Shown here: piece by piece, positions 1-64,000 of the stretch
Layout: each line of letters starts with the position of its first letter
How positions within the stretch are numbered: the stretch's first letter is position 1
Assembly (NCBI RefSeq): GCF_029714945.1
Contig: NZ_CP121634.1
Coordinates: forward strand, 8,763,001 to 8,827,000
Direction of reading: 5' to 3'
DNA from: Bradyrhizobium sp. CIAT3101
GTDB taxonomy: Bacteria > Pseudomonadota > Alphaproteobacteria > Rhizobiales > Xanthobacteraceae
DNA length: 64,000 bases
Translations under genes and position numbers: made by a program
Notes under the pieces: model-generated
What the model saw: the letters and a program-made list of their open reading frames with translations, nothing else
The model's database searches: none
What the model was told of the DNA's origin: nothing

Positions 1-48
1 GCCGGCCGCAACCGCGGCGAGCAGTTTCCCGGATCTCGAGCAAACAGT

Positions 49-435
49 TTGCCCAAGCATTCCGTCATTTCAGTCATCGACGACGATCCATCCGTTCGCG
101 GCGCCACGAGCAACCTTCTGGCATCGTACGGATACTTGGTCCACGCCTTTGCCTCCGCGGAGGAGTTCCTGAGCGCTGCGGAATTGACAGAGACGTCCTG
201 TGTGATTACCGACGTCCAAATGTCGTTGATGAGCGGAATTGACCTGCTGAGGCATATGCGAAGCCTCGGTCATCGCATGCCGTTCATCTTCATCACGGCC
301 TTCCCAGACGATGCGGTCCGCGCTCGAGCAATCGAGGCTGGCGGGATTTGCTTTCTTGCTAAACCGTTTGCCACGGCTAGCTTGATCAAGTGTTTGACCA
401 TTGCGCTATCAAGGTCAGGCGGCACACCCGCCTGA
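49..435 (+). CDS. Single-domain response regulator (FixJ/NodW-type receiver)
   Basis: A 128-residue protein that is essentially one CheY-like receiver domain. The acidic pocket is DDD at residues 11-13, the predicted phospho-acceptor is D55 (in VITDVQM), the conserved T is near residue 83 and the lysine is K105 (in LAKPF). The sequence most resembles receivers of the FixJ/NodW family, but those carry a LuxR-type DNA-binding domain that is absent here because the frame stops at 435. It would accept phosphate from a histidine kinase and act by protein contact, or it is the stump of a longer regulator. The start is a TTG; the frame stays open to the window edge, so a further upstream start is possible. 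Receiver assignment is sure; role is not. Confidence 0.8.
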   Translation: MPKHSVISVIDDDPSVRGATSNLLASYGYLVHAFASAEEFLSAAELTETSCVITDVQMSLMSGIDLLRHMRSLGHRMPFIFITAFPDDAVRARAIEAGGICFLAKPFATASLIKCLTIALSRSGGTPA

Positions 436-617
436 GGGGCTTGGCCGCTCCCAGAGCAATCAGTCCTAAAACAGGCACGACTGCGAGATTCCAGCAAGTT
501 TAGCAGCCATTTCGCGGTCACTTTGACGTGACAAGTAGGTTGATCGCGTCGACGGCGGTGCACTCATGAAAATCCATGACGTGCACCAAAGCTTCACCCG
601 CCGCTCAAAGCGGATGT

Positions 618-1838
618 TCACTGTCGAGGCCTAAGCTTGAGCCAAAGACCTGGATGCAATCTCAGCCCAATTAGCCCGCGAGGCTTACATGCGATTCCAT
701 GCACTGTGAAGCGAAACCGCCAGATCATGTAAGCAAGAATCAATTTCAAATTGGAATTGACAGTCCAGATGCGGGGCAGATGGTGTCCTCCGCCGAAGGG
801 CAGGTAGCATCGGGCGTCGTAGGTCGAGCGTTCATTAAACCTTTCCGGCAGAAACTCCCCAGGACGATTCCAATATTTTGCATTGCGATGCAGCGAGTAC
901 GCGCAAACCATGACTGCGCTGCCCTGAGGAATGTTCATCTCGGCCACGATGTGAGTCGTCCGTACGTGTCTGCCTTGCATCCACGCGGGACGATAGAGTC
1001 GTAAGCTTTCCGTCAAGGCCGTCCGGAGCTTGGAAGCTGATCCAAAATTCCGAAAATCGAACTCGGGTCCGACTGCCGCCGCTTCTTCAAACAGGGCCTC
1101 TTCGACACTGCTTCCCGAAATAAGCATCAAGGTCCAGGCTATGGAGGTCGCGGATGCGTGGAAAGCGTTTATCAGCGTACGGATCATCGCATACGCGACC
1201 AGGTCTCCCGGCATTTTGGGTTTCTCGTCGTAATGAGTGAACTTGATCTTTGAGATTTCAAGTGCAACGTTATGAAATGCAACGTTATGAAACTCTTTTC
1301 ATTCTCTTCGATCGCGCTGTCGATTCTCCTCCTCTTGGCCAGCAATCGGCGTGTTCTACATTCGCTAGCCACTCCTCTATAAAACTTTCTCTCACGATGA
1401 ACTCGTCGGCGTGGCGGGAGATATCGAAATTGTAAAGCAATTTGGCCATCAAGATCAGCATCCAGCGTTTGATCTCATGTGAGATCTCGATCGTGCTTTG
1501 ATCTGCGACGAATGGCGGAACACGCTCTTGAAAGCCAGCTGCGCTCTGACTTAGCTCAGCTAGAATTGTATCGTACGGCTTCACATGACCGGCGGAAATT
1601 GCTTTCAGTTTTAAAACAGTGGGAACGCAGATGGAGCATATGCATTCACAATTTTTCTGTAGCGGTGCTCGCTTATATCGTCACAATCAGTGTCTTCATA
1701 AAAGGGCCGAACCAATTCAGGAGAGTTGAAAACGAAGATCTGACGGCCGCCTGTTTCGTACCTGTACAGATCGGTGTGGCTTACTCGCGACATAAAGGCA
1801 GCAAAATCCACCTGATCTTGTATTTTGGAGGGCTCCAT
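618..1838 (-). pseudogene. Cytochrome P450 remnant, three frames, heme cysteine lost
   Basis: Three minus-strand pieces read as one ancient P450: an N-terminal part (1611-1838), a middle part (1285-1584) and a C-terminal part (618-1214). The last shows an I-helix-like stretch, the K-helix ExxR (ESLRLYRP), the FLPERF motif and the heme loop. In the loop the usual FGGGxxxCxG reads FGGGHHLPRIW, so the cysteine that ligates heme iron is gone. Frame changes separate the pieces. Bradyrhizobium symbiotic regions are known to carry P450 genes of the gibberellin operon and others; I cannot tell which subfamily this came from. It cannot make an active enzyme. Confidence 0.8.
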
Positions 1839-1944
1839 TTTATCGCAAATGGCCCGTCAATTCCCATCCAACCCATTCATTCTAGGCGATGCAATGAGCA
1901 ACTGCGGTTGCCAGCTCCTATAAATGGCCAAAGCAGCGACGCCT

Positions 1945-1975
1945 CCTCGCCCTGCCGTCAAGGGGCAGGGCGAGG
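1945..1975. repeat. Perfect 12-bp hairpin in non-coding DNA
   Basis: The arms 1945-1956 and 1964-1975 are exact reverse complements (CCTCGCCCTGCC / GGCAGGGCGAGG) around a 7-base loop. No T-run follows on either strand, so it is not a standard terminator. It lies upstream of the dead P450, in a stretch with no convincing gene. Confidence 0.6.
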
Positions 1976-3820
1976 TCAGCGGTACCGCACTTTCGGCCCT
2001 GCATAACCGGGCAGTCGTGCGCCCGATTTCGTCAGCGCCCCTTAGCGGTTTTTGCTGCAGCTCTTGCATTCTGCGGCATAGCTCCAAAGCCGCCGCGGCT
2101 CGAAGAGCCACGAACTTCTTTCGTTTTGGTCTGCTCTTGACTTGGCATGGGCGCTTTCTCTCCGTAAGCCCAAGATCCTGTCGTGCTGCTCATGGTCAGC
2201 TCCTTCCAACTGGCCTCGATTGGCCTACGGTGAGAGGGAGCAAGGGTCGTGCCAGCATCCCCCGCGAGCTGTCAGCGCCTTATCGCGCTTCGCAAAGGAG
2301 CCGAGAAGGCGCGACAGCACGCAAGTGTTTTGGATCTCACACACTTGTGCCGCGCTGTCAGACGTCGAACAATGATCGAGCGGCTGACGCAGTCGGATCT
2401 GTACAGACAAGGACGAGAACTAGATTCGTTGCGGCCTGAATTTCGCTCCGACCGAACTCAGGCTAACGAGCTCAGTCAAGTTCAGACCAGACGAGGGCTC
2501 CGGCATGAACGCAACCGCGTTTTGGAAGAGATGGGTCCCGATCGCCTGACCAATCTGGCGCGGTCATTGCGATCGAGCAGCATGGATGAATTCTATCCAA
2601 CGAGAAGAGAAGCCTAGGAGCAGAAAAGAGGGCGGCTGACGCACTATCGAGATTGAAGACCTGGGTTGGTCGCCTTGAGCGGTCCTACTAACGACGAAAT
2701 CGAATTATTGTTTCTGATCGATGTTAGCCTCGCATCTTTCGGCTTGTCTGCAATTTTCTTTGTCCGTCGCTTCCGCTCGTCGTCAACAGTCAGGGTTTTC
2801 TGCGCATAGCCAGGACGGACAATCAAGGGCTCCGCAGCATACAACCTAACGTCGCGGCCGATTCAACCCGTATGCGTGCCATCCTGGTGTGAGATAGTTG
2901 CAGTAGCTGCATGATCGGATTGTTTGCTACCTTCAAAGTCGCGTCACCTCCGCTCCCAAGGGTGATGCGGGGGCGGACTCGGCGTATTTCCAGTCGTCGG
3001 TGCCGCCCCTCACTCCACTCTTCTCGCGACCGGTCTTAAGAAGGTGCTGCGAACCTGCGGTCGCTTGCATCTCTTTGCCTCCCGGACGCGGATCTAGTTG
3101 CAATCGTAGGACGCGAAACGTATGCGTATATGATCATCATCGCCCCGCAGAGTAGATGAAGTGCGATTGAGCTTTGCGTGAGTGTTGGCGTTGAATCAGT
3201 TCCCTCGCGCGGCCGCTCGGCCGAGGTACGAAGCTAGGGGACGTGTCGATCCGCTTTTGCCGGGATTTGCACCAGGCTTCCGCTCCGCAATAACGCGGTT
3301 TGTCTCCCCTCGGTGATGCCTGTGTTCGAACCCGCGCATTTCGTTCAGCTCCGAAGAGGCCGCCGCCGGCGGCTCGTCGCTTTCATCCAGCTGTTGTCAA
3401 CTGCCAAAGTTAGCGATTGAGCAAGATAGATAAGGCGCTTATTTCCTAGATCGTCAGAATGAGGGGGCATCATCGAACCTGTACACGCTCCCTCGCTGTT
3501 GCGGACATGGCGGTAACTCGACGAGAATCCGGTCCACTGAAGCAAGCCACGGCGAACTCCTGTTACCAGCGCGTTCATCAGCGCTAGCGTTCGCTTCAGT
3601 CGGAGCCGGTATCCCAGCAGTCAATCAGATGGATGGCATTAGCGATGACTTAGAATCTCGAGGCACTAATCTCTGGGGATTCTTCCAGGCCTAGATCATC
3701 CGTCGCGACATCGACGCAGACCTCGGCCGAACAGTCACACTGCGCTCATTGCGCGCGAGCCAGTTAGCAACGCTAATGATTCAAATAGACTCGCTTATGA
3801 GAGCTGATTTTTTGCTGGCA
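1976..3820. other. Gene-poor stretch
   Basis: I see no gene I can support here. Short open frames exist on both strands, the best being an Arg-rich 122-codon frame at 2249-2617 (+) and a 66-codon frame at 2644-2844 (-), but none shows a recognisable domain or ribosome-binding site. It is probably decayed DNA. Confidence 0.5.
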
Positions 3821-3824
3821 GCCC

Positions 3825-3853
3825 TTGCTCCCACAAATACCCCATCCTATTTC
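3825..3853 (+). promoter_or_regulatory. Putative sigma-70-type promoter of groESL
   Basis: A TTGCTC box (3825-3830) and a TATTTC box (3848-3853) are separated by 17 bases, which would place transcription start near 3860, just before the CIRCE element. The -10 match is weak. The position relative to CIRCE, where HrcA would block RNA polymerase, is the main support. Confidence 0.4.
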
Positions 3854-3866
3854 AGCTGCGCCTGCG

Positions 3867-3893
3867 TTAGCACTCGCGGGCACAGACTGCTAA
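3867..3893 (+). promoter_or_regulatory. CIRCE operator (HrcA binding site)
   Basis: TTAGCACTC (3867-3875), a 9-base spacer, then GACTGCTAA (3885-3893). The CIRCE consensus is TTAGCACTC-N9-GAGTGCTAA, so there is one mismatch, in the right arm. It lies 45 bp upstream of groES. It indicates repression by HrcA that is lifted on heat or protein-folding stress. I found no properly spaced -24/-12 element and no TGT-N10-ACA NifA site, so this copy does not look like the NifA-controlled groESL of Bradyrhizobium. Confidence 0.9.
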
Positions 3894-3938
3894 CAAGGTT
3901 GAGATCCTCAACTCCTGCAAATGTTTTAGGAGGACTGC

Positions 3939-4253
3939 ATGCACTTTCGTCCACTTCATGATCGCGTCGTGGTCAAGCGTATCGACGCAGAAGAGAAGAC
4001 CGCTGGCGGCATCATCATTCCCGATACCGCCAAGGAAAAGCCATCCCAGGGCGAAGTGATCGCCGTTGGCCCCGGTGGCCGCGACGAGAGCGGCAAGCTG
4101 ATCGCGATCGATCTGGGCGTCGGTGATCGTGTGCTGTTCGGCAAGTGGTCAGGCACTGAGGTTAAGATCGACGGCCGGGAGCTCTTGATCATGAAGGAAA
4201 GCGACATCATGGGCGTTCTCACCGACGTGTCGGCCAAAAAGAAGGTCGCTTAA
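3939..4253 (+). CDS. groES: Co-chaperonin GroES (Hsp10)
   Basis: A 104-residue protein of normal Hsp10 length. It opens with the family signature [23 protein letters not shown], whose GroEL-binding mobile loop lies around residues 16-32, and keeps the GPG turn (VGPGG) that caps the heptamer. It forms the lid of the cytosolic GroEL folding chamber. The start is supported by a strong AGGAGGA at 3928-3934, four bases before the ATG. groEL follows after an 81-bp gap in the same direction, and a CIRCE site lies just upstream, so the two genes form one HrcA-controlled operon. Bradyrhizobium species carry several groESL copies; I cannot number this one. Confidence 0.97.
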
Positions 4254-5975
<1,722 letters not shown>

Positions 5976-6000
5976 GTCCTACGCTTTCAACAGAAATACG

Positions 6001-6030
6001 AAACCCCGGCAGCAATGCCGGGGTTTGTTT
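6001..6030 (+). terminator. Rho-independent terminator of groESL
   Basis: A perfect 11-bp stem (AAACCCCGGCA at 6001-6011 with its complement at 6016-6026) around a GCAA loop, followed by GTTTTC. It sits 26 bases after the groEL stop. The A/T-rich arms let it work in both directions, but rpoN on the other strand ends more than 400 bp away. Confidence 0.9.
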
Positions 6031-6318
6031 TCAGCTCGCTTTTCCACTTCTCTCCGGGCGCACGAAACGCGATCTTGGAATGCCACTTTTTTAGAAATCC
6101 CTCATCTCAGCTTCTGTCAAAACTCGTTCCGTGCACGGCTCGTCCTCGTGCACCATTGACCAAAAGATGCGGCTGATGCACCCGACGAGATTGTCCATAG
6201 GCAGGTATCATGTGACTATCCCAGTTGTCTCCAGTCACGAAAGCCTGGCTGACGGCCCGTAATAGTCTCGATACACCCATAGGTCTCGCAGCTGAGGCAA
6301 CGGCTCGCTTAATCGATG

Positions 6319-6439
6319 CCTAAAGCGTGATGAGATGAGGAGAATCGTCATCGCGCTTTAGGTTGTTGTCTGCGCATGATCTTTCCGGAAAACCGCTTCA
6401 CACTTTGCGCTAACGCGGGCCTTCAGGTCCGGATCATCC
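6319..6439. repeat. Extragenic palindromic repeat, Bradyrhizobium type
   Basis: Two linked inverted repeats lie between convergent groEL and rpoN. The first (6319-6362) pairs CCTAAAGCG with CGCTTTAGG plus an inner TGATGA/TCATC. The second begins GCATGATCTTTCCGGAAAA (6374) and closes at GGATCATCC (6431-6439). I recall this kind of sequence as a common intergenic palindrome in Bradyrhizobium. In the usual form the second palindrome is compact; here about 20 extra bases (roughly 6406-6426) interrupt its right side. Confidence 0.6.
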
Positions 6440-6456
6440 TTTAGCTTTGAGCGCAA

Positions 6457-8052
6457 TCAGGCCGGCTCGGTGTTGCGGGAACGATCGGACAGGGCGATGG
6501 AGAGGACGTTATCAAGGGTGCTCTGCTTGTCGCGACGACGTTGTACCGAAGAGGGAATGCGCATGGCTTCGCGGTACTTAGCAACCGTGCGCCGGGCGAT
6601 TTCAATACCGGACGCACGCAACCGTTCGACAATCGTGTCGTCGGACAGGGTTGCGGATGGCTCCTCCGTATCGATCAGCTGCTTGATGTGGTGGCGGACG
6701 GCTTCAGCGGAATGCGCCTCGCCCCCATCGGCCGATGCAATCGGTGCGCTGAAGAAATACTTCAGCTCGAACGTGCCGCGATTCGTCGCGATGTATTTGT
6801 TGGCGCTGACGCGCGAGACCGTCGATTCATGCATCTCGATAGCCTCGGCTACCGCTTTCAGGTTGAGCGGCCTCAAGTGTGCGACACCATGGGTGAAGAA
6901 GCCGTCCTGCTGGCGCACGATCTCGGTCGCGACCTTCAGGATGGTGCGGGCGCGCTGATCGAGTGCGCGCACCAGCCAGGTCGCGTTCTGCAAGGCATCG
7001 GCGAAATAGGATTTGTCGCCGTCCTTGCCGATCCTCTTTGACAGCTCGGTGTAATAGGTCTGGTTCACGAGCACACGCGGCAAGGTGTCGCTGTTGAGCT
7101 CGACATGCCAGCCGCCGTCGGGACCCGAACGCACATAGACGTCCGCCACCATGGTCTGCAGGCGCGCGGAGCCGAACTTCATGCCGGGCTTCGGGTTAAG
7201 GCGGCGAATCTCGCCGATCATGTCGGCGATATCCTCGTCGTCGACGCCGCAGAGTTCGCGCAAGCTCGCGATGTCGCGCTTGGCGAGGAGATCGAGATGC
7301 TCGACGAGCGCCTGCATCGCGGGATCGTAGCGGTCAAGCTCGCGAAGCTGGATCGCCAGACATTCGCTTAAGCTACGTGCGCAGACGCCGGGCGGGTCGA
7401 ATTTTTGTAGCACGGTAAGAACGTCCTCGACGTCCCTTTGCGTTGCGCCAAGCCGCTCGGCAGCCCCGCCAAGATCGGGCGGCAGATAGCCGGCCTCGTC
7501 GACGAGATCGATCAGATACTGCCCGATCATGCGCTGCGCCGGCGCGGTGAACGCGACCACGAGCTGCTCGGCGAGATGGTCGGAAAGTGTCGTCTCTGCC
7601 GCGACGAAGGCTTCGAGATTGTAGTCCTCGTCACCGGAGGCGCCGCCGCCCCATTCAGGGTATACGCTCGTGGGTGCATCCTGGGTGTTGCGAACGCCCG
7701 CCTCGGCAGCTTCTTCAGAAACAACGTTGTGTTCGATCTCAACACGGCTGCCGATATCAGAGTTCGGCCATTCTTCCTGGCCGATGTCAAACGTTTCGGC
7801 GGTCACGCCCAAGGGCTCATGGTCCTCGCCTCCGCTTTCCTCGCGGTCCCTAAATAATCTGGTTTCGTCAGAAACATCACTGGTTGCGCGCTCATTGTCA
7901 TCAACGGGCTCGAGCAGCGGATTGCGTTCTAGCTCTTCCTCGACGAAGGTCGTGAGATCTAGATTAGACAATTGCAGCATCTTGATCGCCTGCATCAACT
8001 GCGGCGTTATCACCAGCGACTGCCGAAACTCAAATCTCTGCGTCAGACTCAT
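6457..8052 (-). CDS. rpoN: RNA polymerase sigma-54 factor RpoN
   Basis: A 531-residue sigma-54. The N-terminal region I is Gln/Leu-rich (QLMQAIKMLQLSNLDL, about residues 18-33) and contacts bacterial enhancer-binding proteins. An acidic region II covers roughly residues 50-140. The core-binding domain follows, then the DNA-binding domain with the invariant RpoN box ARRTVAKYRE at 486-495. It directs RNA polymerase to -24/-12 promoters of nitrogen-fixation, nitrogen-assimilation and other genes, always together with an activator such as NifA or NtrC. It is convergent with groEL. Bradyrhizobium has two rpoN genes, one of them FixK-controlled; I see no TTGAT-N4-ATCAA box upstream, which fits better with the other copy, though I cannot settle it. 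Frame intact. Confidence 0.96.
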   Translation of the reverse strand: MSLTQRFEFRQSLVITPQLMQAIKMLQLSNLDLTTFVEEELERNPLLEPVDDNERATSDVSDETRLFRDREESGGEDHEPLGVTAETFDIGQEEWPNSDIGSRVEIEHNVVSEEAAEAGVRNTQDAPTSVYPEWGGGASGDEDYNLEAFVAAETTLSDHLAEQLVVAFTAPAQRMIGQYLIDLVDEAGYLPPDLGGAAERLGATQRDVEDVLTVLQKFDPPGVCARSLSECLAIQLRELDRYDPAMQALVEHLDLLAKRDIASLRELCGVDDEDIADMIGEIRRLNPKPGMKFGSARLQTMVADVYVRSGPDGGWHVELNSDTLPRVLVNQTYYTELSKRIGKDGDKSYFADALQNATWLVRALDQRARTILKVATEIVRQQDGFFTHGVAHLRPLNLKAVAEAIEMHESTVSRVSANKYIATNRGTFELKYFFSAPIASADGGEAHSAEAVRHHIKQLIDTEEPSATLSDDTIVERLRASGIEIARRTVAKYREAMRIPSSVQRRRDKQSTLDNVLSIALSDRSRNTEPA

Positions 8053-8463
8053 AACGCAATCCTTTCAAAGCTGGTCCAATCCCTGCTTATCATAGAGCTG
8101 AAGTGCACGACAACAACTTCGGTACTGAGTCACGGCTCCCGAAGAACCATCATCAATCTCGGCGGAGCCACGCCCGCTCGCGGGCGCACCGTCGCCACAT
8201 CAATCGGATCCACCGACAATTGTGAGCAAGGATTCGCCGTCCGCGAGCTGTGTGAATCCCGGCTTGGATCCTGGGGTAGCTTAACAAACGCTGGTCGCTG
8301 CACTTTCGTCCGCGCCAGTTCGGCAATGGCTGGCACTTTCGCGCCTCAGATTGTCGAGAACCTCACCAAGGAATGTCTGGAAGCCGCCAGGACTCACGAC
8401 ACGTCGAATGGCAATAGCTCCGCGTTCCCGCAGGTTCTCTAGCCATCAACGAAACCTCGCCAT
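8053..8463. other. rpoN upstream region without a gene
   Basis: No supportable gene. It includes a short GC hairpin around 8170 (CGCCCG/CGGGCG). I looked for FixK and -24/-12 elements in front of rpoN and found none convincing. Confidence 0.4.
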
Positions 8464-9300
8464 TTAACCGCCGAATGCTATGGCGAGGTCTGCTTCCTGC
8501 CGAACGCTATGCCCGCCGCTTGACGAAACGTCCTCATTGAGGATCTGTGCGGTCTCTCCGATGTCGATGGAGATCGTGCCCCCCCTTGAAGAGCGTCTGC
8601 TCGGCCCCAAAGCTACGCAGCCATTTGTCGTCGGTGGTCGACATGGCTTGGCCAACGACAAAGCTCGTGCCGATACCGTGATTGTCACTTTGGCCGAGTG
8701 ATGAGTCTCATAATTGCGCGACCCTTGCCCGAGCATCCCGAGGAGCGGCATCTGCCCCTTCTGGATCAGACCGCCTTCAATCTGCAATGCCGGCGAATAA
8801 TCGCTCTGCAGCGGCACCGACCTGATGAGCGAAGTTGCGATCTTGCTACTCTGCTCGCCCGAATCAAAGCGCGGATCCACCGCGTTTTGTCCCAAAAGGA
8901 GCCTGGGCCGGGGACGGTGGCTGCAGCCCAGGAAATACCAGAGGATTGCGGCACGTTGCCGCCGTTAGCCGCTTTCTCCGCTAGCAAATCCACGTCGTGG
9001 TGGGCTCGTGCGCCACAGTCATGTCGGCTCTGATCCACGTGTCCCAAAACGGAGAGATCGACCTTTTGACGGCGACTGCGGAGGCGCCGTTTGATTTCGT
9101 GCGGGACAACCAATTCAGACTGTCGCTAGCGGGCTCAGCTTGCGCAGCGTGTGGCTCGGCGACAAATGTAGACGCGAAAACGAACGCGGCCGCCCAGAGC
9201 GCCGACTTGCGTCGGTCACCTCCTGTCGTTAATCCTAAAATGTTGCCCGCCGAGCATTCCGCAAGACGTGGAGCGAGACATTGATTTTTCATTTGTAATG
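8464..9300 (-). pseudogene. Exported protein of unknown function, two frameshifts
   Basis: Three overlapping minus-strand frames join into one protein. The first has a signal peptide (SALWAAAFVFASTFV, then AAQAEP) and runs through SLNWLSRTKSNGAS to the DMTVAHEPTTT segment (to about 8985). The second continues as DLLAEKAANGGNVPQSSG to SFWDKT. The third continues as DPRFDSGEQSSKIATSL, through the RNYETHHSAKVTITV segment, to a stop at 8464. The order and hand-over points agree with a single ancestral gene for a periplasmic or outer-membrane protein of a family I recall from Bradyrhizobium and Rhodopseudomonas but cannot name. Two separate frame changes make it non-functional. The 5' limit is approximate. 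Confidence 0.6.
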
Positions 9301-9483
9301 TTCGAGTGGCCGACGTTCTCGCATCCTGCTTACAACCTGACGCCACGCTCGATTCAACCTCTTTCGAATAGGGACTTAAAATAACGAGGACCAGAGATCG
9401 CTCTATTGAGAGAAGGAAATCGCGACGTGGTTTAGGAGACACCCCGCGGAGCCCTCTTGGCTCAGCAGAGTTTGGTCACTTGC

Positions 9484-9514
9484 TTGACAGCCCTCCCTTC
9501 GGGGTAAGTTAGAG
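9484..9514 (+). promoter_or_regulatory. Possible promoter of the structured RNA element
   Basis: A perfect TTGACA (9484-9489) is followed by TAAGTT (15-base spacing) or TTAGAG (19-base spacing); neither spacing is ideal. No protein gene starts downstream, but the strong nested hairpin at 9627-9677 does lie downstream. Support is weak. Confidence 0.3.
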
Positions 9515-9626
9515 TTTCGCCGCCTCCACCCAGACAGGCCAGCAAAGCGCCCAAATAGAGTGGAGCAGGATGCCTCGCCTAGGCGCGCGATGCAGACCGC
9601 AATCAGTGCGGCCAGGCAACTCTTCA

Positions 9627-9677
9627 GGTCTCAGTTAGAACGCTCGCGGCAGGGGTACCTGCGAGCGGGGTGAGACC
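9627..9677 (+). ncRNA. Candidate structured RNA (nested hairpin)
   Basis: Outer arms GGTCTCA (9627-9633) and TGAGACC (9671-9677) and inner arms CGCTCGC (9641-9647) and GCGAGCG (9661-9667) are both perfect 7-bp complements and are properly nested. A further AGG/CCT pairing caps the inner stem over a GGTA loop. It lies in more than 500 bp without a protein gene and downstream of a TTGACA box. It does not match the tRNA, RNase P, SRP RNA or tmRNA signatures I know. The strand follows from the possible promoter only. The real transcript, if any, would be longer than the hairpin. Confidence 0.35.
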
Positions 9678-10169
9678 GCAAGCCGTTTCGCACTCATATG
9701 CCGCTCGGAAAGTAACGCGCTCACCAGGCACACTATGGCAAGGCAGCCATTAAGAGCGCAGCAGAGACAGAAAATGATTCACTGAAGCGTCGCAATTTGC
9801 AGAGCCTCTCTTGCAGACAACGCGCGCAAGATCTTGAATTGACGCTGCATACGACTGACTATCTTCGGATCATTTTCAAGTTCGATGCACCAGCAAGTTC
9901 TGGGGTTCTCAGTTCGGCATAGAGCTTGCTTGATGTGCAATACCATTACGGAGCCGTCGCCGTGATGTAGGGGCGGACCGCCGTGTCCGTCTAGATGACA
10001 TAGAGTCCGCCCCATCCATTACCACCTGACTAGGCCAAATTTTGAGACCACTGCGATCGCGCTAGGCTCGTCATCATGTCCTACCTATCAGTGAATCTCA
10101 CTCCTGCACATGGCGTCATCACGATTGGCGAGCGCCTCTGACGCCTACTTACCTTGAACCTTCCAACGA
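9678..10169. other. Gene-poor stretch
   Basis: No supportable gene. A 78-codon minus-strand frame (9779-10015) contains the segment KQALCRT, which recurs in another minus-strand frame near 11.26 kb; this may be a small repeated DNA segment rather than coding sequence. Confidence 0.35.
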
Positions 10170-10624
10170 ATGTATTCGATGAAGGTATCTCAACCGTTCG
10201 CAATGACCGGCCATCTCATCAATCGGCAAACGATCCTGCGGGTCATGATGATCACCGCGTCCGGATGGCTGCTCATGCAGGCGGTCCAGCTCTCGAGCTG
10301 GCCTCGACCAGCACATGCTAGCGCTCCGTCCACTGGGGTTATCGGCGATCCGCCTGCGCCTGATGACCTGGATGAGAATTACAGGTCAGTTGACGATCGG
10401 TCGCTCCCTGCCGAGCATTGCGGCGTCACAGAGCTGGAGCTAGCTGCTGTACAGCTGGGCTCACATTACGCAGACGTAGTTTCCGTTTTCGGCTGTGCAG
10501 GCACTCTCACGACACGCGAGATTGCGGACCCAAGATACACCTATTCGCTTGGAACGACAGGCAGGTTTTGGCGCTGTTCGCTAATGGACAGCTATTGATC
10601 GCATCGCAGTCCGACACGTCGTGA
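10170..10624 (+). pseudogene. Small exported protein, single-base frameshift
   Basis: The first frame starts at 10170 with a hydrophobic export signal (about residues 22-50, ending HASAPS) and continues into CGVTELELAAVQLGSHYADV and VFGCAGTLTTREIADPRYTY before running out of frame at 10598. The +1-shifted frame continues naturally as WNDRQVLALFANGQLLIASQ and stops at 10624. The switch lies in tcgcttgg, near 10550. Restored, the product is a ~150-residue secreted protein whose ending (Trp, aromatic strand, NGxL turn) resembles BamE/SmpA-like folds. That fold assignment is a guess; the frameshift is well supported by the continuity of sequence. Confidence 0.6.
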
Positions 10625-11534
10625 ATAACTGATCTTCTGTGGCAGGCATCACTCGATCCATGATCTCGGATTGTGCGCGGACGTGGTCGCAGCGCAGATC
10701 TCAGCCTATCCCGCCCAGACGTCGTGAAGATTTGTCGGTCTATGCCGCCCAAGCGGCGAACGGACCGTGACAAACGCATTAATCATCGAAATCGCCGCCA
10801 CCAGAGTGGTGCTGATCGAGGACGCGCGCAAGCTGCGGTGCCGCGCGTGCAATCTGATCGCGCTGAGCACCAGGGATGGTTTCGCCGCACTCGGGTCTGG
10901 TCGCCATACTTAAGTTTGCGCCCGGCCGATCGGCAAGGTGCGAGGCCGTCAAACCCTGAGCTCGTCAAAGTCCGGGCCACGGACGATCCGATCGGGACGA
11001 TTCACGCCGGCACGGGGTCGGGCGCGCTTCGCAACGTTCATCCGCACAGTCGTCGTCACCGTTGCTAAAAACTGTACCCCTATGAACGCCCGCGCAGCGA
11101 TCGACAAGCTCGCAATGCTTCGCTGAAGTTCAGAACAGTCCACTCGATTGTCGCCTTGAAGACAAATTGAGCAAATCGACACAGCACCGCTCACCTTCTC
11201 GAACACATCTCGCGCTGACCGTATCCAGTCGCTCGATTCTGGTCCGGCATAATGCTTGCTTTGTCATGGCCATCATCACCGTCCCTCCCGACCACCCGGT
11301 GATGCAGGGCGACCCCGAAGCGTTGGGCTTATCGCGGAGGGGCCGCCCGCTCAATGTGGTCCGCAGCTGGGTCGCACCTCGAAAACTCATGTTTATGGCT
11401 TCCCCGTGAAGCTCTGAGCCAACTTAGAGTCTCGTGGCTGAAGTGCCCACAACGATACAACGTCTCCATGCGCGAGAGGAGCACGACTGAGGGGGCGCAG
11501 CTTATCTCAATGTCGATCTTTTAATTGGACTCTC
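10625..11534. other. Gene-poor stretch
   Basis: Short overlapping frames on both strands, none with a recognisable domain or good start. It looks like decayed DNA. Confidence 0.4.
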
Positions 11535-12363
11535 ATGTCTACTCAAACACCGCCGCGCGACCTGACAAACTACACGTGCGACAAACGAAGTGCGTCAGCC
11601 GACGATCACGACGGAGGATCCGATATCCTTGTGTCGGTCGAGTCAGTAACTCAGTATCGCTGCGCAAGATCAATTCTCAGGGAGGCATTCACTGACGGAG
11701 CGGACTTAGAGGCTGACGATAGACTAGGAGCTATTTCACAGACCTGGCATCGCTCGCTATTTCTTGCTCATTCGCAGTCAACGCGCAATTGGGGCTGGCT
11801 TGGTTCGACTAAATTCGAAGGTGCCACAGTCGATGTATGTTCCATACATTGCCATCCGCGCGAACGATCGGGGAAGAGTGCCCATCCAGAGGATGAAGCA
11901 ACTCTTCGCCAAATTCACGCAGAAGATGGGCGCCCGCAGAATTCTGATCGAGGCGGAGAACCCGCATTGCATACCACTTGAGGATCCCTATCAAAAAAAG
12001 AGCATCCAACGTTCGGCTAGGAGGATATATCTGCTGCAACGCGTCTTAGGCGCGAGCTTTATCGATGATCCGGCCCCAGCCGCCGCATATACAAGGCCGG
12101 CTTCCGATGATGGGCAGAAGGTGAGATCTTCGCTTCTCTTGGGCTTTGTGCCTATCGAGCCAGAGCCAGCAAGCTTTTTTAACCCCGATCGCAAGGCAAT
12201 AAGGATCGAGCGCTATCGGCAACTTTATCTCGAACTGATGCAACTTGATTACGGGGCCGAAACGCTTGTACCCACACCGAATCAGTTGACTGCTAGATAT
12301 CCTGCAATTCGCGATTTCATGGCCCGGACAAATGCTTATCCCAGCCTCTTGTTGTCCAACTAA
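11535..12363 (+). pseudogene. Acyltransferase-like protein, frameshifted
   Basis: The first frame begins at ATG 11535 and reads ILVSVESVTQYRCARSILRE before losing sense near 11,750. The next frame picks up with a YFLLIRSQRAIGAGLVRL strand, then YVPYIAIRANDRG, and continues for about 200 residues to 12363. The pattern (strand, aromatic strand, then an Arg-rich helix) resembles the core of GNAT N-acyltransferases, but I cannot see a clean acetyl-CoA loop, so the family is tentative. The second part could in principle start from the TTG at 11764 and be expressed alone. More likely the two parts were one gene of about 275 codons. Confidence 0.45.
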
Positions 12364-12593
12364 CGTTGCGACAAAAATTGAGTGGCGTGGCTCCGACGCC
12401 GTTCGACGTAATACGACTTCGCCTCAATCACCAATCTCCCCGGTGATACTCGGACAAAGAAGCAAGCAGCGGTGAACAGTGCGGGGGTCGGCGGCTCCAA
12501 ATGCGTACCGCCCAGCACCGTTTTCTTCACCAACGGCGATTGACCAAATGGGTCTAACTTACTCGAGTGCGGCCCAAAGTTTTGTTCAGTATT
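12364..12593. other. Intergenic stretch
   Basis: Nothing recognised. Confidence 0.4.
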
Positions 12594-12839
12594 TTACGCG
12601 TGCCCCCAACCTTGGCCACCTTGCGCGTTCCGAGAATCGGCCAGATCTTTCGGAAGTGAAAATATGAGCGGGAAGGTCTTGGCAAAAAGAGAGTTGAACG
12701 CGGCCTGCTCGTCTGCAAGGCGCCTCTCGATGAGTGCGCGTTCTAAATCCGACAATCTCGTCCTTAGCAGCCGTCGACACCGGTGTATATTGTTGCGGTG
12801 AGTACGAATGCGAGCCAAGTTTTCATCGAGCATCGTCAT
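12594..12839 (-). CDS. Small conserved hypothetical protein
   Basis: An 81-residue, mostly helical protein rich in Arg, Leu and Glu. The core NIHRCRRLLRTRLSDLERAL followed by RRLADEQAA looks like two amphipathic helices. I recall similar short proteins in Bradyrhizobium genomes, all without assigned function. The start is ATG at 12839, with a second in-frame ATG two codons later. It stands alone. No membrane segment or export signal is visible. Confidence 0.5.
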   Translation of the reverse strand: MTMLDENLARIRTHRNNIHRCRRLLRTRLSDLERALIERRLADEQAAFNSLFAKTFPLIFSLPKDLADSRNAQGGQGWGHA

Positions 12840-13477
12840 GATTCGTAGAGCGCCGTTTTTTAAAGTCGAGCAGCAACAGAGATTTCGCAGCTGGCGTCTT
12901 TAAGAGTGCGCACCGTGTCAGCTGATTGTGTTGTGTGAAATCGCCGATTACCCCGTAAAGTCGTCATATTCTTAAATGACTCTCGTTCTCCAAATGGCTT
13001 GTCGACCAGGAGAGCCGCTTGCCTGATCCCGCTCGCGGCTTGCTCCATACATAGACGATGTCTGGTATTGATTACTGCGATGCCTGCCTCAGGGCGCTCG
13101 AAAACACGCATTTGAGCAGCGTTTTTGAAGGATTCCTTCATGCCGGCGACAGTATGGCTTGGCTGATCAGTGAACCAATGCGGCGAAATCACGAAACAGT
13201 GGCGAAACCAGGCGGGCACCCGCTCCAGCCTTCCGCGCGTACAGCCCGAGCCGTCCACTCCATCTTGGTCGTAACTAGCTGCTCCAGCGCACGAGTTTCC
13301 AACTAGTCACTTTCGGATTGGATAAATCAGGTTACAGATGATAACGAAGAGTCGTCGCGAGGGCCGCAAGTTTGCAACGGGTTTATTTCGATAAGCTCCT
13401 GCGGCAAGTAATGCCCAAACGACATGGTGTTCCCCGGAGTGTTGGCCAGAGTATCACGTTGGCAGCCACGTCGCGGC
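12840..13477. other. Upstream flank of the tRNA
   Basis: No gene I can support. A 132-codon minus-strand frame (12860-13258) is open but shows no domain and no clear ribosome-binding site. Confidence 0.4.
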
Positions 13478-13553
13478 GGGCCCGTAGCTCAATGGTCAGA
13501 GCCGGCCGCTCATAACGGTCTGGTTGCAGGTTCGAGTCCTGCCGGGCCCACCA
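13478..13553 (+). tRNA. tRNA with anticodon CAT (probably tRNA-Ile2)
   Basis: A complete 76-base cloverleaf including CCA. The acceptor stem is GGGCCCG/CGGGCCC, the D stem GCTC/GAGC, and the anticodon stem GGCCG/CGGTC has one G-U pair. The anticodon loop CTCATAA gives anticodon CAT (13511-13513), and the T stem is GCAGG/CCTGC. CAT is shared by tRNA-Met and by the lysidine-modified tRNA-Ile2; the body looks closer to Ile2 than to elongator or initiator Met. Its 3' part is duplicated at 59,498-59,544, so it served as the integration site of the island and was restored on insertion. Confidence 0.93.
13505..13551 (+). other. attL: 47-bp direct repeat within the tRNA 3' half
   Basis: These 47 bases, from within the anticodon stem to the CCA end, recur exactly at 59,498-59,544. 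An intact tRNA at one end and a 3' fragment at the other are the classic footprint of site-specific integration by a tyrosine recombinase. Confidence 0.9.
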
Positions 13554-13581
13554 GTATTTTCAAGGGCTGTGCGGACGCCGA

Positions 13582-13645
13582 AAGAGTGACTCGATTCCTC
13601 TATAAGAGTGACTCGATTTCCGCCTTTAAGAGTGACTCGATTTCA
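13582..13645 (+). repeat. Three direct repeats next to attL
   Basis: The sequence AAGAGTGACTCGATTYC occurs three times, starting at 13582, 13604 and 13628 (spacing 22 and 24). Each copy contains the small palindrome GAGT-G-ACTC. Sitting about 30 bp inside the island end, they could be arm-type sites for the integrase or excisionase. Multiple terminal repeats are also typical of IS21-family ends, so an IS remnant is the alternative. Confidence 0.7.
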
Positions 13646-14015
13646 TAGACCGCTGATGCCGCTCGGTTTTTCCGGCTGATTTTTTCTCGCGCGCAAGTGC
13701 GAGCACGAAGGAGTCGAGGGGGGTCATTTCTGACATAGCGCGACGAGGTTTCCTCCAACAATGCAGTGATCAACAACCTGCTCGGTGAGCGTTGCCCGCA
13801 GTGACTATGCGCCTTCCAAGGGAAAATTCGTCATGCAAGGGCTTGTCGGCTGCCGCGCATCTTCTCGCACATGGCATCAGATCCGTGGATCTGATCGTTC
13901 GCCCAATTGACACATTCCTATCCAGCTGCAGGTATTGCGCCTGCAGGCTTGCTGGGTTGAGCTCAAGGATTCATCTGGTTCCCCAGAGAGGTGCACCGTA
14001 AATTGTGTAAAACCT
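13646..14015. other. Island left margin without a gene
   Basis: No integrase or other gene is recognisable between the repeats and the DISARM operon. Short frames are present but unconvincing. Confidence 0.45.
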
Positions 14016-14045
14016 TTGCTTGTCTAGGGCTGGCGAGGCTAAAAT
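14016..14045 (+). promoter_or_regulatory. Possible promoter of the DISARM operon
   Basis: TTGCTT (14016-14021) and TAAAAT (14040-14045) with 18-base spacing, about 20 bp before the first gene. The position is good; the boxes are imperfect. Confidence 0.35.
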
Positions 14046-14063
14046 GCGATTCGGCTGGGGGAG

Positions 14064-15755
14064 ATGATGGTCGCGGAAGTTGCGCATCTTTTGGCGCGAG
14101 ACGCGGCGCCCGAGAGGATTCGGGCGCTCATCCGGACCACTATTTCAGAAATTGAAACGGCGTTCGCCTCGATTGACCGTCTGCAAGCGCGTACCCGCCT
14201 CGCTCTCACGCTATCGCTTCTGGAGGGCAGCGCACAACAGGCGTCGATCCGATATGGTCGGGCCACGACGGTTCTGCGCGACGAGTTGAGCAAACTCGAC
14301 GTGGACGACCGTCATTACTGGATCAGCACCTTTTACACGCTACTGATGAGCACCTCCGCTAGGCGGGAGAAGGCAACCTATTTCACGCCGCCAGCGATCG
14401 TCCGTCACCTCATACGTCAGGCGGAGACGGCCGGCCTCGATCTGACGACGGCGCGGATCATCGACCCCGCCGCCGGCGGCGCCGCGTTCGTGTCCAGCCT
14501 GGCAGGTCGGATGACGGAGCTGGGGTGCGGCGCCGGGGACATAAAGTCCAGGATCACCGGCATCGAGATCGATCCCCATCTTGCCCTTTTGGGCGAGGCT
14601 CTAGTGAAAGATCGGCTTGGGTCTCAGTGCGGCAAGAGCAGACTAATTCGCACTGGGGATTCCCTGATCGTTGGCGAGATCGCAAGATATGATGGAGTCT
14701 TCGTGAATCCGCCCTACGGCCGGATTCTTGGCCTCGGCAACGAGATCCCTCTGGAATGGCGCGCCTTCTGCGCGCCGGGTCACGTCAATCGCTATGCGCT
14801 ATTCACGGACCTTGCTTTCCGGATGGCGAAGCCGGGCGGCCTTGTCGCAACTGTGACGCCGTCGAGCTTCATTTCAGGTCCCTTGTTCGAGAAGCTGCGT
14901 GAGAACATCCGTACGCGGGCAGACGTACTGCGTATCGACGTTCTCGAACGCAAAGACGTCTTCCACGATGTCCAGCAGGACGCATGCGTTTCAATCTTCC
15001 GGATCAAGGAAGCCTCGCGTTCGGCGACAAAGCCGTTTGCCCCAAAAGTTGGGCGCCTCGACCGGGATTGGAAGTTCGCGGAAGACGGAGTCGTGACGAC
15101 GAGCGACGCGGGCCTGGCGGCCCCCTGGATCCTGCCGGGAACAGGCACCGGCTTCGACTCCTGCCTCGGTCGCCTCAAGGATTACGGTGTGACACCGAAA
15201 GCCGGATCCTTCGTTTGGAATCGCGAGACCGAGCGTCTGCAGCGGGGGAAGAAGGTAGGAAAAGCGTTCCCGCTGTTCTGGGGCACGAACATCAAACCTG
15301 GAAAGGCCTGTCTGCCGCGCAGCAAAGACGACGAAGGCACGGATTTTGTCGTCTTCGAAAAGGAGAACTCCGGGATAATACGCAAGCCGTCCGTCCTGCT
15401 ACAGCGCACGACGAACAGTCGGCAGCCGCGCCGGCTTGTGGCCGCCGCCGTTCCCCGCAAGGTTCTGAAGAAGCATAAGGGGTTCGTTTGCGAAAACCAC
15501 ACCATCGCGTTGGTTCCTGATGGCCGTGCCAACCTCTCACTGCTGGTAAGGCTGTTGAACACTGATGCGGTCGACAAGCGCTTCCGAAGGGTGGGCGGCA
15601 CATCGAGCGTTTCCATCGCTGCACTGCGCAATCTGCCGCTGCCAGTCCCCAAACATCTGCGAAGCGCCATCAAGAAAACGAACGACTTCGAGAGCGCGGT
15701 GGAGCTCGCCTACTCGATGACAGAGGGCCCTTCATCAAATCGTAGGGCAGCATGA
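14064..15755 (+). CDS. drmM: N6-adenine DNA methyltransferase of the DISARM operon
   Basis: A 563-residue Eco57I-like adenine methylase. The AdoMet-binding motif I is DPAAGGAAF (from D134) and the catalytic motif IV is NPPY (N215). The C-terminal ~200 residues look like a target-recognition region (HTIALVPD, then RRVGGTSSVSIAALRNLPLP). In DISARM the methylase marks host DNA as self. GGGGGAG at 14057-14063 precedes the start; the second ATG (14067) has better spacing than the first. The stop overlaps the next gene by 4 bases (ATGA). Class 1 DISARM uses an adenine methylase (DrmMI) and class 2 a cytosine one; this one is adenine-type but sits beside a DrmE-like gene. Confidence 0.85.
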   Translation: MMVAEVAHLLARDAAPERIRALIRTTISEIETAFASIDRLQARTRLALTLSLLEGSAQQASIRYGRATTVLRDELSKLDVDDRHYWISTFYTLLMSTSARREKATYFTPPAIVRHLIRQAETAGLDLTTARIIDPAAGGAAFVSSLAGRMTELGCGAGDIKSRITGIEIDPHLALLGEALVKDRLGSQCGKSRLIRTGDSLIVGEIARYDGVFVNPPYGRILGLGNEIPLEWRAFCAPGHVNRYALFTDLAFRMAKPGGLVATVTPSSFISGPLFEKLRENIRTRADVLRIDVLERKDVFHDVQQDACVSIFRIKEASRSATKPFAPKVGRLDRDWKFAEDGVVTTSDAGLAAPWILPGTGTGFDSCLGRLKDYGVTPKAGSFVWNRETERLQRGKKVGKAFPLFWGTNIKPGKACLPRSKDDEGTDFVVFEKENSGIIRKPSVLLQRTTNSRQPRRLVAAAVPRKVLKKHKGFVCENHTIALVPDGRANLSLLVRLLNTDAVDKRFRRVGGTSSVSIAALRNLPLPVPKHLRSAIKKTNDFESAVELAYSMTEGPSSNRRAA

Positions 15756-18457
15756 AAGCCAGGAACCACAACGACAGGTTCGGGCGCACCAACCGGGACC
15801 TTAACCCGCTCGCTAGGCAGGAACAGTCGCGCGCGCAAGCCGAACGCGCCCGCGTTCTGCTGCAATCCGCTCGCGCACCCGCCCCGGCCACGCAGCTGCT
15901 GCGACCTGGCATTTCTACAGCCACGCCTGTCGGATACTCCACGACCGCCGATCCGGCCAACTGGATGTCAGTAGATGCCGGCAGACCGCTCATCGAGGCC
16001 GCTTTCGAGACCGTTAAGGACGCGGCCGACAAAGCGATCATCGCATGGCCTTCGAGGCCCGGCGGCGGCTTCGTACCTGCCTGCATTTTCCTCCGGGAGG
16101 CGCGCGCATCTGGGCACCTAGCCCATGCCACAGTCGGCTATTGGCCTTGGCGCGAGGGAGCTCTCCGGGCAGCGCGCTCGATCTTGGTTTCCCCGGACGA
16201 CATCGGCCGCGCATCGCTCGCCGCCTACAACGACCCGAAAAAGAGCGACTGGCAGGCTGGTACGCTTGCGCACCAGTCGCTCTGCTTGCTCGAGATGCGC
16301 CTCAAGGATCTGGTGAAGAGCCGCCCCAGCGCTGCGCGAGTTGCAAGCATCAAATCCATTGTAGTCCGGAGCCCGACGCTCCTGGAAACCACGTCAGTCT
16401 TCGCTCCTGACCGGAAAAAGGGCGCCAGCGCATATCAGGTGACTCCCGATCAAGTCCTACGGCGCGTGCGAAAGTACACGTCGATGGGCGAACCGAATGC
16501 AGGTTTGGTCGAGCACGTAGGCGCCATCGGAGACCCGACCCGCACGCCGTTCGCGCTGCTAGGTCTGCCTCCCGTGCAGGCAGCGGAGGGATTGACGCGC
16601 TATCTCGGGTCCGAACGCATCCGCCGGCATGGACTTGACCTGATCGTCGCCGACCTGACGCGCATCGGACGGTCGGAAATCGAGGACGATTGGGAACGGA
16701 GACTCGACGCCCTATTGACCGCCCTCGACGGCGTCGAAGGCAGGAGGCCTGGGGTCCTCGTCCTGGCGGAGGAGTCGTTCATCCATCGGCGGGCCTTCCG
16801 GCTGCTAAAGAGTCATGCCGAGATGCGACGGCCGAAGGTGAAGGCCCTGCAGATCGGACTGTACCTGGAAAGCCCGACGTTGCTCGGGGAAGCACCCGGT
16901 ATGCCGACCGAGCTGCCTCCGATCTCGTTCCAAGCCGACATCAAGGATGCCTCTCTCGCGCCTCTACGGAAGGAACTAGTCGCTCTGGGACGCCGGATGC
17001 GGGACGAAGGAGCGCCGCGTGCCGCCGAGTCCGTTTCTCGCGTGCTCGCCTTCGTCAGGCGCTGCGCCTCCCTTCCACTCGGGTTGACGGACGCCAGGGA
17101 CATCGCCGACATCATCTACGACGAAGACGGCGAATTCGATGCGGCGCTACGGGCGCTGTTTCGCCCCAAAATGGTCCTTTCGGACCTGATCGCCGCCGGC
17201 GACCTGCATCCGGTCTTCGCCGGCGATATCAAGGGAGCCGTTCAGAAGATCGAGGCTAAGGTAGCTGATTGGGAGAAGGACACACCGGTGGCCGCTAAGT
17301 TGGCGGAATTACTCGCCAACCCGGAGATGGACTCGTCGAGAACTACCGTATCGCTCGCCGACCGTCGCGTCGCCGAGGTGTTCATGGCGTCCGATCGCGC
17401 CGTCGGCTATCGCTGTACGGTCGTCGATCACCGGAGCCTGGCAACTCACTTGGCGGTGGTCTCTCCGGAGCGCCTGATCGTGGTGGGCCCGACGCCGGAA
17501 GCTGTGCAAGCGCTTCTTACGACGAAGAGCCAACTGAAGTCTTGCTACCTTATCGGCGACGCCGCCGGTAGCGCGTTGCTTTCGGCGGAGTTGTCGTCGA
17601 TCGAGTCCATATCCGCCTTCCAGTCCTTCGCACCTCGAGCAAAGCTGCTCGTCTCCGCCTTAAAGCGGGGGGGATCGGACGAGTCGCTGGATCATGCCGA
17701 AGCTGAGTTCAGCGTGGTCAGCGTGATCAAAGAACGCGAGGTGGATCTCACCCAGGCTGATGAAGCCTATCGCGGCGAGGTGATCCAGCTAACCATGCAG
17801 AGCGGTCTGCGTCTGGACTATCGTCCCGGCGGCGAAATTCTGCTTCTCTCGCCAGGTGAGCTCCGTCCCTTCGAGCGGATACAGGCTCGAGAAGTTCAAC
17901 CCGGTCAGCGGATCCTAGTGCTGGACGCCTCCATCCGCGAGCCGTTGCGTATGGCGATCGCCGGTTCGAGAAAGAGCCAACAGCAGCTTGCGGCGTATCA
18001 CAGCCACATCGCGGACATCTATGCGAAGACGCCGGGCGATTCTACGACCAGCAAGGCGCGCAACGTGCTTGCCAAGATGCACGCCATTGACCCGTCGACC
18101 GGAGACGAGATCAATAACATCAAGCGCTGGCTGAAGGCGGATGTCGCCCGGACGACAGTGGAGGGCAGCCGTGCACCGGGGGCCGCACGCGATTGGCCTA
18201 GATTTCGCCTTTTCATGGAGGCGGTCGGCGTCGAGGAGAGCCTGTCGTCGCTCTACTGGAGGTTCGCCGTGCTTCCCGCCCGTTCGTATCGGGCTCAGGA
18301 AGGCCATTTGTTCAATCAGCGCGTCGTCCAGTTCGTGCTGGATCCGGAATCCGCAGGCATCTGGAAGTCGATGCAAGGACTGTGGCAGCAGGTCATGGAG
18401 GCGGTCGACGTGGTCGAGGACGTCAACAAGGTAGCGTTCGAGGGCGACAATGGCTGA
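15752..18457 (+). CDS. drmE: DrmE-like DISARM protein
   Basis: A 901-residue protein between the methylase and DrmA. The N-terminal 150 residues contain IIAWPSRPGGGFVPACIFLR in the place where an ATP-binding loop might be, but a canonical Walker A (GxGKT/S) is not present. A middle segment (about 570-640) is strand-rich (RLIVVGPTPEAVQALL, then SCYLIGDAAG), like a Rossmann-type domain, and a conserved-looking block EVQPGQRILVLDASI lies near 715. I assign it to DrmE by size, its place directly before drmA, and overall resemblance. DrmE is an ATPase-like protein of class 2 DISARM with no clear mechanism. The 4-base overlap upstream and 8-base overlap downstream indicate translational coupling. 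Confidence 0.6.
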   Translation: MKARNHNDRFGRTNRDLNPLARQEQSRAQAERARVLLQSARAPAPATQLLRPGISTATPVGYSTTADPANWMSVDAGRPLIEAAFETVKDAADKAIIAWPSRPGGGFVPACIFLREARASGHLAHATVGYWPWREGALRAARSILVSPDDIGRASLAAYNDPKKSDWQAGTLAHQSLCLLEMRLKDLVKSRPSAARVASIKSIVVRSPTLLETTSVFAPDRKKGASAYQVTPDQVLRRVRKYTSMGEPNAGLVEHVGAIGDPTRTPFALLGLPPVQAAEGLTRYLGSERIRRHGLDLIVADLTRIGRSEIEDDWERRLDALLTALDGVEGRRPGVLVLAEESFIHRRAFRLLKSHAEMRRPKVKALQIGLYLESPTLLGEAPGMPTELPPISFQADIKDASLAPLRKELVALGRRMRDEGAPRAAESVSRVLAFVRRCASLPLGLTDARDIADIIYDEDGEFDAALRALFRPKMVLSDLIAAGDLHPVFAGDIKGAVQKIEAKVADWEKDTPVAAKLAELLANPEMDSSRTTVSLADRRVAEVFMASDRAVGYRCTVVDHRSLATHLAVVSPERLIVVGPTPEAVQALLTTKSQLKSCYLIGDAAGSALLSAELSSIESISAFQSFAPRAKLLVSALKRGGSDESLDHAEAEFSVVSVIKEREVDLTQADEAYRGEVIQLTMQSGLRLDYRPGGEILLLSPGELRPFERIQAREVQPGQRILVLDASIREPLRMAIAGSRKSQQQLAAYHSHIADIYAKTPGDSTTSKARNVLAKMHAIDPSTGDEINNIKRWLKADVARTTVEGSRAPGAARDWPRFRLFMEAVGVEESLSSLYWRFAVLPARSYRAQEGHLFNQRVVQFVLDPESAGIWKSMQGLWQQVMEAVDVVEDVNKVAFEGDNG

Positions 18458-21400
18458 ACCGACCGCTGTGGCCGGCATGTCTGCCGACGACCGACAAGAG
18501 CTGAAGGAGGCGGTCTGCGATGCGGTGCTGGAGCGCACACGTCAAGCCGTCAGCGGCGACGGCGAATTCGGCAGGATCGTCGTAGGCGACCGCCCCGCAC
18601 GAAAGCTTTCAAGCGGTTTCATTCTGCCCCGCCTCGACGAGAACGGCGACGATGAGTCCAGCGACATACGGATCGCTACGCACGGCCTCGACTTCCGGAT
18701 TCTGCTGCGCACCACGGGCGCTCTCGCCATCCAACCGGTTTTTAGCTGCTATGTGCGCGCGCTGCCGACGACCGACGAGCTCTTCGCGCGCAACGGATGG
18801 CTCATACCGCCGCCCGGATTCAGCCAGGCCGCCAAGACGCAGATCAGGGATCAAATCCGCCAGAGGGCTAAGGCCGAGATCCCCCAAGGTGCGTCTTCCA
18901 GCGAGCGCTTTCGCATTCGATCGCAGATATCCCGCGAGGTCCATTTGGCGATGGGCGTCGCGCTGCCTCGCGGGGCTCCCCCTCCCCCGATCGGCGACAA
19001 TCCGGAGATCGACGATGCACAGCCTGATACTGGAGCCACCGACCCTCTCGCTCCGACGGGCGCGGAACGACTTCGGATTCCGAGCGCAATGTCGCAGCGG
19101 TACGACGTGCCGCAGAAGTGGATCAGATTGGCGGTACCTCTGGCCCCACTGACGCTGCCGCTTCCGTGCGACCCGGCGGCTTGGACCACCGCTTCGCTGG
19201 CGTACAAGCAGGTGCTCGAGACCGCGATCAAGACTTCCTATCGAAGCTGGCTGGCAACGGAGGAAGGCAAGGCGAACGCCTGGCGGAAATTGAATCCTCC
19301 ATCCGAGGCGTTCTGGTCGCGGGAGAACTGGGAGCGCTTCCTTACCGATGCGCGCGCGCGACCTACGTCCGAGGCTGACCTCTTACCGGATTTCGATATC
19401 CAGGTACTCGCTCAGGCCCTGCCAGACCCGCTGGTCGATGGAGCCTTCTCCGTGCGGATCGCGCTGGAAAACCTGCAGGAGAACGACTCCGCGCAGGAGT
19501 CCGGGCTTTTCGGCGTTGCTCTCGCGGTCGACATTCCTGTCGACGCCTTGGGTCCGATGCGCCTAGAGCGCTTCCGCCGCAGTTATCATCTGGCCGGCTT
19601 CATGACGATGCCGGCGATCGGCGTCAATGGAGGTGTCGAAGATCTCGGCACCTTCGAGGGACATCGTAGGCTTCGTACCACCTGGATGCCACGCTTCGTG
19701 TTGCCGCGCACCAAGGCAACCGAGATTTCGGACGTTGTCACTCAATACGAGGCCCTCTCCTCCGCCGACACCGAAATCGTTTCGCTCGAGGCGCTCTCAG
19801 CCGAGATGGACCGCTGGATCGATCGGGTGGCAAGAACCACTGCCATCACTCAACCGGGCGAGCAGGGGACGGAAGCGGACGAGGCTGCGCAACGGACGAG
19901 GTTCGAAGACGATCTGCAGGCCTGGCGCCGCGAGGCGGATCGGATCAGAAAAGGGATCCGCCTCGTCGCTCGATCGCAGCAGGCTTGGCGCAGCGACGCA
20001 GGGTCTCAAGCCGCGATTCCGTACCGAGCTTGGCTACTCCTTAACCGGACCTTTGCGAGAGCAAACCCTTCTTCGCAGGATCAGAGGCCCGGTTGGCGTC
20101 TATTCCAGCTTGCATTCGTACTCGCCCACGTGCCGACCTTCGCCTCGCGCGTTCCTGCATACGCGGACGAGTTCGATGCTGCCTTCGATGAAGATGCCGC
20201 GAGCCTTCTCTACATGGCCACCGGCGGCGGCAAGACCGAGGCTTTCTTCGGCGTGCTTGTCTTCGCGCTCTTCATCGATCGCCTGCGCGGAAAGGCGCGC
20301 GGCGTCACGGCCATGATGCACTATCCGCTACGCCTTTTGACCGTGCAGCAGGCGCAGCGCCTCGCCCGGCTGCTGGCGAAGGCGGAGATGGTTCGGCGTC
20401 GCGAAGGGGTGGGCGGCGCACCGTTCGAGGTTGGCTTCTGGGTAGGCAGCGGAAATACGCCGAATGCGACCGAAACGAGATCGGGCACCTTGTCTGACGA
20501 GATGAGGTGCATTCCCGTCGTCGACAGTCCGCGCGCCCGAGACGAACAGGCGATCCTCGACGGACAGGAAAAGGCGGACCGGGAATACGTCACGGCAAAC
20601 GCGGCCTGGAACAAGCTGCCCCGCTGTCCATTCTGCAGCTCGGCGCGCGACACGGGCTTGCGGTTCTATCCGGAGCGGCACAATCGACTGGGCATCGTCT
20701 GCTTCAACACCCGGTGCGAATGGAATGTGGAGACGACCGACCGGCAGGGCCAAGCCGAACCGCTCCCGTTCCTGATGATCGACACGGACATCTACCGGGC
20801 CGCACCATCGGTGCTGCTCGGGACGATCGACAAGCTGGCCCTCCTCGGCCAGAACGTCAGCACCATCGATAAAGTCGCCGGCATGTTCGGCATGGCCCGG
20901 CACGTGCAAGGTGGCCCCTTGGGGCTGCTGCACATGATTGGCAGCCCCCAAGCGAACGAGACGCCGGCGGACTACAGACGAGTGGCACCTTCGTTCCGGT
21001 CCGGGGAAGAGGTTTTCTTCGATCCGTTTCCGAGCCTGATCGTCCAAGACGAGATGCACCTTCTCGAGGAGAGCCTCGGCACGTTCGGCGGCATCTTCGA
21101 GACGGCGCTATTTCAATGGTTGACGCGCTTGGCGCTCTTGTTGGGAAATCGCGTGGTGGAGGTGCCATCCGCGCCGGGTCGGCCCCGCCTTCCTCACGTA
21201 GTGGGCGCGACGGCAACGGCGGCCGACGTCGCCAAACACACGCGCGCACTTTACCAGCGCAGGGTCGTCCAGTTTCCGCATCCCGGTCCGGCCCTTCACG
21301 AAGGTTTCTACACCCGAATGGCGGCGTTCGATCCGGCGGGCGACGCAGCGGCAGCTAGGGCTGCTTCTGGGATCACTCCTCGCGGGTTGGAGCTGGCTGC

Positions 21401-22703
21401 TCCTTGGGGCCGTGTCTATGCGAGCCTCATGACCAACGGCCGGCTTCACACCGTCACGACATTGTCCGTTCTGGCGGCGCATGCGGCAACGATAACGAGA
21501 TGGCAGCGCGATCTGAGCGCGACCGACCCGGCCAAGCAAACCAGGGCGGCCGAAGAGATGATATCCAGCGTCTCGACGGCGCCATGGTCGGAGCGGCGAG
21601 TTGCGGCTCTCCGATCGGCAGCGCAGGACGGCCGATACGACCGGCTGGCGCAACTCGTCGATCTTCACCGCATCGAGCTCACGTATGTCACCAACAAGAA
21701 AGGTGGCGATCAGATCCTCTCGGCGCTGGAAACCGAGGTGCGGGAAGTCCATGCCGCCATGGGTGAGCAGTACGCCCTCGCCGACTTCTCCATGGAGCTG
21801 ATCTCCGGCGGAGTGGACATCGCGGACATTCAGGGCGTCATCCGTAAAGCGGAGTCGAAGTTCGATCCGATGGCCGACGACATCTCGACGGCGCTGCGAG
21901 GAATTGTGGCCACATCGGCGATATCGCACGGCGTGGACGTGGAATTCTTTAACGCGATGGCTTTCGCCGGCATGCCCTCGGACATCGCCGAGTACATCCA
22001 GGCATCGTCGCGCGTCGGGCGCACGCACGTCGGCTTTTCGCTGCTGATTCCCATTCCGCAGACCCGGCGAGACCGGTTCATCGTGGAGGTCCATGAATCT
22101 TTCCATCGACTTCTTGAGAGGATGATTTCTCCGCCCGCGGTCGAACGATGGGCTGATCGCGCCATCAAGCGGACCATTCCTTCCATGGTGCAGACTTGGC
22201 TCGCCGGCGTGAGGCACAACGAACGCTTCCTTCCCGCGCCCGACGATCAGAAGGGCCCGGTGGCGCTTCCCTCCACGGTGGAGGCCGCAGCCAGGCTGCT
22301 GCGTTCCCGTCAGGACTTCGACGACTGCGTCCGCTTCGTCGGCGCTGCCATCGGCATCGGAGCTCCGATCGGATCGCCTACCAATCCAGAATATTACGGC
22401 AATCTCGCCCGTTCCGAGGTTGAGCGCATTCGGCAGGTGCTCGACAGCAAGAACTACACCGGCAGCCTCAACGATTTCTGGAAGGCCACCAACACCGACC
22501 TTATGAGGCCGATGACTAGCCTCCGGGACGTGGACGTTCAGGGACGGATCGAGGGCAGCCGGCGTTCGCAGACCAACAAGGCGATCACGGAAGAACAGTT
22601 GACCGACGCCATCTCCATGATTCGTAACCGCGGCGTCGCGCTCGGAAGGCGTGGCGCCTACAGCGAACTCGACAGCGGTGCAGACACCGGACAAAACTCA
22701 TGA
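18450..22703 (+). CDS. drmA: DISARM helicase DrmA
   Basis: A 1417-residue superfamily 2 helicase. Walker A is ATGGGKTE (K595), the DExH-type box is DEMH (D867-E868), and the C-terminal lobe has SAISHGVDVEFF and the arginine-finger motif ASSRVGRTHVG (around 1155-1185). A zinc-finger-like CPFC with a second Cys pair lies between the lobes (about 725-760). The N-terminal ~550 residues form the long leader typical of DrmA. Together with DrmB it binds and loads on incoming phage DNA. The start overlaps the DrmE stop by 8 bases and the stop overlaps drmB by 4. Identification is firm because of the neighbours: DrmA, DrmB and DrmC form the invariant DISARM core. Confidence 0.93.
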   Translation: MAEPTAVAGMSADDRQELKEAVCDAVLERTRQAVSGDGEFGRIVVGDRPARKLSSGFILPRLDENGDDESSDIRIATHGLDFRILLRTTGALAIQPVFSCYVRALPTTDELFARNGWLIPPPGFSQAAKTQIRDQIRQRAKAEIPQGASSSERFRIRSQISREVHLAMGVALPRGAPPPPIGDNPEIDDAQPDTGATDPLAPTGAERLRIPSAMSQRYDVPQKWIRLAVPLAPLTLPLPCDPAAWTTASLAYKQVLETAIKTSYRSWLATEEGKANAWRKLNPPSEAFWSRENWERFLTDARARPTSEADLLPDFDIQVLAQALPDPLVDGAFSVRIALENLQENDSAQESGLFGVALAVDIPVDALGPMRLERFRRSYHLAGFMTMPAIGVNGGVEDLGTFEGHRRLRTTWMPRFVLPRTKATEISDVVTQYEALSSADTEIVSLEALSAEMDRWIDRVARTTAITQPGEQGTEADEAAQRTRFEDDLQAWRREADRIRKGIRLVARSQQAWRSDAGSQAAIPYRAWLLLNRTFARANPSSQDQRPGWRLFQLAFVLAHVPTFASRVPAYADEFDAAFDEDAASLLYMATGGGKTEAFFGVLVFALFIDRLRGKARGVTAMMHYPLRLLTVQQAQRLARLLAKAEMVRRREGVGGAPFEVGFWVGSGNTPNATETRSGTLSDEMRCIPVVDSPRARDEQAILDGQEKADREYVTANAAWNKLPRCPFCSSARDTGLRFYPERHNRLGIVCFNTRCEWNVETTDRQGQAEPLPFLMIDTDIYRAAPSVLLGTIDKLALLGQNVSTIDKVAGMFGMARHVQGGPLGLLHMIGSPQANETPADYRRVAPSFRSGEEVFFDPFPSLIVQDEMHLLEESLGTFGGIFETALFQWLTRLALLLGNRVVEVPSAPGRPRLPHVVGATATAADVAKHTRALYQRRVVQFPHPGPALHEGFYTRMAAFDPAGDAAAARAASGITPRGLELAAPWGRVYASLMTNGRLHTVTTLSVLAAHAATITRWQRDLSATDPAKQTRAAEEMISSVSTAPWSERRVAALRSAAQDGRYDRLAQLVDLHRIELTYVTNKKGGDQILSALETEVREVHAAMGEQYALADFSMELISGGVDIADIQGVIRKAESKFDPMADDISTALRGIVATSAISHGVDVEFFNAMAFAGMPSDIAEYIQASSRVGRTHVGFSLLIPIPQTRRDRFIVEVHESFHRLLERMISPPAVERWADRAIKRTIPSMVQTWLAGVRHNERFLPAPDDQKGPVALPSTVEAAARLLRSRQDFDDCVRFVGAAIGIGAPIGSPTNPEYYGNLARSEVERIRQVLDSKNYTGSLNDFWKATNTDLMRPMTSLRDVDVQGRIEGSRRSQTNKAITEEQLTDAISMIRNRGVALGRRGAYSELDSGADTGQNS

Positions 22704-24925
22704 GCAAGCCCGATACGATGCAGAGGTCGCGTGGACAGCTTGCGACCGCCTACGCACCACACAGCCTCTTTACGTTCGAGGGGGGTTCCGGAGCATGCTT
22801 TGCGCTACCGAGCCCCGGCAATAGGACGGCTGGAGACGAGCTGCGCCCCAACACCCAGCGCATGATCTCCGAGCAGATCCAAGAATATTTCGAGGCTTGG
22901 GCAACGAGGGCCAGGCGAGGCACGAACCTCCGGCATGCCGTACCCTTGAACCTCGCGGTCGACGGACGCGTCATCAGCGACGACGCCGTTCGAGTACGCT
23001 CCGGCGATCTCGCGTTCCAGGTGCCGGATAGGGTTGGGTACGTTCCCTTCCCTCTCTCGTTCGTCTGCACTCGTTGCAAACTGCACCGGCACAGCGACCG
23101 GGTCGAGCGGCTCGCCGATGAAGCTGCCCGGTTCCGGAATGCATGCCCCTCCGGCGCCGACAGCTGCGCCAACGACTGGCAGCAGCTGGACGTCGTCTAC
23201 GCTCACTGGTCCGGAAACGTGGAGCCGATCACACCGAACTACCGCTCGTGGTATGACGGTGAGGTGCGCGACCTTGACCGCTGCACGTCGTGCGGCTCCG
23301 ATCGCTTCTTGCTTCACCGCCCTCCGGGGCGGCTCGGCAACTGGGAATTCCAGTGCGTAAACTGCAAGCTGCCAAGGCCCATGCAACAGAGGGACCTGAC
23401 GACACTCGAAGAGCTCGGCCCTCTACTTGCCCAAAATCAGGCGCTGCCGGCCGAGATCAATATGGAGCCCGTCTCCTACCGGGCCTCGGCCGCCTACTAC
23501 GTCCACGGCGACAGGCTCCTTGTGTTCGATCAGGAGCGGTACATCCAGCTGTTGGGATCGGCGCAAACGACGCTCCTGAGCGCATTTCTGTCTACCGAAT
23601 TCGGCTATCCCCCCACCAACCTCGACGACGCCGAAAAGGAAGCGCTGCTAGAGGCGGCCGGACAGTCTGCACAATGGGATATGTATCGGCGGGTGAGAGA
23701 CCTCATAGCGACACTCGAGCGAATGCCCCAGATCGATCCCGCGGCCATCGCCGCGCAGCGGGAAATGATCGCTCGGCAAGAAGCCGAGTGGAACGAGACG
23801 GTCTTCGCCGGACAGTTCGAGGCCGTGGAGGGCATCGATAGAGCCTGCCGCGAACGGGGCGACTATGTCCGGCGGTTTGATCCAGTCCGCATGGCGCTCG
23901 AACACAAGACCCTTACCGAAGAGCGTCTCCAAGGGCGCCAAATGCCTGACGGCAAGAGTGCCTCGGTCGACGTGACGATCCTCGACGACTTCCTGTTTCC
24001 GGACGATCTCGATGCGGACGCGCGCGCGCGACTGCTCGATCAGGTGCGCCTCCGTAAAGACCTGCTGGGCATCGAGGAAATGCGGCTCGTCCGCGACGTG
24101 CGGGTCTGCGAATACACTTTCGGCTACACGCGCACCAGCTCGACCCCCGTCGTCATGAGGGACAAGGCCGGATTGGCCGAAATGCCTGTGCGGCTGCGCT
24201 TGTTCGACAAGGTCCCGGTCGGGGATCGAGCTCTTCATCCCGTGCTCTGCCTCATCCAATCCAATGAGGGGTTGTACGTCCGCCTGAACGAAGCCTGCCT
24301 GCTCGAATGGCTCGAAGCGAACCAGATCCAGTTGCCGGCAGCCGATCCCGGCGTCCGTCTGGGAGGTCGCCTCATCGAGCAGTTTGCACGAATGGCCAAC
24401 GACGAGGACGTTCGCTTTTCGCGTTTCCTCGACGAGTATCGCCGCGAACGCAGCGTCCCCCGGCTGGCATACCCCTATGTCTACACGCTGCTGCACACGA
24501 TGGCCCACCATCTGCTGGGAATTTCTGCGTCGATGTCCGGATTGGACCTAGGATCGTTCGGCGAGCACATCTTTGTCCCTGACCTTGCCTTCCTAGTCTA
24601 TCGCCGCGGCATGACGATGGACCTAGGCAACCTGTCGTCGATGTGGCGCGATCGGGGTGACCCTGCATACGGCAACGAAGTGCTGGACCGGATGGTCGAT
24701 CCTGCGAGTCTCCGCTGCGGATCTGAGAGCGTGTGCAATCACCGAGGCGGAGCGTGCCCCGATTGCCTGCTCATCCCCGAGACCGCCTGCCTCACCCGCA
24801 ACGAACTGCTTTCCCGCTCCGTGCTCATCGGCCGCGGTTTCCCACGCTGGGACACCGAAGGACGCGCGCTCACGGGCTACTATGAGGTGGCGCGACGGCG
24901 AACGCGGGCGGACGCCACGCCATGA
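22700..24925 (+). CDS. drmB: DISARM protein DrmB (DUF1998)
   Basis: A 741-residue protein. Cys-pair motifs of zinc ribbons occur near residue 115 (CTRCKLHRH), near 195 (CTSCGS) and near 220 (CVNCKLP). The C-terminal DUF1998 region has the typical HTMAHHLLGISASMSGLDL block, then FVPDLAFLVYRR, and a Cys-rich end (CNHRGGACPDCLL). DrmB pairs with DrmA and stimulates its DNA handling. It is coupled to both neighbours through ATGA overlaps. The length is normal for the family and no frame damage is visible. Confidence 0.92.
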   Translation: MSKPDTMQRSRGQLATAYAPHSLFTFEGGSGACFALPSPGNRTAGDELRPNTQRMISEQIQEYFEAWATRARRGTNLRHAVPLNLAVDGRVISDDAVRVRSGDLAFQVPDRVGYVPFPLSFVCTRCKLHRHSDRVERLADEAARFRNACPSGADSCANDWQQLDVVYAHWSGNVEPITPNYRSWYDGEVRDLDRCTSCGSDRFLLHRPPGRLGNWEFQCVNCKLPRPMQQRDLTTLEELGPLLAQNQALPAEINMEPVSYRASAAYYVHGDRLLVFDQERYIQLLGSAQTTLLSAFLSTEFGYPPTNLDDAEKEALLEAAGQSAQWDMYRRVRDLIATLERMPQIDPAAIAAQREMIARQEAEWNETVFAGQFEAVEGIDRACRERGDYVRRFDPVRMALEHKTLTEERLQGRQMPDGKSASVDVTILDDFLFPDDLDADARARLLDQVRLRKDLLGIEEMRLVRDVRVCEYTFGYTRTSSTPVVMRDKAGLAEMPVRLRLFDKVPVGDRALHPVLCLIQSNEGLYVRLNEACLLEWLEANQIQLPAADPGVRLGGRLIEQFARMANDEDVRFSRFLDEYRRERSVPRLAYPYVYTLLHTMAHHLLGISASMSGLDLGSFGEHIFVPDLAFLVYRRGMTMDLGNLSSMWRDRGDPAYGNEVLDRMVDPASLRCGSESVCNHRGGACPDCLLIPETACLTRNELLSRSVLIGRGFPRWDTEGRALTGYYEVARRRTRADATP

Positions 24926-25749
24926 ACGCGACGATCGGAAGCTCGCTGTCGAGATCGCTGGTCAGCGAACTGGGCGACGACTGCGCGGCAGCCGCCCAGT
25001 TGGCCGCAGCCATCGCCGATCGTCCGGCCGGGACCATCGACAACGCCAGCTTGGGATTTATGCCGAGAGCCACGCTGTCTCGCGTCGCTGCCGATTTCGT
25101 CAGACGCGGTTGGCTGACGCCATCCGATTCCGGATGGAGGACCGGACCGACCCCTCTACCGCGTGCCGTCGTTTCCTTCTTGGAAGGTGCGGCCGCGATG
25201 CGCTCCCACGATGCGTTCCGGGAAACGGCCACCGCAATCGTGACCATGCCGCCCCCGCCGAGCGCCATCGCCGCGGCCCTTGCGCAGACTGGGATGGCCT
25301 ACGCTTCACTTGTTTCTACCAACGAAGCTCTGCGAGCGGTCGCAGACAAGGCCGTGGATACCTTCACGATCATGACGCCGTTCCTAAATCAGGAGGGACT
25401 TGAGTTCGCGCAGGAGCTTTTCGCCCGAACCAGAGCGCCGAAGAGGAGAATCATCGTCCGCACACCTGGTGATGCGACGCGCATTGTTCTCAACAACGCC
25501 GCGACCTTGGCAACGCTCGGCATCGAAGCGTTCGACTACACGATCGGAGTCGGAGAAGGCTATGAAACCTTTCATGCGAAGGCTGCGCTGGCCGACAATG
25601 AACTTGCCTACGCCGGTAGCGCGAACATAACGGTTTTCGCCAGGCACTCGATGGATCTTGGATTTTTGGTTGAAGGTCGGTCAGCAAGAGTGGTCGCAAA
25701 CGTGGTGCGCGCCGTCATCAAGATCGCTTCGCCCATACCTCTTGGCTGA
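24922..25749 (+). CDS. drmC: DISARM phospholipase D-like protein DrmC
   Basis: A 275-residue protein with one HKD motif, HAKAALADNELAYAGSAN (H218, K220, D225), as in phospholipase D-superfamily nucleases. One motif per chain implies a dimeric active site. The part before it (about residues 120-200) has the strand-helix pattern of the PLD fold. The N-terminal ~100 residues look like a small helical winged domain. DrmC is the third core gene of DISARM and may cut DNA, although it is dispensable in some systems. It is the last gene of the operon. Confidence 0.9.
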   Translation: MNATIGSSLSRSLVSELGDDCAAAAQLAAAIADRPAGTIDNASLGFMPRATLSRVAADFVRRGWLTPSDSGWRTGPTPLPRAVVSFLEGAAAMRSHDAFRETATAIVTMPPPPSAIAAALAQTGMAYASLVSTNEALRAVADKAVDTFTIMTPFLNQEGLEFAQELFARTRAPKRRIIVRTPGDATRIVLNNAATLATLGIEAFDYTIGVGEGYETFHAKAALADNELAYAGSANITVFARHSMDLGFLVEGRSARVVANVVRAVIKIASPIPLG

Positions 25750-25750
25750 C

Positions 25751-25873
25751 TCAAGGCCGCTTCCTGCGCCGCTTTAGAAACTCCCTCGCGGCCTGCTCCA
25801 TCACGTCCCAGGCTGCCCGATGCTCATCGAGCCCCACCTGCTTGATGTCCGCGATCACGTCCGGATCCATCAT
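25751..25873 (-). CDS. Small ribbon-helix-helix-like protein
   Basis: A 40-residue frame, MMDPDVIADIKQVGLDEHRA and onward, ending in a basic tail, KRRRKRP. The frame continues 5' for about 25 more codons that are Lys-rich (KKKAPKKGKRTPIG) and end in a strand-like VQFLTMMDP, but no ATG is present there. A strand followed by two helices suits a ribbon-helix-helix DNA-binding protein, so the true start may be the GTG of the VQF strand or may have been lost. It is convergent with drmC. Short proteins of this look occur near plasmid and island genes in rhizobia; the function is a guess. Confidence 0.45.
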   Translation of the reverse strand: MMDPDVIADIKQVGLDEHRAAWDVMEQAAREFLKRRRKRP

Positions 25874-26267
25874 CGTTAGGAACTGCACCCGATTGCCGAT
25901 CGGAGTCCGCTTACCCTTCTTTGGCGCTTTCTTTTTCCCGGAAGCCCTTCAAAAACGACGAAGCTCCGAGAAGCGCGACGCGCGACCCGGCAAACGAGGG
26001 GTGCGATTCGCTCCATTTTCCGGCCCAGCTGCATCGCACCTCCCCGCGTTCGCGCTCCCCGCTCCGCACCTTGAGGGAAGGACTGGCGGTCGCGGCGGCC
26101 CGGCAGCCGCCGCCTCCACCTCGCGCCATCCCCCCGGACCGGCCGCTGGCCGGGCCAAGGATTCGACTGGCGGGCCAAACCTGTGGACGGCGCGGCAGTG
26201 CGCGCTTGCCTGGACAAGACCTCCTCCCCACATCGACCGGCAACGGGCCTAGGGAAACAGGGCATTC
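25874..26267. other. Intergenic, GC-rich
   Basis: Very GC-rich leader in front of the CD-NTase. Open frames on both strands here are a product of base composition. No promoter is clear. Confidence 0.4.
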
Positions 26268-27152
26268 ATGGGCGTCGGGGAAGACTTTCAAAAATTCAGG
26301 GACACCTACCAGATCACGAGCGAGCTGATCACGTCGATCTCGTATCGCTACAAGCGCATCACCCGCCAGCTCAACACCGATTTCTGGAGCACCAATTCCG
26401 ACACCGCGCACAGCCTCTATGTCGGCTCCTACGGCCGCGACACCGCCGCCAAGGGCCTCAGCGATCTCGACATCGGCTTCATCCTGCCCAATGCGGTCTA
26501 CCACCAGTACAACGGCCATCAGGGCAACGGACAATCCGCCCTGCTCCAGGCCGTCAAGCGATCGATGCAGAAGACGTATCCGACCTCGGAGATTTCCGGC
26601 GACGGCCAGGTCGTCGTGATCTCGTTCAACGACAATCTGACCTTCGAGGTGCTGCCGGCGTTCGAGAACCACAACAGCGATAGCTGGACCTATCCCAATG
26701 CCAACAACGGCGGCAGCTGGAAGGTCTGCAATCCCAGGGCCGAGATTGCCGCGATCAACACACGTAACTCCTTGACCAACCGGAACCTGAAATATCTGTC
26801 CCGGATGATGCGCATCTGGGCGCGCCAATGCGCGGTGCCGATCAGCGGCATGCTGATCGACACGCTGGCCTACCAGTTCATCGAAGCCTACCAGTATCGC
26901 GACAAGTCGTTCCTGTACCATGATTTCATGGCGCGCGATTTCTTCGACTATCTCGCAAAACAGGATCAGAACAAGACGGCCTGGCGCGCGCCCGGGAGCG
27001 GCTCCCACGTCCACCGCGCGGGCCTGTTCGAATGCAAGGCGCGCAGTGCATATCTTCGCGCCACGGAGGCGATCCAGTACAATGACGACAATCACGAATG
27101 GTCCCGACGACAAAAATGGAGAGACGTATTTGGCTCCCTTTATCCCGGCTGA
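26268..27152 (+). CDS. CD-NTase, cyclic oligonucleotide synthase of CBASS
   Basis: A 294-residue nucleotidyltransferase of the SMODS/CD-NTase type. The signature is GSYGRDT (G53-S54) followed by DLDIGF (D66 and D68 as metal ligands) and a third acidic residue at about E127 in FEVLPAF, where Asp is commoner. The C-terminal helical part ends WRDVFGSLYPG, as expected. On phage infection such enzymes make cyclic di- or trinucleotides that switch on a cell-killing effector. The effector is the SLATT gene that begins inside this gene's 3' end. No Cap2/Cap3 or HORMA/TRIP13 genes accompany it, so this is a minimal (type I) CBASS. Confidence 0.85.
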   Translation: MGVGEDFQKFRDTYQITSELITSISYRYKRITRQLNTDFWSTNSDTAHSLYVGSYGRDTAAKGLSDLDIGFILPNAVYHQYNGHQGNGQSALLQAVKRSMQKTYPTSEISGDGQVVVISFNDNLTFEVLPAFENHNSDSWTYPNANNGGSWKVCNPRAEIAAINTRNSLTNRNLKYLSRMMRIWARQCAVPISGMLIDTLAYQFIEAYQYRDKSFLYHDFMARDFFDYLAKQDQNKTAWRAPGSGSHVHRAGLFECKARSAYLRATEAIQYNDDNHEWSRRQKWRDVFGSLYPG

Positions 27153-27732
27153 CCCGGAGCGCTACGCGTTCGAGAGCCAGGTCCGAGAGTGCTACGGCCG
27201 ATGCGCATACAGCCATAAGACGCAGCAGAAGATGGCCGAGGGCTGTGCGTCCCGACTCGGGCACATCAAGCTCGGACAAATCGTGCTGTCCGCGCTGACG
27301 ACGGGCGGCGCGGTCGGCGTCGTCTTCGACCGGAATTCGGTCGTCTACCCCTACGCGACGGCCTTGCTCGCGGTTTCGCTGCTCGTCCTCAACAGTTACG
27401 TCAAGGACATCGATCCCGGAGAAGCCGCGCAGAAACACCGGGAAGCCGCCTCGGACATCTGGAACATAAGGGAAGCGTATCTCAGTCTGTTGGCCGACAG
27501 CCGCGATCCGACAATTGCTCTGGCGGACCTACGACAACGCCGCGACGATCTGCAGACCCAGCTCCACAAGATCTATCGCATTGCACCCCACACAAGCAGT
27601 ACTGCGTACGGGCGCGCGCAGGATGCGCTGCAGAACAAGGAAGATCTGACTTTTTCGGATGCCGAGATCGACGCATTCCTGCCAACTTCACTCAGGCGGA
27701 CCGTCAAACCCGATCCAGGACCAGCCTCATAG
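27082..27732 (+). CDS. SLATT-domain membrane effector of CBASS
   Basis: A 216-residue protein starting at ATG 27082, 71 bases before the end of the CD-NTase gene, so the two are translationally linked. It has an N-terminal helix with Cys/Tyr residues (VRECYGRCAYSHKTQQK), then two hydrophobic segments (around IVLSALTTGGAVGVVF and YPYATALLAVSLLVL) joined by a short turn, then a long helical cytosolic tail (KHREAASDIWNIREAYLSLL). This is the layout of SLATT proteins (SMODS- and SLOG-associating two-TM), which are predicted to form pores after sensing the cyclic nucleotide. The frame is open further upstream, but that part overlaps the partner in another frame and is not protein-like. Confidence 0.8.
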   Translation: MTTITNGPDDKNGETYLAPFIPADPERYAFESQVRECYGRCAYSHKTQQKMAEGCASRLGHIKLGQIVLSALTTGGAVGVVFDRNSVVYPYATALLAVSLLVLNSYVKDIDPGEAAQKHREAASDIWNIREAYLSLLADSRDPTIALADLRQRRDDLQTQLHKIYRIAPHTSSTAYGRAQDALQNKEDLTFSDAEIDAFLPTSLRRTVKPDPGPAS

Positions 27733-28127
27733 AAGGCGCGGGCCCGTCACCAAGAGCTGGCCGGACCGGTTAGCGCGCGGGCGGTTTCGGGGGACGCCCC
27801 CGGTTTTTCCTGGCACCCGTCCCCGTGCACGCAAGGCCGGCTTCGTCCCTTGCGCGACCACGGAGCCCGTTGGCAGCACAAGCTCTGCGACCTGGACGCC
27901 GAGCGCGGAGGTGATCTTGTGCAGCGACAGCAGGGTCGGATGGGGCTCTGCGGCATCGATCTCACTGACCAGGGCCTGGTGCAAGCGCGTTTCGGCGGCA
28001 AGGTCGTACTGCGTCCAGGATTTCAGCAGCCGTCGTTCCGGACGTTTCGCGCAAGCAATCGCTGGGTATATGCCGGAGTGCGCCGCACCCGGCAGGATGA
28101 TGCATTTCGGAAGCTCGGGCTAAACAT
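27727..28127 (-). pseudogene. XRE-family HTH regulator, frameshifted
   Basis: On the minus strand a frame from ATG 28125-28127 reads to LLARNVRN and then stops. The shifted frame continues as RRLLKSWTQYDLAAETRL, then the HQALVSEIDAAEPHPTLLSL segment, then ITSALGVQVAELV, a textbook Cro/CI-type helix-turn-helix. The overlap of NVR and RRLL marks the frame change near 28,030. The tail to 27727 is low-complexity and Pro/Arg-rich. The 3' end is convergent with the SLATT gene and overlaps it by 6 bases. It may once have regulated the CBASS unit. Without the frame change there is no start codon in the helix-turn-helix frame. Confidence 0.6.
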
Positions 28128-28583
28128 GCTATAGCGTATGAAATAAGCGTTGGCGTGCCCTATGCACCGATTTTCTCGGCGGATCCCGCGCTTTTTGCGG
28201 TCTCCCGACGTGGCGAAACCAGCCTCAAGCCCATGAGGCTTGCCTTGGCCCTATCGTTGCCCGAACTCCGAGCAACCCGGCCGACAAAAGCGGTTTTACC
28301 AATTGAGAGCGGCCTGGCAGAGCGGCCGGCGCAGGCTGTCAATATCAACCGGACGTCGAAAGGCGCTGCAGACGCCGGTTGTCAAGCCGGCAGTTCACGA
28401 TCTCAGAGAGAATAATGTCCTGCCGCCCAGCATTGCTTCGGTGTAGCATATAGGGGCGGCCAGCGCCTCGTCGCCTCGAAGGCTGGACCGGCCCGATCCA
28501 CCCGCTTATGGCTCGCTTGGGGTCAGCTAAGGCGCGATGACGCAGATATCATTCCCGTTCTGGCAGGCCGGCCCCGCGCGCAC
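28128..28583. other. Intergenic stretch
   Basis: No gene seen. Short frames at 28155-28446 lack any recognisable feature. Confidence 0.4.
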
Positions 28584-28772
28584 CTACTTTCCAGCAGAGC
28601 GAGCGCGCGCTTCGCGATCCAGAAATTCGATCGTCTCGTCCGGCACACCGGCTCGTTGCATTGCCGCCTTTGCTGCGACATGAAAGGCCTCTCCCGGCTC
28701 CGGCACGCGTTCGAGCAGCTTGAGCTGTTCGCGAGCCTTCCCGATCGGATCGAACGTAACGTCTTTCGTCAT
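28584..28772 (-). CDS. Small hypothetical protein
   Basis: A 62-residue soluble, acidic-to-neutral protein (MTKDVTFDPIGKAREQLKLL, then PEPGEAFHVAAKAAM). Codon choice fits a real gene and the ATG start is clear, but there is no recognised domain. The helix pattern (REQLKLL, VAAKAAMQRA, ETIEFLDREARARS) suggests a small helical bundle. It lies in the same direction as the damaged cold-shock gene upstream of it. Confidence 0.45.
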   Translation of the reverse strand: MTKDVTFDPIGKAREQLKLLERVPEPGEAFHVAAKAAMQRAGVPDETIEFLDREARARSAGK

Positions 28773-28823
28773 GGCGTTCTCCCAACATATTCCTCGAAGG
28801 CAGGTTCCTCGGTCGTTGTGCTA

Positions 28824-29025
28824 TCAGCCAATGCGTAGATCTTCGGCGCTCATCTTGCCCAAACGACCGGTCTTCAGCTCATAACTAACGCGCGCCCCCT
28901 CCGCGAGACCGGTGTAGCCGGGCCCTCTCGACCGCGCTGATGTGAACGAAGACGTCAGGTCTACCATCTTCCGGCTGGATGAAGCCGTATCCCTTGGTCA
29001 GGTTGAACCACTTCACAGTACCCAT
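28824..29025 (-). pseudogene. Cold-shock protein (CspA family), one-base insertion
   Basis: From ATG 29025 the frame reads [20 protein letters not shown], then [12 protein letters not shown]: the CSD fold with RNP1 (KGYGFI) and RNP2 (VFVHI). An extra C in the agggcccggc run near 28,920 throws the frame out. Removing it restores [19 protein letters not shown] and onward to a stop at 28824, giving the normal 66 residues. Such proteins bind single-stranded RNA or DNA. The lesion lies in a C-run, so a sequencing error is a real alternative to a dead gene. Confidence 0.8.
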
Positions 29026-29107
29026 TGCCACGGCTTTATCTCCAAATTGAACTCTCGCGATCTATCGAAGAGTAGCGCCATCGTCAAAGGCCGCGCGCAA
29101 CACGCCG

Positions 29108-29509
29108 TCACGCCCGCCCTTTTCGCGTGCTCAATCGTTTCCGGCGTGGTCGGTTCGGGCGCGCGATCGGTCGTGGCGGGGTAGTTGACAAAGACGGTCG
29201 CTCATCAGACTCCGGCTGCCCGGCTTGCGGTTGGGTCTGGCCTTGCGCTGCACTCCGATCTAGCTGCTCAAGCGTATCAAGGACCTTCAGGCCTTCGGGC
29301 GTGATGGTCCAATACCCCACCTCCCGGTCGATTAGCCTTTGTCCGAAGATATCCAGGTCCGGCGCACGACTGGCGATGCGTGTCATGGGGGCAGGCCACT
29401 CTGGCCCGCTACTGTAATAGATTGCGAGGTACTGCTTGACGACTTCCATACTCGCGCGACCGCCCGGTTGGCCGGCAAGTATCTTCAGTATGGATAGCTG
29501 AAAACTCAC
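29108..29509 (-). CDS. Winged-helix-like hypothetical protein
   Basis: A 133-residue protein. The first ~85 residues, MSFQLSILKILAGQPGGRAS and onward to VGYWTITPEGLKVLDTLE, have the helix-helix-helix-wing pattern of a small winged-helix domain like those at the N-terminus of Mrr-type proteins. The remaining part is Pro/Arg/Lys-rich and disordered. I recall similar proteins annotated as hypothetical in Bradyrhizobium. It could bind DNA, but no partner is evident here. Confidence 0.55.
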   Translation of the reverse strand: MSFQLSILKILAGQPGGRASMEVVKQYLAIYYSSGPEWPAPMTRIASRAPDLDIFGQRLIDREVGYWTITPEGLKVLDTLEQLDRSAAQGQTQPQAGQPESDERPSLSTTPPRPIARPNRPRRKRLSTRKGRA

Positions 29510-29554
29510 GCGCGCAACGCAAATGAATCACTGAAAGGAGCATCATATCGGCGC

Positions 29555-29923
29555 TTGCCACGGCGACGTATCGCCTACCTCCTTTATATGCGCCAAGAGG
29601 GGCGCGGGATCGGCCTCTACCGCAAGCTTGAGGCTTATCGACTCCAGGAATTGGGACAAGATACGTTCAGCGCCAACCGCATCCTGGGGCACGGAGAGGA
29701 TGAGCGCGACTATGCGGCGACCGCCGATATGCTCAGGGCACTCGGCCTATCGCGGATTACTCTTCTCAGCAACAATCCAGACAAGCGATCCCAACTCGAG
29801 GGACTGGGAATTGCAGTAGCCGCCGTTCGAGCCACCGGGGTTCTTGCCGGGCGGCACAACCTTCGCTACCTCGAGGCCAAGGTGAGACAGGCCGGCCATA
29901 CCATCGATTTGGCTACCGTATAG
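29555..29923 (+). pseudogene. ribA: GTP cyclohydrolase II, C-terminal fragment
   Basis: A 122-residue frame collinear with the second half of RibA: YMRQEGRGIGLYRKLEAYRL, then HGEDERDY, LLSNNPDKRSQLEGLGI and AKVRQAGHTIDL. The first half, including the zinc-binding Cys cluster that opens the GTP imidazole ring, is missing; the DNA before 29555 does not encode it. The fragment cannot start riboflavin synthesis. It is probably a piece brought in or left by recombination. Confidence 0.8.
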
Positions 29924-30314
29924 GCTGACTGCTTAGTTCGCCGAACCTCCGTTTGCGTTGCAATAGCGGGCCTTATGGGCGCTGCGCTGGGTCAGGTCGC
30001 TTCTGGGAGCCGGGCCTTGGAGCTGATGTTGATCGCGACCTCGGCATGCCCTAGACTAGCTTCCGCGCCAATTCAGACAACCAATTTAGTACGAGGATTC
30101 TATCGATAGGTGACCGGCGGCGACCCTTTTGGGCTACCGCGAGTTCGCCGGTTGCGGTCGGTGCGTGCTCACTTGCGTCAACCAGAAATTGCCGTAGGCT
30201 TTATCGGGCAAACCTTTCGTAGCGGACCAAGGTCCGCGCGAAGCGATAAACTTTACTGCGAAGCACCCTAGAACACCGGTAACCGCTGAAATAGTTGAGC
30301 AGCTCGCGAGTGTC
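29924..30314. other. Intergenic, contains a repeat copy
   Basis: No gene. It contains copy A (30050-30104) of a repeat shared with the region in front of the M3 peptidase gene. Confidence 0.5.
30050..30104 (+). repeat. Diverged repeat, copy A
   Basis: About 55 bp resembling 32557-32610. The last 14 bases, ACGAGGATTCTATC, are identical, preceded by TTAG-Y and more loosely by CTAG...CTT.CGCGC. It lies 211 bp before the tandem hydrolase gene. Confidence 0.6.
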
Positions 30315-32192
30315 ATGCGAACTGGTGAGGAGCGAGCGGTGACGATCGAGGGTTTGCAGAAGTGGAATGACGGCCCAGCCAAGGTGTTGGCAGTTGTCCT
30401 GCATGGCTGGGGCGGCAGCCCCAAAACCATGGAATATGTGATCGAAGCGACACAATTTGCCTTCGCGAGGCAGGGTGTCGACGTCTACGCGCCGCAATTG
30501 CCCTACGCCTACCGCTTGAGGTCCGTTCGCGCGGAGAAAATAATCATCGATCTCCTGGGTGCGATCAATAGCATCGTCGCCCAGCATGGAACATATAAGC
30601 GCATCGTCATTGTCGGCTTCAGCCTCGGCGGCGTATTCGCGCGGCGGCTGTTTCTGACCGCCGCGGACAATCCGCCGCATTTTCGGCGCGGGGCGACGTT
30701 CGAAGGGGCAGAGTCGCGGCCGTGGGCGTCACTGGTCGACCGCTTGGTGACCATCAGCGCGTTCAACCGCGGCTGGCAGGTCACGGGGCGCACCGACTGG
30801 TACTCGTCCTTTATTCTCAATCTGCTCGGCTTGATCGGTCATCTGTCGCCTGGCGACTGGCGCCCGACCCTCTTTGACGCGCGCCTTGGCGCGCCCTTCA
30901 TCGTGCAGACCCGCCTGCACTGGCTGGCCTACCGCCGATGGCATGCAGACATCAGGGCTAAGAGGAAGGCCGGGATCGATTTGGAGCCGCCAGTACCCCG
31001 CACCAAGGACCCGATCGTGGTTCAGCTGGTCGGCCGGCAAGACAGTTTCACGTCGCCGTTGGATCTGGTTGATATCTCGGTCGACGGCCATGACCCGTCG
31101 TCGCCGTCGCACGACCGGCGCTACTTCTATGTTGAAATGCTCAACACCAATCACGACCGTGCAACGGTCTTTGATGGTACGACCGACGGCATCGCGCGGC
31201 GCCAGCTGTTCATTGATTCGCTAACACTGCCCCGGCGAAATCTCGATAAAATCGCGAGCGACCCTTCATTGCTGGCGGATGACATTCCGCAGGTCGATCC
31301 AACCGTCACGGATGCGGTGTTCATTATGCACGGCATCCGTGACGACGGCTTCTGGACGCACCACATCGCCAAAGCCGTTCGCGAACGCGCGGCCACCAGC
31401 GCGCCCAGCATTCGGGCGCGCACGCCGAGTTACGGGTATTTCGCGATGCTGCCGTTCATATTGCCGTGGATCAGACGGCAGAAAGTTGAATGGCTGATGG
31501 ATCAGTACGTCGGCTGCAGGGCGCAATTTCCCAAGGCCGAGTTCAGCTATGTTGGCCATTCCAACGGAACCTATCTTGCCGCGCGCGCGCTCAAGGACTA
31601 TGCGGCGGCAAACTTCAAGCACGTGTTCTTCGCCGGCAGCGTTGTCAGACCGGATTACGACTGGATCAGCCTGGTGCGGGACCGCCGCGTCACCAAAATC
31701 CACAACGTTCGAGCTGCCGCCGATTGGGTTGTCGCGCTGTTGCCTAAGAGTGTCGAACGCTGGAAGAAGCTCGATCTCGGCGGCGCCGGGTTCGACGGCT
31801 TCCAGCAGGCGGGAAAGGACCCCAACGTCACGCAGCCAACCGATTTTGCCAACGGCACGCACAGTGCGGCGATTGCGGAAAGCCAGTGGCCGCATATTGC
31901 GGCGTTCATCGTCGATGGCACGGTGCCGCCCGCATTGCCGCAGACCGATTTCGTTCCTTCACAGGCCGCCTGGCTGAAGCCGCTCGCGAAATCCCAACTC
32001 GGATTGCCCCTACTTGTTCTCGTCTTCGGGATCGTGATCCCGGTGCTGTTGGCCATGCCGCTGTTCCGATACGCGACCGGAGTGGGGCCGGCATCGCCGC
32101 TGGATGATCTGAACGGCGGGGAAGCGATCGCGAAGACCTTCGTCTTCGTAGGCTATTTTCTGCTGTTGAAGTTCGTCATCACTCGGGTCTGA
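30315..32192 (+). CDS. Tandem alpha/beta-hydrolase with C-terminal membrane helices
   Basis: A 625-residue protein with two alpha/beta-hydrolase domains in one chain. Domain 1 (about 20-300) has the oxyanion HGWGG and the nucleophile elbow GFSLGG (S103). Domain 2 (about 335-540) has FIMHGIRDDG and GHSNGT (S416). After it come two hydrophobic segments (around 555-580, LPLLVLVFGIVIPVLLA, and 605-622, TFVFVGYFLLLKFVI), so the enzyme is anchored to the membrane by its C-terminus. The substrate is unknown; lipid or ester is likely from the fold. Two hydrolase units fused to a membrane anchor is not a standard metabolic enzyme. It stands 650 bp before the M3-CHAT-hydrolase operon and shares an upstream repeat with it. 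Confidence 0.75.
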   Translation: MRTGEERAVTIEGLQKWNDGPAKVLAVVLHGWGGSPKTMEYVIEATQFAFARQGVDVYAPQLPYAYRLRSVRAEKIIIDLLGAINSIVAQHGTYKRIVIVGFSLGGVFARRLFLTAADNPPHFRRGATFEGAESRPWASLVDRLVTISAFNRGWQVTGRTDWYSSFILNLLGLIGHLSPGDWRPTLFDARLGAPFIVQTRLHWLAYRRWHADIRAKRKAGIDLEPPVPRTKDPIVVQLVGRQDSFTSPLDLVDISVDGHDPSSPSHDRRYFYVEMLNTNHDRATVFDGTTDGIARRQLFIDSLTLPRRNLDKIASDPSLLADDIPQVDPTVTDAVFIMHGIRDDGFWTHHIAKAVRERAATSAPSIRARTPSYGYFAMLPFILPWIRRQKVEWLMDQYVGCRAQFPKAEFSYVGHSNGTYLAARALKDYAAANFKHVFFAGSVVRPDYDWISLVRDRRVTKIHNVRAAADWVVALLPKSVERWKKLDLGGAGFDGFQQAGKDPNVTQPTDFANGTHSAAIAESQWPHIAAFIVDGTVPPALPQTDFVPSQAAWLKPLAKSQLGLPLLVLVFGIVIPVLLAMPLFRYATGVGPASPLDDLNGGEAIAKTFVFVGYFLLLKFVITRV

Positions 32193-32556
32193 TACGTCAT
32201 CTGGGGTCAAGAGCGCCATTTGGCAGATCAGCCTTACGGTAGCGAGGGAAGGACACTATGTTTGTCATCGACCTGGCGAAAATTCAACCGCTCGACATTC
32301 TCCTGGCCCTTGGCGTCTATAGCGGGACGCTGGAGGGAGAAAAGTCCAGCGAATCGGTACTTTCTCGAACGCCTCAAGGGCGGGCAGTGGGAAGGGTTCA
32401 CCGCGACCTGGCGGTCGTAGACGCCGCCGTAGCTACCGCGATCGCGAAGTCGAAGACCTCGTGAACCACCTGGTCGGGCTCCAGCGAAGCTCAGCACGGC
32501 CTTCGCGGCGCATAAGCGCGGTCGCTAGCTGCGGCGCAGCGGGTCTCCACCAAGTG
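32193..32556. other. Intergenic, decayed
   Basis: Short overlapping frames (for example 32258-32464) in which pieces look protein-like but change frame; I cannot assign a family. Confidence 0.35.
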
Positions 32557-32610
32557 CTAGTCCAACTTGCGCGCTAAGCCAAATAGCCAGCTTAGCACGA
32601 GGATTCTATC
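32557..32610 (+). repeat. Diverged repeat, copy B
   Basis: The partner of 30050-30104, with the identical core ACGAGGATTCTATC at 32597-32610. It lies about 250 bp before the M3 peptidase gene, the same relation to a gene as copy A. Confidence 0.6.
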
Positions 32611-32858
32611 TAAAAGCCCGTAGGCCAAGTGATATCGAACGATTTACTCGACCAATGCGACATCCATGTCTGATCCCAAAGAAATCTTGGAGGATCTTCC
32701 CTGCGCGAGTATGACCACGGTGCACCGCAGACCCGTAGGTCCGCCTGCTACCTCAATCAGTAAGCGTACTGGTCCCAGCGCACATCCTCGGCTATCGGCA
32801 ACAAAACCCATTGTGGTATAAACTGGCGGACCTACACGTCGCCAGACTGGGATCTTGG

Positions 32859-35321
32859 ATGTCGGAAACCCCTCAGCACAGCTCCCCACATGTCAACGAC
32901 AATGTGCTGCTACAGCAATGGCAGACCCCTTTCGGGGCACCTCCATTCGACAAAATCAGGCCGGAGCAGTTTCCGCCGGCCTTCGACCAAGCCTTTGCCG
33001 ACCACTCTGCCGAAATCGCGGCCATTGCCCATGATCCGGCAACGCCGGATTTCGCCAATACGATCACGGCGCTGGAGCGCTCCGGTAAGCTTTTGACCAA
33101 GGTCGCAGCTGTTTTCTACGACCTGGCCTCGGCGCATTCCAATCCGGCCATCCTGGAGATCGACAAGGATGTCTCCTTGCGCATGGCGCGGCACTGGAAT
33201 CCCATCATGATGAACGCCGTGCTGTTTGGCCGTATCGCCCAGCTGTACGAGAACCGCAGCGTGCTCAAGCTTTCGCCGGAGCAGCTTCGCCTGCTGGAGC
33301 GAATCCACACCCGCTTCCACCGCGCCGGCGCCGGCCTCTCCGACGAAGCCAAGACGCGAATGGCCGAGATCAACGAGCAGCTCGCCCAACACTGTACAAC
33401 CTTCAGCCATCATCTGCTCGGCGACGAGCAGAATTGGTTCATGGAGCTTGGCGAGGCCGACCGCCAGGGCCTGCCCGAGAACTTTATCGCGGCCGCCGCA
33501 GCCGCGGCGAAAGACCGTGGCTTGGCTGGAAAACCTATCGTCACGCTGTCGCGCTCCTCGGTCGAACCGTTCCTGAAGAGTTCGGGCCGCCGTGACCTGC
33601 GTGAGAAGGTCTATAAGGCTTTCACGGCGCGCGGCGACAACGGCAACGCCAACGACAACAACGCGACCATCGTCGAGATACTGAAGCTGCGGGAGGAGAG
33701 CGCCAATCTCCTGGGCTATCCCACCTTCGCGGCCTACCGGCTCGAGGACTCCATGGCCAAGACGCCCGACGCGGTGCAAGCCATCCTTGAGCAGGTCTGG
33801 AAGCCTGCCCAAGCGCGGGCGCTCGCCGACCGCAACGAAATGCAAGCACTGATCAAGAAGGAGGCCAATTTCGATCTCGCCCCTTGGGATTGGCGATACT
33901 ATGCGGAAAAGCTGCGGTCCCGCCGCGACAATTTCGACGAAGCCGCCATCAAGCCCTACTTAGCTCATCACAATATCCTCGCTGCCGCCTTCGACTGCGC
34001 CACGCGTCTCTTCGGCATTACCTTTGAGGAGCGCAAGGACGTGCCTGTGTGGCATCCGGACGTCCGGGTCTGGGAGGTCAGGGATCGCGACGGCAAGCAC
34101 AAGGCGCTTTTTTATGGCGACTACTACGCCCGTCCCTCAAAGCGCTCCGGCGCCTGGATGACGTCGCTGCGCGACCAGCAGAAGCTCGACGGCGAAGTCA
34201 CACCTCTCATCGTCAACGTTTGCAATTTTTCCAAGGGCGCGGACGGCCAGCCCTCGCTACTGTCGCCCGATGACGCCCGCACTCTCTTCCACGAGTTCGG
34301 CCACGGCCTGCAGGGAATGCTTTCGAACGTGACCTACCCCTCGCTGTCAGGCACCTCGGTGTTCACCGACTTCGTCGAACTTCCCTCGCAACTATACGAG
34401 CACTGGCTGGAGCAGCCAGAGGTCCTACGGCGATTCGCTCGGCACTACCAGACCGACGAGCCGCTCCCGGACGACTTGCTCCAGCGGTTCGCCGGTGCAC
34501 GCACATTCGATCAGGGATTTGCGACGCTCCAGTTCATTTCATCAGCGATGCTCGACCTCGAATTTCATAGCCGGCCTGCATCAGCCGCGCAGAACGTGCG
34601 TGCTTTCGAGAGGAAGGTGCTCGAGAAGATCGGCATGCCTCCAGAAATCGAGCCGCGATATCGGCCAACCCAGTTTTCCCACATCTTTGCCAGCAACCAT
34701 TACGCCGCCGGCTACTACAGCTACATGTGGTCTGAGGTGATGGATACCGACGCATTTGGCGCCTTCGAAGAGGCTGGCAATATCTTCGATCCCGAGATTG
34801 CAAAGCGCCTGTACGACGAGATCTACTCGTCGGGAGGCTCGGTCGATCCGGAAGAGGCATATATGGCTTTCCGTGGGCGCTCACCGGATACAGAAGCCCT
34901 CCTACGGCGCCGGGGACTCTTCGGCCGCGAGGGGAAGCGCAACCTCAATGCTTGGATTAGCAATCCGCGGCCGATGGTCGACGAACCCTTCCGCGTCTCA
35001 ATCAACATCGGCATCCCTCGGCATCTCGCAGATGCCTCGGTCGATTTTCCTGAACCGGACTGGGGCGAGACGGCGTCTGTAGATCTCATTGTCGCAGTCT
35101 CCTGTCTCGACTGCGATGTTGACCCAAGCTGGCAACCACTCACGCTTCCAAAGCGCGGCGACACTGAAACAGTCGACTTCTCTATTACGGCAAGAGGAGC
35201 CGGCAGTAACGAGTTTACGGTCAGAGTCTATCTCGCCAAGCAGATGATACAGCTCCAGTCGCTAAGCTTCACCGTCATGGTGGCGGAAGTGCAGCGACAA
35301 CGCACGGCGGCCATGCAATGA
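32859..35321 (+). CDS. M3 oligopeptidase fused to an extra C-terminal domain
   Basis: An 820-residue protein when started at ATG 32859 (MSETPQHSS), which matches M3 peptidases; an in-frame ATG at 32811 adds 16 residues. Residues 1 to about 685 are a complete M3-family (Dcp/PrlC-like) zinc oligopeptidase with HEFGH at 478-482 and a downstream Glu in FVELPSQLYEHW. Family members normally end where this one reads FRGRSPDTEALLRRRGLF. Here about 130 residues follow: strand-rich, starting LNAWISNPRPM, with SVDFPEPDWGET and FTVRVYLAKQMIQLQSLSF, resembling beta-sandwich domains I recall next to CHAT or TIR proteins. The stop overlaps the CHAT gene by 4 bases (ATGA). Either the fusion is functional or a host dcp recombined into an island gene. 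Confidence 0.85.
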   Translation: MSETPQHSSPHVNDNVLLQQWQTPFGAPPFDKIRPEQFPPAFDQAFADHSAEIAAIAHDPATPDFANTITALERSGKLLTKVAAVFYDLASAHSNPAILEIDKDVSLRMARHWNPIMMNAVLFGRIAQLYENRSVLKLSPEQLRLLERIHTRFHRAGAGLSDEAKTRMAEINEQLAQHCTTFSHHLLGDEQNWFMELGEADRQGLPENFIAAAAAAAKDRGLAGKPIVTLSRSSVEPFLKSSGRRDLREKVYKAFTARGDNGNANDNNATIVEILKLREESANLLGYPTFAAYRLEDSMAKTPDAVQAILEQVWKPAQARALADRNEMQALIKKEANFDLAPWDWRYYAEKLRSRRDNFDEAAIKPYLAHHNILAAAFDCATRLFGITFEERKDVPVWHPDVRVWEVRDRDGKHKALFYGDYYARPSKRSGAWMTSLRDQQKLDGEVTPLIVNVCNFSKGADGQPSLLSPDDARTLFHEFGHGLQGMLSNVTYPSLSGTSVFTDFVELPSQLYEHWLEQPEVLRRFARHYQTDEPLPDDLLQRFAGARTFDQGFATLQFISSAMLDLEFHSRPASAAQNVRAFERKVLEKIGMPPEIEPRYRPTQFSHIFASNHYAAGYYSYMWSEVMDTDAFGAFEEAGNIFDPEIAKRLYDEIYSSGGSVDPEEAYMAFRGRSPDTEALLRRRGLFGREGKRNLNAWISNPRPMVDEPFRVSINIGIPRHLADASVDFPEPDWGETASVDLIVAVSCLDCDVDPSWQPLTLPKRGDTETVDFSITARGAGSNEFTVRVYLAKQMIQLQSLSFTVMVAEVQRQRTAAMQ

Positions 35322-36628
35322 CCGAAACACCCCTCTCGATCACGCTGAAGGAAGACAATTCAGACGGTTTCAGCCTGCCGCGGGGCTACGACCATGAACT
35401 GGCTCTTGAGAAGGCCGGCGCGGTTGATATCCAGCAGAAGGACCGCTACTTCGAAATATATCTGATCAACAAGAGTTATCGCCGTAGCGAACCCGCTATC
35501 ATCAATCTGAGTCATGATAGCCTATTTGATGTCGTCCAAGAGTGTCGGAGCGCATGGGAGAAGGCGCTCAAAGACCTGGAGACCACGCGTGACCACCCTA
35601 GCGGCGCGGGGCAGATTCCGTATCACCCTTATGAGAACGAATGGCATAGGCCAGTTGAAGACGAGGCATTTCGCTCACTTGGTGCGAAGTTAGCTCTGGC
35701 CGGCAACGACCTGTTCGTCAGCATCTTTGAGCGAAGCGAGGACGGGAAGCTTGATAGAATTGCGGCCAATCTGCGTGAGATCGCGCGGACAGGGAGCAAC
35801 ATGCTGACGGTCAGTACCACGCATTTCCACATTCCATGGCGAATGATTTACACGCACCCTGACCCGGAGGGCGAACTTGCCTCCGACGGCAGCAATTTCG
35901 AGCCATCCGGATTCTGGGGGTTCCAACACGTTGTCGAGCAGTATCCCAACAAATACCCAATCAGCGACAGATTGAACGCTCGCGACGGCAAGCTTGACTT
36001 TGGCGCGGCACTGCATGAGCGCATTGATACAGAGTTTAAGGTCAACTGCATAAAGCGGCATCGCGACTTTATTCAGTCGAGCACGAACATGTTGACTTAC
36101 GCCGAATGGACGACAATCCTCGGGCTTGAAAAGGGACTATCTGCAACGCCGTTCGAGCAGCAGGTGGTTTACTTCCTTTGCCATGCAGATATGGCGAATA
36201 CTTCCAAGTCCCCGGAAATCGCTCCCACCTTGCATCTCGCCGATGGCGAAATAAACGTCGCCCGGTTCCGTCGGCTCAGGAAGAAGTTCGAGCCAAGCGG
36301 CCCGCTCATCTTCATCAACGCCTGTCGAGGTGGTCAGCTCGGCACATTGGTACGCGAAAATTTCTCCTTTGCATCGCAATTTCTCGAACAAGGCGCCGCC
36401 TGTGTGGTCGGACCACAGATTGAAGTCCCGGCTGTCTTCGCCGGCGAGTTCGGCAACCGCTTTTTCACGGAATTCTTGCAGCGCACCGACCCACCGCCAC
36501 GAGCTGGCATGGTTCTGCGTGAACTCACACGACAGATGTGGAAACGCAACAATCCGTTTGGCTTGGTCTATAGCCTGTATGCAGGAGCTGATTGTCATAT
36601 CCGCTGGGCGGAGAAGGTTACTTCATGA
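35318..36628 (+). CDS. CHAT-domain caspase-like protease
   Basis: A 436-residue protein. The C-terminal half (about 150-430) is a CHAT (caspase HetF associated with TPRs) peptidase with the catalytic His in VYFLCHAD (H289) and the catalytic Cys in FINACRGG (C336), followed by the usual GACCVVGPQIEVP strand and a typical ending (FGLVYSLYAG). The N-terminal ~100 residues form a separate domain with no match I know. CHAT proteases are clan CD cysteine peptidases; in bacteria some activate gasdermins or cut partners on infection. No gasdermin-like gene is seen, but the gene is locked between an M3 peptidase and a hydrolase through 4-base overlaps on both sides. Confidence 0.88.
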   Translation: MTETPLSITLKEDNSDGFSLPRGYDHELALEKAGAVDIQQKDRYFEIYLINKSYRRSEPAIINLSHDSLFDVVQECRSAWEKALKDLETTRDHPSGAGQIPYHPYENEWHRPVEDEAFRSLGAKLALAGNDLFVSIFERSEDGKLDRIAANLREIARTGSNMLTVSTTHFHIPWRMIYTHPDPEGELASDGSNFEPSGFWGFQHVVEQYPNKYPISDRLNARDGKLDFGAALHERIDTEFKVNCIKRHRDFIQSSTNMLTYAEWTTILGLEKGLSATPFEQQVVYFLCHADMANTSKSPEIAPTLHLADGEINVARFRRLRKKFEPSGPLIFINACRGGQLGTLVRENFSFASQFLEQGAACVVGPQIEVPAVFAGEFGNRFFTEFLQRTDPPPRAGMVLRELTRQMWKRNNPFGLVYSLYAGADCHIRWAEKVTS

Positions 36629-37656
36629 CCGATCTGACGCTGGACGGCGCGAACTTCTCCAAGTTCGCGATGCTATACCTCGACGAGACCGGCCGCTTCA
36701 TCGAGATTGGTGACCCTAATCGCGACGAGGCCCGATCGGTCGAGACAGATGAGTTGGAGAGGTTTCTGAAGCGCACGATCTCATTGCCAAAGGGCGTTAC
36801 CGACGTCTTTGTCTGGGTGCACGGCTGGCAAAACGACGAGTTGCGCTCGGTATCCACAGCCAAGCGGTTATTCGCTAATCTCGAGGATTGGTTCCAGCGT
36901 GAATCGGCCCGCTATCGCGCCCTCGGCACAGTTGTGCCTGGATTCGTCGCGGTTCATTGGCCCTCGAGCTCGCTACCTACGCTCTCGGGGTACAAGAAAA
37001 TCCGTGATCGAGCAAAGCGTATGACCACACAAGGCGAGGCGGAGTTCTTCCTAGCTTCGCTGCTCGGCTATCTCGATCGAGATAACCAACGCACGCCTCA
37101 ACGCAAACTACTTAAGGCCAAGGACGGGTTCTATGTGCATTGTCTGGGCCACTCGTTCGGTGGCCGGTTCCTGGCTGCAGCGATCAAGGCGGCAGCGACG
37201 CCGGTACCACAAGAACGGAAAGTACTGGCGGCACATCGCGAGACCGGCTCGGCCTTCAACGTAGACAGTCTCTGCGTGCTGCAGATGGCTGCCGGCTGCA
37301 GGGCATTCGAGAGCGAGTTTGACGCGCTGTTGAAGGGGCCCATATGTGGACCCATCGTGCTAACAAACTCATCGTCAGATAGAGCTCTGTGCACTTGGCA
37401 TTCGCTTAGCGAGGGCGAACCTGGCATCGGATGCAGCGGTGCAATTGAGCCGCGCGACCGCATCGGCTCAATCAACTTGCTCTCGATCGATACACCATAT
37501 CCGGCCACTGCCTTCAATAAAGACATCACCAATGTGAACGCGTCCGAGTATTTTATCGGAGGCGGATGGATCGAGGGATCACATTCACAGTTTTGGCACA
37601 CCGAAACTATGCACCTCATCGCAAGCTTAGTCGAACAGGTCAGATCGGCGTCCTGA
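36625..37656 (+). CDS. Alpha/beta serine hydrolase of the CHAT operon
   Basis: A 343-residue protein starting at ATG 36625 (MTDLTLDGANF), which overlaps the CHAT stop as ATGA; an upstream in-frame start at 36592 is unlikely. Visible motifs are the strand VFVWVHGWQND, which gives the oxyanion hole, and the nucleophile elbow GHSFGG (S177); HSQFWHTETM near the end may hold the catalytic His. The fold suggests a lipase or esterase. No signal peptide or membrane segment is visible, so it acts in the cytosol. Coupled translation with a caspase-like protease suggests that it is the proteolytically controlled effector, but that is inference. Confidence 0.82.
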   Translation: MTDLTLDGANFSKFAMLYLDETGRFIEIGDPNRDEARSVETDELERFLKRTISLPKGVTDVFVWVHGWQNDELRSVSTAKRLFANLEDWFQRESARYRALGTVVPGFVAVHWPSSSLPTLSGYKKIRDRAKRMTTQGEAEFFLASLLGYLDRDNQRTPQRKLLKAKDGFYVHCLGHSFGGRFLAAAIKAAATPVPQERKVLAAHRETGSAFNVDSLCVLQMAAGCRAFESEFDALLKGPICGPIVLTNSSSDRALCTWHSLSEGEPGIGCSGAIEPRDRIGSINLLSIDTPYPATAFNKDITNVNASEYFIGGGWIEGSHSQFWHTETMHLIASLVEQVRSAS

Positions 37657-37883
37657 TGAAAGGCGTATCCGACACTTTTCGCTCAACCCCAGACCTACGG
37701 GGCCACGACTGAGGCGAGGCAACGGGACACCGGTTACGGATCGGACGTCCGAGGGTAATGGATCGCGTCAGGGCCGCCTTGTTTTCCGGTAGAGCCGACG
37801 TGACAGGGGACGAGCCACTTCCCTAACTTACGCGCGGCCTACGCAAGCGTAACGCCATCGACGGCGACAATGGTCGATGGTCA

Positions 37884-37912
37884 CGCCGGCGGCGGCCATG
37901 CCGCCTCCGGCG
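37884..37912 (-). terminator. Hairpin after the copper-protein genes
   Basis: CGCCGG-c-GGCGGC (37884-37896) pairs with GCCGCC-t-CCGGCG (37900-37912) over a 3-base loop, directly after the minus-strand stop at 37918. It is a strong stem without a T-run, so the terminator role is probable but not certain. Confidence 0.5.
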
Positions 37913-37917
37913 CGTCG

Positions 37918-38195
37918 TCACTTCTTCTGAAGCTTGGTCACCGTGTAGCCAGAATCGCCGTTCTCGGCCTCGAACTCAACCTTGATCTGTTTGAGCACTG
38001 CCGGATGCTTCACGCGGTAGACCATGGTCATCGGCTCGTCCATTCCGAGGCTCTTTGCAGGACCATGCTTCGATGTGACCTTCCCAGCCGCCTCATCGAT
38101 ATTCTTAATCTCGCCGCTAATTGCGTCGCTTTGTGCCCATGCGCCGTAGAGAACACAATTGAAACCAGTACGCTGGCGACTTTCACGATCTTCAT
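37918..38195 (-). pseudogene. CusF-like periplasmic copper-binding protein, frameshifted
   Basis: ATG 38195 starts a signal peptide (MKIVKVASVLVSIVFSTAHG). One base is missing near 38,133, after which the correct frame reads AWAQSDAISGEIKNIDEAAG, then VTSKHGPAKSLGMDEPMTM and onward to YTVTKLQKK and a stop at 37918. GEIKxID, KHGP and MxxPMTM are the CusF/CopK hallmarks: His and Met residues that bind Cu(I) in the periplasm and pass it to an efflux pump. The cupredoxin gene lies just upstream on the same strand, and the two look like an operon remnant. Confidence 0.75.
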
Positions 38196-38244
38196 TTGAC
38201 TTCCTTTGCTTCAGTAGAAATGTCTGGCTTGTTTGCGATAGGCA

Positions 38245-38730
38245 TCACTTGACGGTCACGGTGCCGACCATGCCGGACTCCCGGTGCCCCGGAATCAAGC
38301 ACGCAAACTCAAATTCACCCGCTTTGCTGAACTTCCAAATGATCTCATCGGCCTTTTTGGGCGCCAGTTTTTTAGCGTTCGGATCGTCGTGCTCCATGTT
38401 TGGATGCTTCATCATGGCCTCGGCATGCTTTTGATTGTCCGCTGTGGAAGCAGGGACGAATTCATGGTCGAGTTCGCCAGCATTGCGCAGAGCGAAGTTG
38501 ATCTGCTCGCCCAGCTTCACGTCGACCTTAGAGGGCGTGAAGAACATCTTCCCGTCCGCCTCTCCCATCGTGATCTGAACCACTCTTACGGACTTTGTGG
38601 AATCGCCGGGTTCGACTGCGGCGTATAAATCGTCATGGCTGTGGTTGGCTGATCCGGCACCTGCCCATGCGAGAGCAAAGGCAAGCGTCAATACTGCGAC
38701 CGTAAATGCGGCCGTCGTGATATGTTTCAT
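38245..38730 (-). CDS. Exported cupredoxin-like copper protein
   Basis: A 161-residue protein with a clear signal peptide (residues 1 to about 27: AAFTVAVLTLAFALAWAG) and a cupredoxin domain. The predicted type 1 copper ligands are His in LDHEFVP and the Cys, His and Met of ACLIPGHRESGM at the end. A Met/His-rich insertion (HAEAMMKHPNMEHDD) adds likely extra Cu(I)-binding residues. It would carry electrons or copper in the periplasm. It is intact, unlike the CusF-like gene 49 bp downstream. The usual partners, such as a multicopper oxidase or Cus pump, are missing from the window. Confidence 0.85.
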   Translation of the reverse strand: MKHITTAAFTVAVLTLAFALAWAGAGSANHSHDDLYAAVEPGDSTKSVRVVQITMGEADGKMFFTPSKVDVKLGEQINFALRNAGELDHEFVPASTADNQKHAEAMMKHPNMEHDDPNAKKLAPKKADEIIWKFSKAGEFEFACLIPGHRESGMVGTVTVK

Positions 38731-38778
38731 CGTTTCAGTCCTTGTTCTTGCGAATTGGTTGGATCGCGCCGGGATTAC

Positions 38779-38935
38779 ATGCCTTTCATGCCCTTCATCT
38801 CCTTCATGTCGTGTTTCTTGGGCGCGTTCGTCGGGCTATCCCTGCGCGGCGCCTGAGCCGAAGGCACTTCGACCTCGTAAGCGACAGTGCCAGCTCCGCG
38901 CAGCGTACAAGCTTCCAACGCTTGCTAGGCAAGTA
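38779..38935 (-). pseudogene. C-terminal remnant of a Met-rich metal-resistance protein
   Basis: A minus-strand frame reads GAGTVAYEVEVPSAQAPRRD, then APKKHDMKEMKGMKGM and a stop. A Met/Lys/His-rich tail is typical of copper-resistance proteins, and the position fits the upstream end of the copper cluster. Nothing recognisable precedes it, so only the last ~50 codons remain. The parent family is uncertain. Confidence 0.4.
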
Positions 38936-39316
38936 CGAAATTGACGATGATTGAAAGAGACGGATTCGCCTCGCAAGCTTGCTACGCTTGGAAGGAGCGC
39001 GCTATAATTCCTGCAGCGCTGCTGGTGTCGGCGAAATAGCTATAGGTTATAGCACCACCGATTGCATGCATCGGGTCCCGCTAAACTCAGCGATTTTCGG
39101 TGAATGGCGGAACTTTCGTCAGCGTCGAAACTCGCACAGCGTCACAAATCACTTCAACATCGCGCTTTCGATGAACGTTTCATTGAGTGGTTGATGATCT
39201 CATTGCCTGCGACGCGTTCGCGTCACTACTGCGCGTGCTGCTGATGTTGGCGCCGGCGACTGATGCCGCCGATGACCGTGATGACTATCCCAGATGGCAG
39301 GGAGCGCCTTTTCTCG
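38936..39316. other. Intergenic with inverted repeats
   Basis: No gene. It contains short inverted repeats, such as GCTATAAT near 39,000 paired with GTTATAGC near 39,048. Confidence 0.4.
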
Positions 39317-40567
39317 TCACTCCTCCGTCTCGCCAGCAGCGCCAGATGCCATCGCCTCGTACGCCTCTTCTGTCGTCTTTTCGATCTTGTGTTTCTGGTA
39401 ATCGACCAAGACAACGATCGGCTTTGGGAGATCCTTCAGCGGCTCGTCGAACTCGGCAAGACGCAGGCAAATTACGGGGCCGCCATAAACTTGTGCATGG
39501 AACAATATTGAATGTCGGCTTGAACCGACTGTCTCTGGCAGCAGCGCGAAGATATGCAGATCCCGGCCGGCCAGCGTTGGCAATTTACTGAGACGCGAAA
39601 CGGTATCCTCGACTTTGCCTTGACCTGTTCGCGCGTATTCAACAGCTCGATCAAACGCTGCGTGTCGAACTATTGCCTCACCAAGCAGGAATGCAGAGAG
39701 ATTGATGCCAATCTTGGTCAAAACCCGGCGATCGGCTTCCGGATCTGAAGAAAATCGGGAATGAATGTCGGGACCGTCGACCTTTTCAACTTTATCCGGC
39801 AGAACCGACGGCTGCCAAACACTGGGAAAGCGTCGCAGGAGGCTCAACAGGGTTGCAACGCTTCGCGGTGCGGGCACCCGGCATACGATCTGCCCTTCTG
39901 GCCTTTTGAAGATCGCAGAAGGCAGTATGGCGTTCGGATCGACCATTGCTGGCCGGACGCGCTCCTCGTACCAAATGCAAGGCTTTGGTACTTTTGCCAC
40001 TGCTTGCTGCTGCCCGGCCACGTAGAAGCGTCCGTCCCAGGTCACGGGCATCGATAGAAAGATGGTCTTGCTTCCGCTGCTCTGCTTTTCGATGATTTCG
40101 ATCTGATCGAGCTGTAGCAACTCCGCTAGTTCGCGCAGGAATTCGGTTGTTTCCGTTGTGTCCCCACCTGTCACGGCATGCTCGAAGTCGCCGTTATCCA
40201 GCAATCTTGCGATGATTTGCGGCAACGTGATTGGCTGCCCACCCGTCACCCAGCGCGCAACGAGTAAACGTCCGCTGCTCGGTTCATGAAAATATGTCAG
40301 ATCGGCATCGACTCCCGGCTTGGAGGCCTTCTTGCCCGATCCCCTGCCCTTCTCCTGAAGAAATAGCCGGGCCCAGGCCGCGCCGGACGAGCGCAGGAAC
40401 TTGGTTTCGAGCTTTGAAAAAATGTCGGTGTTACAGACACCGCAGACGAGGTCTTTCAGGAGCCACGTGTTGTCGTCTCCGCCTAGCCCGGCCGAGACCA
40501 CGTGCTCGGCCGTATATGGGCCTGGGTTTCCGCAATAGATGCACCCATCGACATGTCGATCAGGCAT
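39317..40567 (-). CDS. HNH-type zinc-finger protein, putative nuclease
   Basis: A 416-residue protein when started at ATG 40567, which has GGAG seven bases before it; a GTG four codons earlier is less likely. The N-terminus is an HNH-like module: CxxC (C9, C12), EHV with H22, and CGVCN (C42, C45, N46). This arrangement of two Cys pairs around an EH is that of HNH endonucleases with a structural zinc. The remaining ~350 residues match nothing I recognise; they may recognise the target. It lies alone inside a defence island on the minus strand, so a restriction-like role is plausible but unproven. Confidence 0.65.
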   Translation of the reverse strand: MPDRHVDGCIYCGNPGPYTAEHVVSAGLGGDDNTWLLKDLVCGVCNTDIFSKLETKFLRSSGAAWARLFLQEKGRGSGKKASKPGVDADLTYFHEPSSGRLLVARWVTGGQPITLPQIIARLLDNGDFEHAVTGGDTTETTEFLRELAELLQLDQIEIIEKQSSGSKTIFLSMPVTWDGRFYVAGQQQAVAKVPKPCIWYEERVRPAMVDPNAILPSAIFKRPEGQIVCRVPAPRSVATLLSLLRRFPSVWQPSVLPDKVEKVDGPDIHSRFSSDPEADRRVLTKIGINLSAFLLGEAIVRHAAFDRAVEYARTGQGKVEDTVSRLSKLPTLAGRDLHIFALLPETVGSSRHSILFHAQVYGGPVICLRLAEFDEPLKDLPKPIVVLVDYQKHKIEKTTEEAYEAMASGAAGETEE

Positions 40568-40899
40568 ATTAGACTCCACAATAATGACACGTCTGCGCGA
40601 CTGAGCTCATTTGCTTGCCCAGCTCACAACTTCCAGCAATTCTGCAAGCTTGCGCTGCCGATCGGATCCATTGTCACGGCGGATAGCGCGCTCCGCGCAA
40701 TGGGCCAAGCTCGCCCGCAGAAGCTTCTCTTCGACACGCCGAAGCGCCGCTCTAACGGCCGAAATGCGAGTGACAATTTCGATGCGGCAATGGTCGCTAT
40801 CCACCATTTCCGACAACACGCGAACTTCGCTCTGGATAAGGCTTAAGCGGTTTCGGTAGGATGCTTTGACGTCACGTTCCACAAGATCGCATATAAGCC

Positions 40900-41403
40900 C
40901 TAAGAGTACGTCACGCAAGAATTCGGCCGACTTACCGCCTTGGCCTCGCGGCGGCGCGCGGTGAGGATGTACTCGGTGTAGCCGTTCGGCTGCTCGCGCC
41001 TCTTGAAGACGAGGTCGCAGGCGACCTTGAAGGCGACACCGTCGAAGGTGGGTGCCATCGGCTTGTAGATCGCATCGCCGGCGTTCTGTTTGTCGACGAC
41101 GACGGCCATGCGCTTGAGCGATTCCATCACCTGCGCTTCGGTGATGACGCCCTGGTGCAGCCAATTGGCGAGATGCTGGCTGGAGATGCGCAAAGTGGCG
41201 CGGTCTTCCATCAGGCCGACATCGTGGATGTCGGGCACCTTGGAGCAGCCGACGCCCTGGTCGATCCAGCGCACGACGTAGCCCAGGATGCCCTGGCAGT
41301 TGTTGTCGATCTCCTGCTTGACGTCGTCGGGCGCCCAGTTCGACTTCGACACCGGAATGGTGAGGATGTCGTTCGCCAATAACTCCACGGCATCAATCGG
41401 CAC
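40900..41403 (-). pseudogene. glcB: Malate synthase G, C-terminal fragment
   Basis: About 150 codons collinear with the end of malate synthase [21 protein letters not shown], then [47 protein letters not shown] and REQPNGYTE. The catalytic TIM barrel is absent, so the piece is inactive. This is a core glyoxylate-cycle gene, so the fragment probably marks recombination with chromosomal DNA. The adjoining minus-strand frame at 40607-41164 has no assignable product. Confidence 0.85.
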
Positions 41404-41707
41404 AGCCCAGCAACGCGCAAATGGTCAGATTTGTCGAACCATGGGCAGCCGATCCGCGCTCTCTGCATTTGACTGGCTCCGGCCAATAATTCAGAGAAAC
41501 CAACGTCTTAGCGCATTAGCAACCTTCGGATGCATTGGCGAAAAGCGCAGGGCGAATAAGACTTAGAACACTTTGAAGGTAGTCGTTAGTTGTAGTCACA
41601 GGTCATTTCGTTCTTCGAAATGTCTCTCGTTGACGGCTCACCACCTTTGGCGAAGGAGAAGTCGATCCAATCCTTGTTCTTGGTCTCGAGCGCGGTTTAA
41701 ATTGGTC

Positions 41708-42035
41708 GTGCAGCGGAAGGTAACCAGGCTGCGGCGCGCAAGAGATCAACAACGATGGCGAGATCCTCCACTATGTCACGGAGGTGCGCGTGTTCGGCTC
41801 CTATCTCACCGAAATTGATGATCTCGGCGACCTCAACGTCGCCATCAAGATGGAGCAAGGCGGATCGAGGGGGAATGGGTGAAGCCGCCTACGCTCTCGC
41901 CGACAAGAGCGGCAGGACTTTGAGCTTCTTTCAGAGGCTGACGTTTCCGGAGACCGAAGTGCGGCGCAGGATCAAAAGAGCCGTTTGCCGCGCATCTCGC
42001 TGCACGAGATAAGCGAACTCGACGACAACTCTGAG
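41708..42035 (+). pseudogene. Nucleotidyltransferase remnant, frameshifted
   Basis: One frame reads ILHYVTEVRVFGSYLTEIDD then LGDLNVAI, a GS-x-DxD-like nucleotidyltransferase core. Another frame carries on as LTFPETEVRRRIK, and a third ends RLPRISLHEISELDD. The order matches one ancestral protein that is now broken at least twice. It is unrelated in detail to the intact nucleotidyltransferase that follows. Confidence 0.5.
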
Positions 42036-42152
42036 CGGCAAGACCGTCGTGTGCCAGCTTACGCGTTCGCGCCCGCGTCTTCTTCGGCAGAGCTGCATGC
42101 AGCCGCTCGCCTGAGACCAAACTATTGATATAGCGCGGTTTTTAAGATTTCT

Positions 42153-42192
42153 TGACAGAACCCATATTGGGTTGCATCCTCCCCAATATGGG
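42153..42192 (+). promoter_or_regulatory. Promoter with an 11-bp inverted-repeat operator
   Basis: A perfect TTGACA (42153-42158) precedes a perfect inverted repeat: CCCATATTGGG (42161-42171) and CCCAATATGGG (42182-42192), 10-base spacer. The repeat covers the -10 position and reaches the ATG of the wHTH-nucleotidyltransferase gene, so the gene very probably represses itself. With transcription starting near 42,188 the mRNA would have almost no leader. Confidence 0.75.
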
Positions 42193-42793
42193 AATGACAG
42201 GTACTCCAACGAACCTCTCGGACGCGTTGTTTTCGAACGTGCAGCAGCGCGTGCTCGGACTCATCTTCGGCCAGCCCGACCGAAGCTTCTACACTTCAGA
42301 GATCGTTCGCACCGTCGACTCCGGAACGGGTGCGGTCGAACGTGAGCTGCGCCGACTGCAGGATAGCGGCCTCGTCACGGTTCAATGGATCGGAAATCAA
42401 AAACATTATCGAGCCAATCCCGATTCTCCAGTCTTCGGCGAACTGAAGAGCCTCGTGTTGAAAACGGTGGGATTGGCGGGACCATTGGCAGAAGCGCTGC
42501 GACCTGACGCCGACAAGATACAAGCGGCGTTTGTATTCGGTTCAGTCGCGAAAGGCTCGGACACGGCGGCGAGCGACATTGATCTGATGGTGATCGGCGA
42601 CGATCTCGATTACAGTGATCTGTACACGGCGTTGCAGGGCGCCGAGAGCAAGCTACATCGCAAGGTGAATCCGCTCTTTCTCAGGCGCCAAGACTGGCAG
42701 CGCAAAGTCTCTCGCAACGACTCCTTCGTTCAACGAATCAGCACGCAACCAAAAGTTTTCATCGTGGGATCGGAAAGAGCCCTTCAAACATGA
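42188..42793 (+). CDS. Winged-helix/nucleotidyltransferase (MNT-type antitoxin-like)
   Basis: A 201-residue protein. Residues about 10-85 are an ArsR-like winged helix (SNVQQRVLGLIFGQPDRSFY, then ALERELRRLQDSGLV-like helices and a wing). The rest is a minimal nucleotidyltransferase with GSVAKGS followed by DIDLMVIG, which holds the paired aspartates. MNT proteins usually neutralise HEPN toxins by modifying them. The following gene is HEPN-like and overlaps by ATGA, so this is such a pair with a built-in DNA-binding domain. ATG 42188 is preferred; 42194 is possible and the upstream start at 42152 lies within the promoter. It is likely autoregulated through the inverted repeat. Confidence 0.8.
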   Translation: MGMTGTPTNLSDALFSNVQQRVLGLIFGQPDRSFYTSEIVRTVDSGTGAVERELRRLQDSGLVTVQWIGNQKHYRANPDSPVFGELKSLVLKTVGLAGPLAEALRPDADKIQAAFVFGSVAKGSDTAASDIDLMVIGDDLDYSDLYTALQGAESKLHRKVNPLFLRRQDWQRKVSRNDSFVQRISTQPKVFIVGSERALQT

Positions 42794-43222
42794 GCAAACC
42801 CGAGCTCGACAATCTCGTAAAGATCGAGAAACTCAAGGACGAGCCACCATCGCGATCTGAATACGATGGCATGCTGAGCGCGGCAAAGACACGGCTGCGC
42901 GATGCGCAAAACGAAGACTTATAGCCAGTTTGACCTAGCCTACGGCGCCGCGCATCGACTGGCTGCAGCCACGCTCCGCCGGGAGGGCTATCGTTCTGAG
43001 GACCGCATCACTGTGTTTCAGACGCTGGTCCACACTGTCGGCACGGACAAGGCCGACATACAAATTTTCATCCGGGCACATAACGAGCGAAATCTGGCGG
43101 AGTATGAAGGCCGCACCGAAATCGACGGGGAGCTGTTGGCCGAACTGATCCGTTGCACGAAAACGCTGGAAGCGAATGTCGCCAAACTCGCACCGCCCCC
43201 GGAGGCAAAGAAGGGGCCCTAG
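42790..43222 (+). pseudogene. HEPN-like toxin partner, split by a one-base shift
   Basis: ATG 42790 (overlapping the previous stop) starts MSKPELDNLVKIEKLKDEPP and continues to RLRDAQNEDL, then a stop. The +1 frame from 42902 continues as YSQFDLAYGAAHRLAAATLR, then YRSEDRITVFQTLVH and a RNLAEYEG motif, ending at 43222. The two halves together are a normal ~140-residue all-helical HEPN-like protein with an RN-type active motif. The lesion near 42,915 is one extra base. The second half has its own ATG, so a truncated product is possible. A sequencing error cannot be ruled out. Confidence 0.65.
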
Positions 43223-43653
43223 ATAGCGACCTTACGCCGCCGCGAGCAAAGCGGGCGACGCGCCCCTTCCTTCATGAGCTTGCTTGCTGCCTGATATATA
43301 CCGGGACCATGGGACGTTCGCGCTGGTCATGATGCTTGCAAGAGTCAGAGCCCCGCTCACGACATCGAGACAGCCGAAATTGTCACTGTTGCTTGAGCAA
43401 GCTCTGCGCCGGCGGCGCAAGCGAGGTGGATAAACATGGGAGCGCTCAAGATCTACAGAAGATATCCGCTTCGCCTTCCTAGAGTCGATTCGCAAGCGTC
43501 ATAGGATGCTCGTCTTGTCGAGGATGGGCCGAGCTGTTTCTGAAAGCTAACGCTCGACGACTTGGCTCGAAGCTGCATATCCATGCTCTCGTTTCTGATG
43601 CACGGCTAGAAATGCAAAGATGAAGTCGCTCAAGCTGAGTATCGACGACTGAC
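43223..43653. other. Intergenic stretch
   Basis: Nothing recognised. Open frames on the minus strand show no domain. Confidence 0.4.
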
Positions 43654-46290
43654 ATGACCATGGGTCACATTCTCCACAGCGTCCTCGTCCAGGGGCGTCT
43701 TGCTTTCGCGATGCGGCGCGCAGCGGCGGCCCGTGGCCGAGAACTCGGCCTTCAGATTATGACGCCCTCCTTGCTGGCAGCGCGCCTTGCCGGCGGGCTG
43801 CTGCGGCCAGCATCGCGCGATAGCATTGAGAATGGCATTCGCGCCGCTCTGGGCGAGTCCCACCTGCTCGAGGACATGGCACCCATCGCTGGACTTCCCG
43901 GAATAACCCGTGCCCTACTTCGAAGTTTGCAGAATGTTTGGCGTTCGGGGTTCAACCTGCGGTCGGGCCCGAATGCGCAACATCCTCGCATCCGAGATCT
44001 GGCACGGATTGAAGATTCCGTGCGGCGTCACCTGCAAGCCGGAGAACGTCTCCCATCCGATCTGTGTGATCTAGCCCGCACCAGGATTGGCGACGCCCCT
44101 CGCGTGGTCGGATCGCTCCGCATCGAGGGCATGCACGCCATGGATCCCATTTGGCGTCCTCTGATCAATGACCTGCTTGGTGTCATTCCGATTGAGTGGG
44201 AGGCGCCCGCCCATTGCGATTCTGACTGGTTCAACGGGACACAGCGGCGGGCCGCCGCTGGAGATGGAAGACGGCGCGCCGTGAGTTGCGCCGATCCGCG
44301 ACATGAGGCCCTCGAGGCCATGCGATGGGCCCGAGAAGTCCTCGCTTCCGGTTGCGCCCACGCATCCGACATCGCAATCGCCGCGACGGCGCCAAGTTCT
44401 TGGGATGACTATGTGCTCTCGTTTGCTGCCGCCTCTGGCTTACCCGTGTGTTTCATGCACGGCCGACCGGCACTTGCGACACGGGACGGGCAACGGTGTG
44501 CGGCTCTTGCTGATGTGCTGCAGGGCGGCTTAAGTCAGGCCCGCGTGCGACGCCTCATTGCTCTGGTTGCCAACCAGGGAACGGCGCTGGACGACCTTCC
44601 CGATGTCTTGCCTGTGTCTAGCGAAGCCGCCCTCTCGACTGCTTCCGATTGGGAGCGAGCCCTCGCACCTCATCCTGCAATCGCATCGATCCTGATGCCC
44701 CTCCTCAAGCTGATCGGAAACGGCCCAAATGCCGCCGAACAGGCGGGCAGTCTCCTGCTCCGCGGCCGCTCGCGCTGGCTTTGGGATGAAGCATTACGGT
44801 CGGCACCGGCTTCAGCACTGATGTTCTCGCTTCAGAGCTTGCGTGTCGCCGAAGAACGGGATCCTGCGAATTCCGTCACCTGGTGCACGGTCGATCAGCT
44901 TGCGGCAGCACCGCGCCGCTTCGTATGGCTTATGGGCCTGACGACGGGTGGATGGCCCCGGACGAGCGGACTGGATCCGATACTCCCCAGTTACGTGATC
45001 CCGACCGCATTGGTCGACCCGGATCCATTGGAGGCAGCCGATCGCCGGAGCCTCGCCATCGTTCTGGCCTCCGCCGAAGAGGTCGTTCTTTCCACCGGCA
45101 GGCTCACCAGCGAAGGCAAGCGCGTTGGCCCGAGCGCCTTGATGGACTTGGCCGGGGATGTCGACATCCTTTCCCGCGACCGGCAGTCTCATCATGCGCT
45201 GACTGAAGCCGACCGCCTCCTTGCTCGGCCGCAGGATAGACGCGCGGATCAGGTTATTTGCTCAGGAATGGCCGCCTGGTCCAATTGGGACTCGCGAACC
45301 CTCACGCCTCACGACGGACTGGTGCGGCGAGATCATCCCTTGCTGTTGACGCTATTATCCAGACCTCAATCGCCCACGTCACTGTCCCGACTGCTCCGCG
45401 ATCCCCTCGCTTACGTCTGGTATTACGCCCTGGGTTGGCGTGATTTGATCCACAAAGAACGTGCGCTTGTGCTGCCAGCGGATGACATGGGCCGGCTGGT
45501 TCACGAACTCCTCCGCCGCGCCGTCGATCAACTCGAACCCCAGCCCGGGTTCACCGTGGCTGCCAGGCACGAAATCGAGGAGGCTCTCGCGATCGCATCC
45601 GCTCACGTGACGGAGAGCTGGCCTTTGGCCACAAACGTGCCACCGCCGGTCCTTTGGACCAATACAGTGAGGCAGGCGGCCGAAATGAGCTTGGCTGGCT
45701 TGACCTTCGAAAACTTTTCGGAGGCCGGAACGCGCTCATGGACTGAAGTACCTTTCGGCGGCGAGGTTCGCCAGGCAGATCCGCCAGCTTCCCTCCCATG
45801 GGACCCATCCCGACCCGTCATCCTGCCAGGTACGGACATTCGCATTCGCGGAACGATAGATCGGCTCGATCTGAGGGCGGCCGCTGCGGCTGTGCGGGTC
45901 ACTGACTACAAGACTGGTCAGAAGCCAAAGGCGCCCAACCTTATGAACGTCGACGGCGGTGCCGAGCTGCAGCGCGTGCTCTATTCCCTGGCGTGCCGTC
46001 AATTGCTGCCAGACACAAAGCCTCTGATAGCCCGTCTGATCTTTCTTCGTCCCCCGATCATCGCCTCAACGCTCAAGAACCCGGACGGGTTCGTCGATCT
46101 GGTTACGGCCTGGGTGGTGCTGGCGCGTAGCACCCTTGAAGCTGGCATCGTCTATCCAGGCGTGGCGGCAATGCCCGACCGCTTCGGCAAGATCGCCCTT
46201 CCAGCAACGAGCACCTATGTCGATCGCAAAAGCAGCGCCATTCGTGAAGCAGCCGGCAGGGAACTCACTGCCTATTGGGGGACGAAGTGA
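43654..46290 (+). CDS. AddB-like protein with PD-(D/E)XK nuclease domain
   Basis: An 878-residue protein. The C-terminal third is a RecB-type nuclease: GRLVHELLRRAV (about 612), GTIDRLDL (about 733), DYKTGQ (about 752) and ELQRVLYSLA, the GxxxH / GxxDRxD / DYKT / QxxxY set. The N-terminal two-thirds resemble the inactivated helicase of AddB, with no Walker A visible. It would work as a heterodimer with the AddA-like product of the next gene, whose GTG start overlaps this stop (GTGA). The pair degrades linear DNA ends. Whether it is the housekeeping AddAB or a divergent island copy cannot be decided here; the island setting suggests the latter. Confidence 0.8.
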   Translation: MTMGHILHSVLVQGRLAFAMRRAAAARGRELGLQIMTPSLLAARLAGGLLRPASRDSIENGIRAALGESHLLEDMAPIAGLPGITRALLRSLQNVWRSGFNLRSGPNAQHPRIRDLARIEDSVRRHLQAGERLPSDLCDLARTRIGDAPRVVGSLRIEGMHAMDPIWRPLINDLLGVIPIEWEAPAHCDSDWFNGTQRRAAAGDGRRRAVSCADPRHEALEAMRWAREVLASGCAHASDIAIAATAPSSWDDYVLSFAAASGLPVCFMHGRPALATRDGQRCAALADVLQGGLSQARVRRLIALVANQGTALDDLPDVLPVSSEAALSTASDWERALAPHPAIASILMPLLKLIGNGPNAAEQAGSLLLRGRSRWLWDEALRSAPASALMFSLQSLRVAEERDPANSVTWCTVDQLAAAPRRFVWLMGLTTGGWPRTSGLDPILPSYVIPTALVDPDPLEAADRRSLAIVLASAEEVVLSTGRLTSEGKRVGPSALMDLAGDVDILSRDRQSHHALTEADRLLARPQDRRADQVICSGMAAWSNWDSRTLTPHDGLVRRDHPLLLTLLSRPQSPTSLSRLLRDPLAYVWYYALGWRDLIHKERALVLPADDMGRLVHELLRRAVDQLEPQPGFTVAARHEIEEALAIASAHVTESWPLATNVPPPVLWTNTVRQAAEMSLAGLTFENFSEAGTRSWTEVPFGGEVRQADPPASLPWDPSRPVILPGTDIRIRGTIDRLDLRAAAAAVRVTDYKTGQKPKAPNLMNVDGGAELQRVLYSLACRQLLPDTKPLIARLIFLRPPIIASTLKNPDGFVDLVTAWVVLARSTLEAGIVYPGVAAMPDRFGKIALPATSTYVDRKSSAIREAAGRELTAYWGTK

Positions 46291-49200
46291 AGTCGACCGC
46301 TGATGACAGGGAGCGCGGCCGCGCACTCACCGATCTTGGCGCAACGCTTCTGATCGAGGCGTCGGCCGGCACGGGCAAGACTTCGTTGCTTGCGGGGCGG
46401 GTCGCGATGCTACTTGCTGCCGGTCGCAGTCCCCCGAGCATCGCCGCGATCACTTTTACGGAGCGCGCTGCGGCGGAGCTTCGCGCGCGCGTCGACAAAT
46501 TCGCGGGCATGCTCGTTAATGGCGCTATTCCCAAGGACTTGGAGCCAGCGTTTCGCCGACGCCCTCTGAGCGAGGAGCAAGCCGAGGCGCTCTTGAGCTC
46601 GCGACCGCGGCTTGGTGAAATCACGGCGTCGACGATCCACAGCTTCTGTCTCGACGTTCTCCAAAGCTATGCGATCGAGGCCGAAATTGACCCGGGCGCG
46701 GTCGTCATGGACGCGGACCAGACTGACCTCGCTTTCACCTCCATATTCGACACCTGGCTCAACGAGCGGCTCGGTTATGATGCACAGCCAAACGACCCCA
46801 TCGTCGTCATGGCGGCTCACGATCCGACACTGGCCGTGAAAACCCTCAACTCACTGGCCAAGTTTCGCCGCTCCTATCCCGAAGCTCGCCCCTTGGCTCC
46901 GCCGCGTTATGCCGACACCATCCATGATCTCATGGATGCCGTTGGCGACTTTCGGCGTTGGATCGCTCGCGTGGCCGCGCCGAATGACGCTGTTGAGGAC
47001 GTGGGTTCACTTGAAGCTCTGGTCAATGTGCTCGAGCCGGCATCCTCAGGCGCGCTCGACTTTTCGCAGCTGTGGACGCTCGTGCATCCCCAGAGTGCTG
47101 CCCTGCTCCCCCGTGGAGGGCACACACTCGCCCGCTACAAGAGCCGCATCAATCAATGGAACCGGTCCGCAGGCAAAGCCGACGCTGGCCGGCTCTCGGC
47201 GGAATGCCAACAGCACTATGAGCGGTGCGCCGCTCTCTTTGCCGATTCGCTGGGAGCGATTGCCGACACGCTCTTGGCCCGCTTCTTCGGCGAGACAGAC
47301 ACGCTTATCGATGCCTTCGAGGCGTTCAAGCGCAATGCCGCGGTCCTCGATTTCGACGATATCCTTATTCGAACCCGCAATCTGCTGCGCTCGAATGAGA
47401 AGGTACGCGCAGCCGTCGCCGCGCGTTACCAGCACATTCTCATTGATGAATATCAAGACACCGACCCTCTGCAGTCAGAAATACTCTTTCTCATCGCTGG
47501 CGAACCAGGCACCTCGGACTCGTGGGACACTCGCAAACTTCGACCCGGAGCGCTTTTCATAGTCGGAGATCCCAAACAGGCGATTTACCGCTTTCGCCGT
47601 GCCGATCTCAAATCGTACCTGCGGGCACGCTCGGCCATAGAAACCCAATATCCGGGCAATGTGCTCCAAATCACGGCCAATTTCCGTTCCGGGGAGAGCA
47701 TCCTCAAGCACGTTGATCGGACCTTCGAGGACCGGCTGGCAAGGCAGCAAGGTGGCTATGCTTCACTCAAATCGACCGTCGTCGAGGATCCAGGCCGGAT
47801 TCAGAGTATCGCAAAACTGACCTATGACGTTCCCGCGGACAGCTTCGTAAATCCGATCCGCGACCTCGAAGCGAAAGCCGTTGCCGATCTTTGCGCCAGC
47901 CTGGTCGGCAATGTGTGGGTACGCCGCTCTAGCGGCGAGATCGCGCGCGCCGAGCCGGGCGACATCGCGCTTTTGGTCCCTCGGCGGACGCAGCTCTGGC
48001 GATACGAACGAGCGCTCGAGGACAAGGGCCTGCCGGTCGCTTCTCAGGCGGGAAAGAATCTTTATCGGCGGCAAGAAACCCAGGATTTCGTCGCTCTCGT
48101 GCGTGCATTAGCCGACAGCCGCGATACCCTCGCTCTCGGAGCGGTTCTCCGTGGCCCCCTCGTTGGCATCACCGAGCAGGAGCTTCTCAATATAACCCAT
48201 GCCTTGCAAGAGAAAGGTGAAAGCACCTTCCTCAACCTGCATACAAATCTGGCACATGTGCAGCACCCCGTCGCGCATCATGTGATGAGCGGCCTGCAGG
48301 ACCTGTGGCGCAAGCGACGCGGAACGACCCCCCACGCGCTGCTGTCGGAAGCCGTTGAACTGCTTCGCATTGTTCCGAATACTGCCGGTCGCCGTTCCGA
48401 TCAACAAGCCCGCGCCCTTGGTAACATCAGTGTCCTCCTCGAGCGCACGCGCAGCTACCACGTCCGCGGCCTCAAGCAACTCGCTATCGATCTCAGCTCC
48501 GAATGGGACTCGGAACTGGCGACCGACGAAGCTCCGCCCGACTATCAAGGTAGCAGCATCGACATCGTGACCGTCCATAAGGCAAAGGGTCTCGAATGGC
48601 CGATCGTCATCCCGGTCAACTTTTTGACGATGCCGGAGAGCGACGACCATTTCTTCCATCGCTCCGACGACAACAGCGTGCATTGGACGCTTGGAGACAT
48701 CATCTCGAGCACCCTTGGATCAGCGATCGCGGCCGACCGGGCGGAATCGGCGGACGAGCGAGAGCGGTTGCTTTACGTCGCTTGCACGCGCGCTCTTGAT
48801 CTTCTCGTCCTTCCCGCACCCAGCTGGACACCCGACGCTGGCTGGGCCAAGTTCTTCGATCTGGGTCAATCGGAGCTTGCCGAGATAGAACCTCCACCGC
48901 CTCAACGTCGGGAACCGCGACTTGCCGCCGCCCCGAACATTCAATCAGCCTCGGTCTTTGCCAATGAGCGCGAGCGCATCGAGCAGTCGAATCCGAAGAT
49001 CACCTGGCGCCGCCCCAGTCGTGCCGACATCGATCGGGAGTTGCTTGATCGCGCAACGATTGACGTTGGCGCAAGCGAGGGAAGCGCAGACCTTGGAACC
49101 TTCATCATCGGTGCCGGCGCGCTACGCGGGATTGTCCTCCATAAATTGATGGAGGAATTGCTTACTGGATTGGCTGCTCCTGACCTTGCGGATCTGGCCG

Positions 49201-49592
49201 AGCGGGCCGCGCGCCTGACGCAAGAGGCCATCACCGTCGATACGCTCCCTCCTGATCCGAACGAAATGGCGTCGACTGCAATGCGCACATTTTTGCTTAA
49301 ACCGTTGCAGCCCTATATCGTAAAGATGAGCGCAGAAATTCCGCTCTATGGTGTGCGATCCGATACGATTCTTGTGTCCGCACGAGCCGACGCCATCGCG
49401 TTCGAAGCTGAAAAGCCTGTCGCTGCATTCGATTGGAAGAGCGATGTTGCCCCCTCGAGTAGGGACCATGAGGCATATGCGAGCCAACTGCTCGAGTATC
49501 TCGAATTGATTGGCGCCGAAAGGGGTGCAGTCGTCTACATGACGTCGGGGGACGTTCGATGGGTGCAGCGTGATGCGAGCGCCAACGCCTGA
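46287..49592 (+). CDS. AddA-like UvrD-family helicase-nuclease
   Basis: A 1101-residue superfamily 1 helicase. Walker A is EASAGTGKTS (from residue 24), motif II is IDEYQDTDPLQ (about 388), motif III GDPKQAIYRFRRAD (about 430), motif V/Va TVHKAKGLEWPIVIP (about 762) and motif VI LLYVACTRALD (about 827). The C-terminal ~200 residues look like a PD-(D/E)XK nuclease, with LHKLMEELL, ARADAIAFE and FDWKSD, then QLLEYLELI. GTG 46287 is preferred because it gives a 4-base overlap with the AddB-like gene; a TTG at 46275 is an alternative. The pair converges with the OLD-UvrD pair. Confidence 0.82.
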   Translation: MKSTADDRERGRALTDLGATLLIEASAGTGKTSLLAGRVAMLLAAGRSPPSIAAITFTERAAAELRARVDKFAGMLVNGAIPKDLEPAFRRRPLSEEQAEALLSSRPRLGEITASTIHSFCLDVLQSYAIEAEIDPGAVVMDADQTDLAFTSIFDTWLNERLGYDAQPNDPIVVMAAHDPTLAVKTLNSLAKFRRSYPEARPLAPPRYADTIHDLMDAVGDFRRWIARVAAPNDAVEDVGSLEALVNVLEPASSGALDFSQLWTLVHPQSAALLPRGGHTLARYKSRINQWNRSAGKADAGRLSAECQQHYERCAALFADSLGAIADTLLARFFGETDTLIDAFEAFKRNAAVLDFDDILIRTRNLLRSNEKVRAAVAARYQHILIDEYQDTDPLQSEILFLIAGEPGTSDSWDTRKLRPGALFIVGDPKQAIYRFRRADLKSYLRARSAIETQYPGNVLQITANFRSGESILKHVDRTFEDRLARQQGGYASLKSTVVEDPGRIQSIAKLTYDVPADSFVNPIRDLEAKAVADLCASLVGNVWVRRSSGEIARAEPGDIALLVPRRTQLWRYERALEDKGLPVASQAGKNLYRRQETQDFVALVRALADSRDTLALGAVLRGPLVGITEQELLNITHALQEKGESTFLNLHTNLAHVQHPVAHHVMSGLQDLWRKRRGTTPHALLSEAVELLRIVPNTAGRRSDQQARALGNISVLLERTRSYHVRGLKQLAIDLSSEWDSELATDEAPPDYQGSSIDIVTVHKAKGLEWPIVIPVNFLTMPESDDHFFHRSDDNSVHWTLGDIISSTLGSAIAADRAESADERERLLYVACTRALDLLVLPAPSWTPDAGWAKFFDLGQSELAEIEPPPPQRREPRLAAAPNIQSASVFANERERIEQSNPKITWRRPSRADIDRELLDRATIDVGASEGSADLGTFIIGAGALRGIVLHKLMEELLTGLAAPDLADLAERAARLTQEAITVDTLPPDPNEMASTAMRTFLLKPLQPYIVKMSAEIPLYGVRSDTILVSARADAIAFEAEKPVAAFDWKSDVAPSSRDHEAYASQLLEYLELIGAERGAVVYMTSGDVRWVQRDASANA

Positions 49593-49631
49593 CATACGAA
49601 GAGATATCTACCCCTCACTTCAGCGCTGGGA

Positions 49632-51293
49632 TCAGGAGTAGGCCTCTGCATAGCCAAGGAACTCGGCATGAGCCGTCCGCTCCTCGTCCCAACGCTTCGC
49701 TCCCTTTGGCCTCTCGCGATATTCGCAGACGGTGAGAGAGAGCCTTTTCTTGGCTCGGGAAATTGCCACGAAATACGCCGACCGCTCTGCCTCGATATCC
49801 CCCCAGAATGTCTCCTCTTCTACGCCCAGGACGATAACACGTTCGAACTCCAGTCCCTTGCTCTTGTGTATCGACATGATCCTGACCGCGCGCTCTGCTG
49901 AAAACGATGAGAGTGCAGCCGACAGATCGACTCCGCCCTGCAATTGCTCCGATATGTATTTTGCGGTTTCTGCAATTCGCTGGTTTAGTCGATCGCCTTG
50001 CGCATAATCTGCTGAAAGCGCGGCCACGGCATCCCGTCCCACCGCGGCAATTAACTCTTCCACCAATTTCCCGACTTCACCTTTATCAGCCAGGTTGACC
50101 TCGCTGCTGGCGATCCGCTGACGGGCGTCATCGACGAAACCATGCCACCGCGAGCGCGCGCGATGTTCCTGTTCGTCGTCATCCCGGGCGTCGCTCGCGA
50201 CAATCTCGAGAAGCCGCCTGTAGGCCGCAGGCGCCGCGCGGCCGCTGACGACCTGAAGAAAATCGACAATCAAGCCCGCGACCGGTTCGGCGGCAAGATC
50301 CTGCGTTTCATCTTCCTGTCGAAACGGGATGCTTCGTTCCGCCAGCGCCGCACGGAGCTCGCGGCAGTAGAGGTTTTGCTGTCGACTGACGAGCACCGCG
50401 ATCTCTGCCGGCTCGATAGATTCGCTATCGATCCAGTCACCGATTGCGTTGGCGAGGTGTGTGGCCTCTTCACCGGCATCTTGAAATCGAAGAATTTCAA
50501 TCTCGCCTTCATCGCCCTCCAGTTCCTCGTCCTCGAGCGCCGCCGCGGCGTCCATGACGCGGACCATCGCGTTCTGCATGCGCCGAAGTCGCGGCGCGGA
50601 TCGAAAGTTCTGGTAGAGGTTCAGGGTCTTTGCCTTGAAGTCTTCAGCATAAGTCCCAAAGATACCATCTACCGCGCCGGCCCAGCCTATGATCTTTTGC
50701 TTGGCATCGCCGACGGCAACAAGGCGCGCGGGCGTACCGAGGAAACAGGTTTCAATCAGCTTGTACTGCTCTGCTGTGCAGTCCTGAAATTCGTCGAGAA
50801 AGACGTGGCTATAGGTCTTTCGAATTGCGTTTCTGGCAATTTCGCTCTTCTCGGCTATCGTGATCGCCAGTGGAACCATGTCTCCAAAAGTGATCGACTG
50901 CCTTTGGATGCGGGCTGGTCCAATGCTGTAGTCCGGATCGAGGGCGTCACGGCCGGTAAGCGCCAACCGGAAACGGTCGATGATGCGCTTGGCGAAGGCG
51001 TGAAACGTGTGGCTATCGAATCGCGCTGCAAGTTCGAACCCGCAGCGCTTTCTGACCCTTGCCTTCAGATTATAGCTCGCGTCCACCTTGAAGGAGATTG
51101 CAAGGATGCGCTTGGGATAGCGACAAGTACCGGTGCGCAGCAGGAAGTCCGCCCTCTGGGCGAGCATCTCGGTCTTGCCGGCGCCAGGGCCCGCAGTCAG
51201 GGCAAGGTTTAGTTCGATTTCCTTCGCCGCAAGCAAGGCATTCGGTTCGAGCTTGAGATTGTCTGCAGGCGACCATGCGTCAGCTTCGATCAT
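49632..51293 (-). CDS. UvrD-like helicase, GajB-like
   Basis: A 553-residue compact superfamily 1A helicase. Walker A is AGPGAGKTEML (about 34), the DExQ box is FLDEFQDC (about 176), then VGDAKQKIIGWAGA, YQNFRSAPRLRR, MSIHKSKGLEFERVIVLG and VAISRAKKRLSL. There is no nuclease domain. The ATG overlaps the stop of the OLD-family gene by 4 bases, so the two are made together. An OLD/TOPRIM nuclease followed by a UvrD-like helicase is the definition of Gabija. The size is near that of GajB (about 500 residues). Helicases of this pairing are thought to sense DNA ends or single strands. Confidence 0.8.
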   Translation of the reverse strand: MIEADAWSPADNLKLEPNALLAAKEIELNLALTAGPGAGKTEMLAQRADFLLRTGTCRYPKRILAISFKVDASYNLKARVRKRCGFELAARFDSHTFHAFAKRIIDRFRLALTGRDALDPDYSIGPARIQRQSITFGDMVPLAITIAEKSEIARNAIRKTYSHVFLDEFQDCTAEQYKLIETCFLGTPARLVAVGDAKQKIIGWAGAVDGIFGTYAEDFKAKTLNLYQNFRSAPRLRRMQNAMVRVMDAAAALEDEELEGDEGEIEILRFQDAGEEATHLANAIGDWIDSESIEPAEIAVLVSRQQNLYCRELRAALAERSIPFRQEDETQDLAAEPVAGLIVDFLQVVSGRAAPAAYRRLLEIVASDARDDDEQEHRARSRWHGFVDDARQRIASSEVNLADKGEVGKLVEELIAAVGRDAVAALSADYAQGDRLNQRIAETAKYISEQLQGGVDLSAALSSFSAERAVRIMSIHKSKGLEFERVIVLGVEEETFWGDIEAERSAYFVAISRAKKRLSLTVCEYRERPKGAKRWDEERTAHAEFLGYAEAYS

Positions 51294-53236
51294 TCAGGCA
51301 AAGCCTCCAGATCCTCGGCAACGCGCGCGAACAGTCGCTTCAGCATCTCCGGCATGTCGTCCAGGAGCTCCTGGTCGTGCAGGCTGGCCATTGCTTGAAT
51401 GTGCCACGCCGGCTTGCTGCCCAGCTTGAAGCGCGCATTGTAAGCATCGAAGTATTTGAGTTCTTGATCCGTGTATTGCTTGCCGACGATATCGCGCTTT
51501 TTCCCAAGAACCGCCTTGAGTGCGACTTCGTCAGGCTTCTCCAGCTCGTCATCGCCCATGTCATATGCCGACGAGTAGGCCATCAACATGAGAAAATCGA
51601 GATCCAGGGGCGATGAATAAAACACCCCGTGCTCTTCCAGACGCGCGAACCAGCCGACATCGTCCACCATCAGGCCATGCTTCGCGTCCCACTTCGGGAT
51701 GGAATTGACCTTGGCCTCCTTGAAACCGGCTTTGGCAACGTCGCTGTAGGCAAGCAGCTGCGTTGCCGCATATTTTATTCGGCCCCAACCTCCCTGATAG
51801 CGCGCCAAATCCAGATCCAGGAGTGTGACGTGTGGAATGCCGAGCCCATGCAGCAAACGCCAAAAATGATTGACGTGTCGCCCGCCCAAAGGCACGACCG
51901 ATATCGACACGTCATCGGCCAGGATTCCCTTGGCGGCGAGCAGCCGCGGCAACACCACTTCCTCGCTATCGCCCTCTCCGAGAATGACGAAGCGCGAGAA
52001 ATAGAGCTCCGGAAACGCCTGAACGCCCTCGCGAACGAACTTGAGCGCTTCTTGATCTTCGGGCAGCTCGATGCGCTTGACCACAGTTTCGCGGCGCTTG
52101 TTCAACCGCATGTGCCGGATGTTCTCAGGCGGCACACGACGCATCAACGAGGGCGAATGTGTCGCAAGCAACGCCTGAGCGTCCCGACCGGTCGCGAACT
52201 GCTCCATAGCCCTGACGACGCGCCCGAGATAGTGTTGCGACAAGCTGTTCTCAGGCTCCTCTATCGCAATCAGCGTGAAGATGGCGGGCCTCAGCTTGTC
52301 GATGTCGAACGCCTCGGCCAATTCCCCGCTGTGGACTTTGGCACCGACGTCACGCATCCCAAGCACGATTGACAGATACAGGATTGATTGTTGTCCATCG
52401 CTCAGTCGCGAAAAATCGACGAATTGCTCGCCGTGTCCCGGAGTGAAGCCGACGCTGAGATGGCGCAGAAGCTTTTCCAGCTCGCTGTTGCTGAACGAGA
52501 TCGACGGATCAGCGAGATAGTTGCCGCTGTGCAAGCTGCCCCACTGTTCCGTCAACGCCGTCGTCATCCCTTCGATAGCGGCGTTTTCTGCAAGGGTTGA
52601 GCTAATCTCCGACGTCAAGCTCGAAACCTTGTCACGCTCTCCCGCCCAGTTCGCCGCGCGCAGCGCCCGTCCCAAAAGCGCGTTGGCCGAATAGGAAATG
52701 TGCTCCGCCGGATCACGACGCGCAGGAAGATAATGGACCTGGATGGCGTTGCGGTCGTGTTTCGCCACCCTTCCCTCTTCCAAGGGACACCCCTCGTCGT
52801 CCGTTTTGATCACGAACGTGAAACTCTCCTCAATATCGTCGTCAAGGTCGATCTTGGCAAACAGCCGGAACCGCACCTGCGCCGGTCCCTTCACCCCAAT
52901 CAATTGCATATGAGCAAAATTGCCCGGCACGGCGGGGGCGTCCTCGCCATCACCTTCGTCGCCTGCCAGCTCGGGAAATTCAAAATCAGCTTCGATCCAA
53001 AGCTCACGCTGCGCCGGACCCCGCCCCGTTTTCTCATCGTGGGGAACGTGGAAATCCGATTTCCGCACCCTGCGCTGCGCCGGATCGAAGCCGAACATCC
53101 GCGCGAGCGCTTGCAGAACAGCCGTCTTCCCCGCCCCGTTCGGGCCAAGCAAGAACGTCAGATCATCCAGAGCTATTTCCGTCTGGTCCGCGCTGAACGA
53201 CCTGAAATTGCTCAGCCGCAAACGTACGAGCTTCAT
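51290..53236 (-). CDS. OLD-family ATPase-TOPRIM endonuclease, GajA-like
   Basis: A 648-residue protein from ATG 53236, chosen over the ATG at 53260 because AGGGGA lies six bases upstream. The N-terminal ABC/SMC-like ATPase has Walker A GPNGAGKT (about 34), the signature SDGQQSILYLS (about 305) and Walker B IEEPENSLSQ (about 348) with THSPSL. The C-terminal TOPRIM part has VILGEGDSEEVVLPRLL (the Glu) and LLDLDLARY (the Asp pair). OLD nucleases cut or nick DNA. With the coupled UvrD helicase it forms a Gabija-like anti-phage module. The TOPRIM is followed by about 150 residues with no other domain. Confidence 0.85.
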   Translation of the reverse strand: MKLVRLRLSNFRSFSADQTEIALDDLTFLLGPNGAGKTAVLQALARMFGFDPAQRRVRKSDFHVPHDEKTGRGPAQRELWIEADFEFPELAGDEGDGEDAPAVPGNFAHMQLIGVKGPAQVRFRLFAKIDLDDDIEESFTFVIKTDDEGCPLEEGRVAKHDRNAIQVHYLPARRDPAEHISYSANALLGRALRAANWAGERDKVSSLTSEISSTLAENAAIEGMTTALTEQWGSLHSGNYLADPSISFSNSELEKLLRHLSVGFTPGHGEQFVDFSRLSDGQQSILYLSIVLGMRDVGAKVHSGELAEAFDIDKLRPAIFTLIAIEEPENSLSQHYLGRVVRAMEQFATGRDAQALLATHSPSLMRRVPPENIRHMRLNKRRETVVKRIELPEDQEALKFVREGVQAFPELYFSRFVILGEGDSEEVVLPRLLAAKGILADDVSISVVPLGGRHVNHFWRLLHGLGIPHVTLLDLDLARYQGGWGRIKYAATQLLAYSDVAKAGFKEAKVNSIPKWDAKHGLMVDDVGWFARLEEHGVFYSSPLDLDFLMLMAYSSAYDMGDDELEKPDEVALKAVLGKKRDIVGKQYTDQELKYFDAYNARFKLGSKPAWHIQAMASLHDQELLDDMPEMLKRLFARVAEDLEALPE

Positions 53237-53515
53237 ATCTTTTCCCCTAACATCCGGCATCCGCCGCGGGCCTTGCGAACGACAGCGACGCGTGCCCCGG
53301 CATCGGCATCGGCGCGAGAAGTGCGCTGCGGCTTGGCTACCGAATCCTTGCGAGCATTGACCGGCTCTCGGCGATCGTTGAAATTAAGCTTGCGGCCGCC
53401 TCAGGAAAGCGGTTGCATTAAGACCGACTAGCACGGAATCATCACCAAGATCACTGATTCGACGCTTTGTTGGCACGACTATTCCATGGCTGCGCGGGGA
53501 AAATTCTAGTCGCGA

Positions 53516-55810
53516 ATGGCCTACGACTTTCGCAACCTTTCCTATCTCGATTTCGAAGACCTGGCCCGCGATCTCGTGGGCCGGGAGCTCGGCTGTCGCT
53601 TTGAGGCGTTCTGCCCCGGCCCCGATGGCGGGATTGATGGACGAAATGCGAGCGCTGCGTCCGGGACGATGATTCTTCAAGCCAAGCACTATGCTGGCTC
53701 ATCGTTCTCCGACTTGAAAGCTGCGTTGCGACGCTCGCGGTCGGCAATCGATAGTCTGGGGCCGGACCGCTATGTCCTCGTGACGTCGTTCGGTTTCACG
53801 CCAGGCGGCAAGGGTGAGCTCGCGCAATTGATCGGCCCCGCCCTGCGCAACGAGGACGATATCCTCGGCCCGGAGGATCTCAACGGGCTGCTTCGAAAAT
53901 ATCCGGACATCGAACAGGCGAACATTAAGCTCTGGCTATCGTCAGCGGCCGTACTTGATCGAATGGTCAATGCCGCAAACCATGTTGTCACGGCACTGTC
54001 TCGCGGGGAAATCGAGGACAAGGTCCGCGTCTACGCTCCAAATCCAAGCTTCCGGGAGGCACGCGACAAGCTGGAGTCCGGGCACGTCGTCATCATTTCC
54101 GGTCCGCCAGGCGTCGGCAAGACAACGCTCGCCGAAATGCTTTCATTCGCCTACATCGTCGAGGGCTGGGAATATGTGGTGGTCAGAAGTCTCGATGATG
54201 GATTTGCGAAGTTGCACGACACGCAACGGCAGAATTTTTTCTTCGATGACTTCCTCGGCACGGCTGCACTCGATACGCGCGCCCTTGCCGCCAAGGACTC
54301 CGACCTTGCACGCTTCCTCAAGAGGGTTCGCACGTCGTCAAACGCCAGATTCGTCCTGACCACGCGCGCGCCCATCTTCGATGAGGCGCGGCGGGTCTCG
54401 GAACGTCTCGCCGACAAGAGCCTTGATATCGTCAAATACGTTCTGGATGTCGGTCTCTACACGCGACGGATCAAAGCACGGATCCTGTATAATCACCTGT
54501 TGGTCTCGAATATCTCGTTCGACCACATCCGCGCCCTATGGTCGTCAGGGGCGGTTCCCAGAATCGTTGACCACAAGAACTACAATCCGCGGATCATCGA
54601 AGCGATGACAGACGGCGTGCAAGTGGGAGCTGTCGGCGCAGACGACTATCCCGCCGAATTCATTAAGTCTCTGGACAACCCTCAACGGATTTGGGACGTG
54701 TCCTTTCGCTCCCACATCCCGAGAAAATGCCAACATCTGCTCTACAGCCTCTTCTTTTGCTTGGACTACGGCGTCCTGATCGACGAGCTACGGGTGATCT
54801 TCAATGGGCTGCATCAGTTCGTCTCGAGCAAATATGCGGTACCGCACGATTCCAGTGACTTCGAGGAATCCTTGCGGATCCTGGAGGGAGGTTACATCGC
54901 GATAAGAGACAGACGCGTTAGCTTCATCAATCCATCCCTTCGCGACTATCTTTCCGATCGTCTTGACGACGTGGATTTGATATGTGACTTCGCCTCAGCC
55001 GCGCAGAAGGCCGACTGGGCCAGCCGTCTGTGGGACTATGTTCGCATCGACAAGCTTTGGAGCCCGCAGCGACATATCCAAGTGGCGCGATGCTTCCTCC
55101 CGCTTGCCACTCGCTTCCACGAGCTCCCCAGATGGATACCGTCACAAACAACGCCCAACGCGTGGGAATATCACGACATAGGTGATGCAGAACGCATCTC
55201 GCTTCTGCTGACCTGGCGCGCCTGTTCGGGTGACGCGCAGTTCGAGCAGCTTGCGCTCGCCCTGGCAACGCAACGTGTGGGCCACTTCGACGCGTGGGGA
55301 GACGGTCGTCGCCTTGTCAAGCTGCTGCTCGAACTTTCCGACCAGCAGGACGATTACGGGTTGGACGATCGGCCTGCGCTGGTCAATCGGCTCGAGGAAG
55401 GTCTGACCGAAATGCTTGGCGGCCACATGATGCCGGACGACCTGGAGAGCATATGGGATGAGATCGACGCGAGACGAACGTCTTTCAGCCCACGCGTAGC
55501 CGACGCCGCCAGGGACGCAATCGCAGACCATATTCGGGATGTTCAATCGTTCGTCGAGGGTCTCGATGCGGAATCGGAACTCAGGGACCATATTAAGACG
55601 ATCGAACGCTTCGGCCGCCGTTTCGCGATCCCGGACGACGAGCTGAAGAGGGCGATCAGCGTGGTACACGAACGCATTGCGGAAATCGGTTTGAAGGCCG
55701 AAACCGCGCCTTCTCCGTCACGATCATCGATGCCGACGCCGGAGCGTGAGAGCTTTGATGACAGGGATCTGGCCAATTTGTTTGCACCGCTGGTCCACGG
55801 TCTCAAGTGA
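53516..55810 (+). CDS. Mrr-like nuclease fused to STAND NTPase
   Basis: A 764-residue protein. Residues 1 to about 120 are an Mrr-type restriction-endonuclease fold: helix LDFEDLARDLVGRELG, then PDGGIDGR with D41, then ILQAKHY with Q55 and K57 (the D-QxK active site). Residues about 185-460 are a P-loop NTPase with Walker A GPPGVGKTTL (G196) and FFFDDFLGT as Walker B, in the style of nSTAND3. The remaining ~300 residues are helical without a named domain and probably act as the sensor. The layout, nuclease-switch-sensor, is that of Avs-type antiphage STAND proteins. Divergent from the OLD-UvrD operon. Confidence 0.8.
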   Translation: MAYDFRNLSYLDFEDLARDLVGRELGCRFEAFCPGPDGGIDGRNASAASGTMILQAKHYAGSSFSDLKAALRRSRSAIDSLGPDRYVLVTSFGFTPGGKGELAQLIGPALRNEDDILGPEDLNGLLRKYPDIEQANIKLWLSSAAVLDRMVNAANHVVTALSRGEIEDKVRVYAPNPSFREARDKLESGHVVIISGPPGVGKTTLAEMLSFAYIVEGWEYVVVRSLDDGFAKLHDTQRQNFFFDDFLGTAALDTRALAAKDSDLARFLKRVRTSSNARFVLTTRAPIFDEARRVSERLADKSLDIVKYVLDVGLYTRRIKARILYNHLLVSNISFDHIRALWSSGAVPRIVDHKNYNPRIIEAMTDGVQVGAVGADDYPAEFIKSLDNPQRIWDVSFRSHIPRKCQHLLYSLFFCLDYGVLIDELRVIFNGLHQFVSSKYAVPHDSSDFEESLRILEGGYIAIRDRRVSFINPSLRDYLSDRLDDVDLICDFASAAQKADWASRLWDYVRIDKLWSPQRHIQVARCFLPLATRFHELPRWIPSQTTPNAWEYHDIGDAERISLLLTWRACSGDAQFEQLALALATQRVGHFDAWGDGRRLVKLLLELSDQQDDYGLDDRPALVNRLEEGLTEMLGGHMMPDDLESIWDEIDARRTSFSPRVADAARDAIADHIRDVQSFVEGLDAESELRDHIKTIERFGRRFAIPDDELKRAISVVHERIAEIGLKAETAPSPSRSSMPTPERESFDDRDLANLFAPLVHGLK

Positions 55811-56118
55811 TGGACCGGCCCGGCGCATTCAAAAAACGCGGGCCGAATCGCCGTCAGCGCCCAGGCTGAACACGCGCGTCCATCAAGGACTCGAATAACG
55901 CCCCACAAGTCAGGCGGCATCTCCGGCAATCAATGGTCATCGCTTTTGCGCCGCAAGCTGCGTCGGCAATCTAATCCTTGCCACGGCGGAAAATTGACCG
56001 CCGAAGTGGGGAAAAGAATACGACTGCCTCATCTGCATGACCCAGGCGCGACCCAAGCCAAAGCCGTTGATCGGCTCCCGTGAGGCGACTTCTTAAGACA
56101 TTGTTTTGTCTGGGATTT
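55811..56118. other. Intergenic stretch
   Basis: Nothing recognised between the STAND gene and the partial tRNA. Confidence 0.4.
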
Positions 56119-56171
56119 TGGTGGGCGCACCAGGGCTCGAACCTGGGACCCGCTGATTAAGAGTCAGCTGC
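56119..56171 (-). tRNA. 3' fragment of a tRNA-Lys (anticodon CTT), att-like scar
   Basis: On the minus strand these 53 bases read from the anticodon stem through loop CTCTTAA (anticodon CTT), the T arm with TTCGA, the acceptor 3' strand and CCA. The D arm and 5' acceptor strand are missing; the sequence beyond 56171 is unrelated. A 3' tRNA half without its 5' half is what remains at one end of an element that integrated into tRNA-Lys. No second copy is in the window. It is not a functional tRNA. Confidence 0.85.
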
Positions 56172-56735
56172 GGGTCAAGCACAATCAATGGCTTGCCGGT
56201 TGCCCCCCAGCGCTGTCCGCCTGAAAATGGGCATTCGTCGAAGATCAACGTGCTTCGCTCGCCGCCCGCCTATCCGAGTGGTCAGGACGTTTATCACCGG
56301 GGGAACCTTCGGATCTCCTTCGCGCTGCGCAAAATTGGGGAAGGCATCCAAGAGTGGCTTCGCGGACAAGGACCAAGGCGCCTCGACTCGCGAGGACAGC
56401 CCTATTGAACGGCAACATGCGCAAGTCTGTCGGGGCTTTCGAACGAATGGACCATTTCCATCAAGCCCCGCCAACTCTCCGGTTTTCAGTATTGTGGCCA
56501 AGCCGCTCTAACGCGCTAGGACGTTGGTTGCCGAGCCCGGCAAAAAACATTGCTCCCAGACCGTTTTCTCCCGCCTTGGGAAGGACACTCAACGGGCGCG
56601 CAATGCAACGCTGCCGCTCATGGCCGCGGTACAGACACCAAGTTTGATGCGGTAACTTCGTCGCCGAAACCAGGCCGGCTCGTTGTCGGGGATCGAACCG
56701 AACTAAAGCCTGTCCTCCGGCAACCGACTCATTAA
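56172..56735. other. Intergenic stretch
   Basis: No supportable gene; several short frames without domains. Confidence 0.4.
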
Positions 56736-56761
56736 GATTCTCGCCAGGAAGGACGAGAATC
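56736..56761. repeat. 8-bp inverted repeat before the lipoprotein gene
   Basis: GATTCTCG (56736-56743) and CGAGAATC (56754-56761) are perfect complements around 10 bases, 92 bp before the lipoprotein start. It could be an operator or a weak hairpin. Confidence 0.4.
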
Positions 56762-56852
56762 AGACAGACAAATCAACCAGAGTGTGCATACAATCAAACG
56801 GGGTACTGTCTGACTTTATTGATCTTTGATTTTATTTGGACGGGGGCGCGTT

Positions 56853-57926
56853 ATGTGTATCCGGTTTTTCGCCACGGTCGCGGCAGCGCTGTTGCTGCCG
56901 GCTTGTTCGATCCATCCACTGCCCGAAGATGTGACGGGCGTTAACACCTACCACATTGTTCGGCAAATCCGCTGCGAAACGCGCGCGGCCGCTATCGATA
57001 TCATAGTTCGCGAGCTGAGAAGGGAAGCGGAGGCAGGCGACGACGCGATGGCTCAGCGTATCCTGGGCAAGTACGACGCCGATCCAGAATGGATCAGTAA
57101 CTTCAGTCCAGACCTTTTTGTCGGGCCAGACTACGCCCGGTACAGAGACCTCTACAAGGTAATCACCACCGCCGCGGTCGCCTACAACTTCGACCTCACC
57201 ATGAGCGAGACGAATAATCTGGGCACATCGGTAAATTTGCTTGGACCGTGGTCGCCCAAATTCACCGCCGCACTAGGTGGCGATGCAAATCGCTCGCGGA
57301 GCAACCAGCGAACATTCACGGTGACGGACACGTTTGGCGAACTGTTGAAGATCAACACGCTGGTTCGAGGTGTGCGCTACTGCGACAAGCACCTAGTCGA
57401 GGCCAACTTTATTTATCCCGTCGCTGGCCGCATCGGAGTCGATGAGATGGTACTGACGTTCTTCAATCTATCCCTGTTTGGCGCCCTGGAGGCTCAGCAG
57501 GCCAAGCCAGGCGCAGGCGGCCCGCCGGCGATGGCCGACAAATTGACCTTCACGACCACGATCGATGGCTCCGTGAATCCGGCAAAGGTCGTGTTCAATC
57601 CAGTAGGCTCTGGGCTACAGGTCGCGGACGCCTCGCTCTCCGGAACATTGACGCGGATGGATACGCATGTCGTCACCGTCGGGCTCGCGCTCGATTCCAA
57701 AGTATCGGCATCACTAAATTCGCTTCGCGGATATCTTTTTTCACGACAGCGAGGCTTTGGCGTTGCGGTGGCCGACAGCGGCACAACGGCTTCCCGATCC
57801 GTGCGCAACGCCCAGATTTTTAACACGCTCACCGCAGATGTTGGCAACAGCTCTGCGAAGGAGCTTGCCGTCACTATGGTGGATCAGCAAAAGAGTCGGG
57901 AATTCCAGTTGGTCCGCTCTCGCTAG
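56853..57926 (+). CDS. Lipoprotein of unknown function
   Basis: A 357-residue protein from ATG 56853 (MCIRFFATVAAALLLPACSI); an upstream ATG at 56826 is less likely because it puts nine extra residues before the signal. The lipobox is LPAC, so the Cys is lipidated and the protein is anchored in a membrane on the periplasmic side. The mature part alternates strands and loops (FTVTDTFGELLKINTLVRGV and KLTFTTTIDGSVNPAKVVF segments) without a known domain. Only 15 bp separate it from the next gene, so it is probably in an operon with the Lys-rich peptide and the putative metallopeptidase. I recall similar proteins in Bradyrhizobium annotated as hypothetical. Confidence 0.65.
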   Translation: MCIRFFATVAAALLLPACSIHPLPEDVTGVNTYHIVRQIRCETRAAAIDIIVRELRREAEAGDDAMAQRILGKYDADPEWISNFSPDLFVGPDYARYRDLYKVITTAAVAYNFDLTMSETNNLGTSVNLLGPWSPKFTAALGGDANRSRSNQRTFTVTDTFGELLKINTLVRGVRYCDKHLVEANFIYPVAGRIGVDEMVLTFFNLSLFGALEAQQAKPGAGGPPAMADKLTFTTTIDGSVNPAKVVFNPVGSGLQVADASLSGTLTRMDTHVVTVGLALDSKVSASLNSLRGYLFSRQRGFGVAVADSGTTASRSVRNAQIFNTLTADVGNSSAKELAVTMVDQQKSREFQLVRSR

Positions 57927-57941
57927 TTGAGGAGCTCAGCA

Positions 57942-58112
57942 ATGGCCAAACGTACCTTGAAGACGAGGAAATCCTCGCCGGGTCGCGCCAAGCCGGCAAA
58001 GAAAGGCACGAAGAAGGCGAAAGCCGCAAGGGCGCCGGCCAAGACGGGGCGGAAGAAGGCGACAGGAGGCGTCAAGGACCCGCTGCCCGGCGGCGATCCC
58101 TTTGAGTTGTAG
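57942..58112 (+). CDS. Lys-rich 56-residue protein with C-terminal DPLPGGDPFEL motif
   Basis: Starts at ATG 57942 with GAGGAG six bases upstream. The first ~40 residues are extremely basic (stretches such as GRAKPAKKGTKKAKAARA). The end, KDPLPGGDPFEL, is acidic and differs in character from the rest. The same 11 residues DPLPGGDPFEL close the product of the gene at 58237. The basic part resembles histone-H1-like nucleoid tails, so the gene could be taken for a random Ala/Lys-rich peptide, but the start, spacing and shared ending argue for a real product. It may be a substrate or partner of the metallopeptidase next door. Confidence 0.65.
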   Translation: MAKRTLKTRKSSPGRAKPAKKGTKKAKAARAPAKTGRKKATGGVKDPLPGGDPFEL

Positions 58113-58176
58113 TCCTTTTGAGTCGTCGCCTTTTTGAACTGCGGCCTCGTTCAACTGTCGCCCTTTTGAGTGAATG
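58098..58176 (+). repeat. Decayed tandem repeats of the PFEL-coding end
   Basis: After the codons for PFEL and stop, units like ccttttgagtcgtcg recur with a period of about 15-16 bases (58098, 58114, 58129, 58145, 58161), with drifting sequence. The 3' end of the small gene seems to have been duplicated in tandem and then diverged. Confidence 0.5.
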
Positions 58177-58236
58177 CCCTGGGCAAGCACGCACCTCTTC
58201 CCTTTAACCTGAAAGTTATTTCAACGGAGTTCTGGT

Positions 58237-59148
58237 ATGGCGAAACCGCCCGCAGCCAATCAAGGCAAATTTCCTACGATCGCTTTCGTCAATCTGGCGA
58301 CGGTCCCTCTCGGAATCGACTTGCGTCGGCTGGTCTCGGCGCTGGACAAGCAATTGCAGCGCGACTTCGTCCCGATTTGGGGATACCCCGCCACGCTTTA
58401 TGTCACCGACAAACCCAAACCGAATGAGTGGCAAATCGTGTTTCTGGATGATTCCGATGCTGCGGACGCGATGGGTTATCACAACCTGACTAAGGACGGG
58501 CAGCCGGTCTCGAAAGTATTCGTCAAGACCACGATTGCCGCCAAGCAGAAGGTCAGCGTCACGGCATCCCACGAGCTACTTGAAATGCTGATCGATCCAG
58601 GCGCCCAGATGTGGGCACAGGCCAGCAATGGCCGGTTCTACGCCTATGAGGTCTGCGACGCTGTCGAAGAAGAAGAATATGTGATCGACGGCGTGGCGGT
58701 AAGCGATTTCGTCTACCCGTCCTTTTTCGAATCCTGGCACGAGCCGATGTCGACCCGGTTCGACCATCTGCAAAAGGTTTCCAGGCCATTCCAGACACTG
58801 CAGAACGGCTACCAGGTGGTGAGTAATGGCGCTGTTGCCCGGGAAGTCTTCAGCTCCGGCCCCAAGGAGATCAATTTTCAAGAGGTCGAAGTTCGAACAT
58901 TACACCGCAGCGAGTATCGCAAGGAGATGATGCCAGGGGGTACTCCCAGCACGCCGGGTGGCGCAGCCGGTTCGAACGCCGCCACGGCTCATGCTGCGTT
59001 GCTAGAACATGCCGGGCAGTTTTTGACGACGCTGGCCGCCATGCGCGATCCACTCCCGGGTGGCAGAGATCCCTTTGATCTGATGGCGCGACGGAAGCCG
59101 GGCGGCGTTCGCGATCCGCTGCCGGGTGGCGATCCGTTTGAATTGTAG
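58237..59148 (+). CDS. Putative zinc metallopeptidase with repeated DPLPGG motif
   Basis: A 303-residue protein from ATG 58237. A candidate metal site is ASHELLEMLIDP (H112, E113, E116), followed about 25 residues later by YAYEVCDAVEEEEYVIDG and FVYPSFF. The HExxE...DP with a downstream ExxD pattern recurs in a family I recall from phage and soil-bacterial genomes but cannot name; the second His of a classic HExxH is absent. No signal peptide is visible. The last ~40 residues contain RDPLPGGRDPFDLMARR and end VRDPLPGGDPFEL, matching the end of the small Lys-rich protein encoded 124 bp upstream. The repeated motif may be a recognition, sorting or cleavage site. Confidence 0.6.
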   Translation: MAKPPAANQGKFPTIAFVNLATVPLGIDLRRLVSALDKQLQRDFVPIWGYPATLYVTDKPKPNEWQIVFLDDSDAADAMGYHNLTKDGQPVSKVFVKTTIAAKQKVSVTASHELLEMLIDPGAQMWAQASNGRFYAYEVCDAVEEEEYVIDGVAVSDFVYPSFFESWHEPMSTRFDHLQKVSRPFQTLQNGYQVVSNGAVAREVFSSGPKEINFQEVEVRTLHRSEYRKEMMPGGTPSTPGGAAGSNAATAHAALLEHAGQFLTTLAAMRDPLPGGRDPFDLMARRKPGGVRDPLPGGDPFEL

Positions 59149-59497
59149 AACGCTTTGGGGAAACGCTTCGACTTTTGAATTGCATTTCTATCTGAGGAGA
59201 TTGTGTCTCAGCTAACCTCCTCGATCGGAAACGCCATGACTTTAAATTCAACTCCCAATGGTATGCCCAGCGGGGCAAGGACCCGATGCTGTTCGCATTC
59301 GGGATTCATGGTCAATCTTTTCGTGGATTATCATCGCAAAGTAGTAGTGGCCAAAATGTCGTCTCAGAACGAACCACTCGACTTCGGGAAAATTTCGCTA
59401 ACGATGAAGATCTTTGACACTCTACGCCATAAGCGCAACGAACGTGGTCGAGTTCTTCGGAAAGCGCAGAAAAATCAACGACGGCGGCCATTATCCC
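59149..59497. other. Island right margin without a gene
   Basis: No integrase or other gene is recognisable before attR. Confidence 0.45.
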
Positions 59498-59544
59498 GCC
59501 GCTCATAACGGTCTGGTTGCAGGTTCGAGTCCTGCCGGGCCCAC
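59498..59544 (+). other. attR: 47-bp copy of the tRNA 3' half
   Basis: Identical to 13,505-13,551. Upstream of it the tRNA 5' half is replaced by unrelated island sequence; downstream the CCA is lost (CACGAAG), so it is only a scar. It marks the right end of the 46-kb island. Confidence 0.9.
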
Positions 59545-59716
59545 GAAGAATATTAGTGACCTTCGTCTTCGTTGCCCGCACCGCGACGACCGCGCCAGAT
59601 ACGTCCACTTTTCGTTCGTGCGCAAGTTCGAAGACTACGGCAAACTCGCATGGTGGTGAGAGCATACGACAGTGCATCCGCCGCCGTTCGGTTTTCCCGC
59701 CGACGGAGAAGAGCCT

Positions 59717-60833
59717 ATGAACATAGAAGAGCATAGTCGGCACCCCGACATATCGATCGATCGGCACATAAAGTCTTGTATTTTTGGGTTGGGACGAGCA
59801 CTCGTAGGCGGGCACGCGGTCTATCTGGATGTGCGCTATTGGCTGCTTCTGAGAAATGCCTTGCTTGCCAGTGACGGCGCTAGCCCTGGTGGGCAGCTCC
59901 TCGCGTTACTTCGGAACGCCGTGAAGAGCGGGAAAGTCTTTTGCCCTATCAGCGAAGCCGTTTTCCTGGAGCTATTGAAACAGTCCGATCCATCCTCGCG
60001 CTTGCGAACGGCTGGATTGATTGATGAACTGAGCCTTGGCGTCTCGTTGCTCAGCCAGCGTGAACGGGTGGCAACCGAGCTGGCGCACTTCTTCTATTCG
60101 ACGACCCGGAATGCCGAAGACCTTCATCCACTGAGATATCTCGTATGGACGAAGCTGCCCTATGTGCTCGGCCTCTTGCATCCAACCGAAACGGCGTTCG
60201 ATGGCGCGACGGAGCTTGCCGTTCAAAAGGCGTTTTTCGACAAGATGTGGACGATCGACCTTGCGAAGATGGTCGATATGCTGGGGACTACTCCACTGCC
60301 GTTCGAGTCACGGCTCGGTGACATTGCGGACAAGCTCAACGCCGGGAATATTGAACATGCAGCCGAACTCAAAAGCTTCCAGCAGGGCTTTGACCAATGA
60401 GCTTGGCGGCGTGGCCGATCTCTGCGCCGATACGGCAGCCGACATCATGATGGAGATGGCGGTGAAGCAAGGTTATGCCGCGCCATCTTCCAATAGTGAT
60501 GAATGGAAGCGCGCACGGCAAATGTGCGCAAACGTACTGTTTCACGGACTGCAAGCGAAATCCGGCCTGCGTCATAACCTTCCTACACTGTACATCGAGG
60601 CGTGCCTCCACCCTACCATCCGATGGGACAAGAGACGTCGCCTCGTCGGAAACGATATTTGTGATTTCAACCATGCGAGCGCCGCCATCGCATATTGTCA
60701 GGCCTTTTTCACGGAAGGCCCATTGAAGGCGCTGCTCGAACTGAAGCATCACGGGCTTGCAAGCGATTTCAGGTGTAGGGTGGCATCGGAAATGTCGGAA
60801 GCGCTCGCGGTACTTGATGATCTGGCGCGATGA
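59717..60833 (+). pseudogene. PIN-like domain protein, one-base frameshift
   Basis: ATG 59717 has GGAGAAGAG upstream and reads MNIEEHSRHPD, then YLDVRYWLLLRNALL, where a PIN nuclease places its first Asp, and PISEAVFLELL. Near 60,398 an extra C in gaccaatgag stops the frame at FQQGFDQ. Restoring it gives FQQGFDNELGGVADLCADT and continues through NDICDFNHASAAIAYCQAFF to 60833. The DF-HA...YC-FFTE ending is typical of PIN-like defence proteins that cut RNA. About 372 residues if repaired. The lesion is in a CC run, so check for sequencing error. Confidence 0.6.
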
Positions 60834-60949
60834 GGCGCGATATGAAGGGCTCTGGGCGAGCGACTTATCTTTCCATTCTCGGTTGACGTGCTTGGCCGGC
60901 TTGGCGACAATCCTCAACTCCTTTGGCGGCCCCGGTGGGAAGGTCAAAT

Positions 60950-63278
60950 ATGGCAATTGCCGGCATGAGCGAAGAGGAGCGCCTGCGCAGCGAAGAGAGA
61001 AGCCGCGCGGACATGGAAAGGCTTTCGAGAGAGCTCCAGTCCTTGATTCTGAGTCTGCCGCCCCGCGAACTGCTGGACTACATCTGGAGCACCACGACGG
61101 TGGCTGGGATGTTCGCCGATGGCAATGGTCGCGCGAGCCACCGCGCCGAGATGAACACGGTTCAATTTGTGCTGGAATATGTGCACGCGGTCCTGGCGAG
61201 TTTTGCTCCCGGCGGCGAAGGCGCATTCAAGGAAGAAACCGTCGCGAAGATTTTCAAGGTCGCGGAAGAGCTTCGTACCACGGCAATGCTCTTTTGCCTC
61301 TTCAGAGCCGTCGGTGCTGACGGCGGCATGTTTGGTGAGCGGACGGGCCTGATTCTGCAATCCGTGCTGTCGAACTGGGTCCTTATGCGCGGAAACCGCT
61401 ATGGCGGGTTGGAAGGAGAATTCTACGGGTTCGTTCTTGAACCGCATGATCAGATCCTGCGGGAAACTTACGGCATCGGGGCCGCGGAAGTCGCTGCCGG
61501 AATTCAGGCGGCGGTGAACTCGCGGGCAGGAGGACACGCTGATGCGGTTGATCGCATGGAAGTCCTGATGGAGGCCGCCGCCAAAGCCGAGGTGGAACAG
61601 GGGCTGACGCAGAAGCAGGTCCTCGATCAATGGCAGAGCGATCAGCCGGAAAAACTGGAGGCGGCAAAAGACGTCTATATGGATTTGTTCAGGGGCGGTA
61701 ATTGCAATCTCAGCAGGCATACCGACTTGCCGGCTTCATTGCTGGAGGACCTTGCCTTCGAGCGCGGCGCCCATCACGACCTTTTCGCCCCGGGCCCGCT
61801 GTCGGGCACTCCGTTTCGTACCTTGCCGGCGCGGATGAAGCCGCTCATCAAGCTCGACGGTGACTTTTTCGCGGCCGATCAGGCGTTCGTTCGCGATTCC
61901 GCCTATCGCGCCTTGCTCTGGAATCTCTTGCAGCGCAGACCGGAGTACAAGAAGGCATTTGAAACGCGGCAGAAGGATATGGGCGAGACGGCGTTTCAGA
62001 GCGTGCTGGCAAAGCAACTGGACAGCGCGGCGGTACATCGCTAGGTTTGGTACCCCTACCCTGACAAGGGCCATTGGGTTGAGAACGACCTGCTTGTCCG
62101 GATCGATGATGCGTTGTTGCTGGTCGAAGCCAAAGCCGGGGCAGCTGCGACCGTTGCGTCACCTGCAACGGACTTTGATCGTCATGGTCGTTCAATACAC
62201 GACCTTATCGTGAAGGCTCACGATCAATGCCGCCGCTTCTTGCAGTATCTCGCGTCAGCAGACGAGGTCCCCATCTATAGGCGCGAAGCCGGCCGGTATA
62301 CGGAAGTAGAGCGCATCCGCCTAACGGATTTTCGCCTCGTGCTTCCTATTGGTTTGACTGTCGAATCATTTTCTCCCTACGCATCGCTTGCAAAACTTTT
62401 CCCTGACGCCGGGCCAATCCTGGGACATCACCCGTTCCTTTCGCTCTCCATCGACGATCTGTTTGTTCTGCGACGCTTCCTTCCGAGTGCAGGCGAGCTG
62501 TTGCACTATCTGGAAGTTCGGCAGGCTGTGGCCGGAATTCCACAGGCGATCCTGTTTGATGAAATGGATCATCTCGGAGCGTATCTGACCAAGAACCGGT
62601 TTGATTGGACGTTGCGCGCGCAACTCAACGACAACACGGAACTGATCTGCTGGGACGGGCAGAGCGAGCCCGTCGACAATTATTTTGCCGATGGCGAATT
62701 TGCCGAGAAACCGCCGCCTGTGCAGGCGGTATCCCGAAGAGGCAAAACGGCTTCTCGATGCGCTGGAAGCAACGAAGGAAAGAGGATGGCTTTCGATCGC
62801 AAGTCATATTCGCAATTTCGGCCAGGAATCGCGCAACAGTTTCTCGGACATGCTTGCGCAGGTGCGCACCAGCCTGCCGCAACATGCAAGCCGCTATTTT
62901 CAGATCGGTGACGATCCGCCGCTTTTCGTGTGGCTGCAACGCACAGGATATCTGCCGGACATGAAGATGCTTCGCGCGAAAGCGCAAGCCGGCGCGATAA
63001 TGGCAGGGCAGTCGCACACGTTTACGGTGCTTGCCTACATAACACCCGACGGGACCTATTCGCGCGTCATTCCTGTTGCCGTCGATGTCCCCGCGAAAGG
63101 AACACCGGAGTATGGTGAGCTTCAAGGTGACGTAGCGCGGATGAATGCGCGGAAATACGCGATCCTCTCAGAGGCAGTCGAAAGGGAGCGCGAGCTCGCG
63201 GGCGTACGCATGCCCGGCGCTAATGACCCCTGCTGGTGTGGAAGCGGCAAGAAATACAGGAACTGTCATGGGCCCTGA
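60950..63278 (+). pseudogene. Nuclease-fold/SEC-C protein with in-frame TAG and frameshift
   Basis: ATG 60950 (MAIAGMSEEERLRSEE) opens a ~365-codon helical region ending AAVHR at an in-frame TAG (62042-62044). The same frame continues beyond the stop as VWYPYPDKGHWVENDLLVRI, then DDALLLVEAKAG, a D-x-ExK restriction-like nuclease core, and on to PPPVQA near 62,730. There a one-base shift moves it into the frame reading YPEEAKRLLDALEATKERGW and ending in a SEC-C zinc motif (DPCWCGSGKKYRNCHGP) at 63278. Repaired, the protein would be ~776 residues. The two independent lesions argue for a dead gene rather than an error. Confidence 0.7.
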
Positions 63279-63342
63279 CAGCGTACCGGAGCCGTCAACC
63301 TTCACCAGACGCGCTCCGCCCATCTTCGTGCTCACGCAAACG

Positions 63343-64000
63343 TTAGGCACCGTTCAGGATACGTCGGCAGTCTTTTGCTCGCTCGACCAGCTTGTCGGCC
63401 AGACGCTTGATGATGGCATTGTCGAGCCCTTCGGCCTGCGCGGCAGCACATATGTCGGTTACGTGGTCAGGGAGCCGCTCGGCCATGGAATTGAGGCCGG
63501 CAACAACCTTGCCGGCGTCGAAGCGGGTTTCACGAGCGAACTTCTGCCAGTCACGTAGACTGACCTGGCTCATCCTGTATTCGCCGCCGATCTTCATCGC
63601 GAGCTTCATTTTCTGGAGCTCGACATCGTCATAGGGCAAAATGCTGGCGACGTCGTAGAGCGGTGCGAGCCGCACCGTAGGGCCGCTGGCGAGCAACAGC
63701 GAATAATTCTTGGCATGCGCATCGGTGCCCCCGATGAGCCAATTGAAGCCAAGGGCATCGATGAATGTGTCGATGTCATCCACACTATTTGTGGAATGGG
63801 TACGAAGGAGTTCGATGATATCTGTGGGGGATGGACCACCCTCATTTTGATATTTCTCGGTTGGCATGATGCCGCGAGCCTGGCACATGTCTTCCTGATG
63901 GACGCGAACAACGGCATTGCCGCTAAGCTGCCGGTCATAGCGTGCGACGACGATTGCGATTTCATCTCCAAAGCGCATAACCTTGGTTTCAGCAACGGGC
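63343..64000 (-). CDS. hipA: HipA-family kinase, C-terminal part (runs off window)
   Basis: At least 219 residues of a HipA-type Ser/Thr kinase, open to the window edge on its 5' side (a start at 63978 is internal). Visible elements are VVRVHQEDMCQARG with the following KYQNEGG, the catalytic-loop-like GGTDAHAKNYSLLL and the metal-binding LAPLYDVAS. HipA kinases phosphorylate aminoacyl-tRNA synthetases and cause dormancy, held in check by a HipB repressor expected upstream, outside the window. The C-terminus looks complete. Confidence 0.85.
   Translation of the reverse strand, partial: PVAETKVMRFGDEIAIVVARYDRQLSGNAVVRVHQEDMCQARGIMPTEKYQNEGGPSPTDIIELLRTHSTNSVDDIDTFIDALGFNWLIGGTDAHAKNYSLLLASGPTVRLAPLYDVASILPYDDVELQKMKLAMKIGGEYRMSQVSLRDWQKFARETRFDAGKVVAGLNSMAERLPDHVTDICAAAQAEGLDNAIIKRLADKLVERAKDCRRILNGA

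What the first reader, a model, noticed from the sequence alone, without database searches (positions are those of the whole stretch)
32859..37656. Translationally coupled M3 peptidase / CHAT protease / serine hydrolase triad
Seen: three genes joined by two ATGA overlaps, encoding an M3 zinc oligopeptidase with HEFGH, a CHAT protease with H289 and C336, and an alpha/beta hydrolase with GHSFGG. Known: CHAT proteases act as infection-triggered caspases in several bacterial systems. Inference: the CHAT protease may activate the hydrolase, or be regulated by the peptidase, giving a protease-gated lipase-type death system. I know of no named defence system with this set, and it lies inside a defence island.
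Basis: partly seen in the sequence, partly recalled or inferred. Interest (0 to 1): 0.85.

Follow-up and report, generated by a model that had tools for sequence, protein, structure and literature searches.

The report
Caspase-hydrolase module with swappable front gene
A bacterial defence island holds a three-gene set in which a caspase-like protease and an esterase-like hydrolase follow an exchangeable front part joined to a common adaptor; here that front part is a copied housekeeping peptidase.

Summary
Eighteen proteins share this adaptor (41-100% identity), but their N-termini fall into about ten unrelated classes: M3, patatin, MFS transporter, TPR, weak NB-ARC and TIR, DnaJ/pentapeptide and unknowns. 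M3 (2 of 18) is therefore one exchangeable module, not a fixed partner. It derives from a dcp of the same genus; the genome keeps its ordinary dcp. CHAT and hydrolase recur together: the 3 plasmid records hit by the hydrolase are all among the 7 hit by CHAT, with the genes side by side, and more distant hydrolase relatives lie within two genes of a CHAT, C25 or S8 protease in 11 of 12 loci opened. Best reading: a protease-gated killing pair fed by a swappable sensor or bait; effector cargo is the main rival. Caspase/hydrolase pairs and constant-plus-variable caspase systems are published (PMC7159879), so this is a new variant of a known kind.

The parts
32859..34934 (+). Exchangeable N-terminal module, residues 1-692: complete Dcp-type M3 peptidase, HEFGH at residues 478-482 (34290-34304)
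   Evidence: Pfam PF01432 2.5e-126; 1y79 match residues 16-687; placed among genus Dcps
34935..35321 (+). Adaptor, residues 693-820 plus stop: Ig/FN3-like beta-sandwich
   Evidence: AF2 mean pLDDT 91.4, all beta; shared by 18 proteins with unrelated N-termini; related to the domain that precedes CHAT in distant relatives, hhalign prob 95.8, E 7.6e-9
35318..36628 (+). CHAT (caspase-like) protease, 436 aa; H289 codon 36182-36184, C336 codon 36323-36325
   Evidence: Pfam CHAT 3.1e-8; Foldseek top hits Csx29/TPR-CHAT and separase; dyad invariant
36625..37656 (+). Alpha/beta-hydrolase, 343 aa; S177 (37153-37155), D252 (37378-37380), H320 (37582-37584); triad assignment inferred
   Evidence: S, D and H invariant in 6 aligned sequences; beside CHAT in other loci
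35318..35321 (+). ATGA overlap, M3-adaptor / CHAT
   Evidence: sequence
36625..36628 (+). ATGA overlap, CHAT / hydrolase
   Evidence: sequence; 4-nt CHAT/hydrolase overlaps also in L096 and L097

Best explanation
A protease-gated killing module with a constant output and an exchangeable input. Output: the CHAT protease and the alpha/beta-hydrolase; the protease, once switched on, processes or otherwise activates the hydrolase, which damages lipids or other esters and stops the infected cell. Input: the first gene, an N-terminal module that differs between loci, carried on a common Ig-like adaptor that docks on CHAT. In this genome the module is a captured copy of the genus's housekeeping peptidyl-dipeptidase Dcp, acting as sensor or bait. 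Shown: gene anatomy, adaptor homology, module exchange, recurrence of the CHAT-hydrolase pair, origin of the module from a genus dcp. Inferred: docking on CHAT, activation of the hydrolase, the sensor/bait role, defence.
For: Adaptor shared by 18 proteins with about ten unrelated N-terminal classes; the adaptors of P0097 and P0098 are 88% identical with unrelated N-termini. In ten of 30 distant CHAT loci (L002, L004, L005, L007-L013) a related domain lies before CHAT in the same polypeptide. Streptomyces plasmids L096 and L097 have first-gene/CHAT/hydrolase in the window's order; the first gene in L096 is a STAND-type ATPase annotated as TPR protein (Pfam AAA_16 2.3e-9), and P0112 carries a weak NB-ARC plus TPR, both typical sensor parts. 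Hamadaea L006: hydrolase (40% id), an unknown gene and CHAT, the last two overlapping by 4 nt. Hydrolase relatives lie within two genes of a CHAT, C25 or S8 protease in 11 of 12 opened plasmid loci. The fused M3 has changed 42 of 468 genus-invariant sites against 0-12 for orthologues, with HEFGH kept.
Against: Whether the hydrolase accompanies the close CHAT relatives P0005-P0064 was not tested: no protein search was left and their contigs were not read. It is found in 6 of 33 distant loci L002-L034, in 3 of 7 CHAT-bearing plasmid records, and not detected in 5 of the 10 adaptor-CHAT loci (L002, L004, L005, L007, L010; some of these stretches are short). TIR, patatin and PLD-like modules are better known as effectors than as sensors. 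At the C-terminus of the Streptomyces and Hamadaea first genes the adaptor is not significant (hhalign prob 16.6; L006 E 0.24). As a single query the window's adaptor reaches the CHAT fusions only marginally (L004 E 0.025). No cleavage site or gating insert was identified. The fused M3 is under purifying selection against the host dcp (pairwise dN/dS 0.15), which a pure bait would not need. No experiment.
Confidence: 0.45

Rival explanations
1. Effector cargo: the N-terminal module is the weapon (peptidase, patatin, TIR, PLD and so on), held by the adaptor on CHAT and released or activated by CHAT cleavage, in parallel with the hydrolase.
For: Patatin, weak TIR and PLD-like modules; in L008, L009, L011 and L013 a hydrolase itself occupies the N-terminal position before the adaptor; PMC7159879 reads variable domains fused to a constant caspase as effectors; M3 zinc motif kept.
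Against: MFS transporter, TPR, DnaJ/pentapeptide and NB-ARC modules are poor toxins; a cytosolic dipeptidase copy 82% identical to the host's own would add little toxicity. Both points are inference.
Confidence: 0.27
2. One reading: M3 is an enzymatic partner that regulates CHAT or clears its peptide products.
For: Fusion and gene overlap place it with CHAT; HEFGH intact.
Against: M3 in 2 of 18 adaptor proteins, replaced elsewhere by unrelated modules; not found in loci L002-L034.
Confidence: 0.1
3. Not antiviral: a stress, self-recognition or symbiosis-related cell-death circuit that happens to lie among defence genes.
For: Rare and patchy; hydrolase/protease pairs occur on rhizobial plasmids; the systems in PMC7159879 are linked to a multicellular habit.
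Against: Flanked by DISARM-like genes, Gabija and PDC-S73; module exchange is typical of conflict systems.
Confidence: 0.1

Closest known systems
Caspase plus alpha/beta-hydrolase pair of VMAP (vWA-MoxR) ternary systems (Kaur et al. 2020, PMC7159879; passages and section 9 part 1 of 2 seen)
   Same: A caspase-superfamily peptidase with a neighbouring alpha/beta-hydrolase gene; variable partner domains; metallopeptidases rarely among them (section 12)
   Different: No vWA or MoxR match among the window ORFs scanned with Pfam; the variable module sits on an Ig-like adaptor in a separate gene
EACC1 two-gene system (same paper, section 33 read)
   Same: Constant caspase with a highly variable repertoire of attached domains (peptidases, STAND, repeats)
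   Different: Variable domains there are fused C-terminally to the caspase and the 5' gene is a single-TM EACC1 protein; here the CHAT protein carries none and the variable domain is on the adaptor of the 5' gene
Canu, caspase-nuclease defence (PMC12799240; abstract and passages seen)
   Same: Caspase-family protease gating a downstream enzyme; Ig-like and TPR domains in variable loci; defence islands
   Different: Output is an MBL-fold pro-nuclease; here it is an alpha/beta-hydrolase, and gating is not shown
Craspase Csx29 TPR-CHAT
   Same: Closest solved fold to the CHAT model (7zoq, Foldseek E 1.5e-13, TM 0.48 over the query)
   Different: No CRISPR component among the ten neighbours scanned with Pfam; no TPR match in this CHAT protein
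Peptidyl-dipeptidase Dcp (M3)
   Same: Whole fold and HEFGH
   Different: Extra C-terminal adaptor, second copy beside the host dcp, many changes at conserved sites

Membership tests
VMAP ternary caspase/hydrolase system | caspase with neighbouring alpha/beta-hydrolase gene | tested here: met
VMAP ternary caspase/hydrolase system | adjacent MoxR ATPase and vWA genes, VMAP-C domain | tested here: not met
   no such Pfam match in P0001-P0004 or the ten other window ORFs scanned; the remaining ORFs were not scanned with Pfam
EACC1 system | 5' gene with one conserved TM helix (EACC1) | tested here: not met
   the 5' gene is Dcp plus an all-beta domain; no dedicated TM prediction was run
EACC1 system | variable domain fused C-terminally to the caspase | tested here: not met
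   the 436-aa protein ends shortly after the CHAT match
Canu | caspase-family protease | tested here: met
Canu | MBL-fold nuclease partner | tested here: not met
   GHSFG hydrolase, no MBL match
Canu | protease cleaves and activates its partner | not testable with these tools
   needs a biochemical assay
CHAT protease | caspase-like fold with His/Cys dyad | tested here: met
Dcp / M3 peptidase | M3 fold with HExxH zinc motif | tested here: met
Known defence system in PADLOC | match of one of the three proteins to a PADLOC model | tested here: not met
   no family at E 0.01

The most novel reading that the evidence does not exclude
A bacterial counterpart of the plant integrated-decoy receptor: a caspase-hydrolase death pair reads the state of a captured copy of a housekeeping protein (here Dcp; elsewhere perhaps transporters or DnaJ) or of a sensor ATPase, presented on a common Ig-like adaptor, so that attack on or binding to the bait triggers the pair. 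Swapping the bait re-aims the system.
Probability: 0.2. Interest if true: 0.88.

Novelty: new variant of a known kind. Interest (0 to 1): 0.62.

Why it matters
It defines a small common domain that marks interchangeable front modules linked to a CHAT protease, so it can be used to mine new sensors or effectors. It also adds comparative evidence that protease-gated enzymes beyond nucleases, here an alpha/beta-hydrolase found next to CHAT, C25 or S8 proteases, may be a recurrent design. The captured dcp makes the question 'sensor, bait or cargo?' directly testable by module swaps.

Tried and rejected
M3 as a conserved member of the set: rejected. Upstream two-hydrolase gene 30315-32192 as a member: its protein finds no relative in L001-L034, so left out. 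Close relatives of CHAT in related genomes: at order level 3 of 396 other genomes gave only weak partial matches, in the genus 22 of 264 others gave only 24-33% matches, at class level 0 of 384 others. The hydrolase is found in 0 of 396 other order genomes. Viral contigs and phages: none. Host-copy origin of the MFS module: the own-genome homologues of P0103 over its transporter part are only 26-37% identical, so near-copy capture is shown for dcp alone. A second adaptor copy in this genome: none convincing (one further place at E 0.015 with four stops). Promoter scan: 0 sites, uninformative. Hydrolase in the PDB by sequence: none.

Limits: TIR in P0111 (24.4 bits, cut-off 28) and NB-ARC in P0112 (22.9, cut-off 23.5) are below Pfam's cut-offs. 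'PLD-like' for P0097, 'helical' for P0101/P0102/P0107, 'caspase-like' for the first gene of L097 and 'gingipain-like' for the last genes of L107 and L110 are my own readings without a Pfam hit. P0106 and P0110 look truncated at the N-terminus and are classed by similarity to fuller rows; P0098 and P0108 are close variants. The two adaptor searches only admit proteins within a length range set by the query. Of the 26 plasmid records, 12 were opened; several are near-duplicates (Rhizobium). In H19 and H37 one gene lies between hydrolase and CHAT; in H22 no protease is annotated and its unannotated upstream neighbour has no Pfam hit. The tree's root is a midpoint and treekit warned of long branches among the outgroup rows.

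Full report
Observation. H478 of HEFGH, H289, C336 and S177 are all at the stated positions. The region is a defence island: DISARM-like genes, Gabija and a PDC-S73-like gene.

What was missed. The match to solved Dcp ends at residue 687. Residues 693-820 are predicted with high confidence as an all-beta sandwich (mean pLDDT 91.4) whose structural neighbours include Ig/FN3-like domains.

The adaptor is common, the module in front of it is not. Two protein-database searches with the adaptor alone (10 hits, 14) give, with the window protein, 18 distinct proteins. Their adaptors are 41-100% identical in all pairs, yet the N-termini fall into about ten classes without a blastp match at 1e-3 between classes, except a short TPR stretch shared by two of them: M3 (2), TPR (3), NB-ARC/TPR (1), patatin (2), MFS (3), helical (3), pentapeptide/DnaJ (1), TIR (1), PLD-like (1), unknown (1). 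Pfam support is; TIR and NB-ARC are below cut-off, PLD-like and helical are my readings. P0097 and P0098 have 88% identical adaptors with unrelated N-termini. Six of the 17 other adaptor proteins have exactly the longest-contig length of one of the 90 CHAT relatives; lengths shifted by 1-100 give 0.085 on average, 1 at most. This indicates linkage, but those contigs were not read.

Deep relatives. A scan of named genomes gave 30 distant CHAT loci. In ten of them (L002, L004, L005, L007-L013) a related domain lies before CHAT in one polypeptide. A profile of the window-type adaptor reaches 9 of 16 test proteins at E below 0.005, against a best value of 0.72 for the reversed sequences; among the misses are L008 (0.095), L006 (0.24) and L012 (0.42). 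Profile-profile comparison with ten of these domains gives 95.8% probability, E 7.6e-9. The hydrolase finds relatives in 6 of the 33 loci L002-L034 (L003, L006, L008, L009, L011, L012), so it is not detected in most of the distant CHAT loci. In L008, L009 and L011 hydrolase, adaptor and CHAT are one protein. In Hamadaea (L006) hydrolase (40% identity), an unknown protein and CHAT are separate genes, the last two overlapping by 4 nt.

The recurrent pair. Searching plasmids with CHAT hits 7 records, with the hydrolase 3; all 3 are among the 7 and the two genes are neighbours. Two Streptomyces plasmids show first-gene/CHAT/hydrolase in the window's order with 4-nt CHAT/hydrolase overlaps; the first gene is a STAND-type ATPase annotated as TPR protein in one and an unknown protein in the other. 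In Embleya an ATPase-like region is fused to CHAT (my reading). A beta-domain at the C-terminus of the Streptomyces first genes is suggestive only. A more distant hydrolase (from L012) hits 26 plasmid records; of the 12 opened, 9 have a protease gene immediately adjacent (S8 in six, C25 in two, CHAT in one), 2 have CHAT with one gene between and 1 has no annotated protease. A hydrolase kept next to proteases of different families is what one expects of a protease-gated enzyme, the design shown for nucleases in PMC12799240 (abstract and passages). For the close CHAT relatives P0005-P0064 the presence of the hydrolase was not tested.

Origin of the M3 module. The genome has its own dcp elsewhere, 82% identical to the module; all 19 same-genus genomes in the comparison, the own one included, carry one. 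The fused copy and its metagenomic relative P0096 form a fully supported pair (100/100), sister to 12 genus Dcps (97/99) inside the genus clade. It keeps HEFGH and is under purifying selection (pairwise dN/dS 0.15 against the host dcp), but it has changed 42 of 468 genus-invariant sites (P0096 33; orthologues, each left out in turn, 0-12) and 8 of 182 family-invariant sites (P0096 7; orthologues 0-2), among them the histidine three residues after HEFGH, now Q485. So a whole dcp was captured within the genus and then evolved under a different constraint. The one other module examined for such an origin, the MFS module P0103, is not a near copy of anything in this genome.

Mechanism. Inferred: the adaptor docks the module on CHAT; a signal read by the module switches CHAT on; CHAT activates the hydrolase; the cell is stopped. 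STAND/TPR modules favour a sensor role; patatin, TIR and PLD-like modules, and the hydrolase taking the module's place in fused forms, favour cargo. I put sensor/bait ahead of cargo, but not strongly.

What is known. PMC7159879 (passages, section 9 part 1, sections 12 and 33 seen) reports that caspases of VMAP systems always have a neighbouring alpha/beta-hydrolase, and describes the EACC1 system with a constant caspase and up to 50 variable domains. Passages of PMC8195603 and PMC10907252 describe adaptor domains and variable sensors in related conflict systems; the latter argues that variable parts may be sensors. The listings of six paper searches in the open-access library show nothing that names this set. 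The feature is therefore a new variant: CHAT plus hydrolase with an exchangeable module on a separate Ig-like adaptor gene.

Noticed in passing
30315-32192 +: 625-aa protein with two alpha/beta-hydrolase-like halves (GFSLGG, GHSNG) and a hydrophobic C-terminus, upstream of the module; no relative in the CHAT loci searched
   Followed up: partly
14064-25749 +: DISARM-like cluster: type II-like methyltransferase, a 901-aa protein without a Pfam or PADLOC match, DrmA, DrmB, weak DrmC
   Followed up: partly
49632-53260 -: Gabija GajA/GajB pair with very strong PADLOC matches
   Followed up: partly
53516-55810 +: Mrr endonuclease domain fused to nSTAND3, PADLOC PDC-S73
   Followed up: partly
43654-49592 +: PD-(D/E)XK protein and UvrD/PD-(D/E)XK helicase pair, AddBA-like by my reading
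   Followed up: no
4311-5975 + and 6457-8052 -: Cpn60-family gene and a sigma-54 gene near the window's left end
   Followed up: no
L103, L104, L106, L108, L109, L111: Rhizobial and Rhodococcus plasmids carry a two-gene S8 protease / alpha/beta-hydrolase pair with no CHAT annotated in the stretch opened
   Followed up: partly
L107:4857-10264, L110:4302-9901: Four-gene sets hydrolase / unknown / CHAT / gingipain-like protein (last label is my reading), last two overlapping by 4 nt
   Followed up: partly
L013:3287-6691: LCAT-like hydrolase, adaptor-like domain and CHAT fused in one protein of a Chloroflexi MAG
   Followed up: partly
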